DNA of 45,705 bases from positions 1-45,705 of the forward strand of contig SVQY01000014.1 in assembly GCA_015065135.1 (NCBI GenBank). The letters are read 5' to 3'. Positions 1-45,705 of the stretch are shown one piece after another. Under the pieces are notes generated by a model, which was not told the origin of the DNA, made no database searches, and saw only the letters and a list, made by a program, of their open reading frames with translations. Every line of letters starts with the position of its first letter. Positions within the stretch are counted from its first letter, which is position 1. This DNA is from Oscillospiraceae bacterium (GTDB lineage: Bacteria > Bacillota > Clostridia > Oscillospirales > CAG-272). Position numbers and translations under genes: made by a program.

Positions 1-97
1 CGGTCCTCAAGGATGGGATCCACCCCTGCTATAGCGGATTTCAGGTGCAGGGCTCCGCTACTTCCCCGGCTGGTATGGCCTTATTTCACAGCTTACC
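1..97 (-). ncRNA. ffs: Signal recognition particle RNA (long Firmicutes type), 5' part only
   Basis: Read on the minus strand, this stretch carries the 5' Alu-domain signature of the long bacterial SRP RNA: CCAGCCGGGGAAGTAGCGG, then GCCCTGCACCTG, then ATCCGCTATAGCAGGG, as in Bacillus scRNA from memory. The RNA would scaffold Ffh and guide co-translational membrane targeting. Only about 95 nt are present; the S domain with the GGAAGCAGC-type loop lies beyond the left edge. The 5' end is inferred from the promoter at 104-132 and is uncertain by some 15 nt. Confidence 0.85.
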
Positions 98-103
98 TTT
101 ACT

Positions 104-132
104 ATTATAGCAGATTGTCAAGGGATTTGCAA
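104..132 (-). promoter_or_regulatory. Sigma-A-type promoter of the SRP RNA
   Basis: On the minus strand there is a perfect -10 TATAAT (109-104) and a -35 TTGCAA (132-127) with a 17-bp spacer. It sits immediately upstream of the SRP RNA 5' end, as expected for a strong stable-RNA promoter. Confidence 0.75.
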
Positions 133-175
133 GAGCAAACTGTATTTTTATCTTTAATTTTTATATAGATCGGCA

Positions 176-982
176 CTACGGTCTCGCGTGCATTGCGCGC
201 GGACGGCGCAACGCAGCTCTTGGCAGGGGAGGCAATATCAGCGCATCCGCCCCGATGGCCTGCAGATGCTCGGCAAATCTCTCATCGTGGGCCAGTCTGC
301 CGCCAACAGCCACAAAGCGCCGCCGCATCCGCAGATTGCCTACGCCGATCTCCAGCAGCCGCAGCAGTCCTGTGGCGCTTGCCTGAAGCGCCTCCTCAAA
401 AAAAGGCGTGTCGGGGGCAGCAGCAAGCGAGAGACGCAGCAGGGAATCTGTGTCGATCACCGCAAAATCCGCCTCCTCGCAAAAGCTGCCGGCAGAAAGC
501 AAAGAGGCAGGTGTGCCGAGGATGCTGCCCACCGCAAGCAGCTCGTCGAAGGGCTCGCCTTTTCGGTATAGCTCGGTCATGACCTGCTCGGCGATCTTTC
601 GCAGCGCGCTTTGCGCCGCCGGTGAGCCGGCAGCAGGCCAAAGCAGCGAGACCCTGGCATCGGCCGAGGCGCGCAGGGCCGCCTGCAGCCAGGCGCGCAG
701 CAGAGGCTCGGTCTCCAGCAGACGCGCAGCACCCCAGGGCATGCCCACCGACGGGGCAGGTGCCGGTGCCGCCAGAATATAGTGCCGGTCGGCCGTCATC
801 GCGCGGTGATAGAGGTGCTGCAGCCGCTGTGCGGCGTCGAATGCCGCCGCATCCTCGGCACGTGGTGTGAAAAAGAGCAGTAGGCTTTCCTCCGGTGCTG
901 CGATCGGCTGCTCCAGCGGCTCCCGTGCCGAGAGGGAAGCGGCGCGGATGATCCGGGGTGCAGCTTGTGTGGCTTTTTTCAT
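176..982 (-). CDS. PtsI (PTS enzyme I) C-terminal-domain-like protein, probable pseudoenzyme
   Basis: The 268-residue protein aligns by eye with the PEP-binding C-terminal domain of PTS enzyme I: an arginine-containing stretch followed by LRAWLQAALRASADARVSLL, then EPFDELLAVGSILGTPASLL, then the FSIGTNDL-like region, then the C-terminal CGE region. The phosphohistidine domain is absent. Key residues are changed: the metal-binding Glu of METPAA is Gly (about residue 156), the Asn-Asp of GTNDL reads Asp-Ser (about 179-180), and the catalytic Cys of MCGE is Gly (about 227). PEP chemistry is therefore unlikely; a binding or regulatory role is inferred. I chose the ATG at 982, which is preceded by a GGGGGG ribosome site; longer starts would run into the neighbouring gene. 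It is very rich in Ala and Leu. The SRP RNA follows on the same strand. Confidence 0.7.
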   Translation of the reverse strand: MKKATQAAPRIIRAASLSAREPLEQPIAAPEESLLLFFTPRAEDAAAFDAAQRLQHLYHRAMTADRHYILAAPAPAPSVGMPWGAARLLETEPLLRAWLQAALRASADARVSLLWPAAGSPAAQSALRKIAEQVMTELYRKGEPFDELLAVGSILGTPASLLSAGSFCEEADFAVIDTDSLLRLSLAAAPDTPFFEEALQASATGLLRLLEIGVGNLRMRRRFVAVGGRLAHDERFAEHLQAIGADALILPPLPRAALRRPRAMHARP

Positions 983-1050
983 CAATATCCCCCCAAACGG
1001 TATTTGTTTTATAGTTTTTACCCTTTGGGACAGGATATTCCGTACGGCGC

Positions 1051-1081
1051 AAAAAAGCGACCTGCCACGCAGGTCGCTTTT
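1051..1081 (-). terminator. Rho-independent terminator after the DUF1846 / zinc-ribbon pair
   Basis: A perfect 13-bp stem (1053-1065 with 1069-1081) has a 3-nt loop. Read on the minus strand it is followed by a run of six T (1056-1051). It overlaps the stop codon of the zinc-ribbon gene, and so separates that operon from the PtsI-like gene downstream. Confidence 0.85.
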
Positions 1082-1578
1082 CATGCTTGTTCGTTTTCGG
1101 GCAGGGGGAGGGGCATCCGGCAGTAGGCGCAACGGCTTTTCTTTTCGCTGATCTCTGCCGTAGCACCGCATTGCGGGCAGATCACGGTAAAAACGCGAGG
1201 TGCCGCAGGGCGGATGGGAGTCAGACGGCTCCCGTCAAAGTAATAGCCTGTCAGATAGCGACGATCGATGCCTTGACGGAGCTGCGCGGCCACCGTTTGC
1301 GTATGCAGTCCTCTGTGTAATGAAAGGGCGTTCACCTCGGTAATGCCTTCCTGTACCGCGATCAGAGTGCGCCGCATCGAACAAAGAGAGGCGAAATGGA
1401 TCCAGACAAGAGGCATGGCGATCATGCCTGCCATGATGCCGAGGAGCGGCAATGGAAGCAGATAGAGCAGGTCAAAAACGGCAACGAGAGGAATGGCGGG
1501 GATGGAAAGGACAAGCAGGACCGAAAGGATCAGTCCCCACCAAAAGGCGGTGCGCCGATGCTTGGTCAGTTTTTGCAT
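1081..1578 (-). CDS. Small membrane protein with C-terminal zinc ribbon
   Basis: The protein has about 165 residues. Residues about 10-60 form two adjacent hydrophobic segments (WWGLILSVLLVL and LLYLLPLPLLGIMAGMIAM). A soluble middle part is followed by a C-terminal treble-clef or rubredoxin-like zinc ribbon, CPQCG then CAYCR with a 14-residue gap between the Cys pairs. I cannot assign a family. It starts 5 bp after the stop of the DUF1846 gene and ends inside the terminator at 1051-1081, so the two are very likely co-transcribed. The start is uncertain: the ATG at 1578 has only a poor ribosome site, and an in-frame TTG three codons upstream is an alternative. Function unknown. Confidence 0.65.
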   Translation of the reverse strand: MQKLTKHRRTAFWWGLILSVLLVLSIPAIPLVAVFDLLYLLPLPLLGIMAGMIAMPLVWIHFASLCSMRRTLIAVQEGITEVNALSLHRGLHTQTVAAQLRQGIDRRYLTGYYFDGSRLTPIRPAAPRVFTVICPQCGATAEISEKKSRCAYCRMPLPLPENEQA

Positions 1579-1583
1579 GGCGA

Positions 1584-3068
1584 TCAACCGTGATACAGCT
1601 TTTTGGTCTGATAGCGGGGCTCGCAGGTCATCTGTATGCCCAGCTTTTTCAGCGTGTTGATATCGTTTTGCGCCAGAATGACCGAGGAGTGCGCTTCGCA
1701 GTTGCGCAGCTGAGAGAGGCACTCCAGTGCGCGACGGGCGGTCTCGTCATTGACGGCACAGATCGAAAGTGCGATCAGCACCTCATCAGGATGCAGACGG
1801 GGATTGTGGTTCCCAAGGCGCTCGATCTTCAGGTTGGAAACAGGCTCCAGGATCTCGGGAGAGATCAGCTTTGTTTCACGCGGAATATCCGCCAGCATCT
1901 TCAGCGCATTGAGCAGCATCGCCGAAACGGCACCCAACAGGGTAGAGGTCTTGCCGGTCACCAGGCGGCCGTCGGCCAGCTCCAGCGCTACGGCAGGATC
2001 ACCGGTCTCCTCAGCGCGCTGCAACGCGGCGGCGATCACAGGGCGGTGCCCCGCGTCGAGGCCGTCCTTGGCCATCAGGATCTTGATCTTTTCTACCTCG
2101 TTGTCGTTACCCTCGCCCTTGCGCTGGCGGCAGAGCGCGGCGTAATAGCGGCGCAGGATCTCGTCTCTGGCGCCTTCCTGCACATTTTCGTCGTTGAAGA
2201 TGCAGGAGCCTGCCATATTCACGCCCATATCGGTGGGGGACTGGTAGGGGCAGGAGCCGTAAATGTGCTCAAACATCGCCTTGACCACCGGGAAGATCTC
2301 TACGTCACGGTTATAGTTGACGGCGGTCTGCCCATAGGCGGCCAGATGGAAGGGGTCTACGGTGTTCACATCGTTGAGGTCGGCGGTAGCGGCCTCATAT
2401 GCCAGATTGACCGGGTGATTGAGCGGCAGGTTCCAGACGGGGAAGGTCTCAAACTTGGCATAGCCGGAGCGGATGCCACGCTGGTTATCCAGATAGAGCT
2501 GAGAGAGGCAGGTCGCCATCTTGCCCGAGCCGGGGCCGGGGGCGGTGACCACTACCAAGGAGCGGCTGGTCTCAATATATTCGTTTTTGCCAAAGCCCTC
2601 GTCGCTGACGATCCCCTTCACGTCGGAGGGGTAGCCCGGGATGGGGTAGTGGCGGTAGACCTTCAGACCCAGCGCCTCCAGACGGTTCTGGAAGGCCAGT
2701 GCGGCGCTCTGACCCGTGTAACGGGTCAGCACCACGCTGCCCACGTAAAGGCCGAAGCCGCGGAAGGCGTCGATCAGGCGGAGCACGTCCTGCTCGTAGG
2801 TAATGCCAAGATCGCCGCGCACCTTATTCTTTTCAATATCTGCTGCATTGATGGTAATGACGATCTCTGCCTCTGCCGCCAGCTGGACCAGCATGCGGAT
2901 CTTGCTGTCGGGTGCAAAGCCGGGCAGCACGCGCGCGGCGTGGTAGTCGTCAAACAGCTTGCCGCCAAATTCCAGATAGAGCTTGCCGCCGAACTGGCGG
3001 ATGCGCTCGTGGATATGGCTGGATTGGGTGCGGATGTATTGCTCGTTATCAAAGCCGACCTTAAACAT
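1584..3068 (-). CDS. DUF1846 family protein
   Basis: The 494-residue protein matches what I know of DUF1846 (PF08903): the opening [14 protein letters not shown] with [20 protein letters not shown], the run [19 protein letters not shown], and the glycine-rich [20 protein letters not shown] (about residues 180-200), which resembles a nucleotide-binding loop. The family's length is about 500 residues, so this is full length. No biochemical function is established to my knowledge. The start at 3068 is preceded by GGGGGAA; upstream codons in frame lie in the promoter. First gene of a two-gene unit with the zinc-ribbon membrane protein. Confidence 0.88.
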
Positions 3069-3114
3069 AACTTCCCCCTGCATCGTGTGCATCAAAGTAA
3101 TACAATATAATATT

Positions 3115-3143
3115 AGTATAACACAATCCGCCATTTTGGGCAA
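3115..3143 (-). promoter_or_regulatory. Promoter of the DUF1846 operon
   Basis: On the minus strand, -35 TTGCCC (3143-3138), 17-bp spacer, -10 TATACT (3120-3115), about 40 nt upstream of the start codon at 3068. Confidence 0.6.
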
Positions 3144-3161
3144 TAGCTTTTGCAAAATTCG

Positions 3162-3196
3162 AAAAAGAAAAACCGCCGTCGGCGGTTTTTCTTTTT
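3162..3196 (-). terminator. Rho-independent terminator after the first TIM-barrel gene
   Basis: A perfect 16-bp inverted repeat (3162-3177 with 3181-3196), GC core ACCGCC/GGCGGT, 3-nt loop, with T-rich tail TTTTTCTTTTT on the minus strand. It begins 5 bp past the stop of the gene at 3202. Confidence 0.85.
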
Positions 3197-3201
3197 CGGT
3201 G

Positions 3202-4128
3202 TTATGCCTGCTCCTCCTCGGGGGCGAGGATGCGGTCTCTGAAATAGCGACCCATGGCGGTGATAGTGGCCATCATCTGGGGCCAGACGGGTCTGGGGCA
3301 GAGCTCCAGCACGCGGAAGGTCTCAAAGGCAAGCGAGCCGCGATAGTTGATGTCGCGCAGGCCGTTGATAAAGCTCTCCCAATCCAGATAGGTGTATGCG
3401 CCCCAGTTGTGGGTCTGGGTGTAGGGCAGCTGATGCACGTCCTCGATGCCGTTGTTATCGTGAATGTGCAGGCAGGTCAGGCGGTGACCCAGGGTGTTGA
3501 TATACTTGCGGATATCGGTGGCCACCAGGTTGGCGTGGCCGGTGTCCAGGCAGAAGCCAAAGACCTCCTCGCCTGCCATCTCGTTCAGGGTGTCGATGTA
3601 TTTGACCGCCTCGTCTGCGGTGGAGCAGGTGCCGCCCACGATGTGACCGTGGAAGGAGCCGAACAGGTTCTCCAGGCAGATCTTGACGCCGTGCTTTTTG
3701 GCGGCAGGGGCCATGCGGCCGTACATTTCCATATTGGTGTCCCAATCCTTTTCACGGGTGGAACGGGTGATGTTGTGTGCCACGATGGCGGGGCAGCCGA
3801 TGAACTCACAAACGGCGCAGATCTTATCCATGACCATGACCATATAGTCGTTGAACTCGGGTCTGTCCTTCTGCCAGAGTGGGAAGGGAGCGTGGCACTG
3901 GGAAATGATCATGCCGTACTTTTCAAACGCAGCCTTGAAGGGGGTGAAGATCCCGATGATCTCCTCCAAAGACTTGTCATAAAAGGAAGTGATGGGGTCG
4001 TTTTTGGGGGAAACGCCGGGCATACCGAAGTCTACCGCCTCGATGCCGGCCTCCTTGCCGCGCTTGCAGCTGCCGTCGGGATCACCCCAATCAAACCAAT
4101 ATGCGCTTTGAATTCCTGCTTCCAGCAT
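3202..4128 (-). CDS. Sugar phosphate isomerase/epimerase-like TIM barrel (paralogue 1)
   Basis: The 308-residue cytoplasmic protein belongs to the xylose-isomerase-like TIM-barrel superfamily (AP_endonuc_2, PF01261). Candidate metal ligands and substrate contacts are in the usual order: HAPF early, CLENLFG in the middle, [15 protein letters not shown] and FETF near the end. The substrate cannot be read from sequence. Start ATG at 4128 with GGAGG nine bases upstream. It has a close paralogue at 5379-6317 on the same strand, sharing [12 protein letters not shown] and an identical C-terminus [14 protein letters not shown]; the DNA encoding that end is also nearly identical. The pair is separated by an AT-rich island carrying a lipoprotein gene on the opposite strand. 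Confidence 0.85.
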
Positions 4129-4157
4129 AGCTTTTGTCCTCCGTTTTTCGGATGAAT

Positions 4158-4193
4158 TTGTCGTAGCCGATGTTCGGCGACAAAAATATTATA
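4158..4193 (-). promoter_or_regulatory. Promoter -10 and overlapping palindrome upstream of TIM-barrel gene 1
   Basis: The minus strand has TATAAT at 4193-4188. Just downstream, over the expected transcription start, lies an interrupted palindrome (4158-4183) with outer arms TTGTC/GACAA and inner arms GCCGA/TCGGC. The position suits an operator, or a hairpin at the mRNA 5' end. No good -35 is seen. Confidence 0.45.
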
Positions 4194-4295
4194 ACATAAA
4201 GATGCGAAAATGAAATGCCAATTTTTTATTTTTTAAAAAAATTAAAAGACCTTATCGGGTGTATGTGTGCTTCGTGGTGTATCGCTACATGGTAG

Positions 4296-4324
4296 TTGAC
4301 ATAAGCGAAAATTTGTGATATGCT
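4296..4324 (+). promoter_or_regulatory. Promoter of the AT-rich lipoprotein gene
   Basis: TTGACA at 4296-4301, 17-bp spacer, TATGCT at 4319-4324. The predicted start of transcription near 4331 lies 31 nt before the first possible ATG of the lipoprotein gene. Confidence 0.6.
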
Positions 4325-4361
4325 ATATTTGTACTTATGTTTTTGAATCGAACACAATATC

Positions 4362-5105
4362 ATGGGATATGATACACAGGCAAATGAGGGAAAGGTAGGA
4401 ATATCAATTTCATGTCGTGTGGGGGGTGGAGTTATCAAAAAAATATTGAGAACAGGATGCTTTCTAATGGTATGTGTGCTGGGATTTTTGCTTGTTTCGT
4501 GTTCATCGAAAATTTCTATTGTGGATTATATGGGAGATGTGAGGATACAGTACACACACAAGAGGAATTTTGAACGAGCAGACGAACTCTTGCCATATTG
4601 GACAGAAGATGAGATTTTTGGAAATGCCGATCTTATTTTTTCTGGAACGGTCAGAAAAATTCGAAACATAGAAATCAACTATGCCGGCAGAAAAATATAT
4701 AAATCTTTAATAGAGATTCAAGTGGATCAATTATATTGTGGCAGTGATTTCAAGACATATTATACCGTGATGGCGGCCCCCATTGGCAGATATCCTTATG
4801 TTGAGGATGAAGAATTGTTATGCGAATTAAAAAAAGGAATTTATGGAATTTTTATCGCTGACGCGGTTCCTAATGGTACGTACTTAACTGAAAATGGGTG
4901 TACATTTGATGCTTCGGAGGTGTGCGATGCGCAATTTTCCGATGGCGTGAGATTTGGATTTATCAGGCAAAAGCGCGGAGAAGTTGTTTGCTGCGATACT
5001 CTTTGCCATAAGTTGAATCAAGAAAGCAAAGTCTTTACATCTTTAAGCTGCTACGATTGGGATAGTATAGTTCAATACGTTCGTTTGATGACAGGACACA
5101 ATTAA
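4362..5105 (+). CDS. Putative lipoprotein of unknown function, AT-rich, possibly acquired
   Basis: Up to 247 residues. A lipoprotein signal is clear: Lys-Lys, then the hydrophobic run CFLMVCVLGFLLVSC with lipobox LVSC (Cys about residue 47), followed by SSK. The mature part has DLIFSGTVRKIRNIEI, then EIQVDQLYCG, then KKGIYGIFIADA, a beta-rich pattern like small secreted or lipoprotein OB-fold domains; this is inference only. The true start is unclear. The ATG at 4362 lacks a ribosome site and gives an over-long N-terminus; GTG 4419 and TTG 4446 (after a GGTGGAG) are better for a signal peptide. Base composition is much more AT-rich than in all neighbours, the gene is on the opposite strand to the flanking paralogues, and it has its own promoter; together these suggest lateral acquisition. 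Confidence 0.75.
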   Translation: MGYDTQANEGKVGISISCRVGGGVIKKILRTGCFLMVCVLGFLLVSCSSKISIVDYMGDVRIQYTHKRNFERADELLPYWTEDEIFGNADLIFSGTVRKIRNIEINYAGRKIYKSLIEIQVDQLYCGSDFKTYYTVMAAPIGRYPYVEDEELLCELKKGIYGIFIADAVPNGTYLTENGCTFDASEVCDAQFSDGVRFGFIRQKRGEVVCCDTLCHKLNQESKVFTSLSCYDWDSIVQYVRLMTGHN

Positions 5106-5114
5106 GGAGGATAG

Positions 5115-5303
5115 GCGGTCTCGATATTTTTAGATGAAACTAAAACTGAATTTTATCAATATTATACACTAGTGACAGGAAAATCATCTGTTTTTGAAGT
5201 TTTTAATGAAAATTTGGATAATTCCAGTGTTATGATGTATTCTCTAAGCAAAAAGTATGTGGTTGCGAAAGAAATCATGCTGCAGATCGCAAACGAAAAG
5301 TAA
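5115..5303 (+). pseudogene. Decayed or start-less reading frame downstream of the lipoprotein
   Basis: A protein-like frame of about 62 codons continues in the same frame as the lipoprotein after its TAA (5103) and a second stop TAG (5112). It ends at a TAA (5301-5303) and contains segments such as FYQYYTLVTGKSSVFEVF and MMYSLSKKYVVAKEIMLQ. AAGGAGG (5104-5110) looks like a ribosome site but no start codon follows at useful distance; the first ATG is near 5223. I read it as the remnant of a second gene of the AT-rich island. No family recognised. Confidence 0.4.
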
Positions 5304-5344
5304 AATTCATTTCTACAATATTTATCTTTAAGTGATATTAATGC

Positions 5345-5380
5345 AAAAAACGGCACAGCGTATTGCTGTGCCGTTTTTTT
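5345..5380. terminator. Bidirectional terminator between the AT-rich island and TIM-barrel gene 2
   Basis: A perfect 15-bp stem (5345-5359 with 5365-5379), core CGGCACAGC, 5-nt loop, with A/T runs on both sides, so it can serve both the plus-strand island and the minus-strand gene ending at 5379. Confidence 0.85.
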
Positions 5381-6317
5381 ATGCTTGCTCCTCCTCGGGG
5401 GCGAGGATGCGGTCGCGGAAATATTTGCCGATGTTGATGATGTGCGAGAGGGCGGAATCCCACAGGGGCTGGGGGGTGAGGTCGGTCACGCGGAAGGTCT
5501 CAAAGCACATAGAGCCGCGATAGCCGATGCTGCGCAGGCCTGCGATGAACAGCTCCCAGTCCAGCGCGCAGGTGCATTTTTTGTAGTAACGGGTCTGGGT
5601 GTAGGGGGCCATATGCAGGTCGTTCTGCCCGTCGTTGTCGTGGATATGCAGGCAGGTGAGACGGTGACCGAGGGTCTCCAGATAATGCTTGGGGTTCTTG
5701 TGCAAAAGATTGGCGTGACCCACGTCAAAGCAGAAGCCGAAGCAGTCGGCACCGGCCTCGGCGTTGAGGGTATCGATGTAGCGCACCGCCTCCTCGGCAT
5801 CGGCGCAAACACCCTCCAAAACACGACCCGTGTTGACGCCAAACAGATTCTCCAGGCAGATCTTTACGCCCGTCTCCTTGGCAATGGGCATCAGCTGACG
5901 GTAGAGCTGCATATTGATCTCCCATTCCTTTTCCTTGGTGGAGCGGGTGATGGGGTGGACTACCAGCGCGGGGCAGCCAACGGCGGCGCAGGTGCGCATC
6001 ACCTTCTCCAGCACGACCATCATAAAGGCGTTGTGTGCATCCTCACCCTTGCGCCAGATGGGGAAGGGGGCGTGGGCGTGCGCGATGCTGATGCCGTTCT
6101 TGTCGGCGGCCTGCTTCATTCTCACGTAGGGCGCTGCGAACTCCTCGACGGGCAGATCGTAGCGAGAGGGGAGAACGGTCAGGTTGGCGGCGTCATAGGA
6201 GATGTGGGGAAAGCCCAGATCCATAGTCTCGAAGCCAAGGCGCTTGGCTCTTTCCAGCGATCCGTCGGGGTTGGCAAGAGAGAGCCAGCCGGCGGTCTGT
6301 GTTCCGATCTCTAACAT
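5379..6317 (-). CDS. Sugar phosphate isomerase/epimerase-like TIM barrel (paralogue 2)
   Basis: The 312-residue protein is in the same xylose-isomerase-like family as the gene at 3202-4128, with matching motifs [32 protein letters not shown] and FETF. Start ATG at 6317, with AGGAGG correctly spaced; this removes a 15-residue upstream extension. The final residues [14 protein letters not shown] equal those of paralogue 1 and about 30 nt of the coding DNA there are nearly the same, which indicates duplication or gene conversion. It lies 51 bp downstream of the SLOG gene on the same strand and may share its transcript. Substrate unknown. Confidence 0.85.
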   Translation of the reverse strand: MLEIGTQTAGWLSLANPDGSLERAKRLGFETMDLGFPHISYDAANLTVLPSRYDLPVEEFAAPYVRMKQAADKNGISIAHAHAPFPIWRKGEDAHNAFMMVVLEKVMRTCAAVGCPALVVHPITRSTKEKEWEINMQLYRQLMPIAKETGVKICLENLFGVNTGRVLEGVCADAEEAVRYIDTLNAEAGADCFGFCFDVGHANLLHKNPKHYLETLGHRLTCLHIHDNDGQNDLHMAPYTQTRYYKKCTCALDWELFIAGLRSIGYRGSMCFETFRVTDLTPQPLWDSALSHIINIGKYFRDRILAPEEEQA

Positions 6318-6368
6318 CAAAAAATCCTCCTGATTTTTAAAAAATACGGTAACGGGGTGCAAAAAACG

Positions 6369-6839
6369 TCAAATTTCATCCGCAAGGTTCAGCAGCTCCA
6401 CCCGGTTTTTCAGCGCGTAGGCGCAGGTGTAAAGCGTGCCGCCTCGGTTCTGCATCAAAAAGGCGATGCACAGGTCGCTGCCATCCACAAGGGCACGGTT
6501 GCGTGCGTACATACAGCCGGCGTGGTAATGCTCCTCCACATAGCGCACGCTATCCGCGCGCTGCAGGATGTCGTCAAAGAGTGCGCGCTCGCCGCTCTTC
6601 CAGAATTTGGTCTGATCCTTGCAGGGCAGGATCAGCGAAAGGCGGCATGTGGGATGGCGCTTGCGCAGCTCCAGCACGCGCAGAGCAGCAAGGGTGTCAA
6701 AGCCTCTGGCGCCACCGGCACGGAATTCGGTAAAGCCCTCGTCAGCCAGGCGTTCCAGGTGTGCATCCAGCACACGGATCAGGTCGGGGGAGAGCTCGGG
6801 GGGCACGGTACGGTGCCCGGTAAAGCAACAGATCTTCAA
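6369..6839 (-). CDS. SLOG/DUF1273 (YpsA-like) family protein
   Basis: The protein has 156 residues. The opening KICCFTGHRTVPP, the central EFRAGGARGFDTLAA, and later CMYARNRALVDGSDLCIAF are typical of DUF1273/COG4474, a Rossmann-like SLOG domain related to DprA and thought to bind nucleotide-type ligands. The role is not settled; Bacillus YpsA has been linked to division. I chose the TTG at 6839 as start, eight bases after GGAGGG; a GTG at 6860 lies upstream of that ribosome site and is unlikely. A TATACT (6869-6864) could be its -10. Confidence 0.8.
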   Translation of the reverse strand: MKICCFTGHRTVPPELSPDLIRVLDAHLERLADEGFTEFRAGGARGFDTLAALRVLELRKRHPTCRLSLILPCKDQTKFWKSGERALFDDILQRADSVRYVEEHYHAGCMYARNRALVDGSDLCIAFLMQNRGGTLYTCAYALKNRVELLNLADEI

Positions 6840-6909
6840 GGCGGTGCCCTCCTTTCGCACTCTTAGTATAGCACAAAAAGAAAAAAACGGGAACCCTTTT
6901 TTGAAATAT

Positions 6910-6933
6910 TCCTGCCGTTGGCAGGATTTTTTT
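6910..6933 (+). terminator. Terminator-like hairpin with no gene upstream on its strand
   Basis: TCCTGCC (6910-6916), loop GTT, GGCAGGA (6920-6926), then seven T (6927-6933). It is oriented for the plus strand, but the nearest plus-strand gene upstream ends at 5105. It may end a short unannotated RNA or protect spoIIE from read-through. Confidence 0.5.
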
Positions 6934-7094
6934 GCTTTGGGCGACAGGGCTCGTCACACTTCGGGCCTGCCGCGCCTTTTTAGGCCTTCGTGTGGATCTT
7001 TCGCCTGTATCCGACAGGGGAAAGCGACAGCTTTTGAAGGGATGGTCGTATAAAATAGAGGCAAAAACGGCAGTTGCCGAAAAAGGAGGTCAAA

Positions 7095-9491
7095 ATGCAA
7101 ACGAACAAGGAGGGTGTGCGCCGCCGCGAGGGGGGGCGCACGCAAAAAAAAGGGAAAAGGCCGCTGCTCGGAGAGCGGCGGCAATGGGTGGAGCAGGGCT
7201 GCTTGCATCTGCTGTTCGCGGCGCTGGGCGCCTTGGTGGGCAGCGCAGAGCTGCTTTTTGGCGTGCGCCCTTTTGCGGTGGCACTCGCAGCCGGACTCGG
7301 TATTCTGGCGCCGGCAGTAGGTGTTGGTGCCGGCATCTTTTATGGCATTACGGGGGATCCCGTATCGCTGGTGGCAGTGGCGATCACGCTGATCGCGCGG
7401 CTGCTTTTCTGCCTTTACCCCCGGAACGGAGCGAAAAAAGCCGTGTATTTTGCGGAACGAGTGGCGTATCGCGTAACAGTAGCCGTGGTCGCCGTGTTCG
7501 GTACGGGGCTGTACCGCGTGCTGCAGGGCGGCTTCCGCTTTTACGACCTGTTCGGGCTGCTGCTCTCGATGCTGGCAACCGGCATTGCCACGCTTTTGTT
7601 TGCGGGGATGGCGGGCGAAAAGGATCGGCTCTTTCCGTATAGTCGAGAGCTGGGTGTGGCGGCGCTTGTACTGGTCTCGATCTTTGCGATGAGAGAGGTC
7701 AATTTTTTCGGCGTGTATCCCTCGGCGGTGGCGGCGGCACTTTGCGCCCTTTTGCTGGTAGCGCATCGCGGCGTTTCGCTGGGCGCGGTGGGCGGACTTC
7801 TTTGCGGTCTTTGCTTTGATTATCGCCTTGCTCCGGCTTTTTTGCTATGCGGCCTTTGCTTCGGTCTTCTGGAAAAGAGCGGCCGTGGCGTGGGTGTGCT
7901 GGCAGGAGGCGGTGCGGCAGCGCTTTGCGCCTTTTTCATGGACGGCGCCGATGGCATTCTGCGCATTTTGCCCGCGCTGTTGACGGCAGGTGCGTTCTTT
8001 CTGGCAGGCGACAGTGCCGGACTTGTAGAGGGATCGCCCGGCTATCGGGCGGCGGTGCGCAGCCGTCGAGACGCGGTGCAATCGGTCAAGGCAGGGGAGC
8101 AGGCGGCCGGAGAAGCGCAGCTGCGCGAGATCGCGGACGCCTTCTCGGATCTTTCGGGTACCTTTTTTGAGCTGAGTAACCGCATTCGCCGCCCGGGACT
8201 TTCCGACCTGCGGCATCTGTGCGACAAGGCCTTTGACAAGGTATGTCCCACCTGTCGCAATCGCGATATCTGCTGGGGAAGCGAATACCACAATACCGCC
8301 CGCACAGTAGGGGCGCTTGGCAGTCGCCTGCACGCCAGAGGCGAGGTGGACGGCGAGCTGATCCCCGCGGCGCTGGCAGCGCGTTGCACGCAGCTGCCCG
8401 GTATTCTGCAAAGCATCAACGAGGGAGCGCTGCGGCTATCCGAGGAGGCGCTGCGCGGCGATAAGACCTCGGTGATCGCCGCAGATTATGCGGCTATGGG
8501 GCGCGTGATCGATGAGGTGCTGGAGGATAACCGTGAGGCCTTTGTGCAGGATGCTGCCGCCGGCGAGCGGATCATGGAGCGACTGCAGCGGATGGGATAT
8601 CTGCTGGAAACGGCGGCGGTCTGCGGCACACATCACAGACAAGTGATCCTGCGCGGCCTGCGGCTGCCGGGAAGACATCTGAAGCTCCGCGAGCTACGTC
8701 AGGTGCTGGAGCAGCACTGTCATTTCCGCCTGGGTGTCCCTCGGATCAAGGAGGCGGACGGTATGCAGGATCTGATCTTTCCCGAGCGGCGCTCTGTTTG
8801 CGGTATGACTGCAAAGGAGAGCCGTGCCAAGGGGAAAGGTGAGGGACGCTACTGCGGTGACAGCGTGACCGCCTTTACCGGTGAGCGCGGCTATAGCTAC
8901 GCACTTTTATGCGACGGAATGGGGAGCGGCAACAGCGCGGCACTGACCTCGGTGCTATCCTCCACCTTCCTTTCGCGCTTGCTGCAAGCGGGCAGCCGTC
9001 CCGAGACCGCCCTGCGGATGCTGAACGGCTTTCTTGCCGCCGGCGGAGCCAAGGAGGGGGAGAGCAGCACCACGGTGGATCTGTTGGAGCTGGATCTGGT
9101 CAGCGGCGAGGCATCGCTGTTCAAATGCGGTGCGGCACCCACCTATCTCTTGCGCCGCGGGGAGCTGACTCGCTTTACCTCTCGCACCGCGCCGGTAGGT
9201 ATTCTGGATGCGCTGGATGCAGAGCGGATCCGCTTTCAGACCGAGGTAGGAGATCTGGTGATCCAGATGAGCGATGGGATCACCAAGGGGGAGGAGAGCT
9301 GCCCGTGGCTGGAGGAGATGCTGCTGACGAAATGGGACGGCGATAAGGAAAAATTTTTGCGTATGGTGCTGGGGCGTGCTGCCACCGAGGGGGATGACGA
9401 TCTTTCGGTGATGCTGACAGAGATCGCCGAGGCACCGGCACCGGGCAGCGTCGGGCAGGAGGATGGCGAGGCGGCACGCGCATCGGCGTGA
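7095..9491 (+). CDS. spoIIE: Stage II sporulation protein E, PP2C-type serine phosphatase
   Basis: The 798-residue protein has SpoIIE architecture: a basic N-terminus, about ten hydrophobic membrane segments over residues 30-310, a middle regulatory and self-association region with the Cys cluster CPTCRNRDIC, and a C-terminal PP2C phosphatase domain. Metal-binding Asp residues are visible in LLCDGMGSGNSA (Asp about 607) and QMSDGI (Asp about 727), with GDDDLSVM near the end. In Bacillus it dephosphorylates SpoIIAA-P at the polar septum and so activates sigma-F in the forespore; length there is 827. Start ATG 7095 follows GGAGG by five bases. It shows that the organism sporulates or recently did. 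A TATAAA lies at 7049, but I see no convincing -35 or Spo0A box. Confidence 0.93.
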   Translation: MQTNKEGVRRREGGRTQKKGKRPLLGERRQWVEQGCLHLLFAALGALVGSAELLFGVRPFAVALAAGLGILAPAVGVGAGIFYGITGDPVSLVAVAITLIARLLFCLYPRNGAKKAVYFAERVAYRVTVAVVAVFGTGLYRVLQGGFRFYDLFGLLLSMLATGIATLLFAGMAGEKDRLFPYSRELGVAALVLVSIFAMREVNFFGVYPSAVAAALCALLLVAHRGVSLGAVGGLLCGLCFDYRLAPAFLLCGLCFGLLEKSGRGVGVLAGGGAAALCAFFMDGADGILRILPALLTAGAFFLAGDSAGLVEGSPGYRAAVRSRRDAVQSVKAGEQAAGEAQLREIADAFSDLSGTFFELSNRIRRPGLSDLRHLCDKAFDKVCPTCRNRDICWGSEYHNTARTVGALGSRLHARGEVDGELIPAALAARCTQLPGILQSINEGALRLSEEALRGDKTSVIAADYAAMGRVIDEVLEDNREAFVQDAAAGERIMERLQRMGYLLETAAVCGTHHRQVILRGLRLPGRHLKLRELRQVLEQHCHFRLGVPRIKEADGMQDLIFPERRSVCGMTAKESRAKGKGEGRYCGDSVTAFTGERGYSYALLCDGMGSGNSAALTSVLSSTFLSRLLQAGSRPETALRMLNGFLAAGGAKEGESSTTVDLLELDLVSGEASLFKCGAAPTYLLRRGELTRFTSRTAPVGILDALDAERIRFQTEVGDLVIQMSDGITKGEESCPWLEEMLLTKWDGDKEKFLRMVLGRAATEGDDDLSVMLTEIAEAPAPGSVGQEDGEAARASA

Positions 9492-9529
9492 GGTGAATAA
9501 ATGTCATGTTCGGGGTGATATTTTGTCTA

Positions 9530-9558
9530 TTGACGGTCATAGAAATTTATGATAAACT
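9530..9558 (+). promoter_or_regulatory. Promoter of the GH2 gene
   Basis: TTGACG (9530-9535), 17-bp spacer, TAAACT (9553-9558), 31 nt before the start codon at 9589. The GH2 gene is thus probably transcribed independently of spoIIE. Confidence 0.55.
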
Positions 9559-9588
9559 GTGGATAACGTCCCACAGGAGGTGCAAAAC

Positions 9589-12375
9589 ATGGCATTTTGC
9601 GGTAAGGTCTTTAACATGGACAAGGAGTGGCGCTTTTATCTTGGCGACTACTCGGATGAAAAAACACGTGCAAACAATCACTCGGCGGTCTACAGCGGTG
9701 CAAAGAGCGGCGGCCTGGCGGGCCCCGGCACCAAGAACGCCTTTGACGATAGCTACTGGCGGCAGGTGGATCTGCCTCACGACTATATTCGCGAGGCGGA
9801 CTTCTCGCCGGACGAGGTGGGCAACCACGGCAGTCGTGTGAAGCAGAATGCCTGGTACCGCAAGACCTTTGCGGTGGATCCGAGCCTTGCGGGCAAGCAC
9901 GCCCTGCTGGTGTTCGGGGGCATCTCCACCTCGTCGGTCATCTTTCTGAACGGCTCGGTGGTCTATCGCTCGGATAGCCTTTACACCGAGATCGCCGTTG
10001 ACGTGACCGATCGCCTTTATTTTGACCGCATCAATACCCTGGCGGTCTATACCAGAGGGCACGACACCGAGGGCTGGTGGTATGAGGGCGCAGGCATCTA
10101 CCGCCACGTTTATCTTTATATCAAGGATCAGCTGCACTTTGCCCACAACGGCGTGTTTGCAAAGCCCGTATTGCAGGACGAAGCCGACGATCTGTGGAAG
10201 ATGGAGATGACCTGTACGCTGGAGAACACCGGCTACGCCTCGGAGACCGTACAGGCACGCGCTGCGCTCTATGACGGAGAAAGGGTGATCGCTGCAGGCG
10301 AGGGTGCCCCCGTTTGCTGTCCCGGAGACGAAAAAACCGACACCGTGTTCGCTTTTTCTGTGAAAAAACCTACCCGATGGGATATTGATGCGCCCAAGCT
10401 TTACACCGTGAAGGCGGAGCTTGTGCGTAACGGTGAGGTGATCGACACCACCGAATTCAAGACCGGCTTCCGCACCTTTTATATGGATCCCGACAAGGGC
10501 GCGTATCTGAACGGCCGTTCTATTAAGCTGAAGGGCACCTGCAACCACCAGGATCACGCCGGTGTGGGTGTGGCGGTGCCGGACAGCATTCAGGATTACC
10601 GCATCCGTCGCCTGAAGGAGATGGGCTGTAACGCCTATCGCTGCTCGCACAATCCGCCCGCCCGGGAGATCCTGGACGCCTGCGATAAGTACGGCATGCT
10701 GGTTATGGATGAGAACCGCAAATTCGAGGCAAGCGAGAGCGCCATTGCCAATCTGGAAACGATGGTGAAGCGGGATCGCAACCATCCTTGCATCGTGTTC
10801 TGGTCCCTTTTCAACGAGGAGCCGCTGCAGAACTGCGCAGAGGGCCGTCAGATCTTCCGTCGCCTCAAAAGCAGGCTCCTCCGTCTGGATAACAGCCGTT
10901 ATGTGATCGGCGCGGTCAATGATGTGTTCCACCCCGGCGGCACCGGTGAGGAGATGGACGTGCTTGCCATGAATTACGGCATCTATAATGCAGAGCGCGT
11001 ACACAAGGAATGGCCGGATAAGCCCATGATGGGGTGCGAAAACAGCAGCTCCTTCTCTACGAGAGGCTGCTATAAGAGTGACCGCGAGGTGGCGCAGGTG
11101 ACCAACTGCTACGATGAGGAAAAGGCACCCTGGGGTCATACCGTTCGCGAGAACTGGGCGGTGGTGCGCAAGTATGATTTCTTTGCGGGCTGCTTCCTCT
11201 GGACCGGCTTTGACTATCGCGGTGAGCCTACTCCCTTCAAATGGCCCTCCTGCTCCTCTCAGTTTGGTCTGATGGATCTTTGCGGCTTCCCCAAGGATGC
11301 CTATTACTTCTGTCAGGCCACTTATCTGGAAAAGCCGATGCTCCACCTGCTGCCTCACTGGAATTGGAGGGAAGGGGAGACGGTGCGGGTGATGACCGTG
11401 ACCAACTGTGACGAGGTGGAGCTGCTGCTCAACGGAAAGAGCCTCGGACGGTATGCAAATGACGTGTGTGAGCAGCACGAGTGGCAGGTGGAATTTGTGC
11501 CCGGCACGCTGACCGCCATTGGCTATAATCAGGGCGAGGCGGTGCTGACCGCCGAGCGCAGGACAGCGGGAGCGCCGGTAGCGATCCGCCTTGTGGCAGA
11601 CCGCACCACCCTGCACAACGCAGGCGGTGACACAGTTCCCGTGCGCGTTTCGGTAGTGGATGCCAAGGGCATTGAGGTGCCGGATGCCGATCAGCTGATC
11701 CGCTTCACTCTGACAGGTGAAGGCGAGATCGTGGGTGTCGGTAACGGCGACCCCAACAGCCACGAGCCGGAGCATCTGCCCTACCGTCACCTGTTCGCAG
11801 GTCTGTGCCAGGTGCTGATTAGTGCCAAAACGGGTGCGAAAAAGCTGAAACTGACCGCCGAATGCGACGGGCTGGAGAGTGCCGAGGTGACCTTTGCCAT
11901 CAAGGAGCAGGCCGAGCCTGCTGCCATCTACTCCAAGGCCAACTGGGAGATCAGCGGCATGCTTTCTACCGTCTCGGACGATCCCGTGAAGCCCGACCCT
12001 GCCAAGGTGTACAGCGACGACGATATGAACAGCTTCTCGCCGATGATCATCGAGACCCGCTTCAATACCTTTAGGCCCGGCAAGTTCAAAACGGGCTGGC
12101 GCGTGCTGCGCGTGCCCGTGACCCTGCCTGCCAAAATGCCCAAGGGCAAGCGCCCCGTCATCGAGATCGCTGCGGCGATCTGCCGTCGCGCCGAGTTCTA
12201 CGTGAACGGCAAGGAGATCTTCTCCGCCGAGCCCGATTACAAGGCTCCCATCGTGGTGCCGCTGCCCACCGACTGCGGCAAGGATTTTGAGGTGCGCGTG
12301 CTGCTGCAGGCAAGAGAGGACGTGACCTCCAACAACGGCATCGGCCTCGGCATGGCGCTGACCTTTGTGGATTGA
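9589..12375 (+). CDS. Glycoside hydrolase family 2 protein, beta-galactosidase-like
   Basis: The 928-residue protein has the GH2 order: sugar-binding jelly roll (about 1-190; FGGISTSSVIFLNG, GWWYEGAGIYRHV), Ig-like domain, and TIM barrel with KGTCNHQDHAGVG and YRCSHNPP. The acid/base is NEEP (Glu about 410) and the likely nucleophile is the Glu of GCENSSS (about 484). DUF4982-like and further Ig/CBM-like C-terminal domains follow (PVAIRLVADRTTLHNAGGD, TGEGEIVGVGNGDPNS). No signal peptide is seen, so it probably acts on imported oligosaccharides in the cytoplasm. Exact linkage specificity cannot be read. ATG 9589 follows AGGAGG. Galactose produced here could in principle connect with the tagatose-type genes at 23.5-26.4 kb, but the loci are not adjacent. 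Confidence 0.9.
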   Translation: MAFCGKVFNMDKEWRFYLGDYSDEKTRANNHSAVYSGAKSGGLAGPGTKNAFDDSYWRQVDLPHDYIREADFSPDEVGNHGSRVKQNAWYRKTFAVDPSLAGKHALLVFGGISTSSVIFLNGSVVYRSDSLYTEIAVDVTDRLYFDRINTLAVYTRGHDTEGWWYEGAGIYRHVYLYIKDQLHFAHNGVFAKPVLQDEADDLWKMEMTCTLENTGYASETVQARAALYDGERVIAAGEGAPVCCPGDEKTDTVFAFSVKKPTRWDIDAPKLYTVKAELVRNGEVIDTTEFKTGFRTFYMDPDKGAYLNGRSIKLKGTCNHQDHAGVGVAVPDSIQDYRIRRLKEMGCNAYRCSHNPPAREILDACDKYGMLVMDENRKFEASESAIANLETMVKRDRNHPCIVFWSLFNEEPLQNCAEGRQIFRRLKSRLLRLDNSRYVIGAVNDVFHPGGTGEEMDVLAMNYGIYNAERVHKEWPDKPMMGCENSSSFSTRGCYKSDREVAQVTNCYDEEKAPWGHTVRENWAVVRKYDFFAGCFLWTGFDYRGEPTPFKWPSCSSQFGLMDLCGFPKDAYYFCQATYLEKPMLHLLPHWNWREGETVRVMTVTNCDEVELLLNGKSLGRYANDVCEQHEWQVEFVPGTLTAIGYNQGEAVLTAERRTAGAPVAIRLVADRTTLHNAGGDTVPVRVSVVDAKGIEVPDADQLIRFTLTGEGEIVGVGNGDPNSHEPEHLPYRHLFAGLCQVLISAKTGAKKLKLTAECDGLESAEVTFAIKEQAEPAAIYSKANWEISGMLSTVSDDPVKPDPAKVYSDDDMNSFSPMIIETRFNTFRPGKFKTGWRVLRVPVTLPAKMPKGKRPVIEIAAAICRRAEFYVNGKEIFSAEPDYKAPIVVPLPTDCGKDFEVRVLLQAREDVTSNNGIGLGMALTFVD

Positions 12376-12391
12376 CCCCTGAACGGTATAA

Positions 12392-12426
12392 AAAAACAGC
12401 CGACTGCAACGCAGTCGGCTGTTTTT
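12392..12426. terminator. Bidirectional terminator between GH2 and gpsA-like genes
   Basis: A perfect 16-bp stem (12392-12407 with 12411-12426), 3-nt loop, A and T runs on each side. It serves the convergent genes ending at 12375 (+) and 12435 (-). Confidence 0.9.
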
Positions 12427-12434
12427 GGATCGTA

Positions 12435-13511
12435 TTACTTGCGGATGGTCTCGACCTCGAACTTGCTCCACGGCACGTTCACGTCGGCGTTGTCTACCAG
12501 CAGCTCGCGGATGTGGTAGAGCAGGGGGAAGTCCTCTGCCTTTGCGCGGCCTGCCTCCACCATCTGGATAACGGCATCGGCGGTGCGGCGAGCGATGACG
12601 ATGGACTCCAGGGTCACGCCCTTCAGGATCTCCATAGCCTCGTCAAACTTCTTGCCCTCGCCCAGCAGGGTGCCGATCTTACGGGTACGGCCGCCGAACA
12701 CGGTCACGTACAGGTCGCCAACGCCAAGGAAGATGTTCTTCTCGGCATTGCCGTCGCACAGATCCAGCAGGCGGTACATCTCCTTTGCAGCCTGACCAAA
12801 GAGAGCTGCCTGAGAGTTGTAATGCTCGAACACGCGGCCCTCGCGCTTGTAGGAAAGGCCGATGGCAAGAGAAACGCCCAGAGCGTAAGCGTTCTTCAGA
12901 GCAACGGCGCACTCTACGCCGCGGATGTCGGTGGAAAGGCTGACGTGGTAGAAATCGGTCTCAAACAGAGAACGGATCCAACGGAGCAGCTCCATGTCGG
13001 GGCCGCAGAAGGTGACCTCGGTGGGGTCAAGGTCTGCCAGCTCGTAGCTGGTGCAGGGACCGCCGACGGCATTGATCTTCAGCTTCTTGTCGGTGAACTT
13101 GAGCATGTACTCGGGGTAGGAAATGAGGTAGCCCTTGTTTTCGCCGTTGTCGATCATGCCCTTGGTGATAGAGAGAACGGGCAGCTCCTCGGGAATGCGG
13201 GGAACAACGTTCTCACAGAACCACTGCAGACCGAAGGAGGAAATGCCGCAGATCAGCAGATCTGCACCCTTCATGCACTCATCCAGCTCCTCGTAGTAGT
13301 GGAAGGTGACCTTCTCGGGCATCATGAAGGAGGTCTTCACGCCGTTTACGTCGTGGGTCAGGGTCAGGTGCTCGTGGGTCTTCTGACCGTGCTCAATGAT
13401 GGCACGATCCAGGGGAGAGCCTACCAGACGAATGGTGTTGCCGTTCTTGCAAGCGGGGAATGCCATGGCCGAGCCCATCATGCCCGAGCCGATAATGGTG
13501 ATGATTGCCAT
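12435..13511 (-). CDS. gpsA: Glycerol-3-phosphate dehydrogenase (NAD(P)+)-like protein
   Basis: The protein has 358 residues. An N-terminal Rossmann fold carries GSGMMGSAMAFP. SITKGM and GGPCTSYELA correspond to the ATKG and SGPSF motifs of GpsA. The C-terminal domain has the catalytic Lys in VALKNAYALGVSLAIGL and the signature GVGDLYVTVFGGRTRKIG. GpsA reduces dihydroxyacetone phosphate to sn-glycerol-3-phosphate for phospholipid synthesis, the step before PlsY, which is also in this window. It is slightly longer than the usual 330-340 residues and diverges in several motifs, so another 2-hydroxyacid or polyol-phosphate substrate is possible. Divergent from the DeoR regulator. Confidence 0.75.
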   Translation of the reverse strand: MAIITIIGSGMMGSAMAFPACKNGNTIRLVGSPLDRAIIEHGQKTHEHLTLTHDVNGVKTSFMMPEKVTFHYYEELDECMKGADLLICGISSFGLQWFCENVVPRIPEELPVLSITKGMIDNGENKGYLISYPEYMLKFTDKKLKINAVGGPCTSYELADLDPTEVTFCGPDMELLRWIRSLFETDFYHVSLSTDIRGVECAVALKNAYALGVSLAIGLSYKREGRVFEHYNSQAALFGQAAKEMYRLLDLCDGNAEKNIFLGVGDLYVTVFGGRTRKIGTLLGEGKKFDEAMEILKGVTLESIVIARRTADAVIQMVEAGRAKAEDFPLLYHIRELLVDNADVNVPWSKFEVETIRK

Positions 13512-13584
13512 TGTTCTTTTCCATCCTTTTTATAAAATATTGGGGAAATACGGCTTGCCAAACGCGCGCCGTTGTGCTATCATA

Positions 13585-13613
13585 AGGATAACGAATTTTG
13601 CAAGCTTTGTCAA
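13585..13613 (-). promoter_or_regulatory. Promoter of the gpsA-like gene
   Basis: Minus strand TTGACA (13613-13608), 17-bp spacer, TATCCT (13590-13585). The -35 is contained in the right-hand part of one arm of the inverted repeat at 13606-13636. Confidence 0.6.
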
Positions 13614-13636
13614 GCCTTGACGGGAATTTTGACAAA
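13606..13636. promoter_or_regulatory. Inverted repeat, candidate DeoR-family operator
   Basis: TTTGTCAA (13606-13613) and TTGACAAA (13629-13636) form a perfect 8-bp inverted repeat with a 15-bp spacer. It lies between the divergent gpsA-like and DeoR genes and overlaps the gpsA -35. By position it is a candidate site for the adjacent regulator. Confidence 0.45.
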
Positions 13637-13680
13637 CTTTCATGTTTTCGTGCAAAGTCGATCAGAAATGAGGGGGAAAT

Positions 13681-14433
13681 ATGCTACAGATCGAACGGCA
13701 GGAGCAGATCATGGAGCTGCTTGCCAAAACGCCTGCGCTTCGCATCGGGCAGATCGCTGCCGCGCTCTATACCAGCGAGGCGACCGTGCGCCGCGACCTT
13801 GCGGTCATGGAGCAAAAGGGACTTGTGCAGCGCGTATACGGAGGCGTTACCCTAAAAAAGGAGGATATGCCGCTGGATTTCCGCCATCGGGATCATGCCG
13901 CCGCCAAGGAGGAGATCGCTGCCAAGGCGGCGCTGCTGCTCCGCGAGGGGCAGACCGTCTTTTTGGACTCCTCCTCTACCGCTCAGCACCTGTTGCCCCA
14001 TCTTTCCCGTTTTCACGACCTGACGGTCATTACCAACAGTCACAAGGCTATGCAGGAGCTGGCCACCACCAAGCTGCGGCTCATCTGCACCGGCGGCGAT
14101 CTGGTCAAGCGCAATATGGCCTACGTGGGGCGGACTGCCGAGGAGGCGCTGATGCGCTTTTGCCCCGAGATCGCCTTCCTTTCCAGCCAAGGCGTTGGGG
14201 AGGACGGTGAGGTGACCGATGCCTCGGAGGGGGAGACCTCCCTTAGGCAAGTGGTGCTGCGACGGGCGCTGCACACGGTGTTTTTGTGCGACTCCAGCAA
14301 GGTCGGCAAGAAGTATCTGTACCGCCTGGGGCGGCTTTCGGAGATGGGCGAGATTATCACCGACGAGGCCTTTCCCAAGGAGCTTTTGACTGAAAAAAAC
14401 GGAAACGGTATCAAAAAATCGCATTTTTCTTGA
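13681..14433 (+). CDS. DeoR/GlpR-family transcriptional regulator
   Basis: The 250-residue protein has an N-terminal winged helix-turn-helix (ERQEQIMELLAKT, then ATVRRDLAVMEQKG and RVYGGV) and a C-terminal DeoR effector domain related to sugar-phosphate isomerases (FLDSSSTAQHL, VITNSHKAMQEL, FLCDSSKVGKK). Family members are usually repressors released by a sugar phosphate. ATG 13681 is preceded by GAGGGGG. The target is unknown; the divergent gpsA-like gene and the inverted repeat between them are the obvious candidates, and the galactitol/tagatose operon 10 kb away is another. Confidence 0.88.
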   Translation: MLQIERQEQIMELLAKTPALRIGQIAAALYTSEATVRRDLAVMEQKGLVQRVYGGVTLKKEDMPLDFRHRDHAAAKEEIAAKAALLLREGQTVFLDSSSTAQHLLPHLSRFHDLTVITNSHKAMQELATTKLRLICTGGDLVKRNMAYVGRTAEEALMRFCPEIAFLSSQGVGEDGEVTDASEGETSLRQVVLRRALHTVFLCDSSKVGKKYLYRLGRLSEMGEIITDEAFPKELLTEKNGNGIKKSHFS

Positions 14434-14458
14434 CAGAAGCAGTGGGAAATGCTATACT
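14430..14458 (+). promoter_or_regulatory. Promoter of the histidine phosphatase - mrnC - deacetylase cluster
   Basis: TTGACA (14430-14435), 17-bp spacer, TATACT (14453-14458). The -35 overlaps the stop codon of the DeoR gene. Confidence 0.75.
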
Positions 14459-14486
14459 GATTTCAGCTTTGGAAAAGAGGTAGAAC

Positions 14487-15230
14487 ATAACGACGATCTA
14501 TCTGGTCCGTCACGGACAAACGCAGAACAACACACACGACGGCTTCAACGGCTGCGTCAGCGATCAGCCCTTGAATAAAACGGGGGAGACCATGGTCGCG
14601 CGGCTGACCCCCGTCCTTGCCCACGTGCAGCTGGATGCCATCTATACCAGTCCCCTGCGTCGCGCCGTACAGACTGCCGAGGCCGTGCGGGGCGCACGCG
14701 AACTGGAGCTGCGGCTTGATCCGCGCCTCAAAGAAACGGATTTTGGACGGTTGGACGGTATGGATTGGAAGGAAGCCAAGGCAAAATATCCCGAGGCTTG
14801 CCGTGAATGGGGCCGCCACCCCGAGCGCTTTTGCGCGCCAGGCGCCGTTGAGGGCGTTCGGGAGGTCTCTGCGCGGGTGATGTCTGCATTTTTGCAGATC
14901 CTGCGGGAAAATCGGGGTAAAACGGTGGCGATCGTGGCACACGGCATGGTGTTTGCTTTGCTGACCTCCAAGCTGGTCGGATACAGCGTACATGATTATC
15001 GGCGCACGCCGATGATCAACAACGCCGCCTATCGGGTGCTGCAGATCGAGGATGACGGACACCTCTTTATCAACGAATGGGAGCATAACGCGCATCTGGA
15101 GGACACCTGGTGCTTCCATCCCCGCCGTTTTCGCAAGCGGATGCGCCTGGAGAGAGCGCGGATCCCCCGTCACGCCTTTTACGCCCCCTTAAAAATGACA
15201 AAAAAGGAAAAGAAGCAATATGGAAATTGA
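14487..15230 (+). CDS. Histidine phosphatase (phosphoglycerate mutase-like), apparent ATA start
   Basis: The 247-residue protein belongs to the histidine phosphatase superfamily: catalytic RHGQT at residues 8-12, an acidic KETDFGRLDGMDW region, and the second catalytic His in IVAHGMVF. The frame opens right after a TAG at 14481-14483, and the codons before the RHG motif are AAC, ATA, ACG, ACG, ATC. None is a usual start. ATA at 14487 lies six bases after GGAAAAGAGG, ideal for initiation, and gives MTTIYLVRHG, the family's normal N-terminus. The next conventional start (TTG, 14571) would delete the catalytic His. Either ATA is used or a G-to-A change has altered ATG. It overlaps mrnC by 11 bp. 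Substrate unknown. Confidence 0.82.
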   Translation: MTTIYLVRHGQTQNNTHDGFNGCVSDQPLNKTGETMVARLTPVLAHVQLDAIYTSPLRRAVQTAEAVRGARELELRLDPRLKETDFGRLDGMDWKEAKAKYPEACREWGRHPERFCAPGAVEGVREVSARVMSAFLQILRENRGKTVAIVAHGMVFALLTSKLVGYSVHDYRRTPMINNAAYRVLQIEDDGHLFINEWEHNAHLEDTWCFHPRRFRKRMRLERARIPRHAFYAPLKMTKKEKKQYGN

Positions 15231-15606
15231 CCACAGAACTGCCGGAGCCGCCGGTCTTGCGTATCTCGGTGATGCGGTACTCGAGCTGCTGGTACGAGAG
15301 CGACTGGTGCTGTCGGGCTGCTCCTCCTCTAAATCCCTGAATGCGAAGGCGCTGCATTTTGTGCGCGCCGCGGCACAGGCCAAGGCTATGGAGCGTATCA
15401 CGCCGCAGCTGACCGAGGAGGAGGAGGCCGCCTTCCGCCGCGGACGGAATATCGGCCACACCAATACCCCCAAAAACGCCACGGTCGCGGAATATCGGAA
15501 TGCCACCGGCATGGAGGCGTTGTTCGGATACCTGCATATCAAGGGGGAGCAGGCACGCATCCGCGAGCTGTTCGAGCTGGCATATCCGAAGGGAGAACAA
15601 GAATGA
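15220..15606 (+). CDS. mrnC: Mini-ribonuclease III
   Basis: The 128-residue protein is a lone RNase III catalytic domain without a double-stranded-RNA-binding domain. It has the family motif LAYLGDAVLELLVRERL and the C-terminal RGRN, then TPKNATVAEYRNATGMEALF and GYLHIKG. In Bacillus it matures 23S rRNA ends. It overlaps the preceding gene by 11 bp and the next by 4 bp (ATGA), which indicates translational coupling. Confidence 0.92.
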   Translation: MEIDHRTAGAAGLAYLGDAVLELLVRERLVLSGCSSSKSLNAKALHFVRAAAQAKAMERITPQLTEEEEAAFRRGRNIGHTNTPKNATVAEYRNATGMEALFGYLHIKGEQARIRELFELAYPKGEQE

Positions 15607-16400
15607 AGATCAGATTTAACTGCTACAAGGATGGCAAGCACAAGGCGCTGACTGTGAGCTATGACGACGGTCAGCTGCACGATCTGCGCCTGTTGGAGAT
15701 CCTGAACAAGCACGGCATCAAGGGCACCTTTCATCTCAATTCGGGCATCCTTGGCAAGGATGGCTTCGTGGCAAGGGAGCAGGTCGCCGCGGTGTATGCG
15801 GGTCATGAGGTGTCGGTGCACAGCCTGACGCACCCCTTTTTGGAGCGCATCAGTGACGAGGAGCTGGTGCACGAGATCGTGGAGGATCGCAAAAATCTGG
15901 AAAGCCTTTGCGGCTATCCCGTGCGCGGTATGTCCTATCCCTATGGCACTTATACCGAGGCGCTGATCACCAAGCTGCGGGGATTGGGCATGCAGTATGC
16001 GCGCACCATTCAGGCCACAGGTGGATTTCAGCCGCCGGAGGATTTTATGAAGTGGCATCCCACCTGCCACCATTGCGACCCCAAGCTGATGATCCGTCTG
16101 GAACGCTTCAAGGCCAGCAAGCATCAGATGCCTGTCTTTTATCTGTGGGGACACAGCTATGAGTTTCCCCGTGACAATAACTGGGAGGTGATCGAGCAAT
16201 TCTGCGAGGCGGCAGCGAAGGATCCCGACGTGTGGTACGCCACCAATATTGAGATCTTCGATTACTGGACCGCTCTGCGCGCTCTTCGCTTTTCTGCGGA
16301 TCGCACCATGGTTTATAACCCCACCGCCACCGACGTATGGGTGGAGGTGGACGGCAAGCCTGTCCTTTGTGCGGCGGGCAAGCTCACCAAATTCTGTTAA
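15603..16400 (+). CDS. Polysaccharide deacetylase (NodB/CE4) family protein
   Basis: The protein has 265 residues. A CE4 NodB domain is visible: SYDDG (Asp21 catalytic, Asp22 metal) and the metal-binding HSLTH (His73, His77), then a motif-3-like SYPYGTY. No signal peptide or membrane segment is seen, so the substrate is probably intracellular or the protein is an atypical member; CE4 enzymes usually remove acetyl groups from cell-wall or sugar substrates. Start ATG overlaps the mrnC stop by 4 bp. Confidence 0.82.
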   Translation: MKIRFNCYKDGKHKALTVSYDDGQLHDLRLLEILNKHGIKGTFHLNSGILGKDGFVAREQVAAVYAGHEVSVHSLTHPFLERISDEELVHEIVEDRKNLESLCGYPVRGMSYPYGTYTEALITKLRGLGMQYARTIQATGGFQPPEDFMKWHPTCHHCDPKLMIRLERFKASKHQMPVFYLWGHSYEFPRDNNWEVIEQFCEAAAKDPDVWYATNIEIFDYWTALRALRFSADRTMVYNPTATDVWVEVDGKPVLCAAGKLTKFC

Positions 16401-16422
16401 TCAAATAAAAGGAGATAAAAAT

Positions 16423-16929
16423 ATGAATCATCCCATAATCAAGATCAATGTGAAGAACTTCGGTACGATGATCGCCGAGCTGTATCCCGAAATGGCACCC
16501 CTCACCGTAGCAAACTTTGTAAAGCTTGCCAAGGAGAATTTCTTTGAGGGACTGATCTTCCATCGCGTTATCAGCGGCTTTATGATCCAGGGCGGCGGCT
16601 ACAACGCCGACATGGAGCAGAAGGAGACTGCAGCCATCCGCGGTGAGTTCAAGGCCAACGGCTTTGCACAGAATACCTTGAAGCACGTAAAGGGTGTGCT
16701 TTCCATGGCACGCACCAACGATCCCAACTCCGCCTCCTCCCAGTTCTTTGTGATGCACGCTGCCGCTCCCTATCTGGACGGACAGTATGCAGGCTTCGGT
16801 AAGGTGACCGAGGGCCTGGACGTGATCGATAAGATCGCAAGCGTGCAGACCGGCAACTACGGTTGGTATATGCAGGACGTGCCTGTGGATGCCGTTGTGA
16901 TCGAAAGCATCGAGGTTGTGGCCGAATAA
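16423..16929 (+). CDS. Cyclophilin-type peptidyl-prolyl cis-trans isomerase
   Basis: The 168-residue cytoplasmic single-domain cyclophilin has FHRVISGFMIQGG (active-site Arg), SMARTNDPNSASSQFF and FGKVTEGLDVIDKI. It catalyses proline isomerisation in protein folding. ATG 16423 follows AAAGGAG by seven bases. It is 22 bp after the deacetylase gene and probably in the same transcript. The 110 bp after it contain three copies of a loose GGAAT-TCCGAA-like motif and a weak GAGATC/GATCTC hairpin before the strong terminator at 17040. Confidence 0.92.
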   Translation: MNHPIIKINVKNFGTMIAELYPEMAPLTVANFVKLAKENFFEGLIFHRVISGFMIQGGGYNADMEQKETAAIRGEFKANGFAQNTLKHVKGVLSMARTNDPNSASSQFFVMHAAAPYLDGQYAGFGKVTEGLDVIDKIASVQTGNYGWYMQDVPVDAVVIESIEVVAE

Positions 16930-17039
16930 TGGAATTTCCGAAGGAGATCTTTTAAAAAACAAGAAAAAACGATCTCTTTAATTGGAATATCCGAAAGCAA
17001 AATTGGAATTTTGAAAAAAGCAAGCGAATTCTATTGCGT

Positions 17040-17075
17040 AAAAAAGGCACACCCGATTTCGGGTGTGCCTTTTTT
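17040..17075. terminator. Bidirectional terminator between cyclophilin and ttcA-like genes
   Basis: A 17-bp perfect stem (17040-17056 with 17059-17075), core GGCACACCCGA, 2-nt centre, with A and T runs on either side. It serves the convergent genes ending at 16929 (+) and 17075 (-). Confidence 0.88.
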
Positions 17076-17866
17076 TATGCTTCTTCTTCAGCAGCGGCAG
17101 CCTGTAGCGCCGCCTCCTTTTTGCGTTTGCTGGAGTGAGGCTCCAGATCCACAGGGTGAAAGCCGTCGATCTCGCCGCGCTGAATGGCGCCGAAGATGCG
17201 GTAGCGGAGCCCGGGGCTCTGCTTTTCCATCATAGCGAGAAACTCGCCGATCTTGGTGCGGTGGGTGTTGCCGTCGGCAGGACAGGGAGCCTTGTAGACC
17301 GGCAGCTGATTTTTATTGGTGAAGTAGATCACTGATTTTTCGGGCATATAGAGCAGCGGACGGATGACCTTGACGCCGGCACGGGAAAGGTAGGAGACCG
17401 GCTCAAAGCAGCCGATACGGCCCTCGTAAAAAAGGTTCAGCATAAAGGTGTCGATCACGTCGTCCTGATGGTGACCCAGCGCCACCACATTGCAGCCAAG
17501 GTCTCTTGCGGTGTTGTGCAGCACGCCGCGGCGCATTTTGGAGCAGAGTGCGCAGGGACTTTTTTCCTTGCGGATGTTAAAGATGATGTTGTAAATATCG
17601 GTCTTTACAATATGGTAGGGAACGTCCAGCTCGCGGCATAAGGCTTCCACACCGGACCAGTCGCTTTCCTCAAAGCCCATATCCACGGTGATGGCGATCA
17701 CCTCGAATTTTTTGGGGTAAAAGCGGCGCAGCCCCGCAAGGCCCGCCAGCAGGGTCAGCGAATCCTTGCCGCCTGAAATGCCGACGGCAACGCGGTCTCC
17801 CTCCTCGATCATCTGATAGTCGTCCACGGCACGGCGGACATAGCTGAGTACTCGTCGCAGATCCAT
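17075..17866 (-). CDS. ttcA: TtcA/TilS-like PP-loop tRNA-modification protein
   Basis: The protein has 263 residues. The ATP pyrophosphatase P-loop SGGKDS is at residues 31-36. The CxxC pair CALC (105, 108) and a third Cys in CPADGN (195) match the Fe-S cluster ligands of TtcA-type tRNA 2-thiolases; GHHQDDVIDT is the second conserved block. TtcA makes 2-thiocytidine at tRNA position 32; related clostridial proteins may thiolate other positions, so the symbol is provisional. ATG 17866 follows AAGGAGG. Last gene of a plsY - methyltransferase - ttcA unit, 9 bp from its neighbour. The C-terminus is an Ala/Glu-rich tail. Confidence 0.8.
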   Translation of the reverse strand: MDLRRVLSYVRRAVDDYQMIEEGDRVAVGISGGKDSLTLLAGLAGLRRFYPKKFEVIAITVDMGFEESDWSGVEALCRELDVPYHIVKTDIYNIIFNIRKEKSPCALCSKMRRGVLHNTARDLGCNVVALGHHQDDVIDTFMLNLFYEGRIGCFEPVSYLSRAGVKVIRPLLYMPEKSVIYFTNKNQLPVYKAPCPADGNTHRTKIGEFLAMMEKQSPGLRYRIFGAIQRGEIDGFHPVDLEPHSSKRKKEAALQAAAAEEEA

Positions 17867-17875
17867 GGTGCCTCC

Positions 17876-19045
17876 TTATTCCTGCGGCTCCTCGCCAAGC
17901 AGAAAGCGACGGGTGGCACGATATTCTGCCAATGCAAGCTCCTGCGCGGCGGCGTCGGGATTGGCACGACGGATGGCGCGCAGCATAATGTTCTTCGGGG
18001 TGTCATCGGGGTCGATCAGCTCCAGAGCCGCAACGCTGTAGCCGTGTGCCTCCAGCCAAAGGAGACGGAGGGCATCGGTGGCCGCATCGCAGAATTTTTG
18101 GCGCAGCATCGAGTGGCGGCCAATGAAATCCAGCGTGGGGCAGTTCAGTGTATGGTTGAGCTCGTGGTGGCAGCAAGGGGTGGCCAAAATGACCTTGGCG
18201 TCAAAGGTAACGGCGCGCTCCAGCACCAGATCGGTGGCGGTGTCGCAGGCGTGCAGCGAGATCACCAGATCCGGTTTGTCCTCGGTCTCAAAGCGAGCCA
18301 CATTGCCCCACAGGAACTCCAGACCGTCAAAGCCCAATTTTTCGGCTACGTCCTGGCAGTAATCGATTACATCGGCCTTCAGATCCACGCCGGTCATCGA
18401 TACCTCGCGGTGCAGCACGTTGGCAAAATAATGGTACACGGCAAAGGAAAGATAGCTTTTGCCGCAGCAAAGATCCAGAATGCGGATGCGCCCCTCGGGC
18501 AGCGAGGGCAGAATGTCGGCGATCAGCTCCAGAAAGCGGTTGATCTGACGGAATTTTGCCTGCTTTTTGTCATAGATGCGGCCGTTCTTATCGGCCACGC
18601 CCAGCAGGGCAAGAAAGGGCTCGCTGCCGCTCAGAATACGCTTTTTCTCTTTGTCGTTGCCGCCGATCTCCACGACCTCGGTGTCGGCGGTGTCGGAAAG
18701 GCGACGGCGCAGCTTATCGGCACCCAGCAGCAGCTCGGCACCCTTTTTGGTACGGCGGAGCTCGCAATCACCGCCGGTGGTCAGCAGATTGATCTGAGAA
18801 AAACGAGGAAAGCGTGCCGCAAGCAGATTCTCGGTATTGCGGTCGATAGGCAGATTTTCATGCGTGGCCTTGTGGTCACTGTGCAGGGTCTCGATCTGCA
18901 GCACGATCTTGCCGCCCACGCGGCAAAGCACACCGCTTGCTTTGGTAATATCCCCGTCAACGGGGCGAGAAAATACCAGTTTTTTTAACGTTTCTGTGCG
19001 CGCTGCCAGCAGGCAGAGCGACGCCAGCTCTCCATATGCGTTCAC
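17876..19045 (-). CDS. Class I SAM-dependent methyltransferase (Methyltransf_32-like), possibly RNA-directed
   Basis: The protein has 389 residues. The C-terminal half is a Rossmann methyltransferase: ILDLCCGKSYLSFAVYHY (SAM-binding motif I), SMTGVDLKADVI (motif II) and DLVISLHACDTATD. CCHHELN follows, typical of the GSTCD/METTL25-like group that I know as Methyltransf_32. The N-terminal about 150 residues are a substrate-recognition part. RNA is the likely substrate, which fits the adjacent tRNA-thiolation gene, but the target is not known. GTG start at 19045, after AAAGGTGA. Confidence 0.8.
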   Translation of the reverse strand: MNAYGELASLCLLAARTETLKKLVFSRPVDGDITKASGVLCRVGGKIVLQIETLHSDHKATHENLPIDRNTENLLAARFPRFSQINLLTTGGDCELRRTKKGAELLLGADKLRRRLSDTADTEVVEIGGNDKEKKRILSGSEPFLALLGVADKNGRIYDKKQAKFRQINRFLELIADILPSLPEGRIRILDLCCGKSYLSFAVYHYFANVLHREVSMTGVDLKADVIDYCQDVAEKLGFDGLEFLWGNVARFETEDKPDLVISLHACDTATDLVLERAVTFDAKVILATPCCHHELNHTLNCPTLDFIGRHSMLRQKFCDAATDALRLLWLEAHGYSVAALELIDPDDTPKNIMLRAIRRANPDAAAQELALAEYRATRRFLLGEEPQE

Positions 19046-19065
19046 GGGTCACCTTTCTGGCAGGA

Positions 19066-19905
19066 TCACTGCCGATCTTGAGTGGAATGGTCAGAGGAAG
19101 CAGCGTCGGAGGTGTCGTTTTCCGATACCGTTTCGCTTTTTTGACGTGAAAAGCTCAGCTTGCGCTCGGTGCCGCTGGTGATACGCTTCAGGTTGCCACG
19201 GTGGGCCCAGAGAACCAGAAGCCCCAGCATCAGGGCGTACAGCCCCACGCCGTAATGCGAGGAGCCTTCCATACTGTCAAAGGAGTGCAGGATCACAGGG
19301 TAGAACATAGCGCCCACCACCGAGCCGAGAGAGACATATTTGCTCATTGCCACCAGCGCCACGAAAAGGGCCAGCAGAATGGCAAAGATCAATGGATTCA
19401 GGGCCAGAATAGCCAGCGCCATCGTGGCAACGCCCTTGCCGCCGCGGAACTTGGAGAAGCAGGGCAGAACGTGACCGAGCACGCAGAAAAATGCCGAAAG
19501 ATAGCAAGCGTGTACCTGGTGGAAATAGAGCATTTCGCTCTCGGGCGCGCCGAACACGGCAGAGGCGATGAGAATGCAGAGGACACCCTTGAAGCCGTCG
19601 CCCAGCAGAGTCAGGATCGCGGCTTTTTTGCCGTAGTTGCGCAGCACGTTGGTGGCACCTGCATTGCCGCTGCCCTTTTCGCGCACATCCTCATGATAGA
19701 AAAGTCTGGAAATGACCAGCGCACAGTTGATGCTGCCGATGAGGTAGGAGAGGACGGCGCACAGGAAGAAGCACACGCCGAACAGGACTGCTGCTTGATT
19801 TTCTGTAAAGGTATTATGCTGTAAAACGGCTCGCAGAATGCCGCCGTCGATCAGGTTATATATGCCCCATACAAAGGGATTGATGCCAAACGAAACGCCT
19901 TCCAT
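19066..19905 (-). CDS. plsY: Acyl-phosphate:glycerol-3-phosphate acyltransferase
   Basis: The 279-residue polytopic membrane protein has the PlsY motifs GSGNAGATNVLR, GDGFKG and KFRGGKGVATMA. It transfers an acyl group from acyl phosphate to glycerol-3-phosphate, the first step of phospholipid synthesis in Gram-positive bacteria. It is longer than typical PlsY (about 200 residues): there is an extra hydrophobic N-terminal part of about 55 residues and a hydrophilic Ser/Asp-rich C-terminal tail. Start ATG 19905 with AAGGAGG; an upstream ATG at 19947 would precede that ribosome site. First gene of the unit with the methyltransferase and ttcA. Confidence 0.92.
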   Translation of the reverse strand: MEGVSFGINPFVWGIYNLIDGGILRAVLQHNTFTENQAAVLFGVCFFLCAVLSYLIGSINCALVISRLFYHEDVREKGSGNAGATNVLRNYGKKAAILTLLGDGFKGVLCILIASAVFGAPESEMLYFHQVHACYLSAFFCVLGHVLPCFSKFRGGKGVATMALAILALNPLIFAILLALFVALVAMSKYVSLGSVVGAMFYPVILHSFDSMEGSSHYGVGLYALMLGLLVLWAHRGNLKRITSGTERKLSFSRQKSETVSENDTSDAASSDHSTQDRQ

Positions 19906-19952
19906 AGGGACCTCCTTCATGCGGTGTTGATCGTCAAACCGATCCACTTTAT

Positions 19953-19981
19953 ATTATAACATAAAAAAGCGGCAGAGGCAA
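19953..19981 (-). promoter_or_regulatory. Promoter of plsY operon, within the preceding terminator
   Basis: Minus strand TTGCCT (19981-19976), 17-bp spacer, TATAAT (19958-19953). The -35 lies inside the hairpin of the terminator at 19963-20000, an economical overlap. Confidence 0.6.
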
Positions 19982-20000
19982 GACCTCTGCCGCTTTTTTT
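19963..20000 (-). terminator. Terminator of the MBOAT - DHHW - PAP2 operon
   Basis: A 16-bp stem (19963-19978 with 19984-19999), core GCGGCAGAGG, 5-nt loop, six T on the minus strand, 9 bp after the PAP2 stop. Confidence 0.88.
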
Positions 20001-20008
20001 CTTTTGGC

Positions 20009-20767
20009 TCATGCCTCATCACCGCCATTTTGGCCGGATGTGCCGTTGCCGTTGTCGTCGTTTTTTTGTACCGTGTTGCTATTTTCGGCCAATTGCGGCG
20101 CTTTTTGCTTGTCGCGGCGGCAGAGCGCGATCAGGTCGAAATTTGCAATAAAGGCGATCCATTTGATCGAGGCATAGCGGCGGAGCAGAGCCATCAGCCC
20201 CTTGGCGATAAAGAAGCCGCCAACGGCGGAGATCACACCGGCGATCAGACCACCCACGATATCGGTGGGGTAGTGTACCATCAGATACATACGGGAAAGC
20301 CCGGTGAGGATCACAAAGATAAAGCTTGTCCAGCTATATTTTTTGGGATACACAAGGAAGAGGGCGCCCATCGCGGCCATTGCCGAGCTGGTGTGACCGG
20401 AGGGGAAGGAGCGCTGCCCTGCGTGCGTAGAGCCGATGGCGACCCACCACTCATAAAAGGCCTGCACATCCTCGCGCCGGAAGGGGCGCGTACGCATGAT
20501 CAGCGGCTTTAGCGTAATATTGGTGATCAGAGCGCTGCAGGCCATAGCGCCGAGCACGGCAAAGCCCGCCTTTCTGGTGCGCTTGAAGCAGCAGAGGATC
20601 AGCCCGGTCAGAATGAGGCAGATGCCCTCCTCACCAAGCAAACTGACGAAACGCATAAACCATGTAAAAAAGCCGTTTTCTCCACCCATTGCCATAGCAA
20701 AATTGTGGATCGCGTTCAAAATGCCGTAGTCAAATGCGAAGCACGCACTGTCAAGCCATTGTGCCAT
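20009..20767 (-). CDS. PAP2-family membrane phosphatase
   Basis: The 252-residue protein has about five membrane segments and all three PAP2 signature parts: KPLIMRTRPF, SFPSGHTSSA and SRMYLMVHYPTDIVGG. These enzymes hydrolyse lipid phosphates such as undecaprenyl diphosphate or phosphatidate at the membrane. The C-terminal about 30 residues are a low-complexity Asn/Gly/Asp tail. Third gene of the MBOAT - DHHW - PAP2 unit, 20 bp after its neighbour. Substrate not assigned. Confidence 0.88.
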   Translation of the reverse strand: MAQWLDSACFAFDYGILNAIHNFAMAMGGENGFFTWFMRFVSLLGEEGICLILTGLILCCFKRTRKAGFAVLGAMACSALITNITLKPLIMRTRPFRREDVQAFYEWWVAIGSTHAGQRSFPSGHTSSAMAAMGALFLVYPKKYSWTSFIFVILTGLSRMYLMVHYPTDIVGGLIAGVISAVGGFFIAKGLMALLRRYASIKWIAFIANFDLIALCRRDKQKAPQLAENSNTVQKNDDNGNGTSGQNGGDEA

Positions 20768-20787
20768 ATTGATCTCCTTTTTTCAAA

Positions 20788-21930
20788 TTAGCCTTCACTG
20801 CTTGCGCCGTTTTCATACGGGAGCAGAGCGGAAAGCTCATTTTCATAAACGAATTGTATGACCACGCGTGGGGTGGCCGCGGCAAAGATCTCCGCATCGT
20901 CCTCGTATCCGATCTGATAGGTGACCTTGCCGAAGGTGTTGGAAAAATAGGGCTCGATCTGCAATCTGTCCTGCTCACGGCCAAACTGCAGCAGCAGCTC
21001 GGGGCAGCCGGATTCCTCGGAGGGAACATAGAAGGGAAGCATGATCGAGGTATCTGCGGCGCCGCTGCCGTGGAGAAAGCGGTAATTCTGCTTGGTGTTG
21101 CCGGAAAGCGAGACGGTATTGTTTTGAATAAAATGAGCAAGTCCTGCCTTTTCCGCCAGCGCTCTGCCGTTTGTCATATGGCTGTCAAAGGAGATCTCAT
21201 CCCGCCACATAAAATCGGTATTGGCGAGAACGGTATCCGAAAACGTGCAATAGATCGCATAGTAGGTGTAGTAAAGCCCCAGCGAATTAAGAGCGTTTTC
21301 GGTGTTGTGATACAGGGGGATATCCTCCAGCTCCTTGGCCTCAAGCAGGTCATCGGTGAGGTTGATGAAATTCTGAAAATCGTGCTCCAGCAGATAGGCA
21401 TCCAGCTGCTGCAGGCGGGTGCTTTCGCTGATGCTGCCGTAATAGGAGGGCATATTCTCGCTGTAAACGGTCTGTGCATTGGGGATGATGACCAGCAGGT
21501 ATTCGGTCTTGCGCGCTTCATAGGCGGCCATACGCTGCTGCAGATTTTGCAGGATAAGCGCCTTTTCCTCCTCGGTAAATGCGCAGGAGCCGACGTAATC
21601 GTCGATGTAATGATAGCCGTGCTCCCGATCCTCGACGTTAAACAGGAAATCGTTATTGCCTGCTACCACAAGGGAGCCGTTTACGGTGCCAAAAAGTGTG
21701 TATTGCGTCTGGTGAATAAAGTCGAGCGAGCCGCTGCTTTGATACACGGCGCGGTTGAAGGCGGAGATGGGCCCCTCGGTGGCAAGCTCGCTGCCGTCAT
21801 AGCAGTAGGCGGAGACCGCGCGCTCTCCTGTAACGAATATATTGGTCAGATAAAAGATCGCAACCGTCAGCAGAATGCCGATAAAGCCGGATATGACGAT
21901 CAGATGGAAGGCGGACATTTCTTTTTTCAT
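20788..21930 (-). CDS. DHHW/AlgJ-like exported protein with a degenerate DHHW motif
   Basis: The 380-residue protein has one N-terminal membrane anchor (about residues 8-32) and then an extracytoplasmic domain. NNDFLFNVED and LLVIIPNAQTVYSENMP match the DHHW/AlgJ/AlgX SGNH-like family, which works with MBOAT O-acetyltransferases on cell-surface polymers. At the defining motif, families usually read roughly YRTDHHWTSLGAYY; here it reads HNTENALNSLGLYY (about 211-214 are Glu-Asn-Ala-Leu), so the catalytic Asp and His appear lost. Start at 21930, seven bases after GAGG; an ATG two codons earlier is too close to the ribosome site. It directly follows the MBOAT gene. Confidence 0.75.
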   Translation of the reverse strand: MKKEMSAFHLIVISGFIGILLTVAIFYLTNIFVTGERAVSAYCYDGSELATEGPISAFNRAVYQSSGSLDFIHQTQYTLFGTVNGSLVVAGNNDFLFNVEDREHGYHYIDDYVGSCAFTEEEKALILQNLQQRMAAYEARKTEYLLVIIPNAQTVYSENMPSYYGSISESTRLQQLDAYLLEHDFQNFINLTDDLLEAKELEDIPLYHNTENALNSLGLYYTYYAIYCTFSDTVLANTDFMWRDEISFDSHMTNGRALAEKAGLAHFIQNNTVSLSGNTKQNYRFLHGSGAADTSIMLPFYVPSEESGCPELLLQFGREQDRLQIEPYFSNTFGKVTYQIGYEDDAEIFAAATPRVVIQFVYENELSALLPYENGASSEG

Positions 21931-21939
21931 AGGCATACC

Positions 21940-23343
21940 TCACATACGGAAGATGCTGCTCACCGCATACTGCGGGAACTGGGGCATGAAGAACACGATG
22001 GTCAGCACAAAAGCGGCAAAAATCAATACCGTTTCCGCAATTACGAAGCACTTGGTGGCACGTTCGCCCCATTTCTTGCAGAGGAGACGGCGCAGATAAG
22101 GATATGGGATCATCAGCAAAAGCAGGATCGAAAGCAGCGCCAGATAGCGCCCATCCTGGATCATACCGAGCACGTAATGGGGCTGATAGGGGATCGAGCT
22201 GCCAAGGGCGGCTCTTGCCAGCTGCAGCACACCCATCGGCTTTTCAAGAAAGAAACCGAGGGTAAAGAAGGAGCAGGATAGCGCAGAAAGGGGGGTGAGC
22301 AGCATACGCCAGAGTGGGCGGCGGATGCGACACCTTTTGCGGAAGGGCGGGAGCAGCGCCAGTAGCGCTGTAAGCAGCACGGGGAGTGCCAGCAGCAGCA
22401 TCTCGGGGCGGGTGCGCAGCGAGAGCAGGGTGATCACAAAAAAGAGCACGGTACACAGGAGACGGTATGCCGTGGCAGGCAGGCGACGGCGCAGGGGCTG
22501 ACGGATGTAGTCCAGCAGATAGCTGCGCATCGAGAGAAACGTACCGTAAAGCACGCGGTGGGGAACGGCGGCCAGCAGCAGCCTGCTGCGGTCACGGGGA
22601 AGCTCCAGACCGTACATCGCCGAAAGGCCGACGGCGATATCTGCAGAGCCGGTGAAAGCAAAGTAGAAGCCAAGGAAGGAAAAGACAAGCAGGAAAAGAT
22701 AGGAGAGCGGATGCAGTCCCAAGGCGGAGAAGGAGAGAATATCCCGGATGCCGCGCAGAAAAACTGCCGCAACGGCAAGACATTTGACAAAGCCGGTCAT
22801 ATAGCGTCGGATGCCGCGGGTGAAGCCCTCGGGGGTGAAGGCGATCTGCTCGGCAAGGTCGAAGAAGAGCTTGCTGCGCAGGATCGGGCCAACGGTGAGG
22901 GTGGGGAAGAACAAAAAGTACCCGATCAGCTCTAACGGATTTCTGGGGAGCACGGTATCGCCTCTGGCGGCGTCAATGAAATAAGAGACGATCGAGAGCG
23001 TGATAAAGAGAAGACCGGTGGGATGTATGTAGAGCTGCGGAAAGTATTCGGTCAGGATCCGTGCGGCAAGAAACGTGGCGATCGGAAGCGAAATTCCTAA
23101 CACGGTACGTGTTTTTGCCACCGAAATGCGCCGCGGCAAGGGAAGATAGGCAAGTATCGTGGCAAAAAAGATCAGAAGGGCCACGTGGGCAAGCCCCAGC
23201 GGATTGCGGACGTTGGCAAGGATGAACCAAAGCACAGAGATCAGGGAAAGTGAGATCCGTCTGGCGGCCTTTGGCAGCAAAAGCACCAGGGGCAGCGAGA
23301 TCGGAAAAAACAAAAAGAGAAAAAAGGGGCTTGTGAGCTGCAT
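21940..23343 (-). CDS. MBOAT-family membrane protein lacking both active-site histidines
   Basis: The 467-residue protein has 10 or more membrane segments. The AlgI/PatA-like layout is clear: GYFLFFPTLTVGPILR, FYFAFTGSADIAVGLSAMYG, and the re-entrant region LPRDRSRLLLAAV to YLLDYIRQPL. Aligned without gaps to the family pattern [21 protein letters not shown], the conserved Trp-His becomes Thr268-Phe269. The second catalytic region (usually GLWHG) reads LRTRPEM, around residues 309-315, with no His. Acyl transfer by the known mechanism is therefore doubtful. ATG 23343 follows AAAGGAGG. First gene of an operon with a DHHW-like protein, whose catalytic motif is also lost, and a PAP2 phosphatase. 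Confidence 0.78.
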   Translation of the reverse strand: MQLTSPFFLFLFFPISLPLVLLLPKAARRISLSLISVLWFILANVRNPLGLAHVALLIFFATILAYLPLPRRISVAKTRTVLGISLPIATFLAARILTEYFPQLYIHPTGLLFITLSIVSYFIDAARGDTVLPRNPLELIGYFLFFPTLTVGPILRSKLFFDLAEQIAFTPEGFTRGIRRYMTGFVKCLAVAAVFLRGIRDILSFSALGLHPLSYLFLLVFSFLGFYFAFTGSADIAVGLSAMYGLELPRDRSRLLLAAVPHRVLYGTFLSMRSYLLDYIRQPLRRRLPATAYRLLCTVLFFVITLLSLRTRPEMLLLALPVLLTALLALLPPFRKRCRIRRPLWRMLLTPLSALSCSFFTLGFFLEKPMGVLQLARAALGSSIPYQPHYVLGMIQDGRYLALLSILLLLMIPYPYLRRLLCKKWGERATKCFVIAETVLIFAAFVLTIVFFMPQFPQYAVSSIFRM

Positions 23344-23372
23344 ATGATTCCTCCTTTCCCGTTAATACTATT

Positions 23373-23401
23373 ATTTTACCACAAAAGCATCGATTTGGCA
23401 A
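23373..23401 (-). promoter_or_regulatory. Promoter of the MBOAT operon
   Basis: Minus strand TTGCCA (23401-23396), 17-bp spacer, TAAAAT (23378-23373), about 30 nt before the start codon. Confidence 0.6.
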
Positions 23402-23464
23402 TAGTGTGTTTTACGGCGGATTTTCACAATTTTCCGGCTTTGATGCGTCGTCGATACGCGAAAC

Positions 23465-23505
23465 AAAAGAGAGGCGCTGACACAAGGTGGCAGCGCCTCT
23501 CTTTT
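23465..23505 (-). terminator. Terminator of the galactitol/tagatose operon
   Basis: A perfect 15-bp stem (23465-23479 with 23491-23505), core GAGAGGCGCTG, 11-nt loop and T run on the minus strand, 18 bp after the kinase stop. Confidence 0.85.
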
Positions 23506-23522
23506 GCCCAAAATGCGTACCG

Positions 23523-24470
23523 TTATCGGATCTTTTGTACTTCTTCTGCACATTTCAGCAGCTTTTCAAAGTCGGATCGGCTGCCGGGACGGGTCCCTTC
23601 GGTCATAATGGTGGCAGCAGCCAGCGTTACGCCGTAGTGCAGCACCTCGGGCAGCGGCAGCTGTTTTTCCAGTGCCATACAAATGCCGGCGACCAGTGCA
23701 TCACCTGCCCCCTGCAGAGAGCGGACCTTTACCTTGATCGGCTTGGTGAAATAGGCCTCGGTGCGCGTTGCGATATAGGCTCCCTTGTCTCCCAGCGAGA
23801 CGCAGATCATGCCCAGCTCATATTGTGTCAGCACCTCCAATGCGTGCCGATCCAGGGTCGGCACATCGGGGATGCTGCAGCCAAAGGTGGACTCAAACTC
23901 GTGAATGTTCGGCTTGATGAAAAAGGGACCCTCGGCCAACGCCTGCAGCAGCGCCTCGCCCTCGGCATCCACCACCGTGCGGCAGAGAGGAGCGGCACAT
24001 TTCACGCGGCGCACCGCGCGTGCGTAAAAATCCTTGTCAAGGCCTTGGGGCAGACTGCCGGAAAGTGTCAAAAAGTCGCACCGTTTGGCCACTTCTGCGA
24101 TCTTATCCAGCAATGCTTCTCCGCACGCGGCATCGATCGGCGCCCCTTGCTCGTTGAGCTCGATGGTGTGCTGCCTGCTCTCGTCAATGATCTTGGTGCA
24201 AACGCGCAGCTCGCCGGGCAGTGTCAAAAAATCGCAGGGAATGCCACAGGCCGCAAGATCCTCGGAGAGCAGCGAGTGGGTGGCATTTGTGAAATCAAAG
24301 CCGGTGCAAAGCGTTTGTGCGCCCATAGCGGCCAGCGTTTTGGAAACATTGATCCCCTTGCCTGAGGGATCGGTGGCCAGCACACGCGCACGGTTCATTC
24401 GGTAGAGGTCAAACTCCTTGACCGAAACTGTTTTATCCAGACACGGATTGGGGGTTACGGTTCCGATCAT
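23523..24470 (-). CDS. PfkB-family hexose-phosphate kinase (1-phosphofructokinase / tagatose-6-phosphate kinase)
   Basis: The protein has 315 residues. PfkB motifs are the N-terminal TPNPCLDKT, the sugar-binding SGKGINVSKTL, and the C-terminal anion hole and catalytic Asp in GAGDALVAG. This subfamily (FruK/LacC) phosphorylates fructose-1-phosphate or tagatose-6-phosphate to the 1,6-bisphosphate. Because the two upstream genes encode a GatD-like dehydrogenase and a class II ketose-bisphosphate aldolase, tagatose-6-phosphate kinase is the best inference. Four bp after gatD. Confidence 0.85.
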   Translation of the reverse strand: MIGTVTPNPCLDKTVSVKEFDLYRMNRARVLATDPSGKGINVSKTLAAMGAQTLCTGFDFTNATHSLLSEDLAACGIPCDFLTLPGELRVCTKIIDESRQHTIELNEQGAPIDAACGEALLDKIAEVAKRCDFLTLSGSLPQGLDKDFYARAVRRVKCAAPLCRTVVDAEGEALLQALAEGPFFIKPNIHEFESTFGCSIPDVPTLDRHALEVLTQYELGMICVSLGDKGAYIATRTEAYFTKPIKVKVRSLQGAGDALVAGICMALEKQLPLPEVLHYGVTLAAATIMTEGTRPGSRSDFEKLLKCAEEVQKIR

Positions 24471-24474
24471 CTGC

Positions 24475-25524
24475 TCAATCCTCGTTTACCAGCATCAGCT
24501 TGCCCTTGACCGCACCCGGAGTCTTGTAAAGTGCAAATGCCTTGTCAGCCTCGCTCATGGGGAATACCTTGTAGATCAGTGCATCGTCACAATTCAACTG
24601 ACCCGTGGCCAGATAATGAGCGGTCAGCTCCCACTCCTTGCCCGGGTAGGGGGCGGAATAGCTCATCCAGGAGCCAAACACGCGCAGCTCCTTGCGGTTG
24701 AGCCATTCCCAGCCCTTGGGGGTGAAGGTCACATCGGTGTGAGGCGTGCCGATATAGCAGACGGTGGCGCGATTTCCTGCCACCTCAAAGGCTTGCTTGA
24801 CCGTGGCAGGATTGCCGGCGGTCTCAAACACGCGACCAAAGCCCTTGCCGTCGGTGAGCGCGGCGACCTTTGCTGCCACATCGTCTGTGCGGGAGTTGAT
24901 CACCGCATCTGCGCCCAGCTTCAGCGCAAGCTCCAGGCGATCCTGCAGAATATCAAATACCACGACCTTTTTGCATCCGAACACCTTGACCCACTGCATG
25001 GTGAGGAGGCCGATGGTGCCGCCGCCAAGGATGGCTACACAATCGCCGCCCTTGTAGTCGGAAAGAAGCACGCCGTGAAGTCCTACGGTGTAGGGCTCAA
25101 AGAAGGCGGCCTTTACAAAAGGGATGGAGGGATCGTACTTGACCGCATTGATGGCGGGGATCACCACGTAATCGGCAAAGGCGCCGTTTTGACGGGAGCC
25201 GATGAAGCTGTAATGCTTGCAAAGCGAGAAGTTGCCGTTCTGGCAATCGTCACACTGCATGCAGGGAACCAGCGGCGCGCCCGAAACGGTGTCGCCGACC
25301 TTGACGTTGGTCACACCCTCGCCGATGGCATCCACCACACCGGCAAACTCGTGGCCCAGCACGATGGGGTAATTGTGCGCACCGTTATGGAGCACACGGG
25401 GAATATCGGAGCCGCAGATGCCGCAGGCGCGCACGCGCACACGGACGGTGCCGGGCTTTACCTCAGGGGTGGTGATCTCCTCATAACGAACGTCCTCATT
25501 GCCGTGAAGAACTGCTGCTTTCAT
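24475..25524 (-). CDS. gatD: Zinc-dependent galactitol-1-phosphate 5-dehydrogenase-like protein
   Basis: The 349-residue medium-chain dehydrogenase has catalytic zinc ligands in CGICGSD and GHEFAGVV, a structural zinc site CMQCDDCQNGNFSLC, and NAD-binding GGGTIGLL. Similarity to GatD is recognisable in NGAHNYPIVLGHEF, HYSFIGSRQNG and SWMSYSAPYPGKEWE. GatD oxidises galactitol-1-phosphate to tagatose-6-phosphate; related polyol-phosphate dehydrogenases cannot be excluded. ATG 25524 follows GGGAGAGGA. Middle gene of aldolase - gatD - kinase. Confidence 0.82.
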   Translation of the reverse strand: MKAAVLHGNEDVRYEEITTPEVKPGTVRVRVRACGICGSDIPRVLHNGAHNYPIVLGHEFAGVVDAIGEGVTNVKVGDTVSGAPLVPCMQCDDCQNGNFSLCKHYSFIGSRQNGAFADYVVIPAINAVKYDPSIPFVKAAFFEPYTVGLHGVLLSDYKGGDCVAILGGGTIGLLTMQWVKVFGCKKVVVFDILQDRLELALKLGADAVINSRTDDVAAKVAALTDGKGFGRVFETAGNPATVKQAFEVAGNRATVCYIGTPHTDVTFTPKGWEWLNRKELRVFGSWMSYSAPYPGKEWELTAHYLATGQLNCDDALIYKVFPMSEADKAFALYKTPGAVKGKLMLVNED

Positions 25525-25543
25525 GTCGGGTCCTCTCCCTTCT

Positions 25544-26389
25544 TTATGCTTTACCGTTGCAGCCGCAAACGATCATGCGGTTCTTGACCAGCTCCTTGAC
25601 CTTGGCTCTGGCAGCCTTGCCGTACACCTTAGGATCAAAGACCCTTTCGTCACCGTTTAACACCTCACGCACCGCCTCGGAGTAGGCAATGCGCAGCTCG
25701 GTGGCAAAGTTTACCTTGCAGATGCCTTCCCTGACGCAGGCGCGGATGCTGTCGTCGGTGAGGCCGGAGGCGCCGTGCAGAACCAGCGGCACGCTGACCA
25801 CCTTGCGGATCTCTGCCAGACGGGGCACGTCCAGCTTGGGGGCGGATTTATAAACGCCGTGGGCGGTGCCGATGGCAACGGCCAGCGACTGTACGCCGGT
25901 GCGCTCCACGAATTCGGCGGCCTCAGCAGGCTGGGTGCAGCCGTCCTCGGCCTCCAGATCGTCCTCCTTGCCGCCTACGGTGCCAAGCTCTGCCTCTACG
26001 GGGATGCCCTGCTTGGCAGCGGCGGTAACCACGCGAGCGGTCACGGCAATATTATCCTCAAAGCTCTCGTGAGAGCCGTCGATCATCACAGAGGTATAAC
26101 CCGCCTCCACGGCATTCACCGCCAGGTCGTAGCTGTTGCCGTGATCCAGATGCACACAGACCGGCACGGGCGCCTTTTCGGCAGCGGCACGTACGTTAGC
26201 GGCATATATCTCCAGAGAAGCATACTTCACAGTAGAAGGGGTGGTCTGGATCATGACGGGAGCGTTCAGCTCGGTGGCTGCCTCCACGATGGCCAGCACC
26301 ATTTCCATATTTTCGGCATTGAAGGCGCCGATGGCATAACCGCCCTTCTGCGCGTCCAGCAGCATCTTTTCGGATGTAACGAGTGGCAT
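25544..26389 (-). CDS. Class II ketose-bisphosphate aldolase (tagatose/fructose-bisphosphate)
   Basis: The 281-residue aldolase has the GatY/KbaY/Fba class II pattern: GYAIGAFNAENMEM, HLDHG (catalytic Asp and zinc His), VEAELGTVGGKEDD, GTAHGVY and LHGASGL (zinc His). It splits the bisphosphate to dihydroxyacetone phosphate and glyceraldehyde-3-phosphate. The context suggests tagatose-1,6-bisphosphate. First gene of its operon, 19 bp before gatD. No galactitol PTS genes lie in the window. Confidence 0.88.
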   Translation of the reverse strand: MPLVTSEKMLLDAQKGGYAIGAFNAENMEMVLAIVEAATELNAPVMIQTTPSTVKYASLEIYAANVRAAAEKAPVPVCVHLDHGNSYDLAVNAVEAGYTSVMIDGSHESFEDNIAVTARVVTAAAKQGIPVEAELGTVGGKEDDLEAEDGCTQPAEAAEFVERTGVQSLAVAIGTAHGVYKSAPKLDVPRLAEIRKVVSVPLVLHGASGLTDDSIRACVREGICKVNFATELRIAYSEAVREVLNGDERVFDPKVYGKAARAKVKELVKNRMIVCGCNGKA

Positions 26390-26430
26390 AGGATGTTCCC
26401 CTTTCGCTTTGTGAAAGTATTAACGGGTTT

Positions 26431-26459
26431 ATCATAGCACACACGTTTTGGAAAGTCAA
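26431..26459 (-). promoter_or_regulatory. Promoter of the galactitol/tagatose operon
   Basis: Minus strand TTGACT (26459-26454), 17-bp spacer, TATGAT (26436-26431), about 40 nt before the aldolase start. Confidence 0.65.
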
Positions 26460-26513
26460 GAAATTTACCGATTTTTTTGAGAATGGCTATCTGAGCATTC
26501 CGGCTCATACGCA

Positions 26514-26543
26514 AAAGCACCTTGGCAGCTGCCAAGGTGCTTT
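26514..26543 (-). terminator. Palindromic terminator-like hairpin after the HAD gene
   Basis: A perfect 30-bp palindrome centred at 26528/26529 with half-site AAGCACCTTGGCAG, followed on the minus strand by a short T run, 3 bp past the HAD stop. The T tail is weak, so termination may be partial. Confidence 0.6.
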
Positions 26544-26546
26544 CGG

Positions 26547-27176
26547 TTAAAGCAATTCGGTAAAATCGTAAATGTAGCGATCGGTGATGCCCTTGATCTC
26601 CTCGATGTATTCTTTGGAGCTGTCGTCGTAGACACCGTAGACCTGCATCCCCGCCTTTTTGGCGGTCTGATCCGCATTGAAGTTGTCATCCAGAAAGATG
26701 ACCTCACCCACCGACACGCCGATCCGCTCTGCCGCCATATGATAGATGGCGGGGTCTGCCTTGGTGGTGCCGAAATCGTTGCAGGACCACACGTTGTCAA
26801 ACAGATCGAAGATACCAAGTCGCTTCAGGCAGGGGTCCAGGGTGTCATGAGGGCTGGCGGTCAGCACGTGCAGTCCGTTGCCGCGCGCTTTCATCTGCCG
26901 TAGCGCCTCTATAACGTGAGGCTTGGCCGGCACGCGATGGGTGTACTCTTCTACCATATAGGTGATCATGGTCGCAATGATCTCTTCTTTCGGCTTGCAA
27001 AGGCCCATGCCGATGAAGTACTCCGCCGTGCCCGGAATGCCGAGTGGCGTAATGATCTTGATGATATTTTCCGGATACGGTATGTGATTTTCCTGCAAAA
27101 TGCGCAGCATGACACCGGCATAGGTGGGCATGGAATCCACCAGTGTACCGTCAAAATCGAACAAATAATGTGTCAT
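26547..27176 (-). CDS. HAD-superfamily hydrolase
   Basis: The 209-residue protein has all four HAD motifs: DFDGTLVDS (nucleophile Asp), VLTASP, the Lys in TTKADP, and IFLDDN. The cap domain is of the phosphoglycolate-phosphatase / beta-phosphoglucomutase type. Substrate unknown; small sugar or metabolite phosphate is typical. The ribosome site is weak: an AAGGAG lies about 26 nt upstream, with a GGGGC/GCCCC-like hairpin between, so initiation may be modulated. Confidence 0.88.
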   Translation of the reverse strand: MTHYLFDFDGTLVDSMPTYAGVMLRILQENHIPYPENIIKIITPLGIPGTAEYFIGMGLCKPKEEIIATMITYMVEEYTHRVPAKPHVIEALRQMKARGNGLHVLTASPHDTLDPCLKRLGIFDLFDNVWSCNDFGTTKADPAIYHMAAERIGVSVGEVIFLDDNFNADQTAKKAGMQVYGVYDDSSKEYIEEIKGITDRYIYDFTELL

Positions 27177-27288
27177 AGGTCAGCATGGGGCAATAAGTGC
27201 CCATCTCCTTCCATTTTCTTTGCAGAACTGCCGTTTTCACGGCACGTGTGGTGGCTTTTTGAGCAGGCACCTCGCAGCAAAAGCCGTT

Positions 27289-28638
27289 TTATGCCTTCTT
27301 GACTGTACAGGTCGTCACGCCGTAGTAGGAAAAGGCGGCAAGCGCCGTTTCGTCGATCTGCTCGCCGCAGCAAAGGATGGGCACCGCAGGGGGGCAGCCC
27401 ACACCGGCGTCCGCTAACACCCGCCCCACACACGCGGCAACGGGCAGCGTTTCGCAGGGGGCGAGCATCGCCTCGCGCGGAGAGCAGATGTGCCGCGGGA
27501 TGCCGGGGCGCGGCGGTGCTTCTGTGACAGGCGTGCGCGGAGGGCTCGCCAGGAGCGCCTCCACAACGCGCTCCAATGCCGCGTCGGGCAGGGAGGGGGA
27601 GAGCATCAGCACCACAAAATCGGGGTCGGCGAACTCGCATTCCACGCCGTGCTCGCGCAGGGCATCGGCAAGCTCATTGCCGCGATAGCCGCGCTCCTTG
27701 GCGCGGATCGTCCATTTCAGCGGCTCGTTGCCGATCAGGGTGTAGCCTGCAGCCGTCAGTTGTGCGCGATAGGCGGCGAGCCGCTCGGCAAACGCCGCAT
27801 AAAGCTGCGGTCGGTCGGAGAGATAAGCGTTGGCCGCATCCAGCGATTGCAGGATCAGATAGGAGGGGCTGGTAGAGCCGAACAGGGCCATGCACTTTTT
27901 GGCGTTTGGTGCAAAAAGTGCCGCAACGGTATCGGAAATATGCAGATAAGCGCCGCCTGTCAGTACAGGCAGAGTCTTGTGCGCGGAATCGCAGCAAAGG
28001 TCCGCGCCGAGGTCGATGGGATGCAGCGACGGCTCTAAAAATTTCAGATAAGCGCCGTGGGCGTTATCCACCAGAAGATAGCTGCCGTGGGCGTGACAGA
28101 CTGCGGCGAGGCTGCGGATATCCGCCATATGTCCCAGATAATCGGGGCTGGTGATGTAGACGGCTGCCGGCGGCTCGCTCATTTCGGAAAGCGCCGTCGC
28201 CAGGCGGTCGGGCGTGACCGTGCAGGAAAGATAGCTTTCACTCGGATCGGGGCAGAGCCACTCCACCTCCAGATCCAGCAGGGCTGCCGCGGAAAGGAAT
28301 ACCTTGTGCGCGTTTCTGCCGGCCAGAATGCGTGTTTTCTCGCCCCGTTTGGGGGCGTTTTGCGCGATCAGCGCCAGCATGGCGCGAATGCAAAGCGAGG
28401 AGCCCTCGGTAGAATAAAAGGTCTTGGCGCCAAAAAGGCGAGAGGCGTTTTCCTCGCTTTCGGCAATGATGCCGTCCGCTTCAAAAAGGCTGTCCGCTCC
28501 GCGGATCTCGGTGATATCCAGCGCCTCGCAGCCCACAAGAGCGGTGCCCTTGTGACCCGGCATATGCAGGCGCGCGGTATCGCTTTTTGCATACCGTTTC
28601 ACGAAATCGCAGATCGGCGCGGTCATTTTTGCCATCAT
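27289..28638 (-). CDS. PLP-dependent Orn/Lys/Arg decarboxylase-like protein
   Basis: The 449-residue fold-type I decarboxylase lacks the N-terminal wing domain of the large enterobacterial enzymes. Motifs are RLHMPGHKGT, FYSTEGSS, LLVDNAHGAYLKF (PLP ring Asp) and DSAHKTLPVLTGGAYLH (Lys forming the Schiff base). Substrate (ornithine, lysine or arginine) cannot be decided. I place the start at 28638, where ATGA overlaps the stop of scfB by 4 bp, pointing to translational coupling with the ranthipeptide maturase. No clear ribosome site of its own is visible. Confidence 0.85.
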   Translation of the reverse strand: MMAKMTAPICDFVKRYAKSDTARLHMPGHKGTALVGCEALDITEIRGADSLFEADGIIAESEENASRLFGAKTFYSTEGSSLCIRAMLALIAQNAPKRGEKTRILAGRNAHKVFLSAAALLDLEVEWLCPDPSESYLSCTVTPDRLATALSEMSEPPAAVYITSPDYLGHMADIRSLAAVCHAHGSYLLVDNAHGAYLKFLEPSLHPIDLGADLCCDSAHKTLPVLTGGAYLHISDTVAALFAPNAKKCMALFGSTSPSYLILQSLDAANAYLSDRPQLYAAFAERLAAYRAQLTAAGYTLIGNEPLKWTIRAKERGYRGNELADALREHGVECEFADPDFVVLMLSPSLPDAALERVVEALLASPPRTPVTEAPPRPGIPRHICSPREAMLAPCETLPVAACVGRVLADAGVGCPPAVPILCCGEQIDETALAAFSYYGVTTCTVKKA

Positions 28639-30020
28639 TTGTTGTCGCCCAGCGCACGGGCGACCGCCACCATGATGGCGCACTCCATGCGCTTGCGGAA
28701 GAGCTCGCAGCCCTTCTCGTAAATACCTGTTACAGAGCCGGTGGCGTGGAAGGCGTTAGCGGCGCAGCCGCCGGAGCAATAGAGCCGTGCCCAGCACTCG
28801 CGGCACTCGGGACGGGCGTATACGTTGCAGGCGGCAAACTCGGCCCGCTTTTCGGTGTTGGAAACACCGTGGAACACGTCGCCCAGCTTGTATTCCTCCT
28901 CGCCCACGAACTGGTGGCAGGGGTAAAGATCGCCCCAGGGGGTCACCGCCATGTATTCGGTGCCCGAGCCGCAGCCCGAGATGCGCTTGTAGATGCAGGG
29001 ACCGCCCGAGAGGTCGATCATGTAATGATAGAAGGTGAAGGGCTTGCCCGCCTTATCCCGCTCCAGCATCAGCGCGGCGAGCTTTTCGTACTGCTCCTTG
29101 ACGATGACCACATCCTCGTCGGTCAGCTCGGCGGGATCCCCTGCGGCACAGACCACCGGCTCCATCGAGAGCTCGGTAAAGCCCAGATCCAGCATCACCT
29201 GAATATCCTTCAGAAAATCGGGGTTGGCGTGGGTGAAGGTGCCGCGCATATAGTAGCCCTTGCCGCCGCGGGACTCCACGAGCTTTTGGAACTTGGGCAC
29301 GATGCGGTCAAAGCTGCCGTTGCCGGCATAGTCCACGCGGAAGCGGTCGTGGATCTCCTTGCGACCGTCCAGACTCAGCACCACGTTGTGGCACTCGCGG
29401 TTGGCGAACTCTATCACATCGTCGTCGATGAGGAGACCGTTGGTGGTCAGGGTAAAGCGGAAGTTCTTGCCCTTTTCCTTTTCGATGCTGCGCGCATATG
29501 CCACCAGGTCCTTCACGACCTGAAAATTCATCAAGGGCTCGCCGCCGAAGAAGTCCACCTCCAGGTTGCGGCGCGTGCCGGAATTTTCCACCAGAAAATC
29601 CAGTGCGCGCTTACCCACCTCAAAGCTCATCACGGCGCGCTCGCCGTGATACTTGCCCTGACTGGCAAAGCAGTAGGAGCAGTTCAGATTGCAGGTGTGG
29701 GCAATGTGCAGGCAGAGCGCCTTGACCACGCCGCCTGTTTTCGCCTTCAGCTTGCCTGCCATGGGCTCAAAGGTGTCGGGCACGAACAGCTTGCCCGCCT
29801 CCTTCAAGGAGAGCACGTCGTCGTAGCATTCCTCAATGTCCGCAGCGGTGATATCCGCGCGCCCCGCGTATTTTTCCTTCATGGCGGCGATCACGCTCTC
29901 GCGGTCCTGCTGCTCAAACAGCGCGATGATATCGTAAGCGACCTCATCCACCGCGTGCACCGAGCCGGAGCAGATGTCCAGCACGATATTGTAGCCGCCC
30001 AATTTGTACTGATGTACCAT
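28635..30020 (-). CDS. scfB: SCIFF ranthipeptide radical SAM maturase
   Basis: The 461-residue radical SAM/SPASM protein has CNLNCSYC (Cys110, 114, 117) binding the SAM 4Fe-4S cluster, FGGEPLMNF, and a C-terminal SPASM Cys set (CGSG, YPCHQF, CRECWARLYCSGGC, CELF, MEC) for two auxiliary clusters. The N-terminal part is a RiPP-recognition-like domain. It is paired with the 46-residue SCIFF precursor just upstream and is expected to form Cys-Thr thioether links in it. Start ATG 30020 with AAGGAGTG. It overlaps the decarboxylase gene by 4 bp. Confidence 0.93.
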   Translation of the reverse strand: MVHQYKLGGYNIVLDICSGSVHAVDEVAYDIIALFEQQDRESVIAAMKEKYAGRADITAADIEECYDDVLSLKEAGKLFVPDTFEPMAGKLKAKTGGVVKALCLHIAHTCNLNCSYCFASQGKYHGERAVMSFEVGKRALDFLVENSGTRRNLEVDFFGGEPLMNFQVVKDLVAYARSIEKEKGKNFRFTLTTNGLLIDDDVIEFANRECHNVVLSLDGRKEIHDRFRVDYAGNGSFDRIVPKFQKLVESRGGKGYYMRGTFTHANPDFLKDIQVMLDLGFTELSMEPVVCAAGDPAELTDEDVVIVKEQYEKLAALMLERDKAGKPFTFYHYMIDLSGGPCIYKRISGCGSGTEYMAVTPWGDLYPCHQFVGEEEYKLGDVFHGVSNTEKRAEFAACNVYARPECRECWARLYCSGGCAANAFHATGSVTGIYEKGCELFRKRMECAIMVAVARALGDNK

Positions 30021-30037
30021 AATTTCACTCCTTGCGC

Positions 30038-30075
30038 AAAAATGCCGCCACGGCACCGTGGCGCCCTGGCGGCAT
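30038..30075 (-). terminator. Intra-operon terminator/attenuator between scfA and scfB
   Basis: ATGCCGCCA (30042-30050) pairs with TGGCGGCAT (30067-30075), with internal GC-rich pairing, followed by TTTTT on the minus strand. It sits between the precursor and maturase genes, and would let the peptide be made in excess over the enzyme. Confidence 0.7.
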
Positions 30076-30090
30076 CTCGCTTTTTTCAGA

Positions 30091-30231
30091 TTACTTGCTC
30101 TCGCACTGCTGGTTGGCGATGCCACAGCTGGTCTTGCAAGCGGACTGGCAAGAGGTCTGGCACTCACCGCAGCCGCCATTCTTGGCGCTGTCGCACAGAT
30201 TACGGGTTTCCAAAGTCTGAATATGCTTCAT
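30091..30231 (-). CDS. scfA: SCIFF (six cysteines in forty-five) ranthipeptide precursor
   Basis: The 46-residue peptide has the typical start MKHIQTLETRNL, then the Cys-rich core GCGECQTSCQSACKTSC and the ending NQQCESK. Seven Cys are present (13, 21, 24, 28, 32, 36, 43); the last six form the family core and Cys13 looks additional. The radical SAM enzyme encoded next modifies it by thioether crosslinks. SCIFF is nearly universal in Clostridia; its role is not settled. ATG 30231 follows AAGGAGG, and a strong promoter lies just upstream. Confidence 0.95.
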   Translation of the reverse strand: MKHIQTLETRNLCDSAKNGGCGECQTSCQSACKTSCGIANQQCESK

Positions 30232-30265
30232 GATGAAATTCCTCCTTGGGATATTTGTTGTAAAG

Positions 30266-30294
30266 ATTATATCACTTTTTGATCGCAAAGTCAA
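30266..30294 (-). promoter_or_regulatory. Strong promoter of the SCIFF locus
   Basis: Minus strand TTGACT (30294-30289), 17-bp spacer, TATAAT (30271-30266), about 35 nt before the scfA start. Confidence 0.8.
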
Positions 30295-30355
30295 GATGTG
30301 TCGGCATATTTTTCTTGCGGGTGTGGGGAGCGGTGACGGGGGAGGGGAGCTAAAA

Positions 30356-30414
30356 TGGCACAAAATCGCAAAAAACGTGATACGTGACGGGAATTTTGCG
30401 CATTTTTTGTGCCA
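30356..30414 (-). terminator. Long hairpin after the flavin reductase gene
   Basis: TGGCACAAAA (30356-30365) pairs with TTTTGTGCCA (30405-30414), and inner CGCAAAA with TTTTGCG, around a loop of about 20 nt. It lies 8 bp past the flavin reductase stop. The long loop and broken T run make it a moderate terminator. Confidence 0.5.
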
Positions 30415-30422
30415 AACGGGCC

Positions 30423-30983
30423 TTATTTCAGCGCTTTTCCGTCCGAGAAAGCACGGCCGACCGCCTCGCCGAGAACGAGATAGGTGTGGTTCATGGGGTC
30501 GTAGGTGATGGGGCGCAGCAGGGCAGGGTCGATCTTGCCCTTTTCGTTCAGCACGCGCTCCTCTGCCGATACGTTGACGATCTCCCCCACAAGGCGGCAG
30601 GTCTCCTTGTCGTAGGAGGTCACACGGCACTCCAGCGCCATGGGCAGCTCGTTGATGACGGGGGCGTTCACAAAGTCGCTTTTTTTCACCGTAAAGCCGG
30701 CGCGCGCCAGCTTGTCGGGAGTGTCGTTTGCGGAGACAATGCCAAGATAATCACACGCCGCCACGTGGTCGGCATCCGCCATGCTGACGGTAAAGGCGCC
30801 GCTGTGCAGCAAGTTCTCGGCGGTCTTATGACCGCTGTCGATGCAGATGGAGATCTCCTTCTCCTCGCTGATGCCGCCCCAGGCGGCGTTCATGGCGTTG
30901 GGGGTGCCGTCCTTGCCGTAGGTGGCAACGATCAGCACAGGCATGGGGTACATGGCCGCTTTCGCGCCGAAATTTTTTCGCAT
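30423..30983 (-). CDS. Flavin reductase-like (FMN-binding split barrel) protein
   Basis: The 186-residue protein has PMPVLIVATYGKDGTPNAMNAAWGG at its start in two blocks, SICIDSGHKTAENL, then AFTVSMADADHVAACDYLG, the usual run of the flavin reductase-like domain (PF01613) that binds FMN. It probably reduces or uses flavin in redox or detoxification chemistry; the partner is not evident. ATG 30983 follows GAGGCG. Its promoter abuts the MITE-like element. Confidence 0.88.
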   Translation of the reverse strand: MRKNFGAKAAMYPMPVLIVATYGKDGTPNAMNAAWGGISEEKEISICIDSGHKTAENLLHSGAFTVSMADADHVAACDYLGIVSANDTPDKLARAGFTVKKSDFVNAPVINELPMALECRVTSYDKETCRLVGEIVNVSAEERVLNEKGKIDPALLRPITYDPMNHTYLVLGEAVGRAFSDGKALK

Positions 30984-31016
30984 AAAAACGCCTCGCTTTC
31001 CTTCGTGTTTGTGCCC

Positions 31017-31045
31017 ATTATAGCACAAAAATGAGCAAAAAACAA
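31017..31045 (-). promoter_or_regulatory. Promoter of the flavin reductase gene
   Basis: Minus strand TTGTTT (31045-31040), 17-bp spacer, TATAAT (31022-31017), with the inverted-repeat element starting only 20 bp further upstream. Confidence 0.7.
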
Positions 31046-31064
31046 GGTGCGGCTTGCACTTGAA

Positions 31065-31272
31065 GGGGACTACTCTTCCGTCAGGCGTTCGCCTGCCACC
31101 TTCCCTCACAAGGGAAGGCTTACAAACCTGGCAACTATCAACAACAAACGGATAATGCCGCATAAAGCTTAAAACAAGCGTAAATTTTATCGGCTACTAT
31201 TGAAGTGGCGATTTTGGTTGCCTTCCCTTGCGAGGGAAGGTGGCGCCGTTAGGCGACGGAAGAGTAGTCACC
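31065..31272. repeat. MITE-like inverted-repeat element
   Basis: Two arms of about 55 bp (31065-31119 and 31219-31272) are near-perfect inverted copies. Both contain GACTACTCTTCCGTC, then CACCTTCCCTC, then AAGGGAAGGC in the same order when one is reversed. A spacer of about 100 bp separates them and no reading frame is present. Each arm has its own small hairpin (CCTTCCCT/AGGGAAGG). No target duplication is obvious. It resembles dispersed non-coding repeats I recall from Oscillospirales-like genomes, but this is from memory. Confidence 0.75.
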
Positions 31273-31500
31273 AAACACGAACAACTTCCCGCTAAATCCC
31301 AATTTGGCGTTTGCGGAAGCGGTGGTGGCGGGGGCGCGGATGGAATGGCGGAGCGGTGGTCGGAAGCGGTGACACTATATCTTGTGCCAAAAAAATTTTG
31401 CATACATATTGGCATCCGCATTTTGCACAAATTTGACCGGGCAAAGCATAGCAATTCTAACAGAATTATGCGCGGAAGGCTCCAATTTGTCCGAAACCGA
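31273..31500. other. Intergenic stretch without a supported gene
   Basis: I see no gene here. It contains a small hairpin AATTCT-aac-AGAATT (31453-31467) and a G-rich part (31318-31370). It lies between the MITE-like element and the promoter of the giant gene. Confidence 0.5.
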
Positions 31501-31529
31501 TTGACAATTCCACTTTACAGATATATAAT
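31501..31529 (+). promoter_or_regulatory. Perfect-consensus promoter of the giant repeat protein
   Basis: TTGACA (31501-31506), exactly 17 bp, TATAAT (31524-31529): both hexamers and the spacing are ideal for sigma-A. Transcription would start near 31536. Confidence 0.85.
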
Positions 31530-31535
31530 TATAAT

Positions 31536-31773
31536 TAACCATCCGCAATTTGGCAATTTCGTGTGGAGTGGCGTACTGCTTTTTGGCACAGATAGCGGGG
31601 CGGGGGACGGTCAACCCCTTACCTTACCGCAGGGCGCAGCATAGCGTTCTGCATCTATCTTTACTGCGCGTGCGTATACGCATATAAACGCGTGCAAAAG
31701 GCGGTATCCCGCTCCATCGGGATCACTGAATCGGGTTACTCAAATTCACGATAAATTTTGAGGAGGAAAACAA
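31536..31773 (+). promoter_or_regulatory. Long 5' leader of the giant repeat protein gene
   Basis: About 238 nt separate the predicted transcription start from the ATG. It contains a possible hairpin near 31707-31725 (ATCCCG/CGGGAT) and repeats of GCGTGC/GCGTAT around 31665-31695. The ribosome site GAGGAGG ends eight bases before the ATG. I recognise no known riboswitch class; a regulatory leader is inferred from length only. Confidence 0.4.
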
Positions 31774-34700
31774 ATGAAGACAAGCAAACTTGGGAAGATC
31801 CTTATAGTTGCGCTGTTCCTCATGCTGTTCACGTTGGTATTGACCGTAGCAACGAGTGCAGCAACCGTCACTGTCGCCGCTGATGGCGACCTGTCCACCG
31901 CCATTTCCGGCGCGGCAGCAGGTGACGTGATCGAGCTTAGCGGCGGCACCTATACAGAAGCCGACCCCATCACCATTGACAAGAACCTGACCATTCAGGG
32001 TACGGGTACCGTCAATGGCGGCGCACCCATCTTTAACATTGCCGAGGGCGTAACCGTTACGTTCGGCGGCTCTGTAAAGTACGTGGGTACGGGCATCGGT
32101 GTTTCCATTCAGGGAACCAACACCAATGTCACCTTCAAGGACAGTGTGTGCTTTGAAACGACAAACCGCGTATATCAGGACTTGAATAACGCCTATACTT
32201 CCACCGTTACGGTGCAGGACAACGTTCTTTTTAAGAGCGGCTCCTATGCCATCGACTTTGACGGCAATGCCACCACCACCGGCACCCGCGCAAAGAAAAC
32301 GGTTGTCGTAACCGGTGCCACCTTTAACTGTCAGCACGGTATCGTGTTCAATGCGGACTATATCGAGGCATCCGCAACCGTTACCAACGTCACGATGGTC
32401 AACAAGAACACCTCCTTCTACGCAACCAACAACAACGGTATCACCGTAATCACCGTTAACGGCGGCTCTTATACCTCCACCAGTAAGGATAAGATCGCAA
32501 TGCTCGGCGGAAACGGCTCCTCTACCACGACGGCAAGCTTTACCGACGTGACCTTTACCACCAACGCGATGGCTTCTAATGCAGGTGCATTGACCGCGGA
32601 GGGTGGCTCTAAGGTCACGATGACCTTGAAGAATGCCACCCTTAACTTCTCCCAGACTGCAATTCTGCTTTGCAACGGCTCTACGCTGAACGCCACGCTG
32701 GAGAACGTGACCGCCACCGGTCGTGACATTGTGAACGAGAACGGCAAGAACGGTAATGCAACCATTACCCTGAAGGGCAATTCCGCCTACACCTGCTCCA
32801 CAGGTATCTTCTCCGACGGTACTGCAGAGGGCTCTTCTATCGTGCTGAACGTAGAGAGCGGCGTTAAGATCACCTCTTACGCCCTTTGCTCCGACACCAA
32901 CCTGGCCAAGCTGGCCATGGCCGTTCCCTCTACCCTGAACGTCAAGGGTGGATCGGTTGAGCTGGAGATGTACAGTGCCAGACACAACAACGTGACCGTA
33001 AGCGTAACCGGCGGCACGCTGACCGTGAACGGCATAGATGCCTCCGTGCTGGACAACGCCTCTGCCGTTGCCAAGATCGGTGATACCCCCTACGACACGC
33101 TGGAGGCAGCCATTGCCGCAGCCGCCCCAGGCGACACCATCACCATTCTGAAGAACTGCACCATTTCCACCGCGATCACGCTGAACAAGAAGCTGACCTT
33201 TACCGGTGAGAACGTGATCGTTTCCCAGAACAGCGTAAAGCTGACGCTGGCTGACGGTGCGGACATCACCGTGGACGGCAATATCGCCTGGCTGGACTTT
33301 GCCACCGTCTCCGAGAACACCGGTACGGCAAAGTTTGTGATCAACAGCGGTTACTTTACCAATGAATATGCCGATATGTTCAACGCCGGCGAGCAGGCGA
33401 CCCTGAACGTGACCATCAACAACGGCACCTTCGTTCTGGGTAACGACCTGTGCGTGCGTCACGACAACGTGTCCGGCGGTACAACGAACTATGCTACCAA
33501 TTTCACCATCAATGACGGTACCTTTAAGATCGCCAACAACACGGTGTTCCGTCAGGGTGATAGCAATGTTCAGAATGACACCAAGTTCAATATCTATATC
33601 AACGGCGGCAGCTTCACCTGGCATACCGAGATAACGGATGACGCTGATACCGGTACAAACGCCTTGTACTTTGTTCACATCGGCGACTGGCAGTGCCAGA
33701 CCGTGGTAAACATCAAGAATGCTACCTTTAACGTTCCTTATACCGGAATGGCAAAGGATGTTTATTACTTCTTCTATCTGCAGGCCTACAAGCTGGATGC
33801 CACGCTGGAAAACTGCACCGTTACCGGCTTTGATTACATGATGCGCGTAAACCGCGGTAACAAGGTATCCAAGCTGACCATCAAGAGCGGTACTTACAAC
33901 GTCGGTACGATCCTTGCCGTTTACGGCTCCAACCCCGGCTCGTCCAACAATAGCGAGGTCATCGACGGCACGCTGAACATCAGCGGCGGTACCTTTACCG
34001 TTTCCGAGTGCATTGTTTACCTGGCAAATACCGGTGCAACGAAGTCGGGTGATGCCTACGTTACCATCACCGGTGGTACCTTCAACACCATGAAGAACTT
34101 TGCGCAGGGCGGTACCTTTATGGACGGCTGGCCCTGTACGCTGAAGGTCGTCGCTTCCAACGTGACCATCAACACCACCGGCGCGTTCTTTGGTATGTCC
34201 AATGATACGGATCTGAAGCTGGATGTCAGCTTTACGAACTGCACGCTGACCTCGAACGGCCGTTTCATGTCCGGCGACATTCATAGCATCACTGCCGTGT
34301 TTGACAACACCAACGTCACCGCAGTGGAGCGCTTGATCAACCTCACCGGCGCTTCTGCGAATGCAAGCACCATCACCATCACCGGCGGTACCTTTACCAT
34401 CAAGCCCTTGGCAAACGCTTCTGCCCATGCGCTGATGTTCTATGTCAACACCGCCAGCGGCTCCACCACTCTGACCATCAACAGCGGTACCTTTATTGCC
34501 GACACCAACGGTGCCGGCGAGTGGGATGGCTTGTTTATCCTGAACAACGGCACGGTGAACGCGACCATCAAGGACGGTACCTTCAACTCTGCACAGATCG
34601 TGCAGTTCGGCTCTGCAGGCACACTAAACCTTACCATTGAAAAAGGTAGCTTTACCGGTACCAACCTGTTCCAGAGCCTGAAGGGCGGTACCGCTAACAT

Positions 34701-37700
34701 CACCGTTAAGGGCGGTACCTTCAATGCTACCCGCATCGTGGACGGCATTAAGGGCACCACCAACGTGACCATTGAGGGCGGCACCTTCACCTCCACCGAA
34801 AACCTGATCAATACCGTTTACGGTAACACCCTGAGCCTGACGGTGAAGGGTGGCACCTACACCGCAGGTAACTACTTCCTGCACGCTCCCACCACCGGTG
34901 CGGACGGCAACCCCAAGTGGAGCGGCGCAACCGTAACCGTTAACGTCAGCGGTTCTCCCGAGATCACCGCAACCAACCATATCTTCTGCTTCTACAACAA
35001 CGCTATCGTCAACCTGACCGTGGGCGGCGGTACCTACACCACCACCGAATACGTGGTGCAGTCCAACGGCGCCCGGATGGTCGCCACCTGGAATAACGGT
35101 ACCGTTTCTGGCGCGAAGCGCTTTATGAACACCCTGTGGGGCGAGAACGCCAAGTTTGTGACCGACCCCCTGGGCAAGGTGACCAACGCGGCAATGATCG
35201 TGACCGTCAACGGCGGTGACATCTCCGTGACCGAGCGCGCCTTCTCCGTGACCGACCGCGGTCGCACCCTGTTCCGCATCAACGGCGGTAACATTTCCTC
35301 CTCCGATTACCTGTTCTACTGCAGCCGCAGCGGCAGCAACGAAAGCTATCTTGACGCAGAGATCACCGGCGGTACGCTGACCTGCACCAAGAGTGACGGC
35401 AACAACGGCGCATTCTTTGCCTGCTACAAGATGACCGCTGCCGTGACGGGCGGTACGATCAACGCAGAAAAGATCACCGTATTCGGCGGCTCCTCCAACG
35501 TGTACTTTGACGTGGTCGTTTCCGGCGGTAAGATCAACGCCATGAACCTGATCAACATCAACGGCACGGGTCACGTGGACGTTACCGTATCGGATAACGC
35601 AGACATCGCGCTGACCAAGTCTGTTTACGCAGACTCCAACAACGATGCCTCCGAGCAGAGGTTCAACATGACCGGCGGTAAGGTCACCACCCCCTGCCTC
35701 ATGTCCTACACCAGCTTCTGCAACACCACCGAGACCAGCATCACCGGCGGTACGCTGATCCTGAACGACAACGATATGAGCCCGAGTAAGTTCGCGAGCG
35801 AGGCCGTTGCCAAGGTTGGTGAGACCACCTATAACTCTCTGGCAGAGGCCATTGCGGCAGCACCCGCAGGCGCTACCGTGACCCTGCTGAAGAACGTGAT
35901 GATCAATGAGTTCATCACCGTTGACAAGAGCCTCACCATCACCGGCGGTGCAGAGGGCAACCGCATCACCGTATTCGGCACCAAGCCCGGCTACGAGTTC
36001 TATAACGGTGCTGCGCACAGTGCTTTCTCTACCTTTATATTAAAGGACGGTGTGACCCTGACCCTTGAGGGCTACGTGGATTACTACGAGTGCGGCGTTA
36101 CCGCCAACCACGTCACCGCCACCCTGAACCTGAAGGGCGACATCTCCTTCACCAACAACGGCGGTGCCGTTGTGGCTTACGCTAACGCCGAGGGCACGCC
36201 CGACGGCAGCAAGTACACCATGACCGTCAACATTTACAGCGGTACCTACACCAGCAACGGCAACCTGTTCGTCAGCGGCGACAAGATCGAGGGCGACAAG
36301 GGCAAAACCCAGTTCAAGATCAACGTCTACGGCGGCACCTTCCATGCAGGCGGCACCGCGTTCGTTTCCAACGACTGGCAGGCGTATATGTACGTTGTTA
36401 TCGACGCAGGTACCTTCACCGGCGGCACCAATCTGGTTATCAACAACGCCAGTAACGTATACGTTACCCTGAACGGCGGTACCTACAGCGGCTTCACCAA
36501 TCTGATCAATGCGGCTCGTTGTGATACCGAGCTGACCGTTCCCGCAAGCTCCACCGCAGTGGTCAACGTCAAAACGTTGCTGTCTGCCGCCTCCAGCGAT
36601 AACGCTCAGAACTACGGCAATCTGACTGCCAACATTGCAGGCGGTACCTACACGCTCAGCAGCCATATCGCTTACGTAGCAAACAATGCAAAGGGCGATA
36701 CCTCCAAGCTGACTCTGACCATCACCGGCGGTACCTTTAAGGTAAGCGGCTATGCTGTCAACCAGGTCAGCGGTACCTCCACCATCGTGATCAAGGGTAA
36801 TACCTCCATTACCGGTACCACCGCCGACAACGGCGAGGGCATTGTGGTCAAGGGCGGTACGACCAATATCACCATCGGCTCTGCCGAGGGCGGCGATAAC
36901 GTGGTATTCAACGTAAAATGGCGTCTGTTCTGGTTCGACGGCGTTGCTGACACCGACATTCACACCGATGCCACCCTGGTTGTTTACAGCGGTACCTTTA
37001 CCTCTACCACCAACTTCATCTACTACAGCGAGCAGGCAGGCGATCTTGACGTGACCGTCAAGAAGGCCACCATCAACGTCGGCGACTACGGCTTTGCGCT
37101 GTACTCCAAGAATGCTTCCAAGACCAAGATCACGGTTGAAAGCATGACGCTGACCGCGCTTTGCGGCTTCCGTGCTTTCCATTGCTCTCCCGAGATCCTG
37201 ATCGACTATGCCGAGATCACCGCGACCGGCTCTGCCGGCAACAAGAGCGAGTGCTTCTTCATCGACAACTCTTGCGCCACTGCCAATGTGGTCGTGAAGG
37301 CGGGTATCCTGAAGACCTCCAACGGCGGCCGTATGATCTACGGTAACGCCAAGAAGGGCACTTACACCTTTGGCGTTAAGGGCGAGACCGACCACAGCAA
37401 GCTGAAGGTCGACACCACCAACGTGCAGAACTTCGCTTTCCATGCTGCTGCTGACGTTACCTTTAACGTTTACAGCGGTACCTATACCGTACAGTCCAAC
37501 GCGCTGATCGATGTGAACACCGATGCAAAGGGTACCATCACCCTGCATGACGGTATCTTTACCGACCACAGCCAGAACCACTTCCTCATCGACTTCAGCG
37601 GTAGCGGCGCAGCGTCTCCCTCTCATATGGATATCGTTGTAAACGGCGGTACCTACACCACCGGCAACGACTTTATCTACTATGCACACGCCAATGAGAG

Positions 37701-40700
37701 CGGTGGTGCCTCCATTACCATCAATGGCGGTACTGTGAACTTCACCAACACCGGCAAGGGCAATGATACCGGCAGACACGTTGTGTACGTCAACGGTACC
37801 GGCACCAATATCTCCTACGTGGACGTGACCATCACCGGCGGTACCTTCAACGGCGCTTGGCAGCTGATCCGTCTGGACCAGGCTATTTCCAAGGTCGTGA
37901 TCAGCGGCGGTACGGCTACGCTGACCTCCCCCAACGGTAAGAACGAGGATATTGCAGCTTCCCAGGCGGCATACGATGCAGCCGTGGCTGCCGGCAAGAC
38001 CGGATCTGCCCTTCCCGCAGTCCTTACCGGCAACGACGTCAATAACGACGCTTACATCCTCTACCTGTCCGGCAACAAGTGCAAGCTGCTGGAGGGCTCT
38101 ACGATCAGCGGCGGTAACTACACCGTGACCCTGATCGACACCAACACCGGTGCCATCGGCGGTAACTCGGGTGGCGTTCCCGCTAACCTGAAGATCACCG
38201 GCGGTACGCTGAACTGCACCAACGGACCTCTCTTTGGTTGGTACACCAACTGGACGGTGACCATCTCCGGCGGTGACATTACCTGTAAGTGGTTGATCAA
38301 CGTCAATGGCGGCTCCTGCGTGGAGAATATCACCCTGAAGGACGGCGCCAACGTGACCTGCACCGACTGCGTTGCCACCGACGGCGGCGCGGGCTCCAGG
38401 ATCCACATCCAGATGGATGGCGGTGAGCTGAATACGGCCGGCGGCTGGGTCACCGGCGTGCCTTTCGCTGCAACCTTCACCGCACAGGTCACCGGCGGCA
38501 CCTATAACGGCGCTGCATGGGTGGCAAACGAGCAGGGCGTGGTCGTAAACGGTACGACCTATTATACCGACCTGCAAACGGCTATTAATGAGGCCAATGA
38601 CGGCGATACCCTGACCATTGTGGGCGGTATCACCATCACCGAAACCATCAATATTAATAAGAGCCTGACCATCAACGGCGGCACTGCGCAGCAGCCCATT
38701 CTGGTCTTCCACGCAAATTACGACACCAGCAAGGTCAACGGCGCTTACGACACCTTCCGCATCGCGGCTGACAAGAGCGTGACCTTTGCAGGCTACATTA
38801 CCTATGCCGGTTGCGGCATTCAGGTGGACTCCGGCTCTACCGAGGCGGGCACAACGGTTACCTTTAAGGATGGCGTAGTCTTTGATAACGGCACCCGCTC
38901 TCACGTGCTGACCAACACCGCTACCGCGGGCAACGTCACCGTGAACGTGCAGGACAATGCACACCTGATCGGTGCCTATGCCATCGCCTTTGACCACAAC
39001 ACCAGCAAGATCGCCGGTAATAAGTACGTCAACGTGACCGGCGGTACCATCACCGCAAACCACGCTGTGGTGTTCAACACCGACAGCATCGTGGGTCATC
39101 TGTACGTGGAGAACGGTACCTTTGTTGTCAACAACAGCATGGCCTACTTCACCACCCAGTCGGCGGGCAACACCGTGGTCATTGAGAATGCTGACGTGAC
39201 CTCCAAGTCTCAGCTGATCTACGTTTCCAACCCCGACGGCGTTGCGGGCGGCACTGTGACCGCTACCATCAACGATGGTACCTTCGTAACCTCCGGCACC
39301 GGCTCTCTGTTTAACTCCGCAGGCTGCGGCGGCTCCGGCGCTAACATAAACGTCTTTACTGTGAACATCTACGGCGGCAGCTTTACCAACACCTCCGAGA
39401 GCGGCAGCTACAATATGTTCTACGCCACCGACGCCAACGGCGGTCTGAAGGTGAATATCTACGGCGGTACCATTACCGCAGCGGGTGCAGGCACCCACAC
39501 CTTCGCGCGCAACTGGGCTGACGATATGGTCATTAACGTCTACGGCGGTAAGATCAGCGGCTTCACCTATTTCGTTGCAGGCGCACGCCGTACCACCAAC
39601 GTCCTGATCGACAGCTATAAGGATAAGGACGGCAACGTTCTGGCAACGCCCGAGATCTCGGCGACCTACGTCTTCTACGGCAAGTACGACTACACGGCCT
39701 CCGGCAACTCCGCAGGCGATAACATCTTCATGAACGTTACCGTGAACGCCGGCACCATTACCGCTACCGAGTCGGTGTTCTACACCGATAACAGCACCCG
39801 CGTTGCCACCAACACCTATACGGTGAATGGCGGTACGTTCAACGGCAAGAACCTGCTCAATATGGTCAGCGGTACCACTACCATGACCGTGAACGGCGGC
39901 ACCTTTACCGCCGGCGAGAATGCCTTCCGGCTTGTCGACGGCTCTGCCGCGCTGACTGTCAGCGGCGGCAGCTATACCGTAACCAGCCACTTCATCCATC
40001 AGTCCGAGAGCTTTGGCGGTACCTTGTCCATCACCGTGGGCGCGGCAACGATCACTGCCGAGTACGGCATCGGTCTGTACTCCAAGGCTGAGGGCGCCGA
40101 GGTCGAGGTTGAGATCAACGGCATGACTCTGACCGCCTCCAAGACAGGCATCCGCGCTTACAACCTGGATGAGCTCACCATCACCGTTGAGACCGCGACC
40201 ATTACCTCCAAGGGTAACGCTTACAGCAATGCAGAGGTCTTCTTCATCGATACCTCTGTTGCAGTTGCAACCGTTACCGTTAAGGCCGGCACCTACAAGT
40301 CTATCGGCAGCAACTATGCTCGCGTCTTCTACGGTCTTGCCATGGATAGCACCTACATCTTTGGCAAAGAGGGTGAGACCGACAACAGCAAGCTGACTAT
40401 GGAGGGCACCGGCTACCAGGTCTTCTGCTTCCATACGAAGGGCATGTATTTTGACCTTACCGTCTACTCCGGCACCTACACGGTAACCGGTAACAGCAAT
40501 ATCATCGACATCAACGATAAGGTTAACGGCGAGATCAAGATCCACGGCGGTAGCTTCAGCAACACCACCGGCGGTAACGCCATCGACCTTGCCGGCAACG
40601 GCAGTGGTGTGTCCTGCGTTGACGTCACCGTTACCGGCGGTACCTTCAACGTCAAGGGCCACTTCCTGGTCTACTCCATGGCCAGCGGTGTTGCCAACAT

Positions 40701-43700
40701 CTCCGGCGGCACGATCACCGCAGGCAACTATGGTATCGCGCTTGGCGCAGGTCCCATCTCCATCTCCCCCTCCATTACCGATAAGATCACCGTGCGTGAG
40801 GGTGTTGAGGCTCTGCCCGAGGTCATCGTAAACCTCAGCGGCAGCGTATCCATCACCGCTGTGAACCGCGCGATCTCGGTGGTCAGCAGCATCAGCACGC
40901 TGGTCAACATCAGCGGCGGTACCTACACCACCACTGCTAGCGGCGGTATACTGATCTACCGCTCCAACGACTACAATAACTCGAACATCGCTGATGACGT
41001 AGAAACAACCGATGAATTCTCGGTGTTCAATATCTCGGGCGGTACCTTCAATGCTCAGTGCGAAAATATGTTCGGCTTGGGCAACTTCGCCTTCGATAAG
41101 ACCTACACCGTCTTCAACATTTCCGGCGGTAGCTTCAACCAGCAGAAGGCAAGCGGCAACGCTTACTTCTTCCAGAACTGGGACTGGAACGGCAACGCCA
41201 TCATCAGCATTACCGGCGGTACCTTTACCGGCACCGCGGCGGCTACCACCTATGGCTTCAAGAATGCCGCTGACCTGATGGATATCACCATCAGCGGCAA
41301 CACGACCTTTACGGGTGTGGATCACTTCGTATGGGCTGACCGCGGCACCACCAACGTGACGATCGGTAAGGATGCAAACGGCAAGGCCCCCAGCATTACG
41401 GCAACCGGTGCGGTATTCTATAATTACGTTTCAAACGAGTGGAATTCCGCTACGCTGAACGCCACCGTGACCGACGGTACCTTCTCCTGCGCACAGCTCC
41501 TGCTGTCCCAGAAGGTCAAGATGAACGCCTTCGCACACCTGACCGTGACCGGCGGTACCTACACCGTGACCGGTGACTTCATCACCTTCAACAACGCCAG
41601 CGGTATCGTCAATCTCAGCGATATCACCGTAAGCGGCTGCACCAACGGCTTCGTGTTCACGGGCGCGGCTCCCACGATCTCCTCCAAGATCACCGATGCC
41701 GACAAGGTACAGGTTTCCACCTCTCCCGCACTCAACGAGAAGCCCGACGTGATCGTGAACCTTTCCGGCAGCTTCTCTCTGACCACCTCCGGCTATGCCT
41801 TTACTGCAAACCAGGGTACAAGTGCGGCATCCGACGGCGGCATCAGCACGCTGGTCAACATCACGGGCAACGGCGTCAGCCTGACCTCCACCCAGGCGCT
41901 CTTCCACAGAGCGGGTGACACCCAGAACACCTGGTCGGTCTACAACATCGCGGGCGGTACCTTCAGGACCGATGCCGAGATCATGCTGGCAAGAGACCTG
42001 CTGACCAAGAATCACTTTACGGTGATGAACATCTCCGGCGGTAGCTTCACCGCAGGCGGTGCCAACCTGTTCCAGCAGACCTCTGCCGAGGGTGACAAGT
42101 CCTACGCCAACATCAACATTTCCGGCGGTAGCTTCGCCTCCACCAAGTCCGACAGCAAGGTTACCATCTTCAGCAACGGCGACTGGCAGGGCACGATGAA
42201 CCTGAACATCACTGGCGGTACCTTCACCTCCGTGGACAACAAGGTGAACCAATTCGTCTACAACAATGCTCAGTATATGAACGTGACCTTCACCGGTACT
42301 TCTCTCTCCTTCTCGCTCCATGATTCCAACAGCGCTCTGTTCTATCATGGACGTGTGGACAGCAATCTGACCATTGACGTCAACGGCGGCTCTCTCACCT
42401 GCCTCAACGGTCCTTTGTTTGGTGTCTGCGGTAACGTGACTGCCAACATCAAGGGTGGTGAGCACACCGCTACGTATCTGCTCAACGAGAACTCCGCCAA
42501 CGCGCATCAGGTGGTGGCCAACATCTATGACGGTGCAAAGGTTACCATCACCAACGCACTGATCACCGACGGCACCGCACCTGCCGCCACCGATACCACC
42601 AGCCACGTGACGGTGAATATCTACGGCGGCGACATCACGGCTCCTCACTACACCACCGGCGCGACCATGAACGTCCGTTGCTATGTCAAGTTCCACGGCG
42701 ACTGCATCTACAACGGTGAGGCTATCTCCCTGGGCGACGGCCTGATCCTGCTGAACGGCTCTGAGTACGTCACGCTTGAGGCTGCTCTGGCAGACGCCGT
42801 AGACGGCGACGTGCTGACCCTGACCAAGAGCTTCGGTATCGTTTCCACTATCATCAACAAGAGCGTTACCATTACCGGTAACGACGGCGTGGCCGTACTG
42901 GCCAAGGGCGGCACCGCCTTCCTGACCGTTACGAACAACGCCAGCGTCACCTTCACCGGTAACGTGACCTTCATGCAGGTCTCTATCGTAGGCGAGGGCG
43001 GCACCACCGTGACCCTGACCGGTAACGTGGCCTTCACCAACGACAGAGGCAGTGATCCCGTCTACCAGACCGCAGGCACCGGTCTCGTGACCCTGAACGT
43101 GCAGGAGAACGCATCTCTGGCAGGCTTCCGTACGATCAGCATTCTGAACGGTGTAGCCGCTGACGTGAACATCACCGGCGGTACTGTTACCGGCGTGAGC
43201 GGCGCTGCGATCTACATCGCCAACGAGTACGTGGCTGAAAACGACAACGTGATCGACATCTACATCAAGGATGCCACCGTCACCGGTGCGTTCATCACCC
43301 ACTCCGAGCTGTACGCCTCCAAGTCCAAGATCACGGTAGAGGGCGATGCATACATCTACTCCACCGATCATTCCTTCTACTATAACACCACCGGCGTTAC
43401 GGTGGGCGACGTCACCACTCCCGCTTACCACAATACCGAGATCGTGATCAATGGCGGTACCCTCAATATCGCCGACACCTCCAGGCATATCATTGATATG
43501 AACGAAGGCGTCATCAGCAAGATCACCATCAACGGCGGTGAATTCAACGCCGACAAGGTAGCAAGTGCTTACATCATCGACCTGGCTGCCGGTTGTAATG
43601 CGGAGATCACCATCACCGGCGGTACGGTACACGATGCCAAGTACCTGATGAACTTCTGGAATTCCACCGTGGATCTGACCATCACCGGCGGTACCTTCAA

Positions 43701-45687
43701 CACGCACGAGCGCTTCGTGTCGACAACCGGCGGCGGTCAGATGGATGCTGTCATTTCCGGCTGTACTGTTAACCTGTCTGATAATGGCAACGGCGGTCAC
43801 GCTTTGATGTTCTACGTCAATGACGCGACTGTTGCCAATATCACCATCAACAGTGGTGTGTTCAACAACACCTCCACCGAGATGGATGAGCACAATGCCA
43901 TCTTTGAGACCAACAGTGCCAGCGGCAATGCAGCTGTTCTGAACGTAACGCTGAACGGCGGTACCTTCAACACGCACAACTTCATCTGGGCGTTCGGCGG
44001 TCAGATCGTCGTTAAGGCGAACAATGCCTCCATCAACTCGGTGAACTACACCGTGAACAGCGTGTTCTTTGTGAACAGCGACGGCCACAAGGTCTACGGC
44101 TCGCTGGCTTCCGCTGCTGCTCTGGCTCCTGCCGGCACGACCATCGTGATCCCCACCAATATCAATGTGGGCGGCAGCACGGCTTCTATCAACAAGAACC
44201 TGACCTTTACGGGTGACGGCGTTACCGTTAACGGCACCGCGGCGATCTTCAAGATCACCGGCGCAGCAACTCTTACCTTCGAGGGTAGTGTTTACTACAA
44301 GACAGGTTCTTACATCGTCCGTATCGACAATGCCGAGACTCCCTTCGAGGCAACCGTTCACTTCAAGGGCGGTCGCTTTGAGAACACCAAGAGCGACGGC
44401 GGCGGCGAGACCAAGACCATTGTTTCGGACTACGCACCCAACAACACCACTCACCTCATCGTTGAGGATGGCGTGACCATGATCTGTAAGGGCTGGGGCC
44501 TGCACTTTGAGGGCACCCATGCTGCCGATCAGAATGGCTACAAGACCATCACCATGAACGGTGGCTCTCTGACCGGTTCTCACGGCTTTGTGATCCGTGC
44601 CGGTGGCGTGGACTTCAAGTTCACGGTCAACGGCGGCTCGATTGAGGTTGGCAACGACCTGTTCTACATCGAGAACGACTACTACAAGACCGACGCACAG
44701 GAGAACGTGGGCGAGATCGTGATCAAGGGCGGTATCCTTACCGCAGGCACCAACGTCTTGCTGATCAAGGATGCTGCGCATCCCGACATCAACATCTCCG
44801 GCGGTACCTTCCACGCACCCGATCTGTTCGAGGCTGAAGGCAACACCGTAACCACGATGACCGTTACCGGCGGCGAGTACAACGTCACCACCTTTGCTAC
44901 GCTGGCCAATACGTCTGCCGAAAGCAAACTGACGCTGACCGCAACCGGCGCGACCATCTCCACCACCGGCGCATTCTTTGCTACCAAGGGTGGCGCTAAG
45001 TGCGTGCTGGATTGCACCTTCACCGACTGTGAGCTGTCTACTGCCGCACGCTTTATCAGCAGCGATGCAAAGCAGATGACCTTCAACTTCAAGGATACCA
45101 ACCTGTCTGCCGTTGAGCGTATGTTCAACGTGACCGGCGCCGGCAACACCGCTGACGTGACTGTTGACGGCGGTACGCTGACCATCTCTCCTGCAAGCGC
45201 AGGCGGCCACTCCCTGATGTTCTACTCCAACAGCGCAGCTCCCCTGACCGTTACCATCAAGGACGGTACCTTCGTCAACACCTCTACGGCTACCGGCTCT
45301 CACATCGCGTTCTTTGACGTTGCCAACAACACGGCAAACAGCCTGATCGTGACCATTGAGAAGGGTACCTTTACGGGCACCCGTCTGGCTTATGCCGAGA
45401 AGGGTCTGATGGACGTTACCATCAAGGACGGTACCTTTAACACCACCGAGGTCCTGTACCTGCTGGCCGGCGGCAATGCCGAGCTGGATATCCAGGGCGG
45501 TACCTTCAACTGCGGCACGCTGGTGAACGCACCCAAGAACAGCAGCGCAGCCGCAACCGTTACCGTCAGCGGCACCCCCGTGGTAACCGCTGCCTCCAGC
45601 GTATTCAACATTCGCGAGGGCAACACCGTTACCCTGAACGTGAGCGGCGGTACCTATACTGCTCCTTACGCGATCCTGGTGGCTTAA
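31774..45687 (+). CDS. Giant secreted repeat protein, predicted right-handed beta-helix, 3' end probably truncated
   Basis: 4637 codons are visible. A signal peptide (Lys-rich start, core ILIVALFLMLFTLVLTVA, cleavage likely near ATSA) is followed only by beta-helix repeats. Rungs of about 22-30 residues end in ITGGTF, VNGGTY or SGGSF. Six modules start with a head of the type VAKVGETTYNSLAEAIAAA, then GDTxTLL, then KSLTITGG, at about 31860, 33067, 35806, 38540, 42740 and 44065. The rungs lack Cys-rich or catalytic patterns. No LPXTG, SLH or other anchor is seen in the part present. Likely a cell-surface or shed adhesin, or a polysaccharide-binding fibre; function unknown. The TAA at 45685 lies in a perfect inverted repeat ending at the window's last base, so the true C-terminus is probably missing. 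Confidence 0.88.
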   Translation: MKTSKLGKILIVALFLMLFTLVLTVATSAATVTVAADGDLSTAISGAAAGDVIELSGGTYTEADPITIDKNLTIQGTGTVNGGAPIFNIAEGVTVTFGGSVKYVGTGIGVSIQGTNTNVTFKDSVCFETTNRVYQDLNNAYTSTVTVQDNVLFKSGSYAIDFDGNATTTGTRAKKTVVVTGATFNCQHGIVFNADYIEASATVTNVTMVNKNTSFYATNNNGITVITVNGGSYTSTSKDKIAMLGGNGSSTTTASFTDVTFTTNAMASNAGALTAEGGSKVTMTLKNATLNFSQTAILLCNGSTLNATLENVTATGRDIVNENGKNGNATITLKGNSAYTCSTGIFSDGTAEGSSIVLNVESGVKITSYALCSDTNLAKLAMAVPSTLNVKGGSVELEMYSARHNNVTVSVTGGTLTVNGIDASVLDNASAVAKIGDTPYDTLEAAIAAAAPGDTITILKNCTISTAITLNKKLTFTGENVIVSQNSVKLTLADGADITVDGNIAWLDFATVSENTGTAKFVINSGYFTNEYADMFNAGEQATLNVTINNGTFVLGNDLCVRHDNVSGGTTNYATNFTINDGTFKIANNTVFRQGDSNVQNDTKFNIYINGGSFTWHTEITDDADTGTNALYFVHIGDWQCQTVVNIKNATFNVPYTGMAKDVYYFFYLQAYKLDATLENCTVTGFDYMMRVNRGNKVSKLTIKSGTYNVGTILAVYGSNPGSSNNSEVIDGTLNISGGTFTVSECIVYLANTGATKSGDAYVTITGGTFNTMKNFAQGGTFMDGWPCTLKVVASNVTINTTGAFFGMSNDTDLKLDVSFTNCTLTSNGRFMSGDIHSITAVFDNTNVTAVERLINLTGASANASTITITGGTFTIKPLANASAHALMFYVNTASGSTTLTINSGTFIADTNGAGEWDGLFILNNGTVNATIKDGTFNSAQIVQFGSAGTLNLTIEKGSFTGTNLFQSLKGGTANITVKGGTFNATRIVDGIKGTTNVTIEGGTFTSTENLINTVYGNTLSLTVKGGTYTAGNYFLHAPTTGADGNPKWSGATVTVNVSGSPEITATNHIFCFYNNAIVNLTVGGGTYTTTEYVVQSNGARMVATWNNGTVSGAKRFMNTLWGENAKFVTDPLGKVTNAAMIVTVNGGDISVTERAFSVTDRGRTLFRINGGNISSSDYLFYCSRSGSNESYLDAEITGGTLTCTKSDGNNGAFFACYKMTAAVTGGTINAEKITVFGGSSNVYFDVVVSGGKINAMNLININGTGHVDVTVSDNADIALTKSVYADSNNDASEQRFNMTGGKVTTPCLMSYTSFCNTTETSITGGTLILNDNDMSPSKFASEAVAKVGETTYNSLAEAIAAAPAGATVTLLKNVMINEFITVDKSLTITGGAEGNRITVFGTKPGYEFYNGAAHSAFSTFILKDGVTLTLEGYVDYYECGVTANHVTATLNLKGDISFTNNGGAVVAYANAEGTPDGSKYTMTVNIYSGTYTSNGNLFVSGDKIEGDKGKTQFKINVYGGTFHAGGTAFVSNDWQAYMYVVIDAGTFTGGTNLVINNASNVYVTLNGGTYSGFTNLINAARCDTELTVPASSTAVVNVKTLLSAASSDNAQNYGNLTANIAGGTYTLSSHIAYVANNAKGDTSKLTLTITGGTFKVSGYAVNQVSGTSTIVIKGNTSITGTTADNGEGIVVKGGTTNITIGSAEGGDNVVFNVKWRLFWFDGVADTDIHTDATLVVYSGTFTSTTNFIYYSEQAGDLDVTVKKATINVGDYGFALYSKNASKTKITVESMTLTALCGFRAFHCSPEILIDYAEITATGSAGNKSECFFIDNSCATANVVVKAGILKTSNGGRMIYGNAKKGTYTFGVKGETDHSKLKVDTTNVQNFAFHAAADVTFNVYSGTYTVQSNALIDVNTDAKGTITLHDGIFTDHSQNHFLIDFSGSGAASPSHMDIVVNGGTYTTGNDFIYYAHANESGGASITINGGTVNFTNTGKGNDTGRHVVYVNGTGTNISYVDVTITGGTFNGAWQLIRLDQAISKVVISGGTATLTSPNGKNEDIAASQAAYDAAVAAGKTGSALPAVLTGNDVNNDAYILYLSGNKCKLLEGSTISGGNYTVTLIDTNTGAIGGNSGGVPANLKITGGTLNCTNGPLFGWYTNWTVTISGGDITCKWLINVNGGSCVENITLKDGANVTCTDCVATDGGAGSRIHIQMDGGELNTAGGWVTGVPFAATFTAQVTGGTYNGAAWVANEQGVVVNGTTYYTDLQTAINEANDGDTLTIVGGITITETININKSLTINGGTAQQPILVFHANYDTSKVNGAYDTFRIAADKSVTFAGYITYAGCGIQVDSGSTEAGTTVTFKDGVVFDNGTRSHVLTNTATAGNVTVNVQDNAHLIGAYAIAFDHNTSKIAGNKYVNVTGGTITANHAVVFNTDSIVGHLYVENGTFVVNNSMAYFTTQSAGNTVVIENADVTSKSQLIYVSNPDGVAGGTVTATINDGTFVTSGTGSLFNSAGCGGSGANINVFTVNIYGGSFTNTSESGSYNMFYATDANGGLKVNIYGGTITAAGAGTHTFARNWADDMVINVYGGKISGFTYFVAGARRTTNVLIDSYKDKDGNVLATPEISATYVFYGKYDYTASGNSAGDNIFMNVTVNAGTITATESVFYTDNSTRVATNTYTVNGGTFNGKNLLNMVSGTTTMTVNGGTFTAGENAFRLVDGSAALTVSGGSYTVTSHFIHQSESFGGTLSITVGAATITAEYGIGLYSKAEGAEVEVEINGMTLTASKTGIRAYNLDELTITVETATITSKGNAYSNAEVFFIDTSVAVATVTVKAGTYKSIGSNYARVFYGLAMDSTYIFGKEGETDNSKLTMEGTGYQVFCFHTKGMYFDLTVYSGTYTVTGNSNIIDINDKVNGEIKIHGGSFSNTTGGNAIDLAGNGSGVSCVDVTVTGGTFNVKGHFLVYSMASGVANISGGTITAGNYGIALGAGPISISPSITDKITVREGVEALPEVIVNLSGSVSITAVNRAISVVSSISTLVNISGGTYTTTASGGILIYRSNDYNNSNIADDVETTDEFSVFNISGGTFNAQCENMFGLGNFAFDKTYTVFNISGGSFNQQKASGNAYFFQNWDWNGNAIISITGGTFTGTAAATTYGFKNAADLMDITISGNTTFTGVDHFVWADRGTTNVTIGKDANGKAPSITATGAVFYNYVSNEWNSATLNATVTDGTFSCAQLLLSQKVKMNAFAHLTVTGGTYTVTGDFITFNNASGIVNLSDITVSGCTNGFVFTGAAPTISSKITDADKVQVSTSPALNEKPDVIVNLSGSFSLTTSGYAFTANQGTSAASDGGISTLVNITGNGVSLTSTQALFHRAGDTQNTWSVYNIAGGTFRTDAEIMLARDLLTKNHFTVMNISGGSFTAGGANLFQQTSAEGDKSYANINISGGSFASTKSDSKVTIFSNGDWQGTMNLNITGGTFTSVDNKVNQFVYNNAQYMNVTFTGTSLSFSLHDSNSALFYHGRVDSNLTIDVNGGSLTCLNGPLFGVCGNVTANIKGGEHTATYLLNENSANAHQVVANIYDGAKVTITNALITDGTAPAATDTTSHVTVNIYGGDITAPHYTTGATMNVRCYVKFHGDCIYNGEAISLGDGLILLNGSEYVTLEAALADAVDGDVLTLTKSFGIVSTIINKSVTITGNDGVAVLAKGGTAFLTVTNNASVTFTGNVTFMQVSIVGEGGTTVTLTGNVAFTNDRGSDPVYQTAGTGLVTLNVQENASLAGFRTISILNGVAADVNITGGTVTGVSGAAIYIANEYVAENDNVIDIYIKDATVTGAFITHSELYASKSKITVEGDAYIYSTDHSFYYNTTGVTVGDVTTPAYHNTEIVINGGTLNIADTSRHIIDMNEGVISKITINGGEFNADKVASAYIIDLAAGCNAEITITGGTVHDAKYLMNFWNSTVDLTITGGTFNTHERFVSTTGGGQMDAVISGCTVNLSDNGNGGHALMFYVNDATVANITINSGVFNNTSTEMDEHNAIFETNSASGNAAVLNVTLNGGTFNTHNFIWAFGGQIVVKANNASINSVNYTVNSVFFVNSDGHKVYGSLASAAALAPAGTTIVIPTNINVGGSTASINKNLTFTGDGVTVNGTAAIFKITGAATLTFEGSVYYKTGSYIVRIDNAETPFEATVHFKGGRFENTKSDGGGETKTIVSDYAPNNTTHLIVEDGVTMICKGWGLHFEGTHAADQNGYKTITMNGGSLTGSHGFVIRAGGVDFKFTVNGGSIEVGNDLFYIENDYYKTDAQENVGEIVIKGGILTAGTNVLLIKDAAHPDINISGGTFHAPDLFEAEGNTVTTMTVTGGEYNVTTFATLANTSAESKLTLTATGATISTTGAFFATKGGAKCVLDCTFTDCELSTAARFISSDAKQMTFNFKDTNLSAVERMFNVTGAGNTADVTVDGGTLTISPASAGGHSLMFYSNSAAPLTVTIKDGTFVNTSTATGSHIAFFDVANNTANSLIVTIEKGTFTGTRLAYAEKGLMDVTIKDGTFNTTEVLYLLAGGNAELDIQGGTFNCGTLVNAPKNSSAAATVTVSGTPVVTAASSVFNIREGNTVTLNVSGGTYTAPYAILVA
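34140..35060 (+). repeat. Module 2 block with a counterpart at 44930-45684
   Basis: Module 2 and module 6 run in parallel: VTINTTGAFFGM against ATISTTGAFFAT, then NTNVTAVERLINLTGA against DTNLSAVERMFNVTGA, ALMFYVNTASG against SLMFYSNSAAP, and TLNLTIEKGSFTGTNL against SLIVTIEKGTFTGTRL. Module 2 goes on for about 740 bp past the point where module 6 stops, which argues that module 6 is cut short. Confidence 0.75.
36970..37800 (+). repeat. Duplicated beta-helix block, copy A (module 3)
   Basis: Shares with 39950-40690 the order ALYSKN/GLYSKA, MTLTA, CFFIDNSCATANVVVKAG against VFFIDTSVAVATVTVKAG, KGETDHSKLKV against EGETDNSKLTM, NVYSGTYTV against TVYSGTYTV, then the rung TLHDGIF against IHGGSF. 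Amino-acid similarity is clear but not close to identity, so the duplication is old. Confidence 0.75.
39950..40690 (+). repeat. Duplicated beta-helix block, copy B (module 4)
   Basis: Counterpart of 36970-37800 as described there; about 90 bp shorter, mostly in the last rungs. Confidence 0.75.
40750..42350 (+). repeat. Tandem internal duplication within module 4
   Basis: The unit at about 40750-41460 recurs at about 41665-42350. Both have a PSITDK/SSKITDA start, then PEVIVNLSGSVSIT against PDVIVNLSGSFSLT, ISTLVNISGG against ISTLVNITGN, SVFNISGGTF against SVYNIAGGTF, TVFNISGGSF against TVMNISGGSF, and WNGNAIISITGGTF against WQGTMNLNITGGTF. It explains why module 4 (about 4.2 kb) is the longest. 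Confidence 0.75.
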
Positions 45688-45705
45688 GGAGCAGTATAGG
45701 TACCG
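45648..45705. repeat. Perfect 21-bp inverted repeat at the very end of the window
   Basis: Bases 45648-45668 are the exact reverse complement of 45685-45705, with a 16-base loop between. The left arm is ordinary repeat coding sequence (GGTACCTATACTGCTCC); the right arm supplies the TAA stop and ends at the final base. There is no T run, so it does not look like a terminator; a fold-back assembly or amplification artefact is more likely. Confidence 0.85.

What the first reader, a model, noticed from the sequence alone, without database searches (positions are those of the whole stretch)
31774..45687. A secreted beta-helix protein of at least 4637 residues built from six headed modules
Nearly a third of the window is one reading frame of GGTF/GGTY rungs with a signal peptide and no enzyme motif. 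Each module begins with a head resembling the start of a pectate-lyase-type helix (AAIAAAAPGDTITI, then LTFTG), as if complete helices had been concatenated. Modules 2 and 3 are both about 2.73 kb. Proteins of this size in gut Clostridia are candidate adhesive fibres or glycan-binding surfaces, and I know of no described function for this one.
Basis: partly seen in the sequence, partly recalled or inferred. Interest (0 to 1): 0.7.

Follow-up and report, generated by a model that had tools for sequence, protein, structure and literature searches.

The report
Giant beta-helix fibre carrying an esterase
This is most of the gene for a huge secreted rod-shaped protein of a gut-type bacterium; the part cut off at the end of the sequence holds a sugar-deacetylating enzyme domain, so it is probably a glycan-gripping fibre with a working enzyme near its end.

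Summary
In detail: window 31774-45687 is one secreted reading frame, 4637 codons, with six repeated heads. The stretch modelled (600 residues) is a right-handed parallel beta-helix with a short alpha-helix at both heads covered. The window is a whole contig, and its stop lies in a 21-bp fold-back at the contig end. Contig C9 of the same genome overlaps it exactly over 126 bp and carries the frame on to about 5785 residues. That missing part holds a seventh head, a roughly 143-residue domain that Pfam, NCBIfam and PDB searches did not recognise (here called LRF), an SASA/CE6-type carbohydrate esterase with its signature motifs, and an eighth head with a short closing helix. A second species has the same architecture, split at another point. 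Modules 2 and 3 are old, diverged relatives, not recent copies. Between the two species, modules range from 80% to about 30-40% identity. Best reading: a glycan-binding surface or matrix fibre that presents an O-acetylesterase. How it is retained on the cell is unknown; LRF is the candidate.

The parts
31760..31766 (+). ribosome-binding site GAGGAGG
   Evidence: read in the sequence
31774..31863 (+). signal peptide (residues 1-30)
   Evidence: basic start then hydrophobic run; 87% identical in the G017 ortholog; positive by a home-made rule
31864..33054 (+). beta-helix module 1 (head at residue 35)
   Evidence: head profile E 6.8e-13; 49-54% identical to module 1 of the ortholog
33055..35796 (+). 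beta-helix module 2 (head at residue 435)
   Evidence: head E 6.3e-21; 33-41% identical to its ortholog
35797..38526 (+). beta-helix module 3 (head at residue 1349), no one-to-one partner in the ortholog
   Evidence: head E 1.5e-19; module comparison
38527..42729 (+). beta-helix module 4 (head at residue 2259), the most conserved helix module
   Evidence: head E 7.7e-18; 80% identical over 1405 columns
42730..44064 (+). beta-helix module 5 (head at residue 3661)
   Evidence: head E 2.8e-16; 75% identical to its ortholog; modelled with the start of module 6
44065..45684 (+). beta-helix module 6 (head at residue 4103), cut by the contig end; continues in contig C9
   Evidence: head E 2.6e-16; overlap with C9
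45561..45686 (+). exact 126-bp overlap with the first 126 bases of contig G000:C9, which carries the frame on for 1148 more residues
45648..45668 (+). first arm of the contig-end inverted repeat
   Evidence: sequence and exact counts of both arms
45685..45705 (-). second arm of the fold-back; source of the false stop, contradicted by C9

Best explanation
The gene encodes a secreted protein of about 5785 residues: signal peptide, seven headed beta-helix modules in a row, the LRF domain, an SASA/CE6-type carbohydrate O-acetylesterase, and a short eighth headed helix. The helix modules most likely form a long, stiff, multi-site rod that binds O-acetylated polysaccharide (plant cell wall or mucin) and holds the esterase next to its substrate; the esterase then removes O-acetyl groups so that glycoside hydrolases can act. 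Shown: the continuous architecture in two species, the helix fold for one stretch (predicted), the esterase family and motifs. Inferred: glycan binding by the rod, the substrate, and retention on the cell or in the matrix, possibly through LRF.
Against: No binding or activity was measured. The helix fold says little about ligand: the matches span adhesins, lyases, epimerases and tailspikes. No LPXTG-like, dockerin-like or SLH-like pattern was found, so cell retention is unproven and the protein may simply be shed. Three sialidase-type BNR_2 matches also occur in the genome, so a sialic-acid substrate is not excluded. Only 2 of 59 genomes (own and G017) matched the N-terminal 1343 residues at E 1e-10, so the gene is an accessory one. 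LRF next to SASA is rare: in the family search with the C9 part, 25 of 196 genomes matched, but of the other genomes' rows listed only G135's spans LRF and SASA.
Confidence: 0.6

Rival explanations
1. A passive adhesive or matrix fibre: the helices stick cells to fibre, mucus or each other, and the esterase is a minor passenger or acts only to release or tune attachment.
For: Best structural matches include adhesins (pertactin, UpaB, SRRP, PfbA); most of the protein is helix; several modules differ strongly between two species, as surface-exposed adhesins often do.
Against: The esterase keeps the SASA signature motifs and is among the more conserved parts. SASA with LRF also occurs in a shorter protein of another genus that adds a second GDSL esterase.
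Confidence: 0.25
2. The helices are themselves enzymes (polysaccharide lyase, glycoside hydrolase or epimerase) and the protein is a multi-enzyme chain.
For: The fold is shared with polygalacturonase, PL6 lyases, AlgE epimerases and inulin lyases.
Against: No pectate-lyase or GH28 family was listed up to E 0.1 in Pfam; the three weak hits were below their cut-offs (Cthe_2159, DUF6748, GH32N), and NCBIfam gave nothing. Active-site residues were not mapped.
Confidence: 0.08
3. The protein truly ends at the window's stop, and C9 holds a separate gene or another strain's copy.
For: The window as assembled has a stop there.
Against: The stop lies in a fold-back arm; exact 126-bp overlap with C9; the ortholog runs through the corresponding point in one 4901-residue frame.
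Confidence: 0.02

Closest known systems
SASA / carbohydrate esterase family 6 (PF03629; AT4G34215 2apj, putative acetylxylan esterase 1zmb, NanS 3pt5)
   Same: Pfam match above cut-off, Gln-Ser of Block I, QGE of Block III, DxxH of Block V; fold of a relative's domain
   Different: Here the domain sits near the C-terminus of a roughly 5800-residue fibre behind an unnamed domain; the review PMC9487903 (passages and section 8 read) says most SASA proteins have no appended domains and a small fraction have glycosyl hydrolase domains
Adhesin-like proteins of gut methanogens with repeated right-handed beta-helix domains (PMC11532034; passages and section 8 read)
   Same: Several beta-helix domains in one surface protein (seven in YP_001273761); [quoted passage not shown]
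   Different: Archaeal; the paper calls direct polysaccharide degradation by these proteins unlikely; here eight headed modules, an esterase and LRF
Giant1-5 proteins of Apilactobacillus kunkeei (PMC12863079; abstract, outline and 12 passages read)
   Same: 3000-8000-residue secreted proteins with beta-solenoid domains (Giant1-4) and intragenic recombination
   Different: One N-terminal solenoid followed by a rod of alpha-helical repeats and, in Apilactobacillus, an SH3b-like C-terminal domain; no esterase is named in what was read
Cthe_2159 carbohydrate-binding beta-helix family (PF14262)
   Same: Weak hit, best stretch residues 866-1008
   Different: 22.6 bits, below the 25.8 cut-off; not filed as a member

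Membership tests
SASA / CE6 carbohydrate esterase | Pfam PF03629 above its curated cut-off | tested here: met
   50.4 bits against 24.8, E 2.9e-13, residues 674-955 of the C9 frame
SASA / CE6 carbohydrate esterase | Block I with Gln next to the catalytic Ser (GQSN), Block III (H)QGE, Block V DxxH (Block I and III features from PMC9487903) | tested here: met
   GQSN 680, QGE 834 (preceded by Met, not His), DHSHW 935. The Gln-Ser-Asn, QGE, Asp and His columns are invariant in 9 of 9 relatives aligned; 3 of the 12 first offered were left out, one for a stop in its match. The C9 copy is not among the nine; it aligns with two of them
SASA / CE6 carbohydrate esterase | SGNH fold closest to solved SASA enzymes | tested here: met
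SASA / CE6 carbohydrate esterase | O-acetylesterase activity | not testable with these tools
   needs enzyme assay
Right-handed parallel beta-helix | predicted parallel beta-helix fold | tested here: met
Right-handed parallel beta-helix | alpha-helical N-cap at each module | tested here: inconclusive
   helices at model residues 16-22 (confident) and 459-465 (block means 62 and 77), the two heads covered by the model; the other six heads by sequence profile only
Cthe_2159 (PF14262) | Pfam gathering score | tested here: not met
   22.6 bits against 25.8
Sortase-, SLH- or dockerin-anchored surface protein | LPXTG-like, SLH-like or dockerin-like sequence | tested here: not met
   simple recalled patterns gave none in either part; Pfam listed none
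Named Pfam or NCBIfam family for the LRF domain | a curated model that matches the domain | tested here: not met
   19 members scanned in each library: no Pfam family matched more than 1 and no NCBIfam family more than 2 of 19 (best E 0.0006 and 0.0047). For our copy the only hit is below its cut-off (20.2 against 27); cut-offs for the other members are not shown. No PDB chain up to E 1 by profile

The most novel reading that the evidence does not exclude
LRF is an undescribed, lineage-restricted domain that retains or docks a whole class of secreted giants and esterases at the cell surface, a functional substitute for sortase, SLH or dockerin attachment in this bacterial family. The present protein is its largest kind of cargo seen here: an eight-headed glycan-binding fibre with a deacetylase. 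For: LRF was found in 33 of 196 genomes of the family, up to 16 matches in one genome, but in only 1 of 299 (the window's own) drawn across the phylum (the query alignment came from family genomes); all 35 complete frames examined have a signal-like start, and LRF lies within 130 residues of the C-terminus in 19 of 35. Against: in 16 of 35 it lies further in, so a carbohydrate-binding or spacer role is as open.
Probability: 0.25. Interest if true: 0.7.

Novelty: new variant of a known kind. Interest (0 to 1): 0.5.

Why it matters
Giant beta-helix proteins of gut bacteria are often left without a function. Here the missing end gives a testable activity (O-deacetylation), and an unnamed recurrent domain offers a handle on many other secreted giants of the same family. 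It also shows how such genes get truncated: both species' copies are broken at contig ends that overlap by exactly 126 bp, so annotated C-termini of giants in assembled genomes should be checked before they are believed.

Tried and rejected
Recent duplication of modules 2 and 3: rejected (26% identity; module 3 scores higher with module 4). Antisense gene: the long minus-strand ORFs (1761 and 1290 aa) were not pursued; signal peptide, ribosome site, heads and conservation support the plus strand. A known carbohydrate-binding family for the helices: only sub-threshold Pfam hits. PDB sequence search of P0001: none up to E 0.1; of the C9 part: three hits, E 0.46 to 0.88, all to a human-type kinase. 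The LRF fold is open: in model m4b48d191e6af the LRF half had only two rows and pLDDT mostly under 50, so it was not interpreted. LRF relatives in viral contigs: none of 13 pattern matches confirmed. Dating module exchange: dS differs by module (0.37 to 1.20), but poorly aligned columns inflate it and no baseline from other genes was computed, so recombination is suggested, not shown. Searches for a published giant with beta-helix and SASA parts: 1 listed; 2; 7; 20 of 794; 1; 20 of 27; no title or abstract start seen describes one, and the one paper that holds both terms (PMC11381880, alginate enzymes) was not opened. The library is open-access only. No paper search was made for the LRF domain.

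Full report
WHAT WAS CLAIMED AND WHETHER IT IS THERE. The window holds one reading frame from 31774 to 45687, 4637 codons, ATG start, with a GAGGAGG site seven bases before the start and a signal-like N-terminus. A profile built from the heads finds six in the window, at residues 35, 435, 1349, 2259, 3661 and 4103, domain E 7e-13 to 6e-21; the same profile on reversed sequences gives at best 6.5e-7. The profile was trained on these heads, so the E-values are optimistic, but proteins of other genomes also match it. Threonine and glycine show weak autocorrelation peaks (0.05) at lags 26 and 25, a usual length for a beta-helix rung (recalled).

THE FALSE STOP. The window is contig C55 of the genome, 45705 bases, so it ends where the contig ends. 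The last 21 bases are the reverse complement of bases 45648-45668, and the stop lies in that arm. Contig C9 of the same genome starts with 126 bases identical to window 45561-45686 and then reads on without a stop to base 3568. Together they give about 5785 residues. A second genome, G017, has the ortholog split over two contigs, C64 and C79, which also overlap by exactly 126 bp, with nine unmatched bases at one end. C79 appears to be public as SVQT01000028.1, 'Oscillospiraceae bacterium isolate SIG624', coverage 1.96 in its title. The equal overlap suggests the assembler's k-mer length; that is inference. In G017 the frame runs from the start through the point where our window breaks, and the gene after the 3' end in C9 is also next to the 3' end in G017. 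The block of window genes 27287-30294 is beside the 5' end in both, and the order of blocks suggests an inversion between the genomes.

WHAT THE MISSING END HOLDS. The C9 frame has a head at residue 91, then helix, then a domain of about 143 residues (508-649), then an SASA domain (674-955, E 2.9e-13), then a head at 982 and a short helix to the end. The SASA domain has GQSN, QGE and DHSHW. The review of SGNH hydrolases (PMC9487903, section 8 read) names the Gln beside the catalytic Ser and the HQGE motif as what sets SASA enzymes apart. A model of a relative's SASA domain (L074) is confident over that domain (most blocks near 90) and matches solved SASA enzymes best. A relative in another genus (G135, apparently isolate SIG646) carries two heads, LRF, SASA and a second GDSL esterase in 1628 residues. 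Such pairing is rare: with the C9 part as query, 25 of 196 family genomes matched at E 1e-10, and of the other genomes' rows listed only G135's spans both LRF and SASA (G017 was not in that sample and was searched).

EVOLUTION. Compared with G017, module identities are 49% (module 1), 33% (2), no partner (3), 80% over 1405 columns (4), 75% (5), 30% (6), 59% (7), 85% (LRF), 75% (SASA) and 43% (8) by local alignment; global alignments give equal or higher values. Synonymous divergence also varies (0.37 to 1.20 among modules and domains). Both species have eight heads, but one module in each has no one-to-one partner. Within the protein, modules are related but old: 2 and 3 score 518 against at most 290 for block shuffles, while 2 and 4 score 371 against at most 357. 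This looks like module replacement or uneven change on the exposed rod with a conserved enzyme end. The gene is sporadic: of 59 genomes searched with the first 1343 residues, only the own genome and G017 matched at E 1e-10.

THE UNNAMED DOMAIN. In 19 aligned LRF members no Pfam family matched more than one and no NCBIfam family more than two, all weakly (best E 0.0006 and 0.0047), and no PDB chain matched the profile up to E 1. LRF occurs in 33 of 196 genomes of the family and in 1 of 299 (the own genome) drawn across the phylum, at E 1e-6; the query alignment was made from family genomes, several of them in the 196. Of 42 LRF frames read, 7 were dropped as cut or duplicate; of the 35 complete ones, 35 have a signal-like start by a home-made rule (20 of 239 control frames, many of them not genes, pass it), 16 have at least one head, and in 19 LRF lies within 130 residues of the C-terminus. 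The frames came from regions chosen by hand from the search lists, not at random. Of 13 LRF proteins scanned with Pfam, 4 had an enzyme domain above its cut-off (SASA with GDSL, GDSL, endonuclease/exonuclease/phosphatase, metallo-beta-lactamase superfamily) and 9 did not; a heparinase-type hit in one of the nine is below its cut-off.

HOW IT PROBABLY WORKS. A long rod of seven modules, of the order of 70-95 nm if rungs of 25-35 residues all stack at 0.48 nm (arithmetic from recalled geometry, not measured), could bind extended polysaccharide at many sites and hold an O-acetylesterase against it. Deacetylation would open the polymer to other enzymes; the review cites acetylxylan esterases of this family from a rumen bacterium that act with a xylanase. 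The genome has one GH10-family match and three BNR_2 matches, so xylan and sialic acid both remain possible. No anchor motif was found.

Noticed in passing
L070:1470-17132 (G017 contig C57): A second giant in the ortholog's genome: one 5221-residue frame with ten heads at E 0.01, and an LRF domain 85 residues from its end.
   Followed up: partly
L175 and L176 (G034 contig C28, 108000-140000): Eight LRF matches in a row on one strand, in frames of about 990-1415 residues where complete: a tandem array.
   Followed up: partly
window 15046-30294 against L018 and L069: Gene order differs between the two species in a way that suggests an inversion of the segment with the giant gene.
   Followed up: partly
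L069, last bases (start of the G017 C79 contig read in the gene's direction): Nine unmatched bases, TTCCGATCT, at the contig end, resembling the end of an Illumina adapter (recalled).
   Followed up: no
window 9559-12375 (+): A GH2-family glycoside hydrolase gene with several supporting Pfam domains, upstream of the giant gene; functional link unknown.
   Followed up: no
window 36040-41325 and 41431-45705 (-): Very long antisense open frames (1761 codons, and 1290 or more) opposite the giant gene, probably shadows of its codon use.
   Followed up: no
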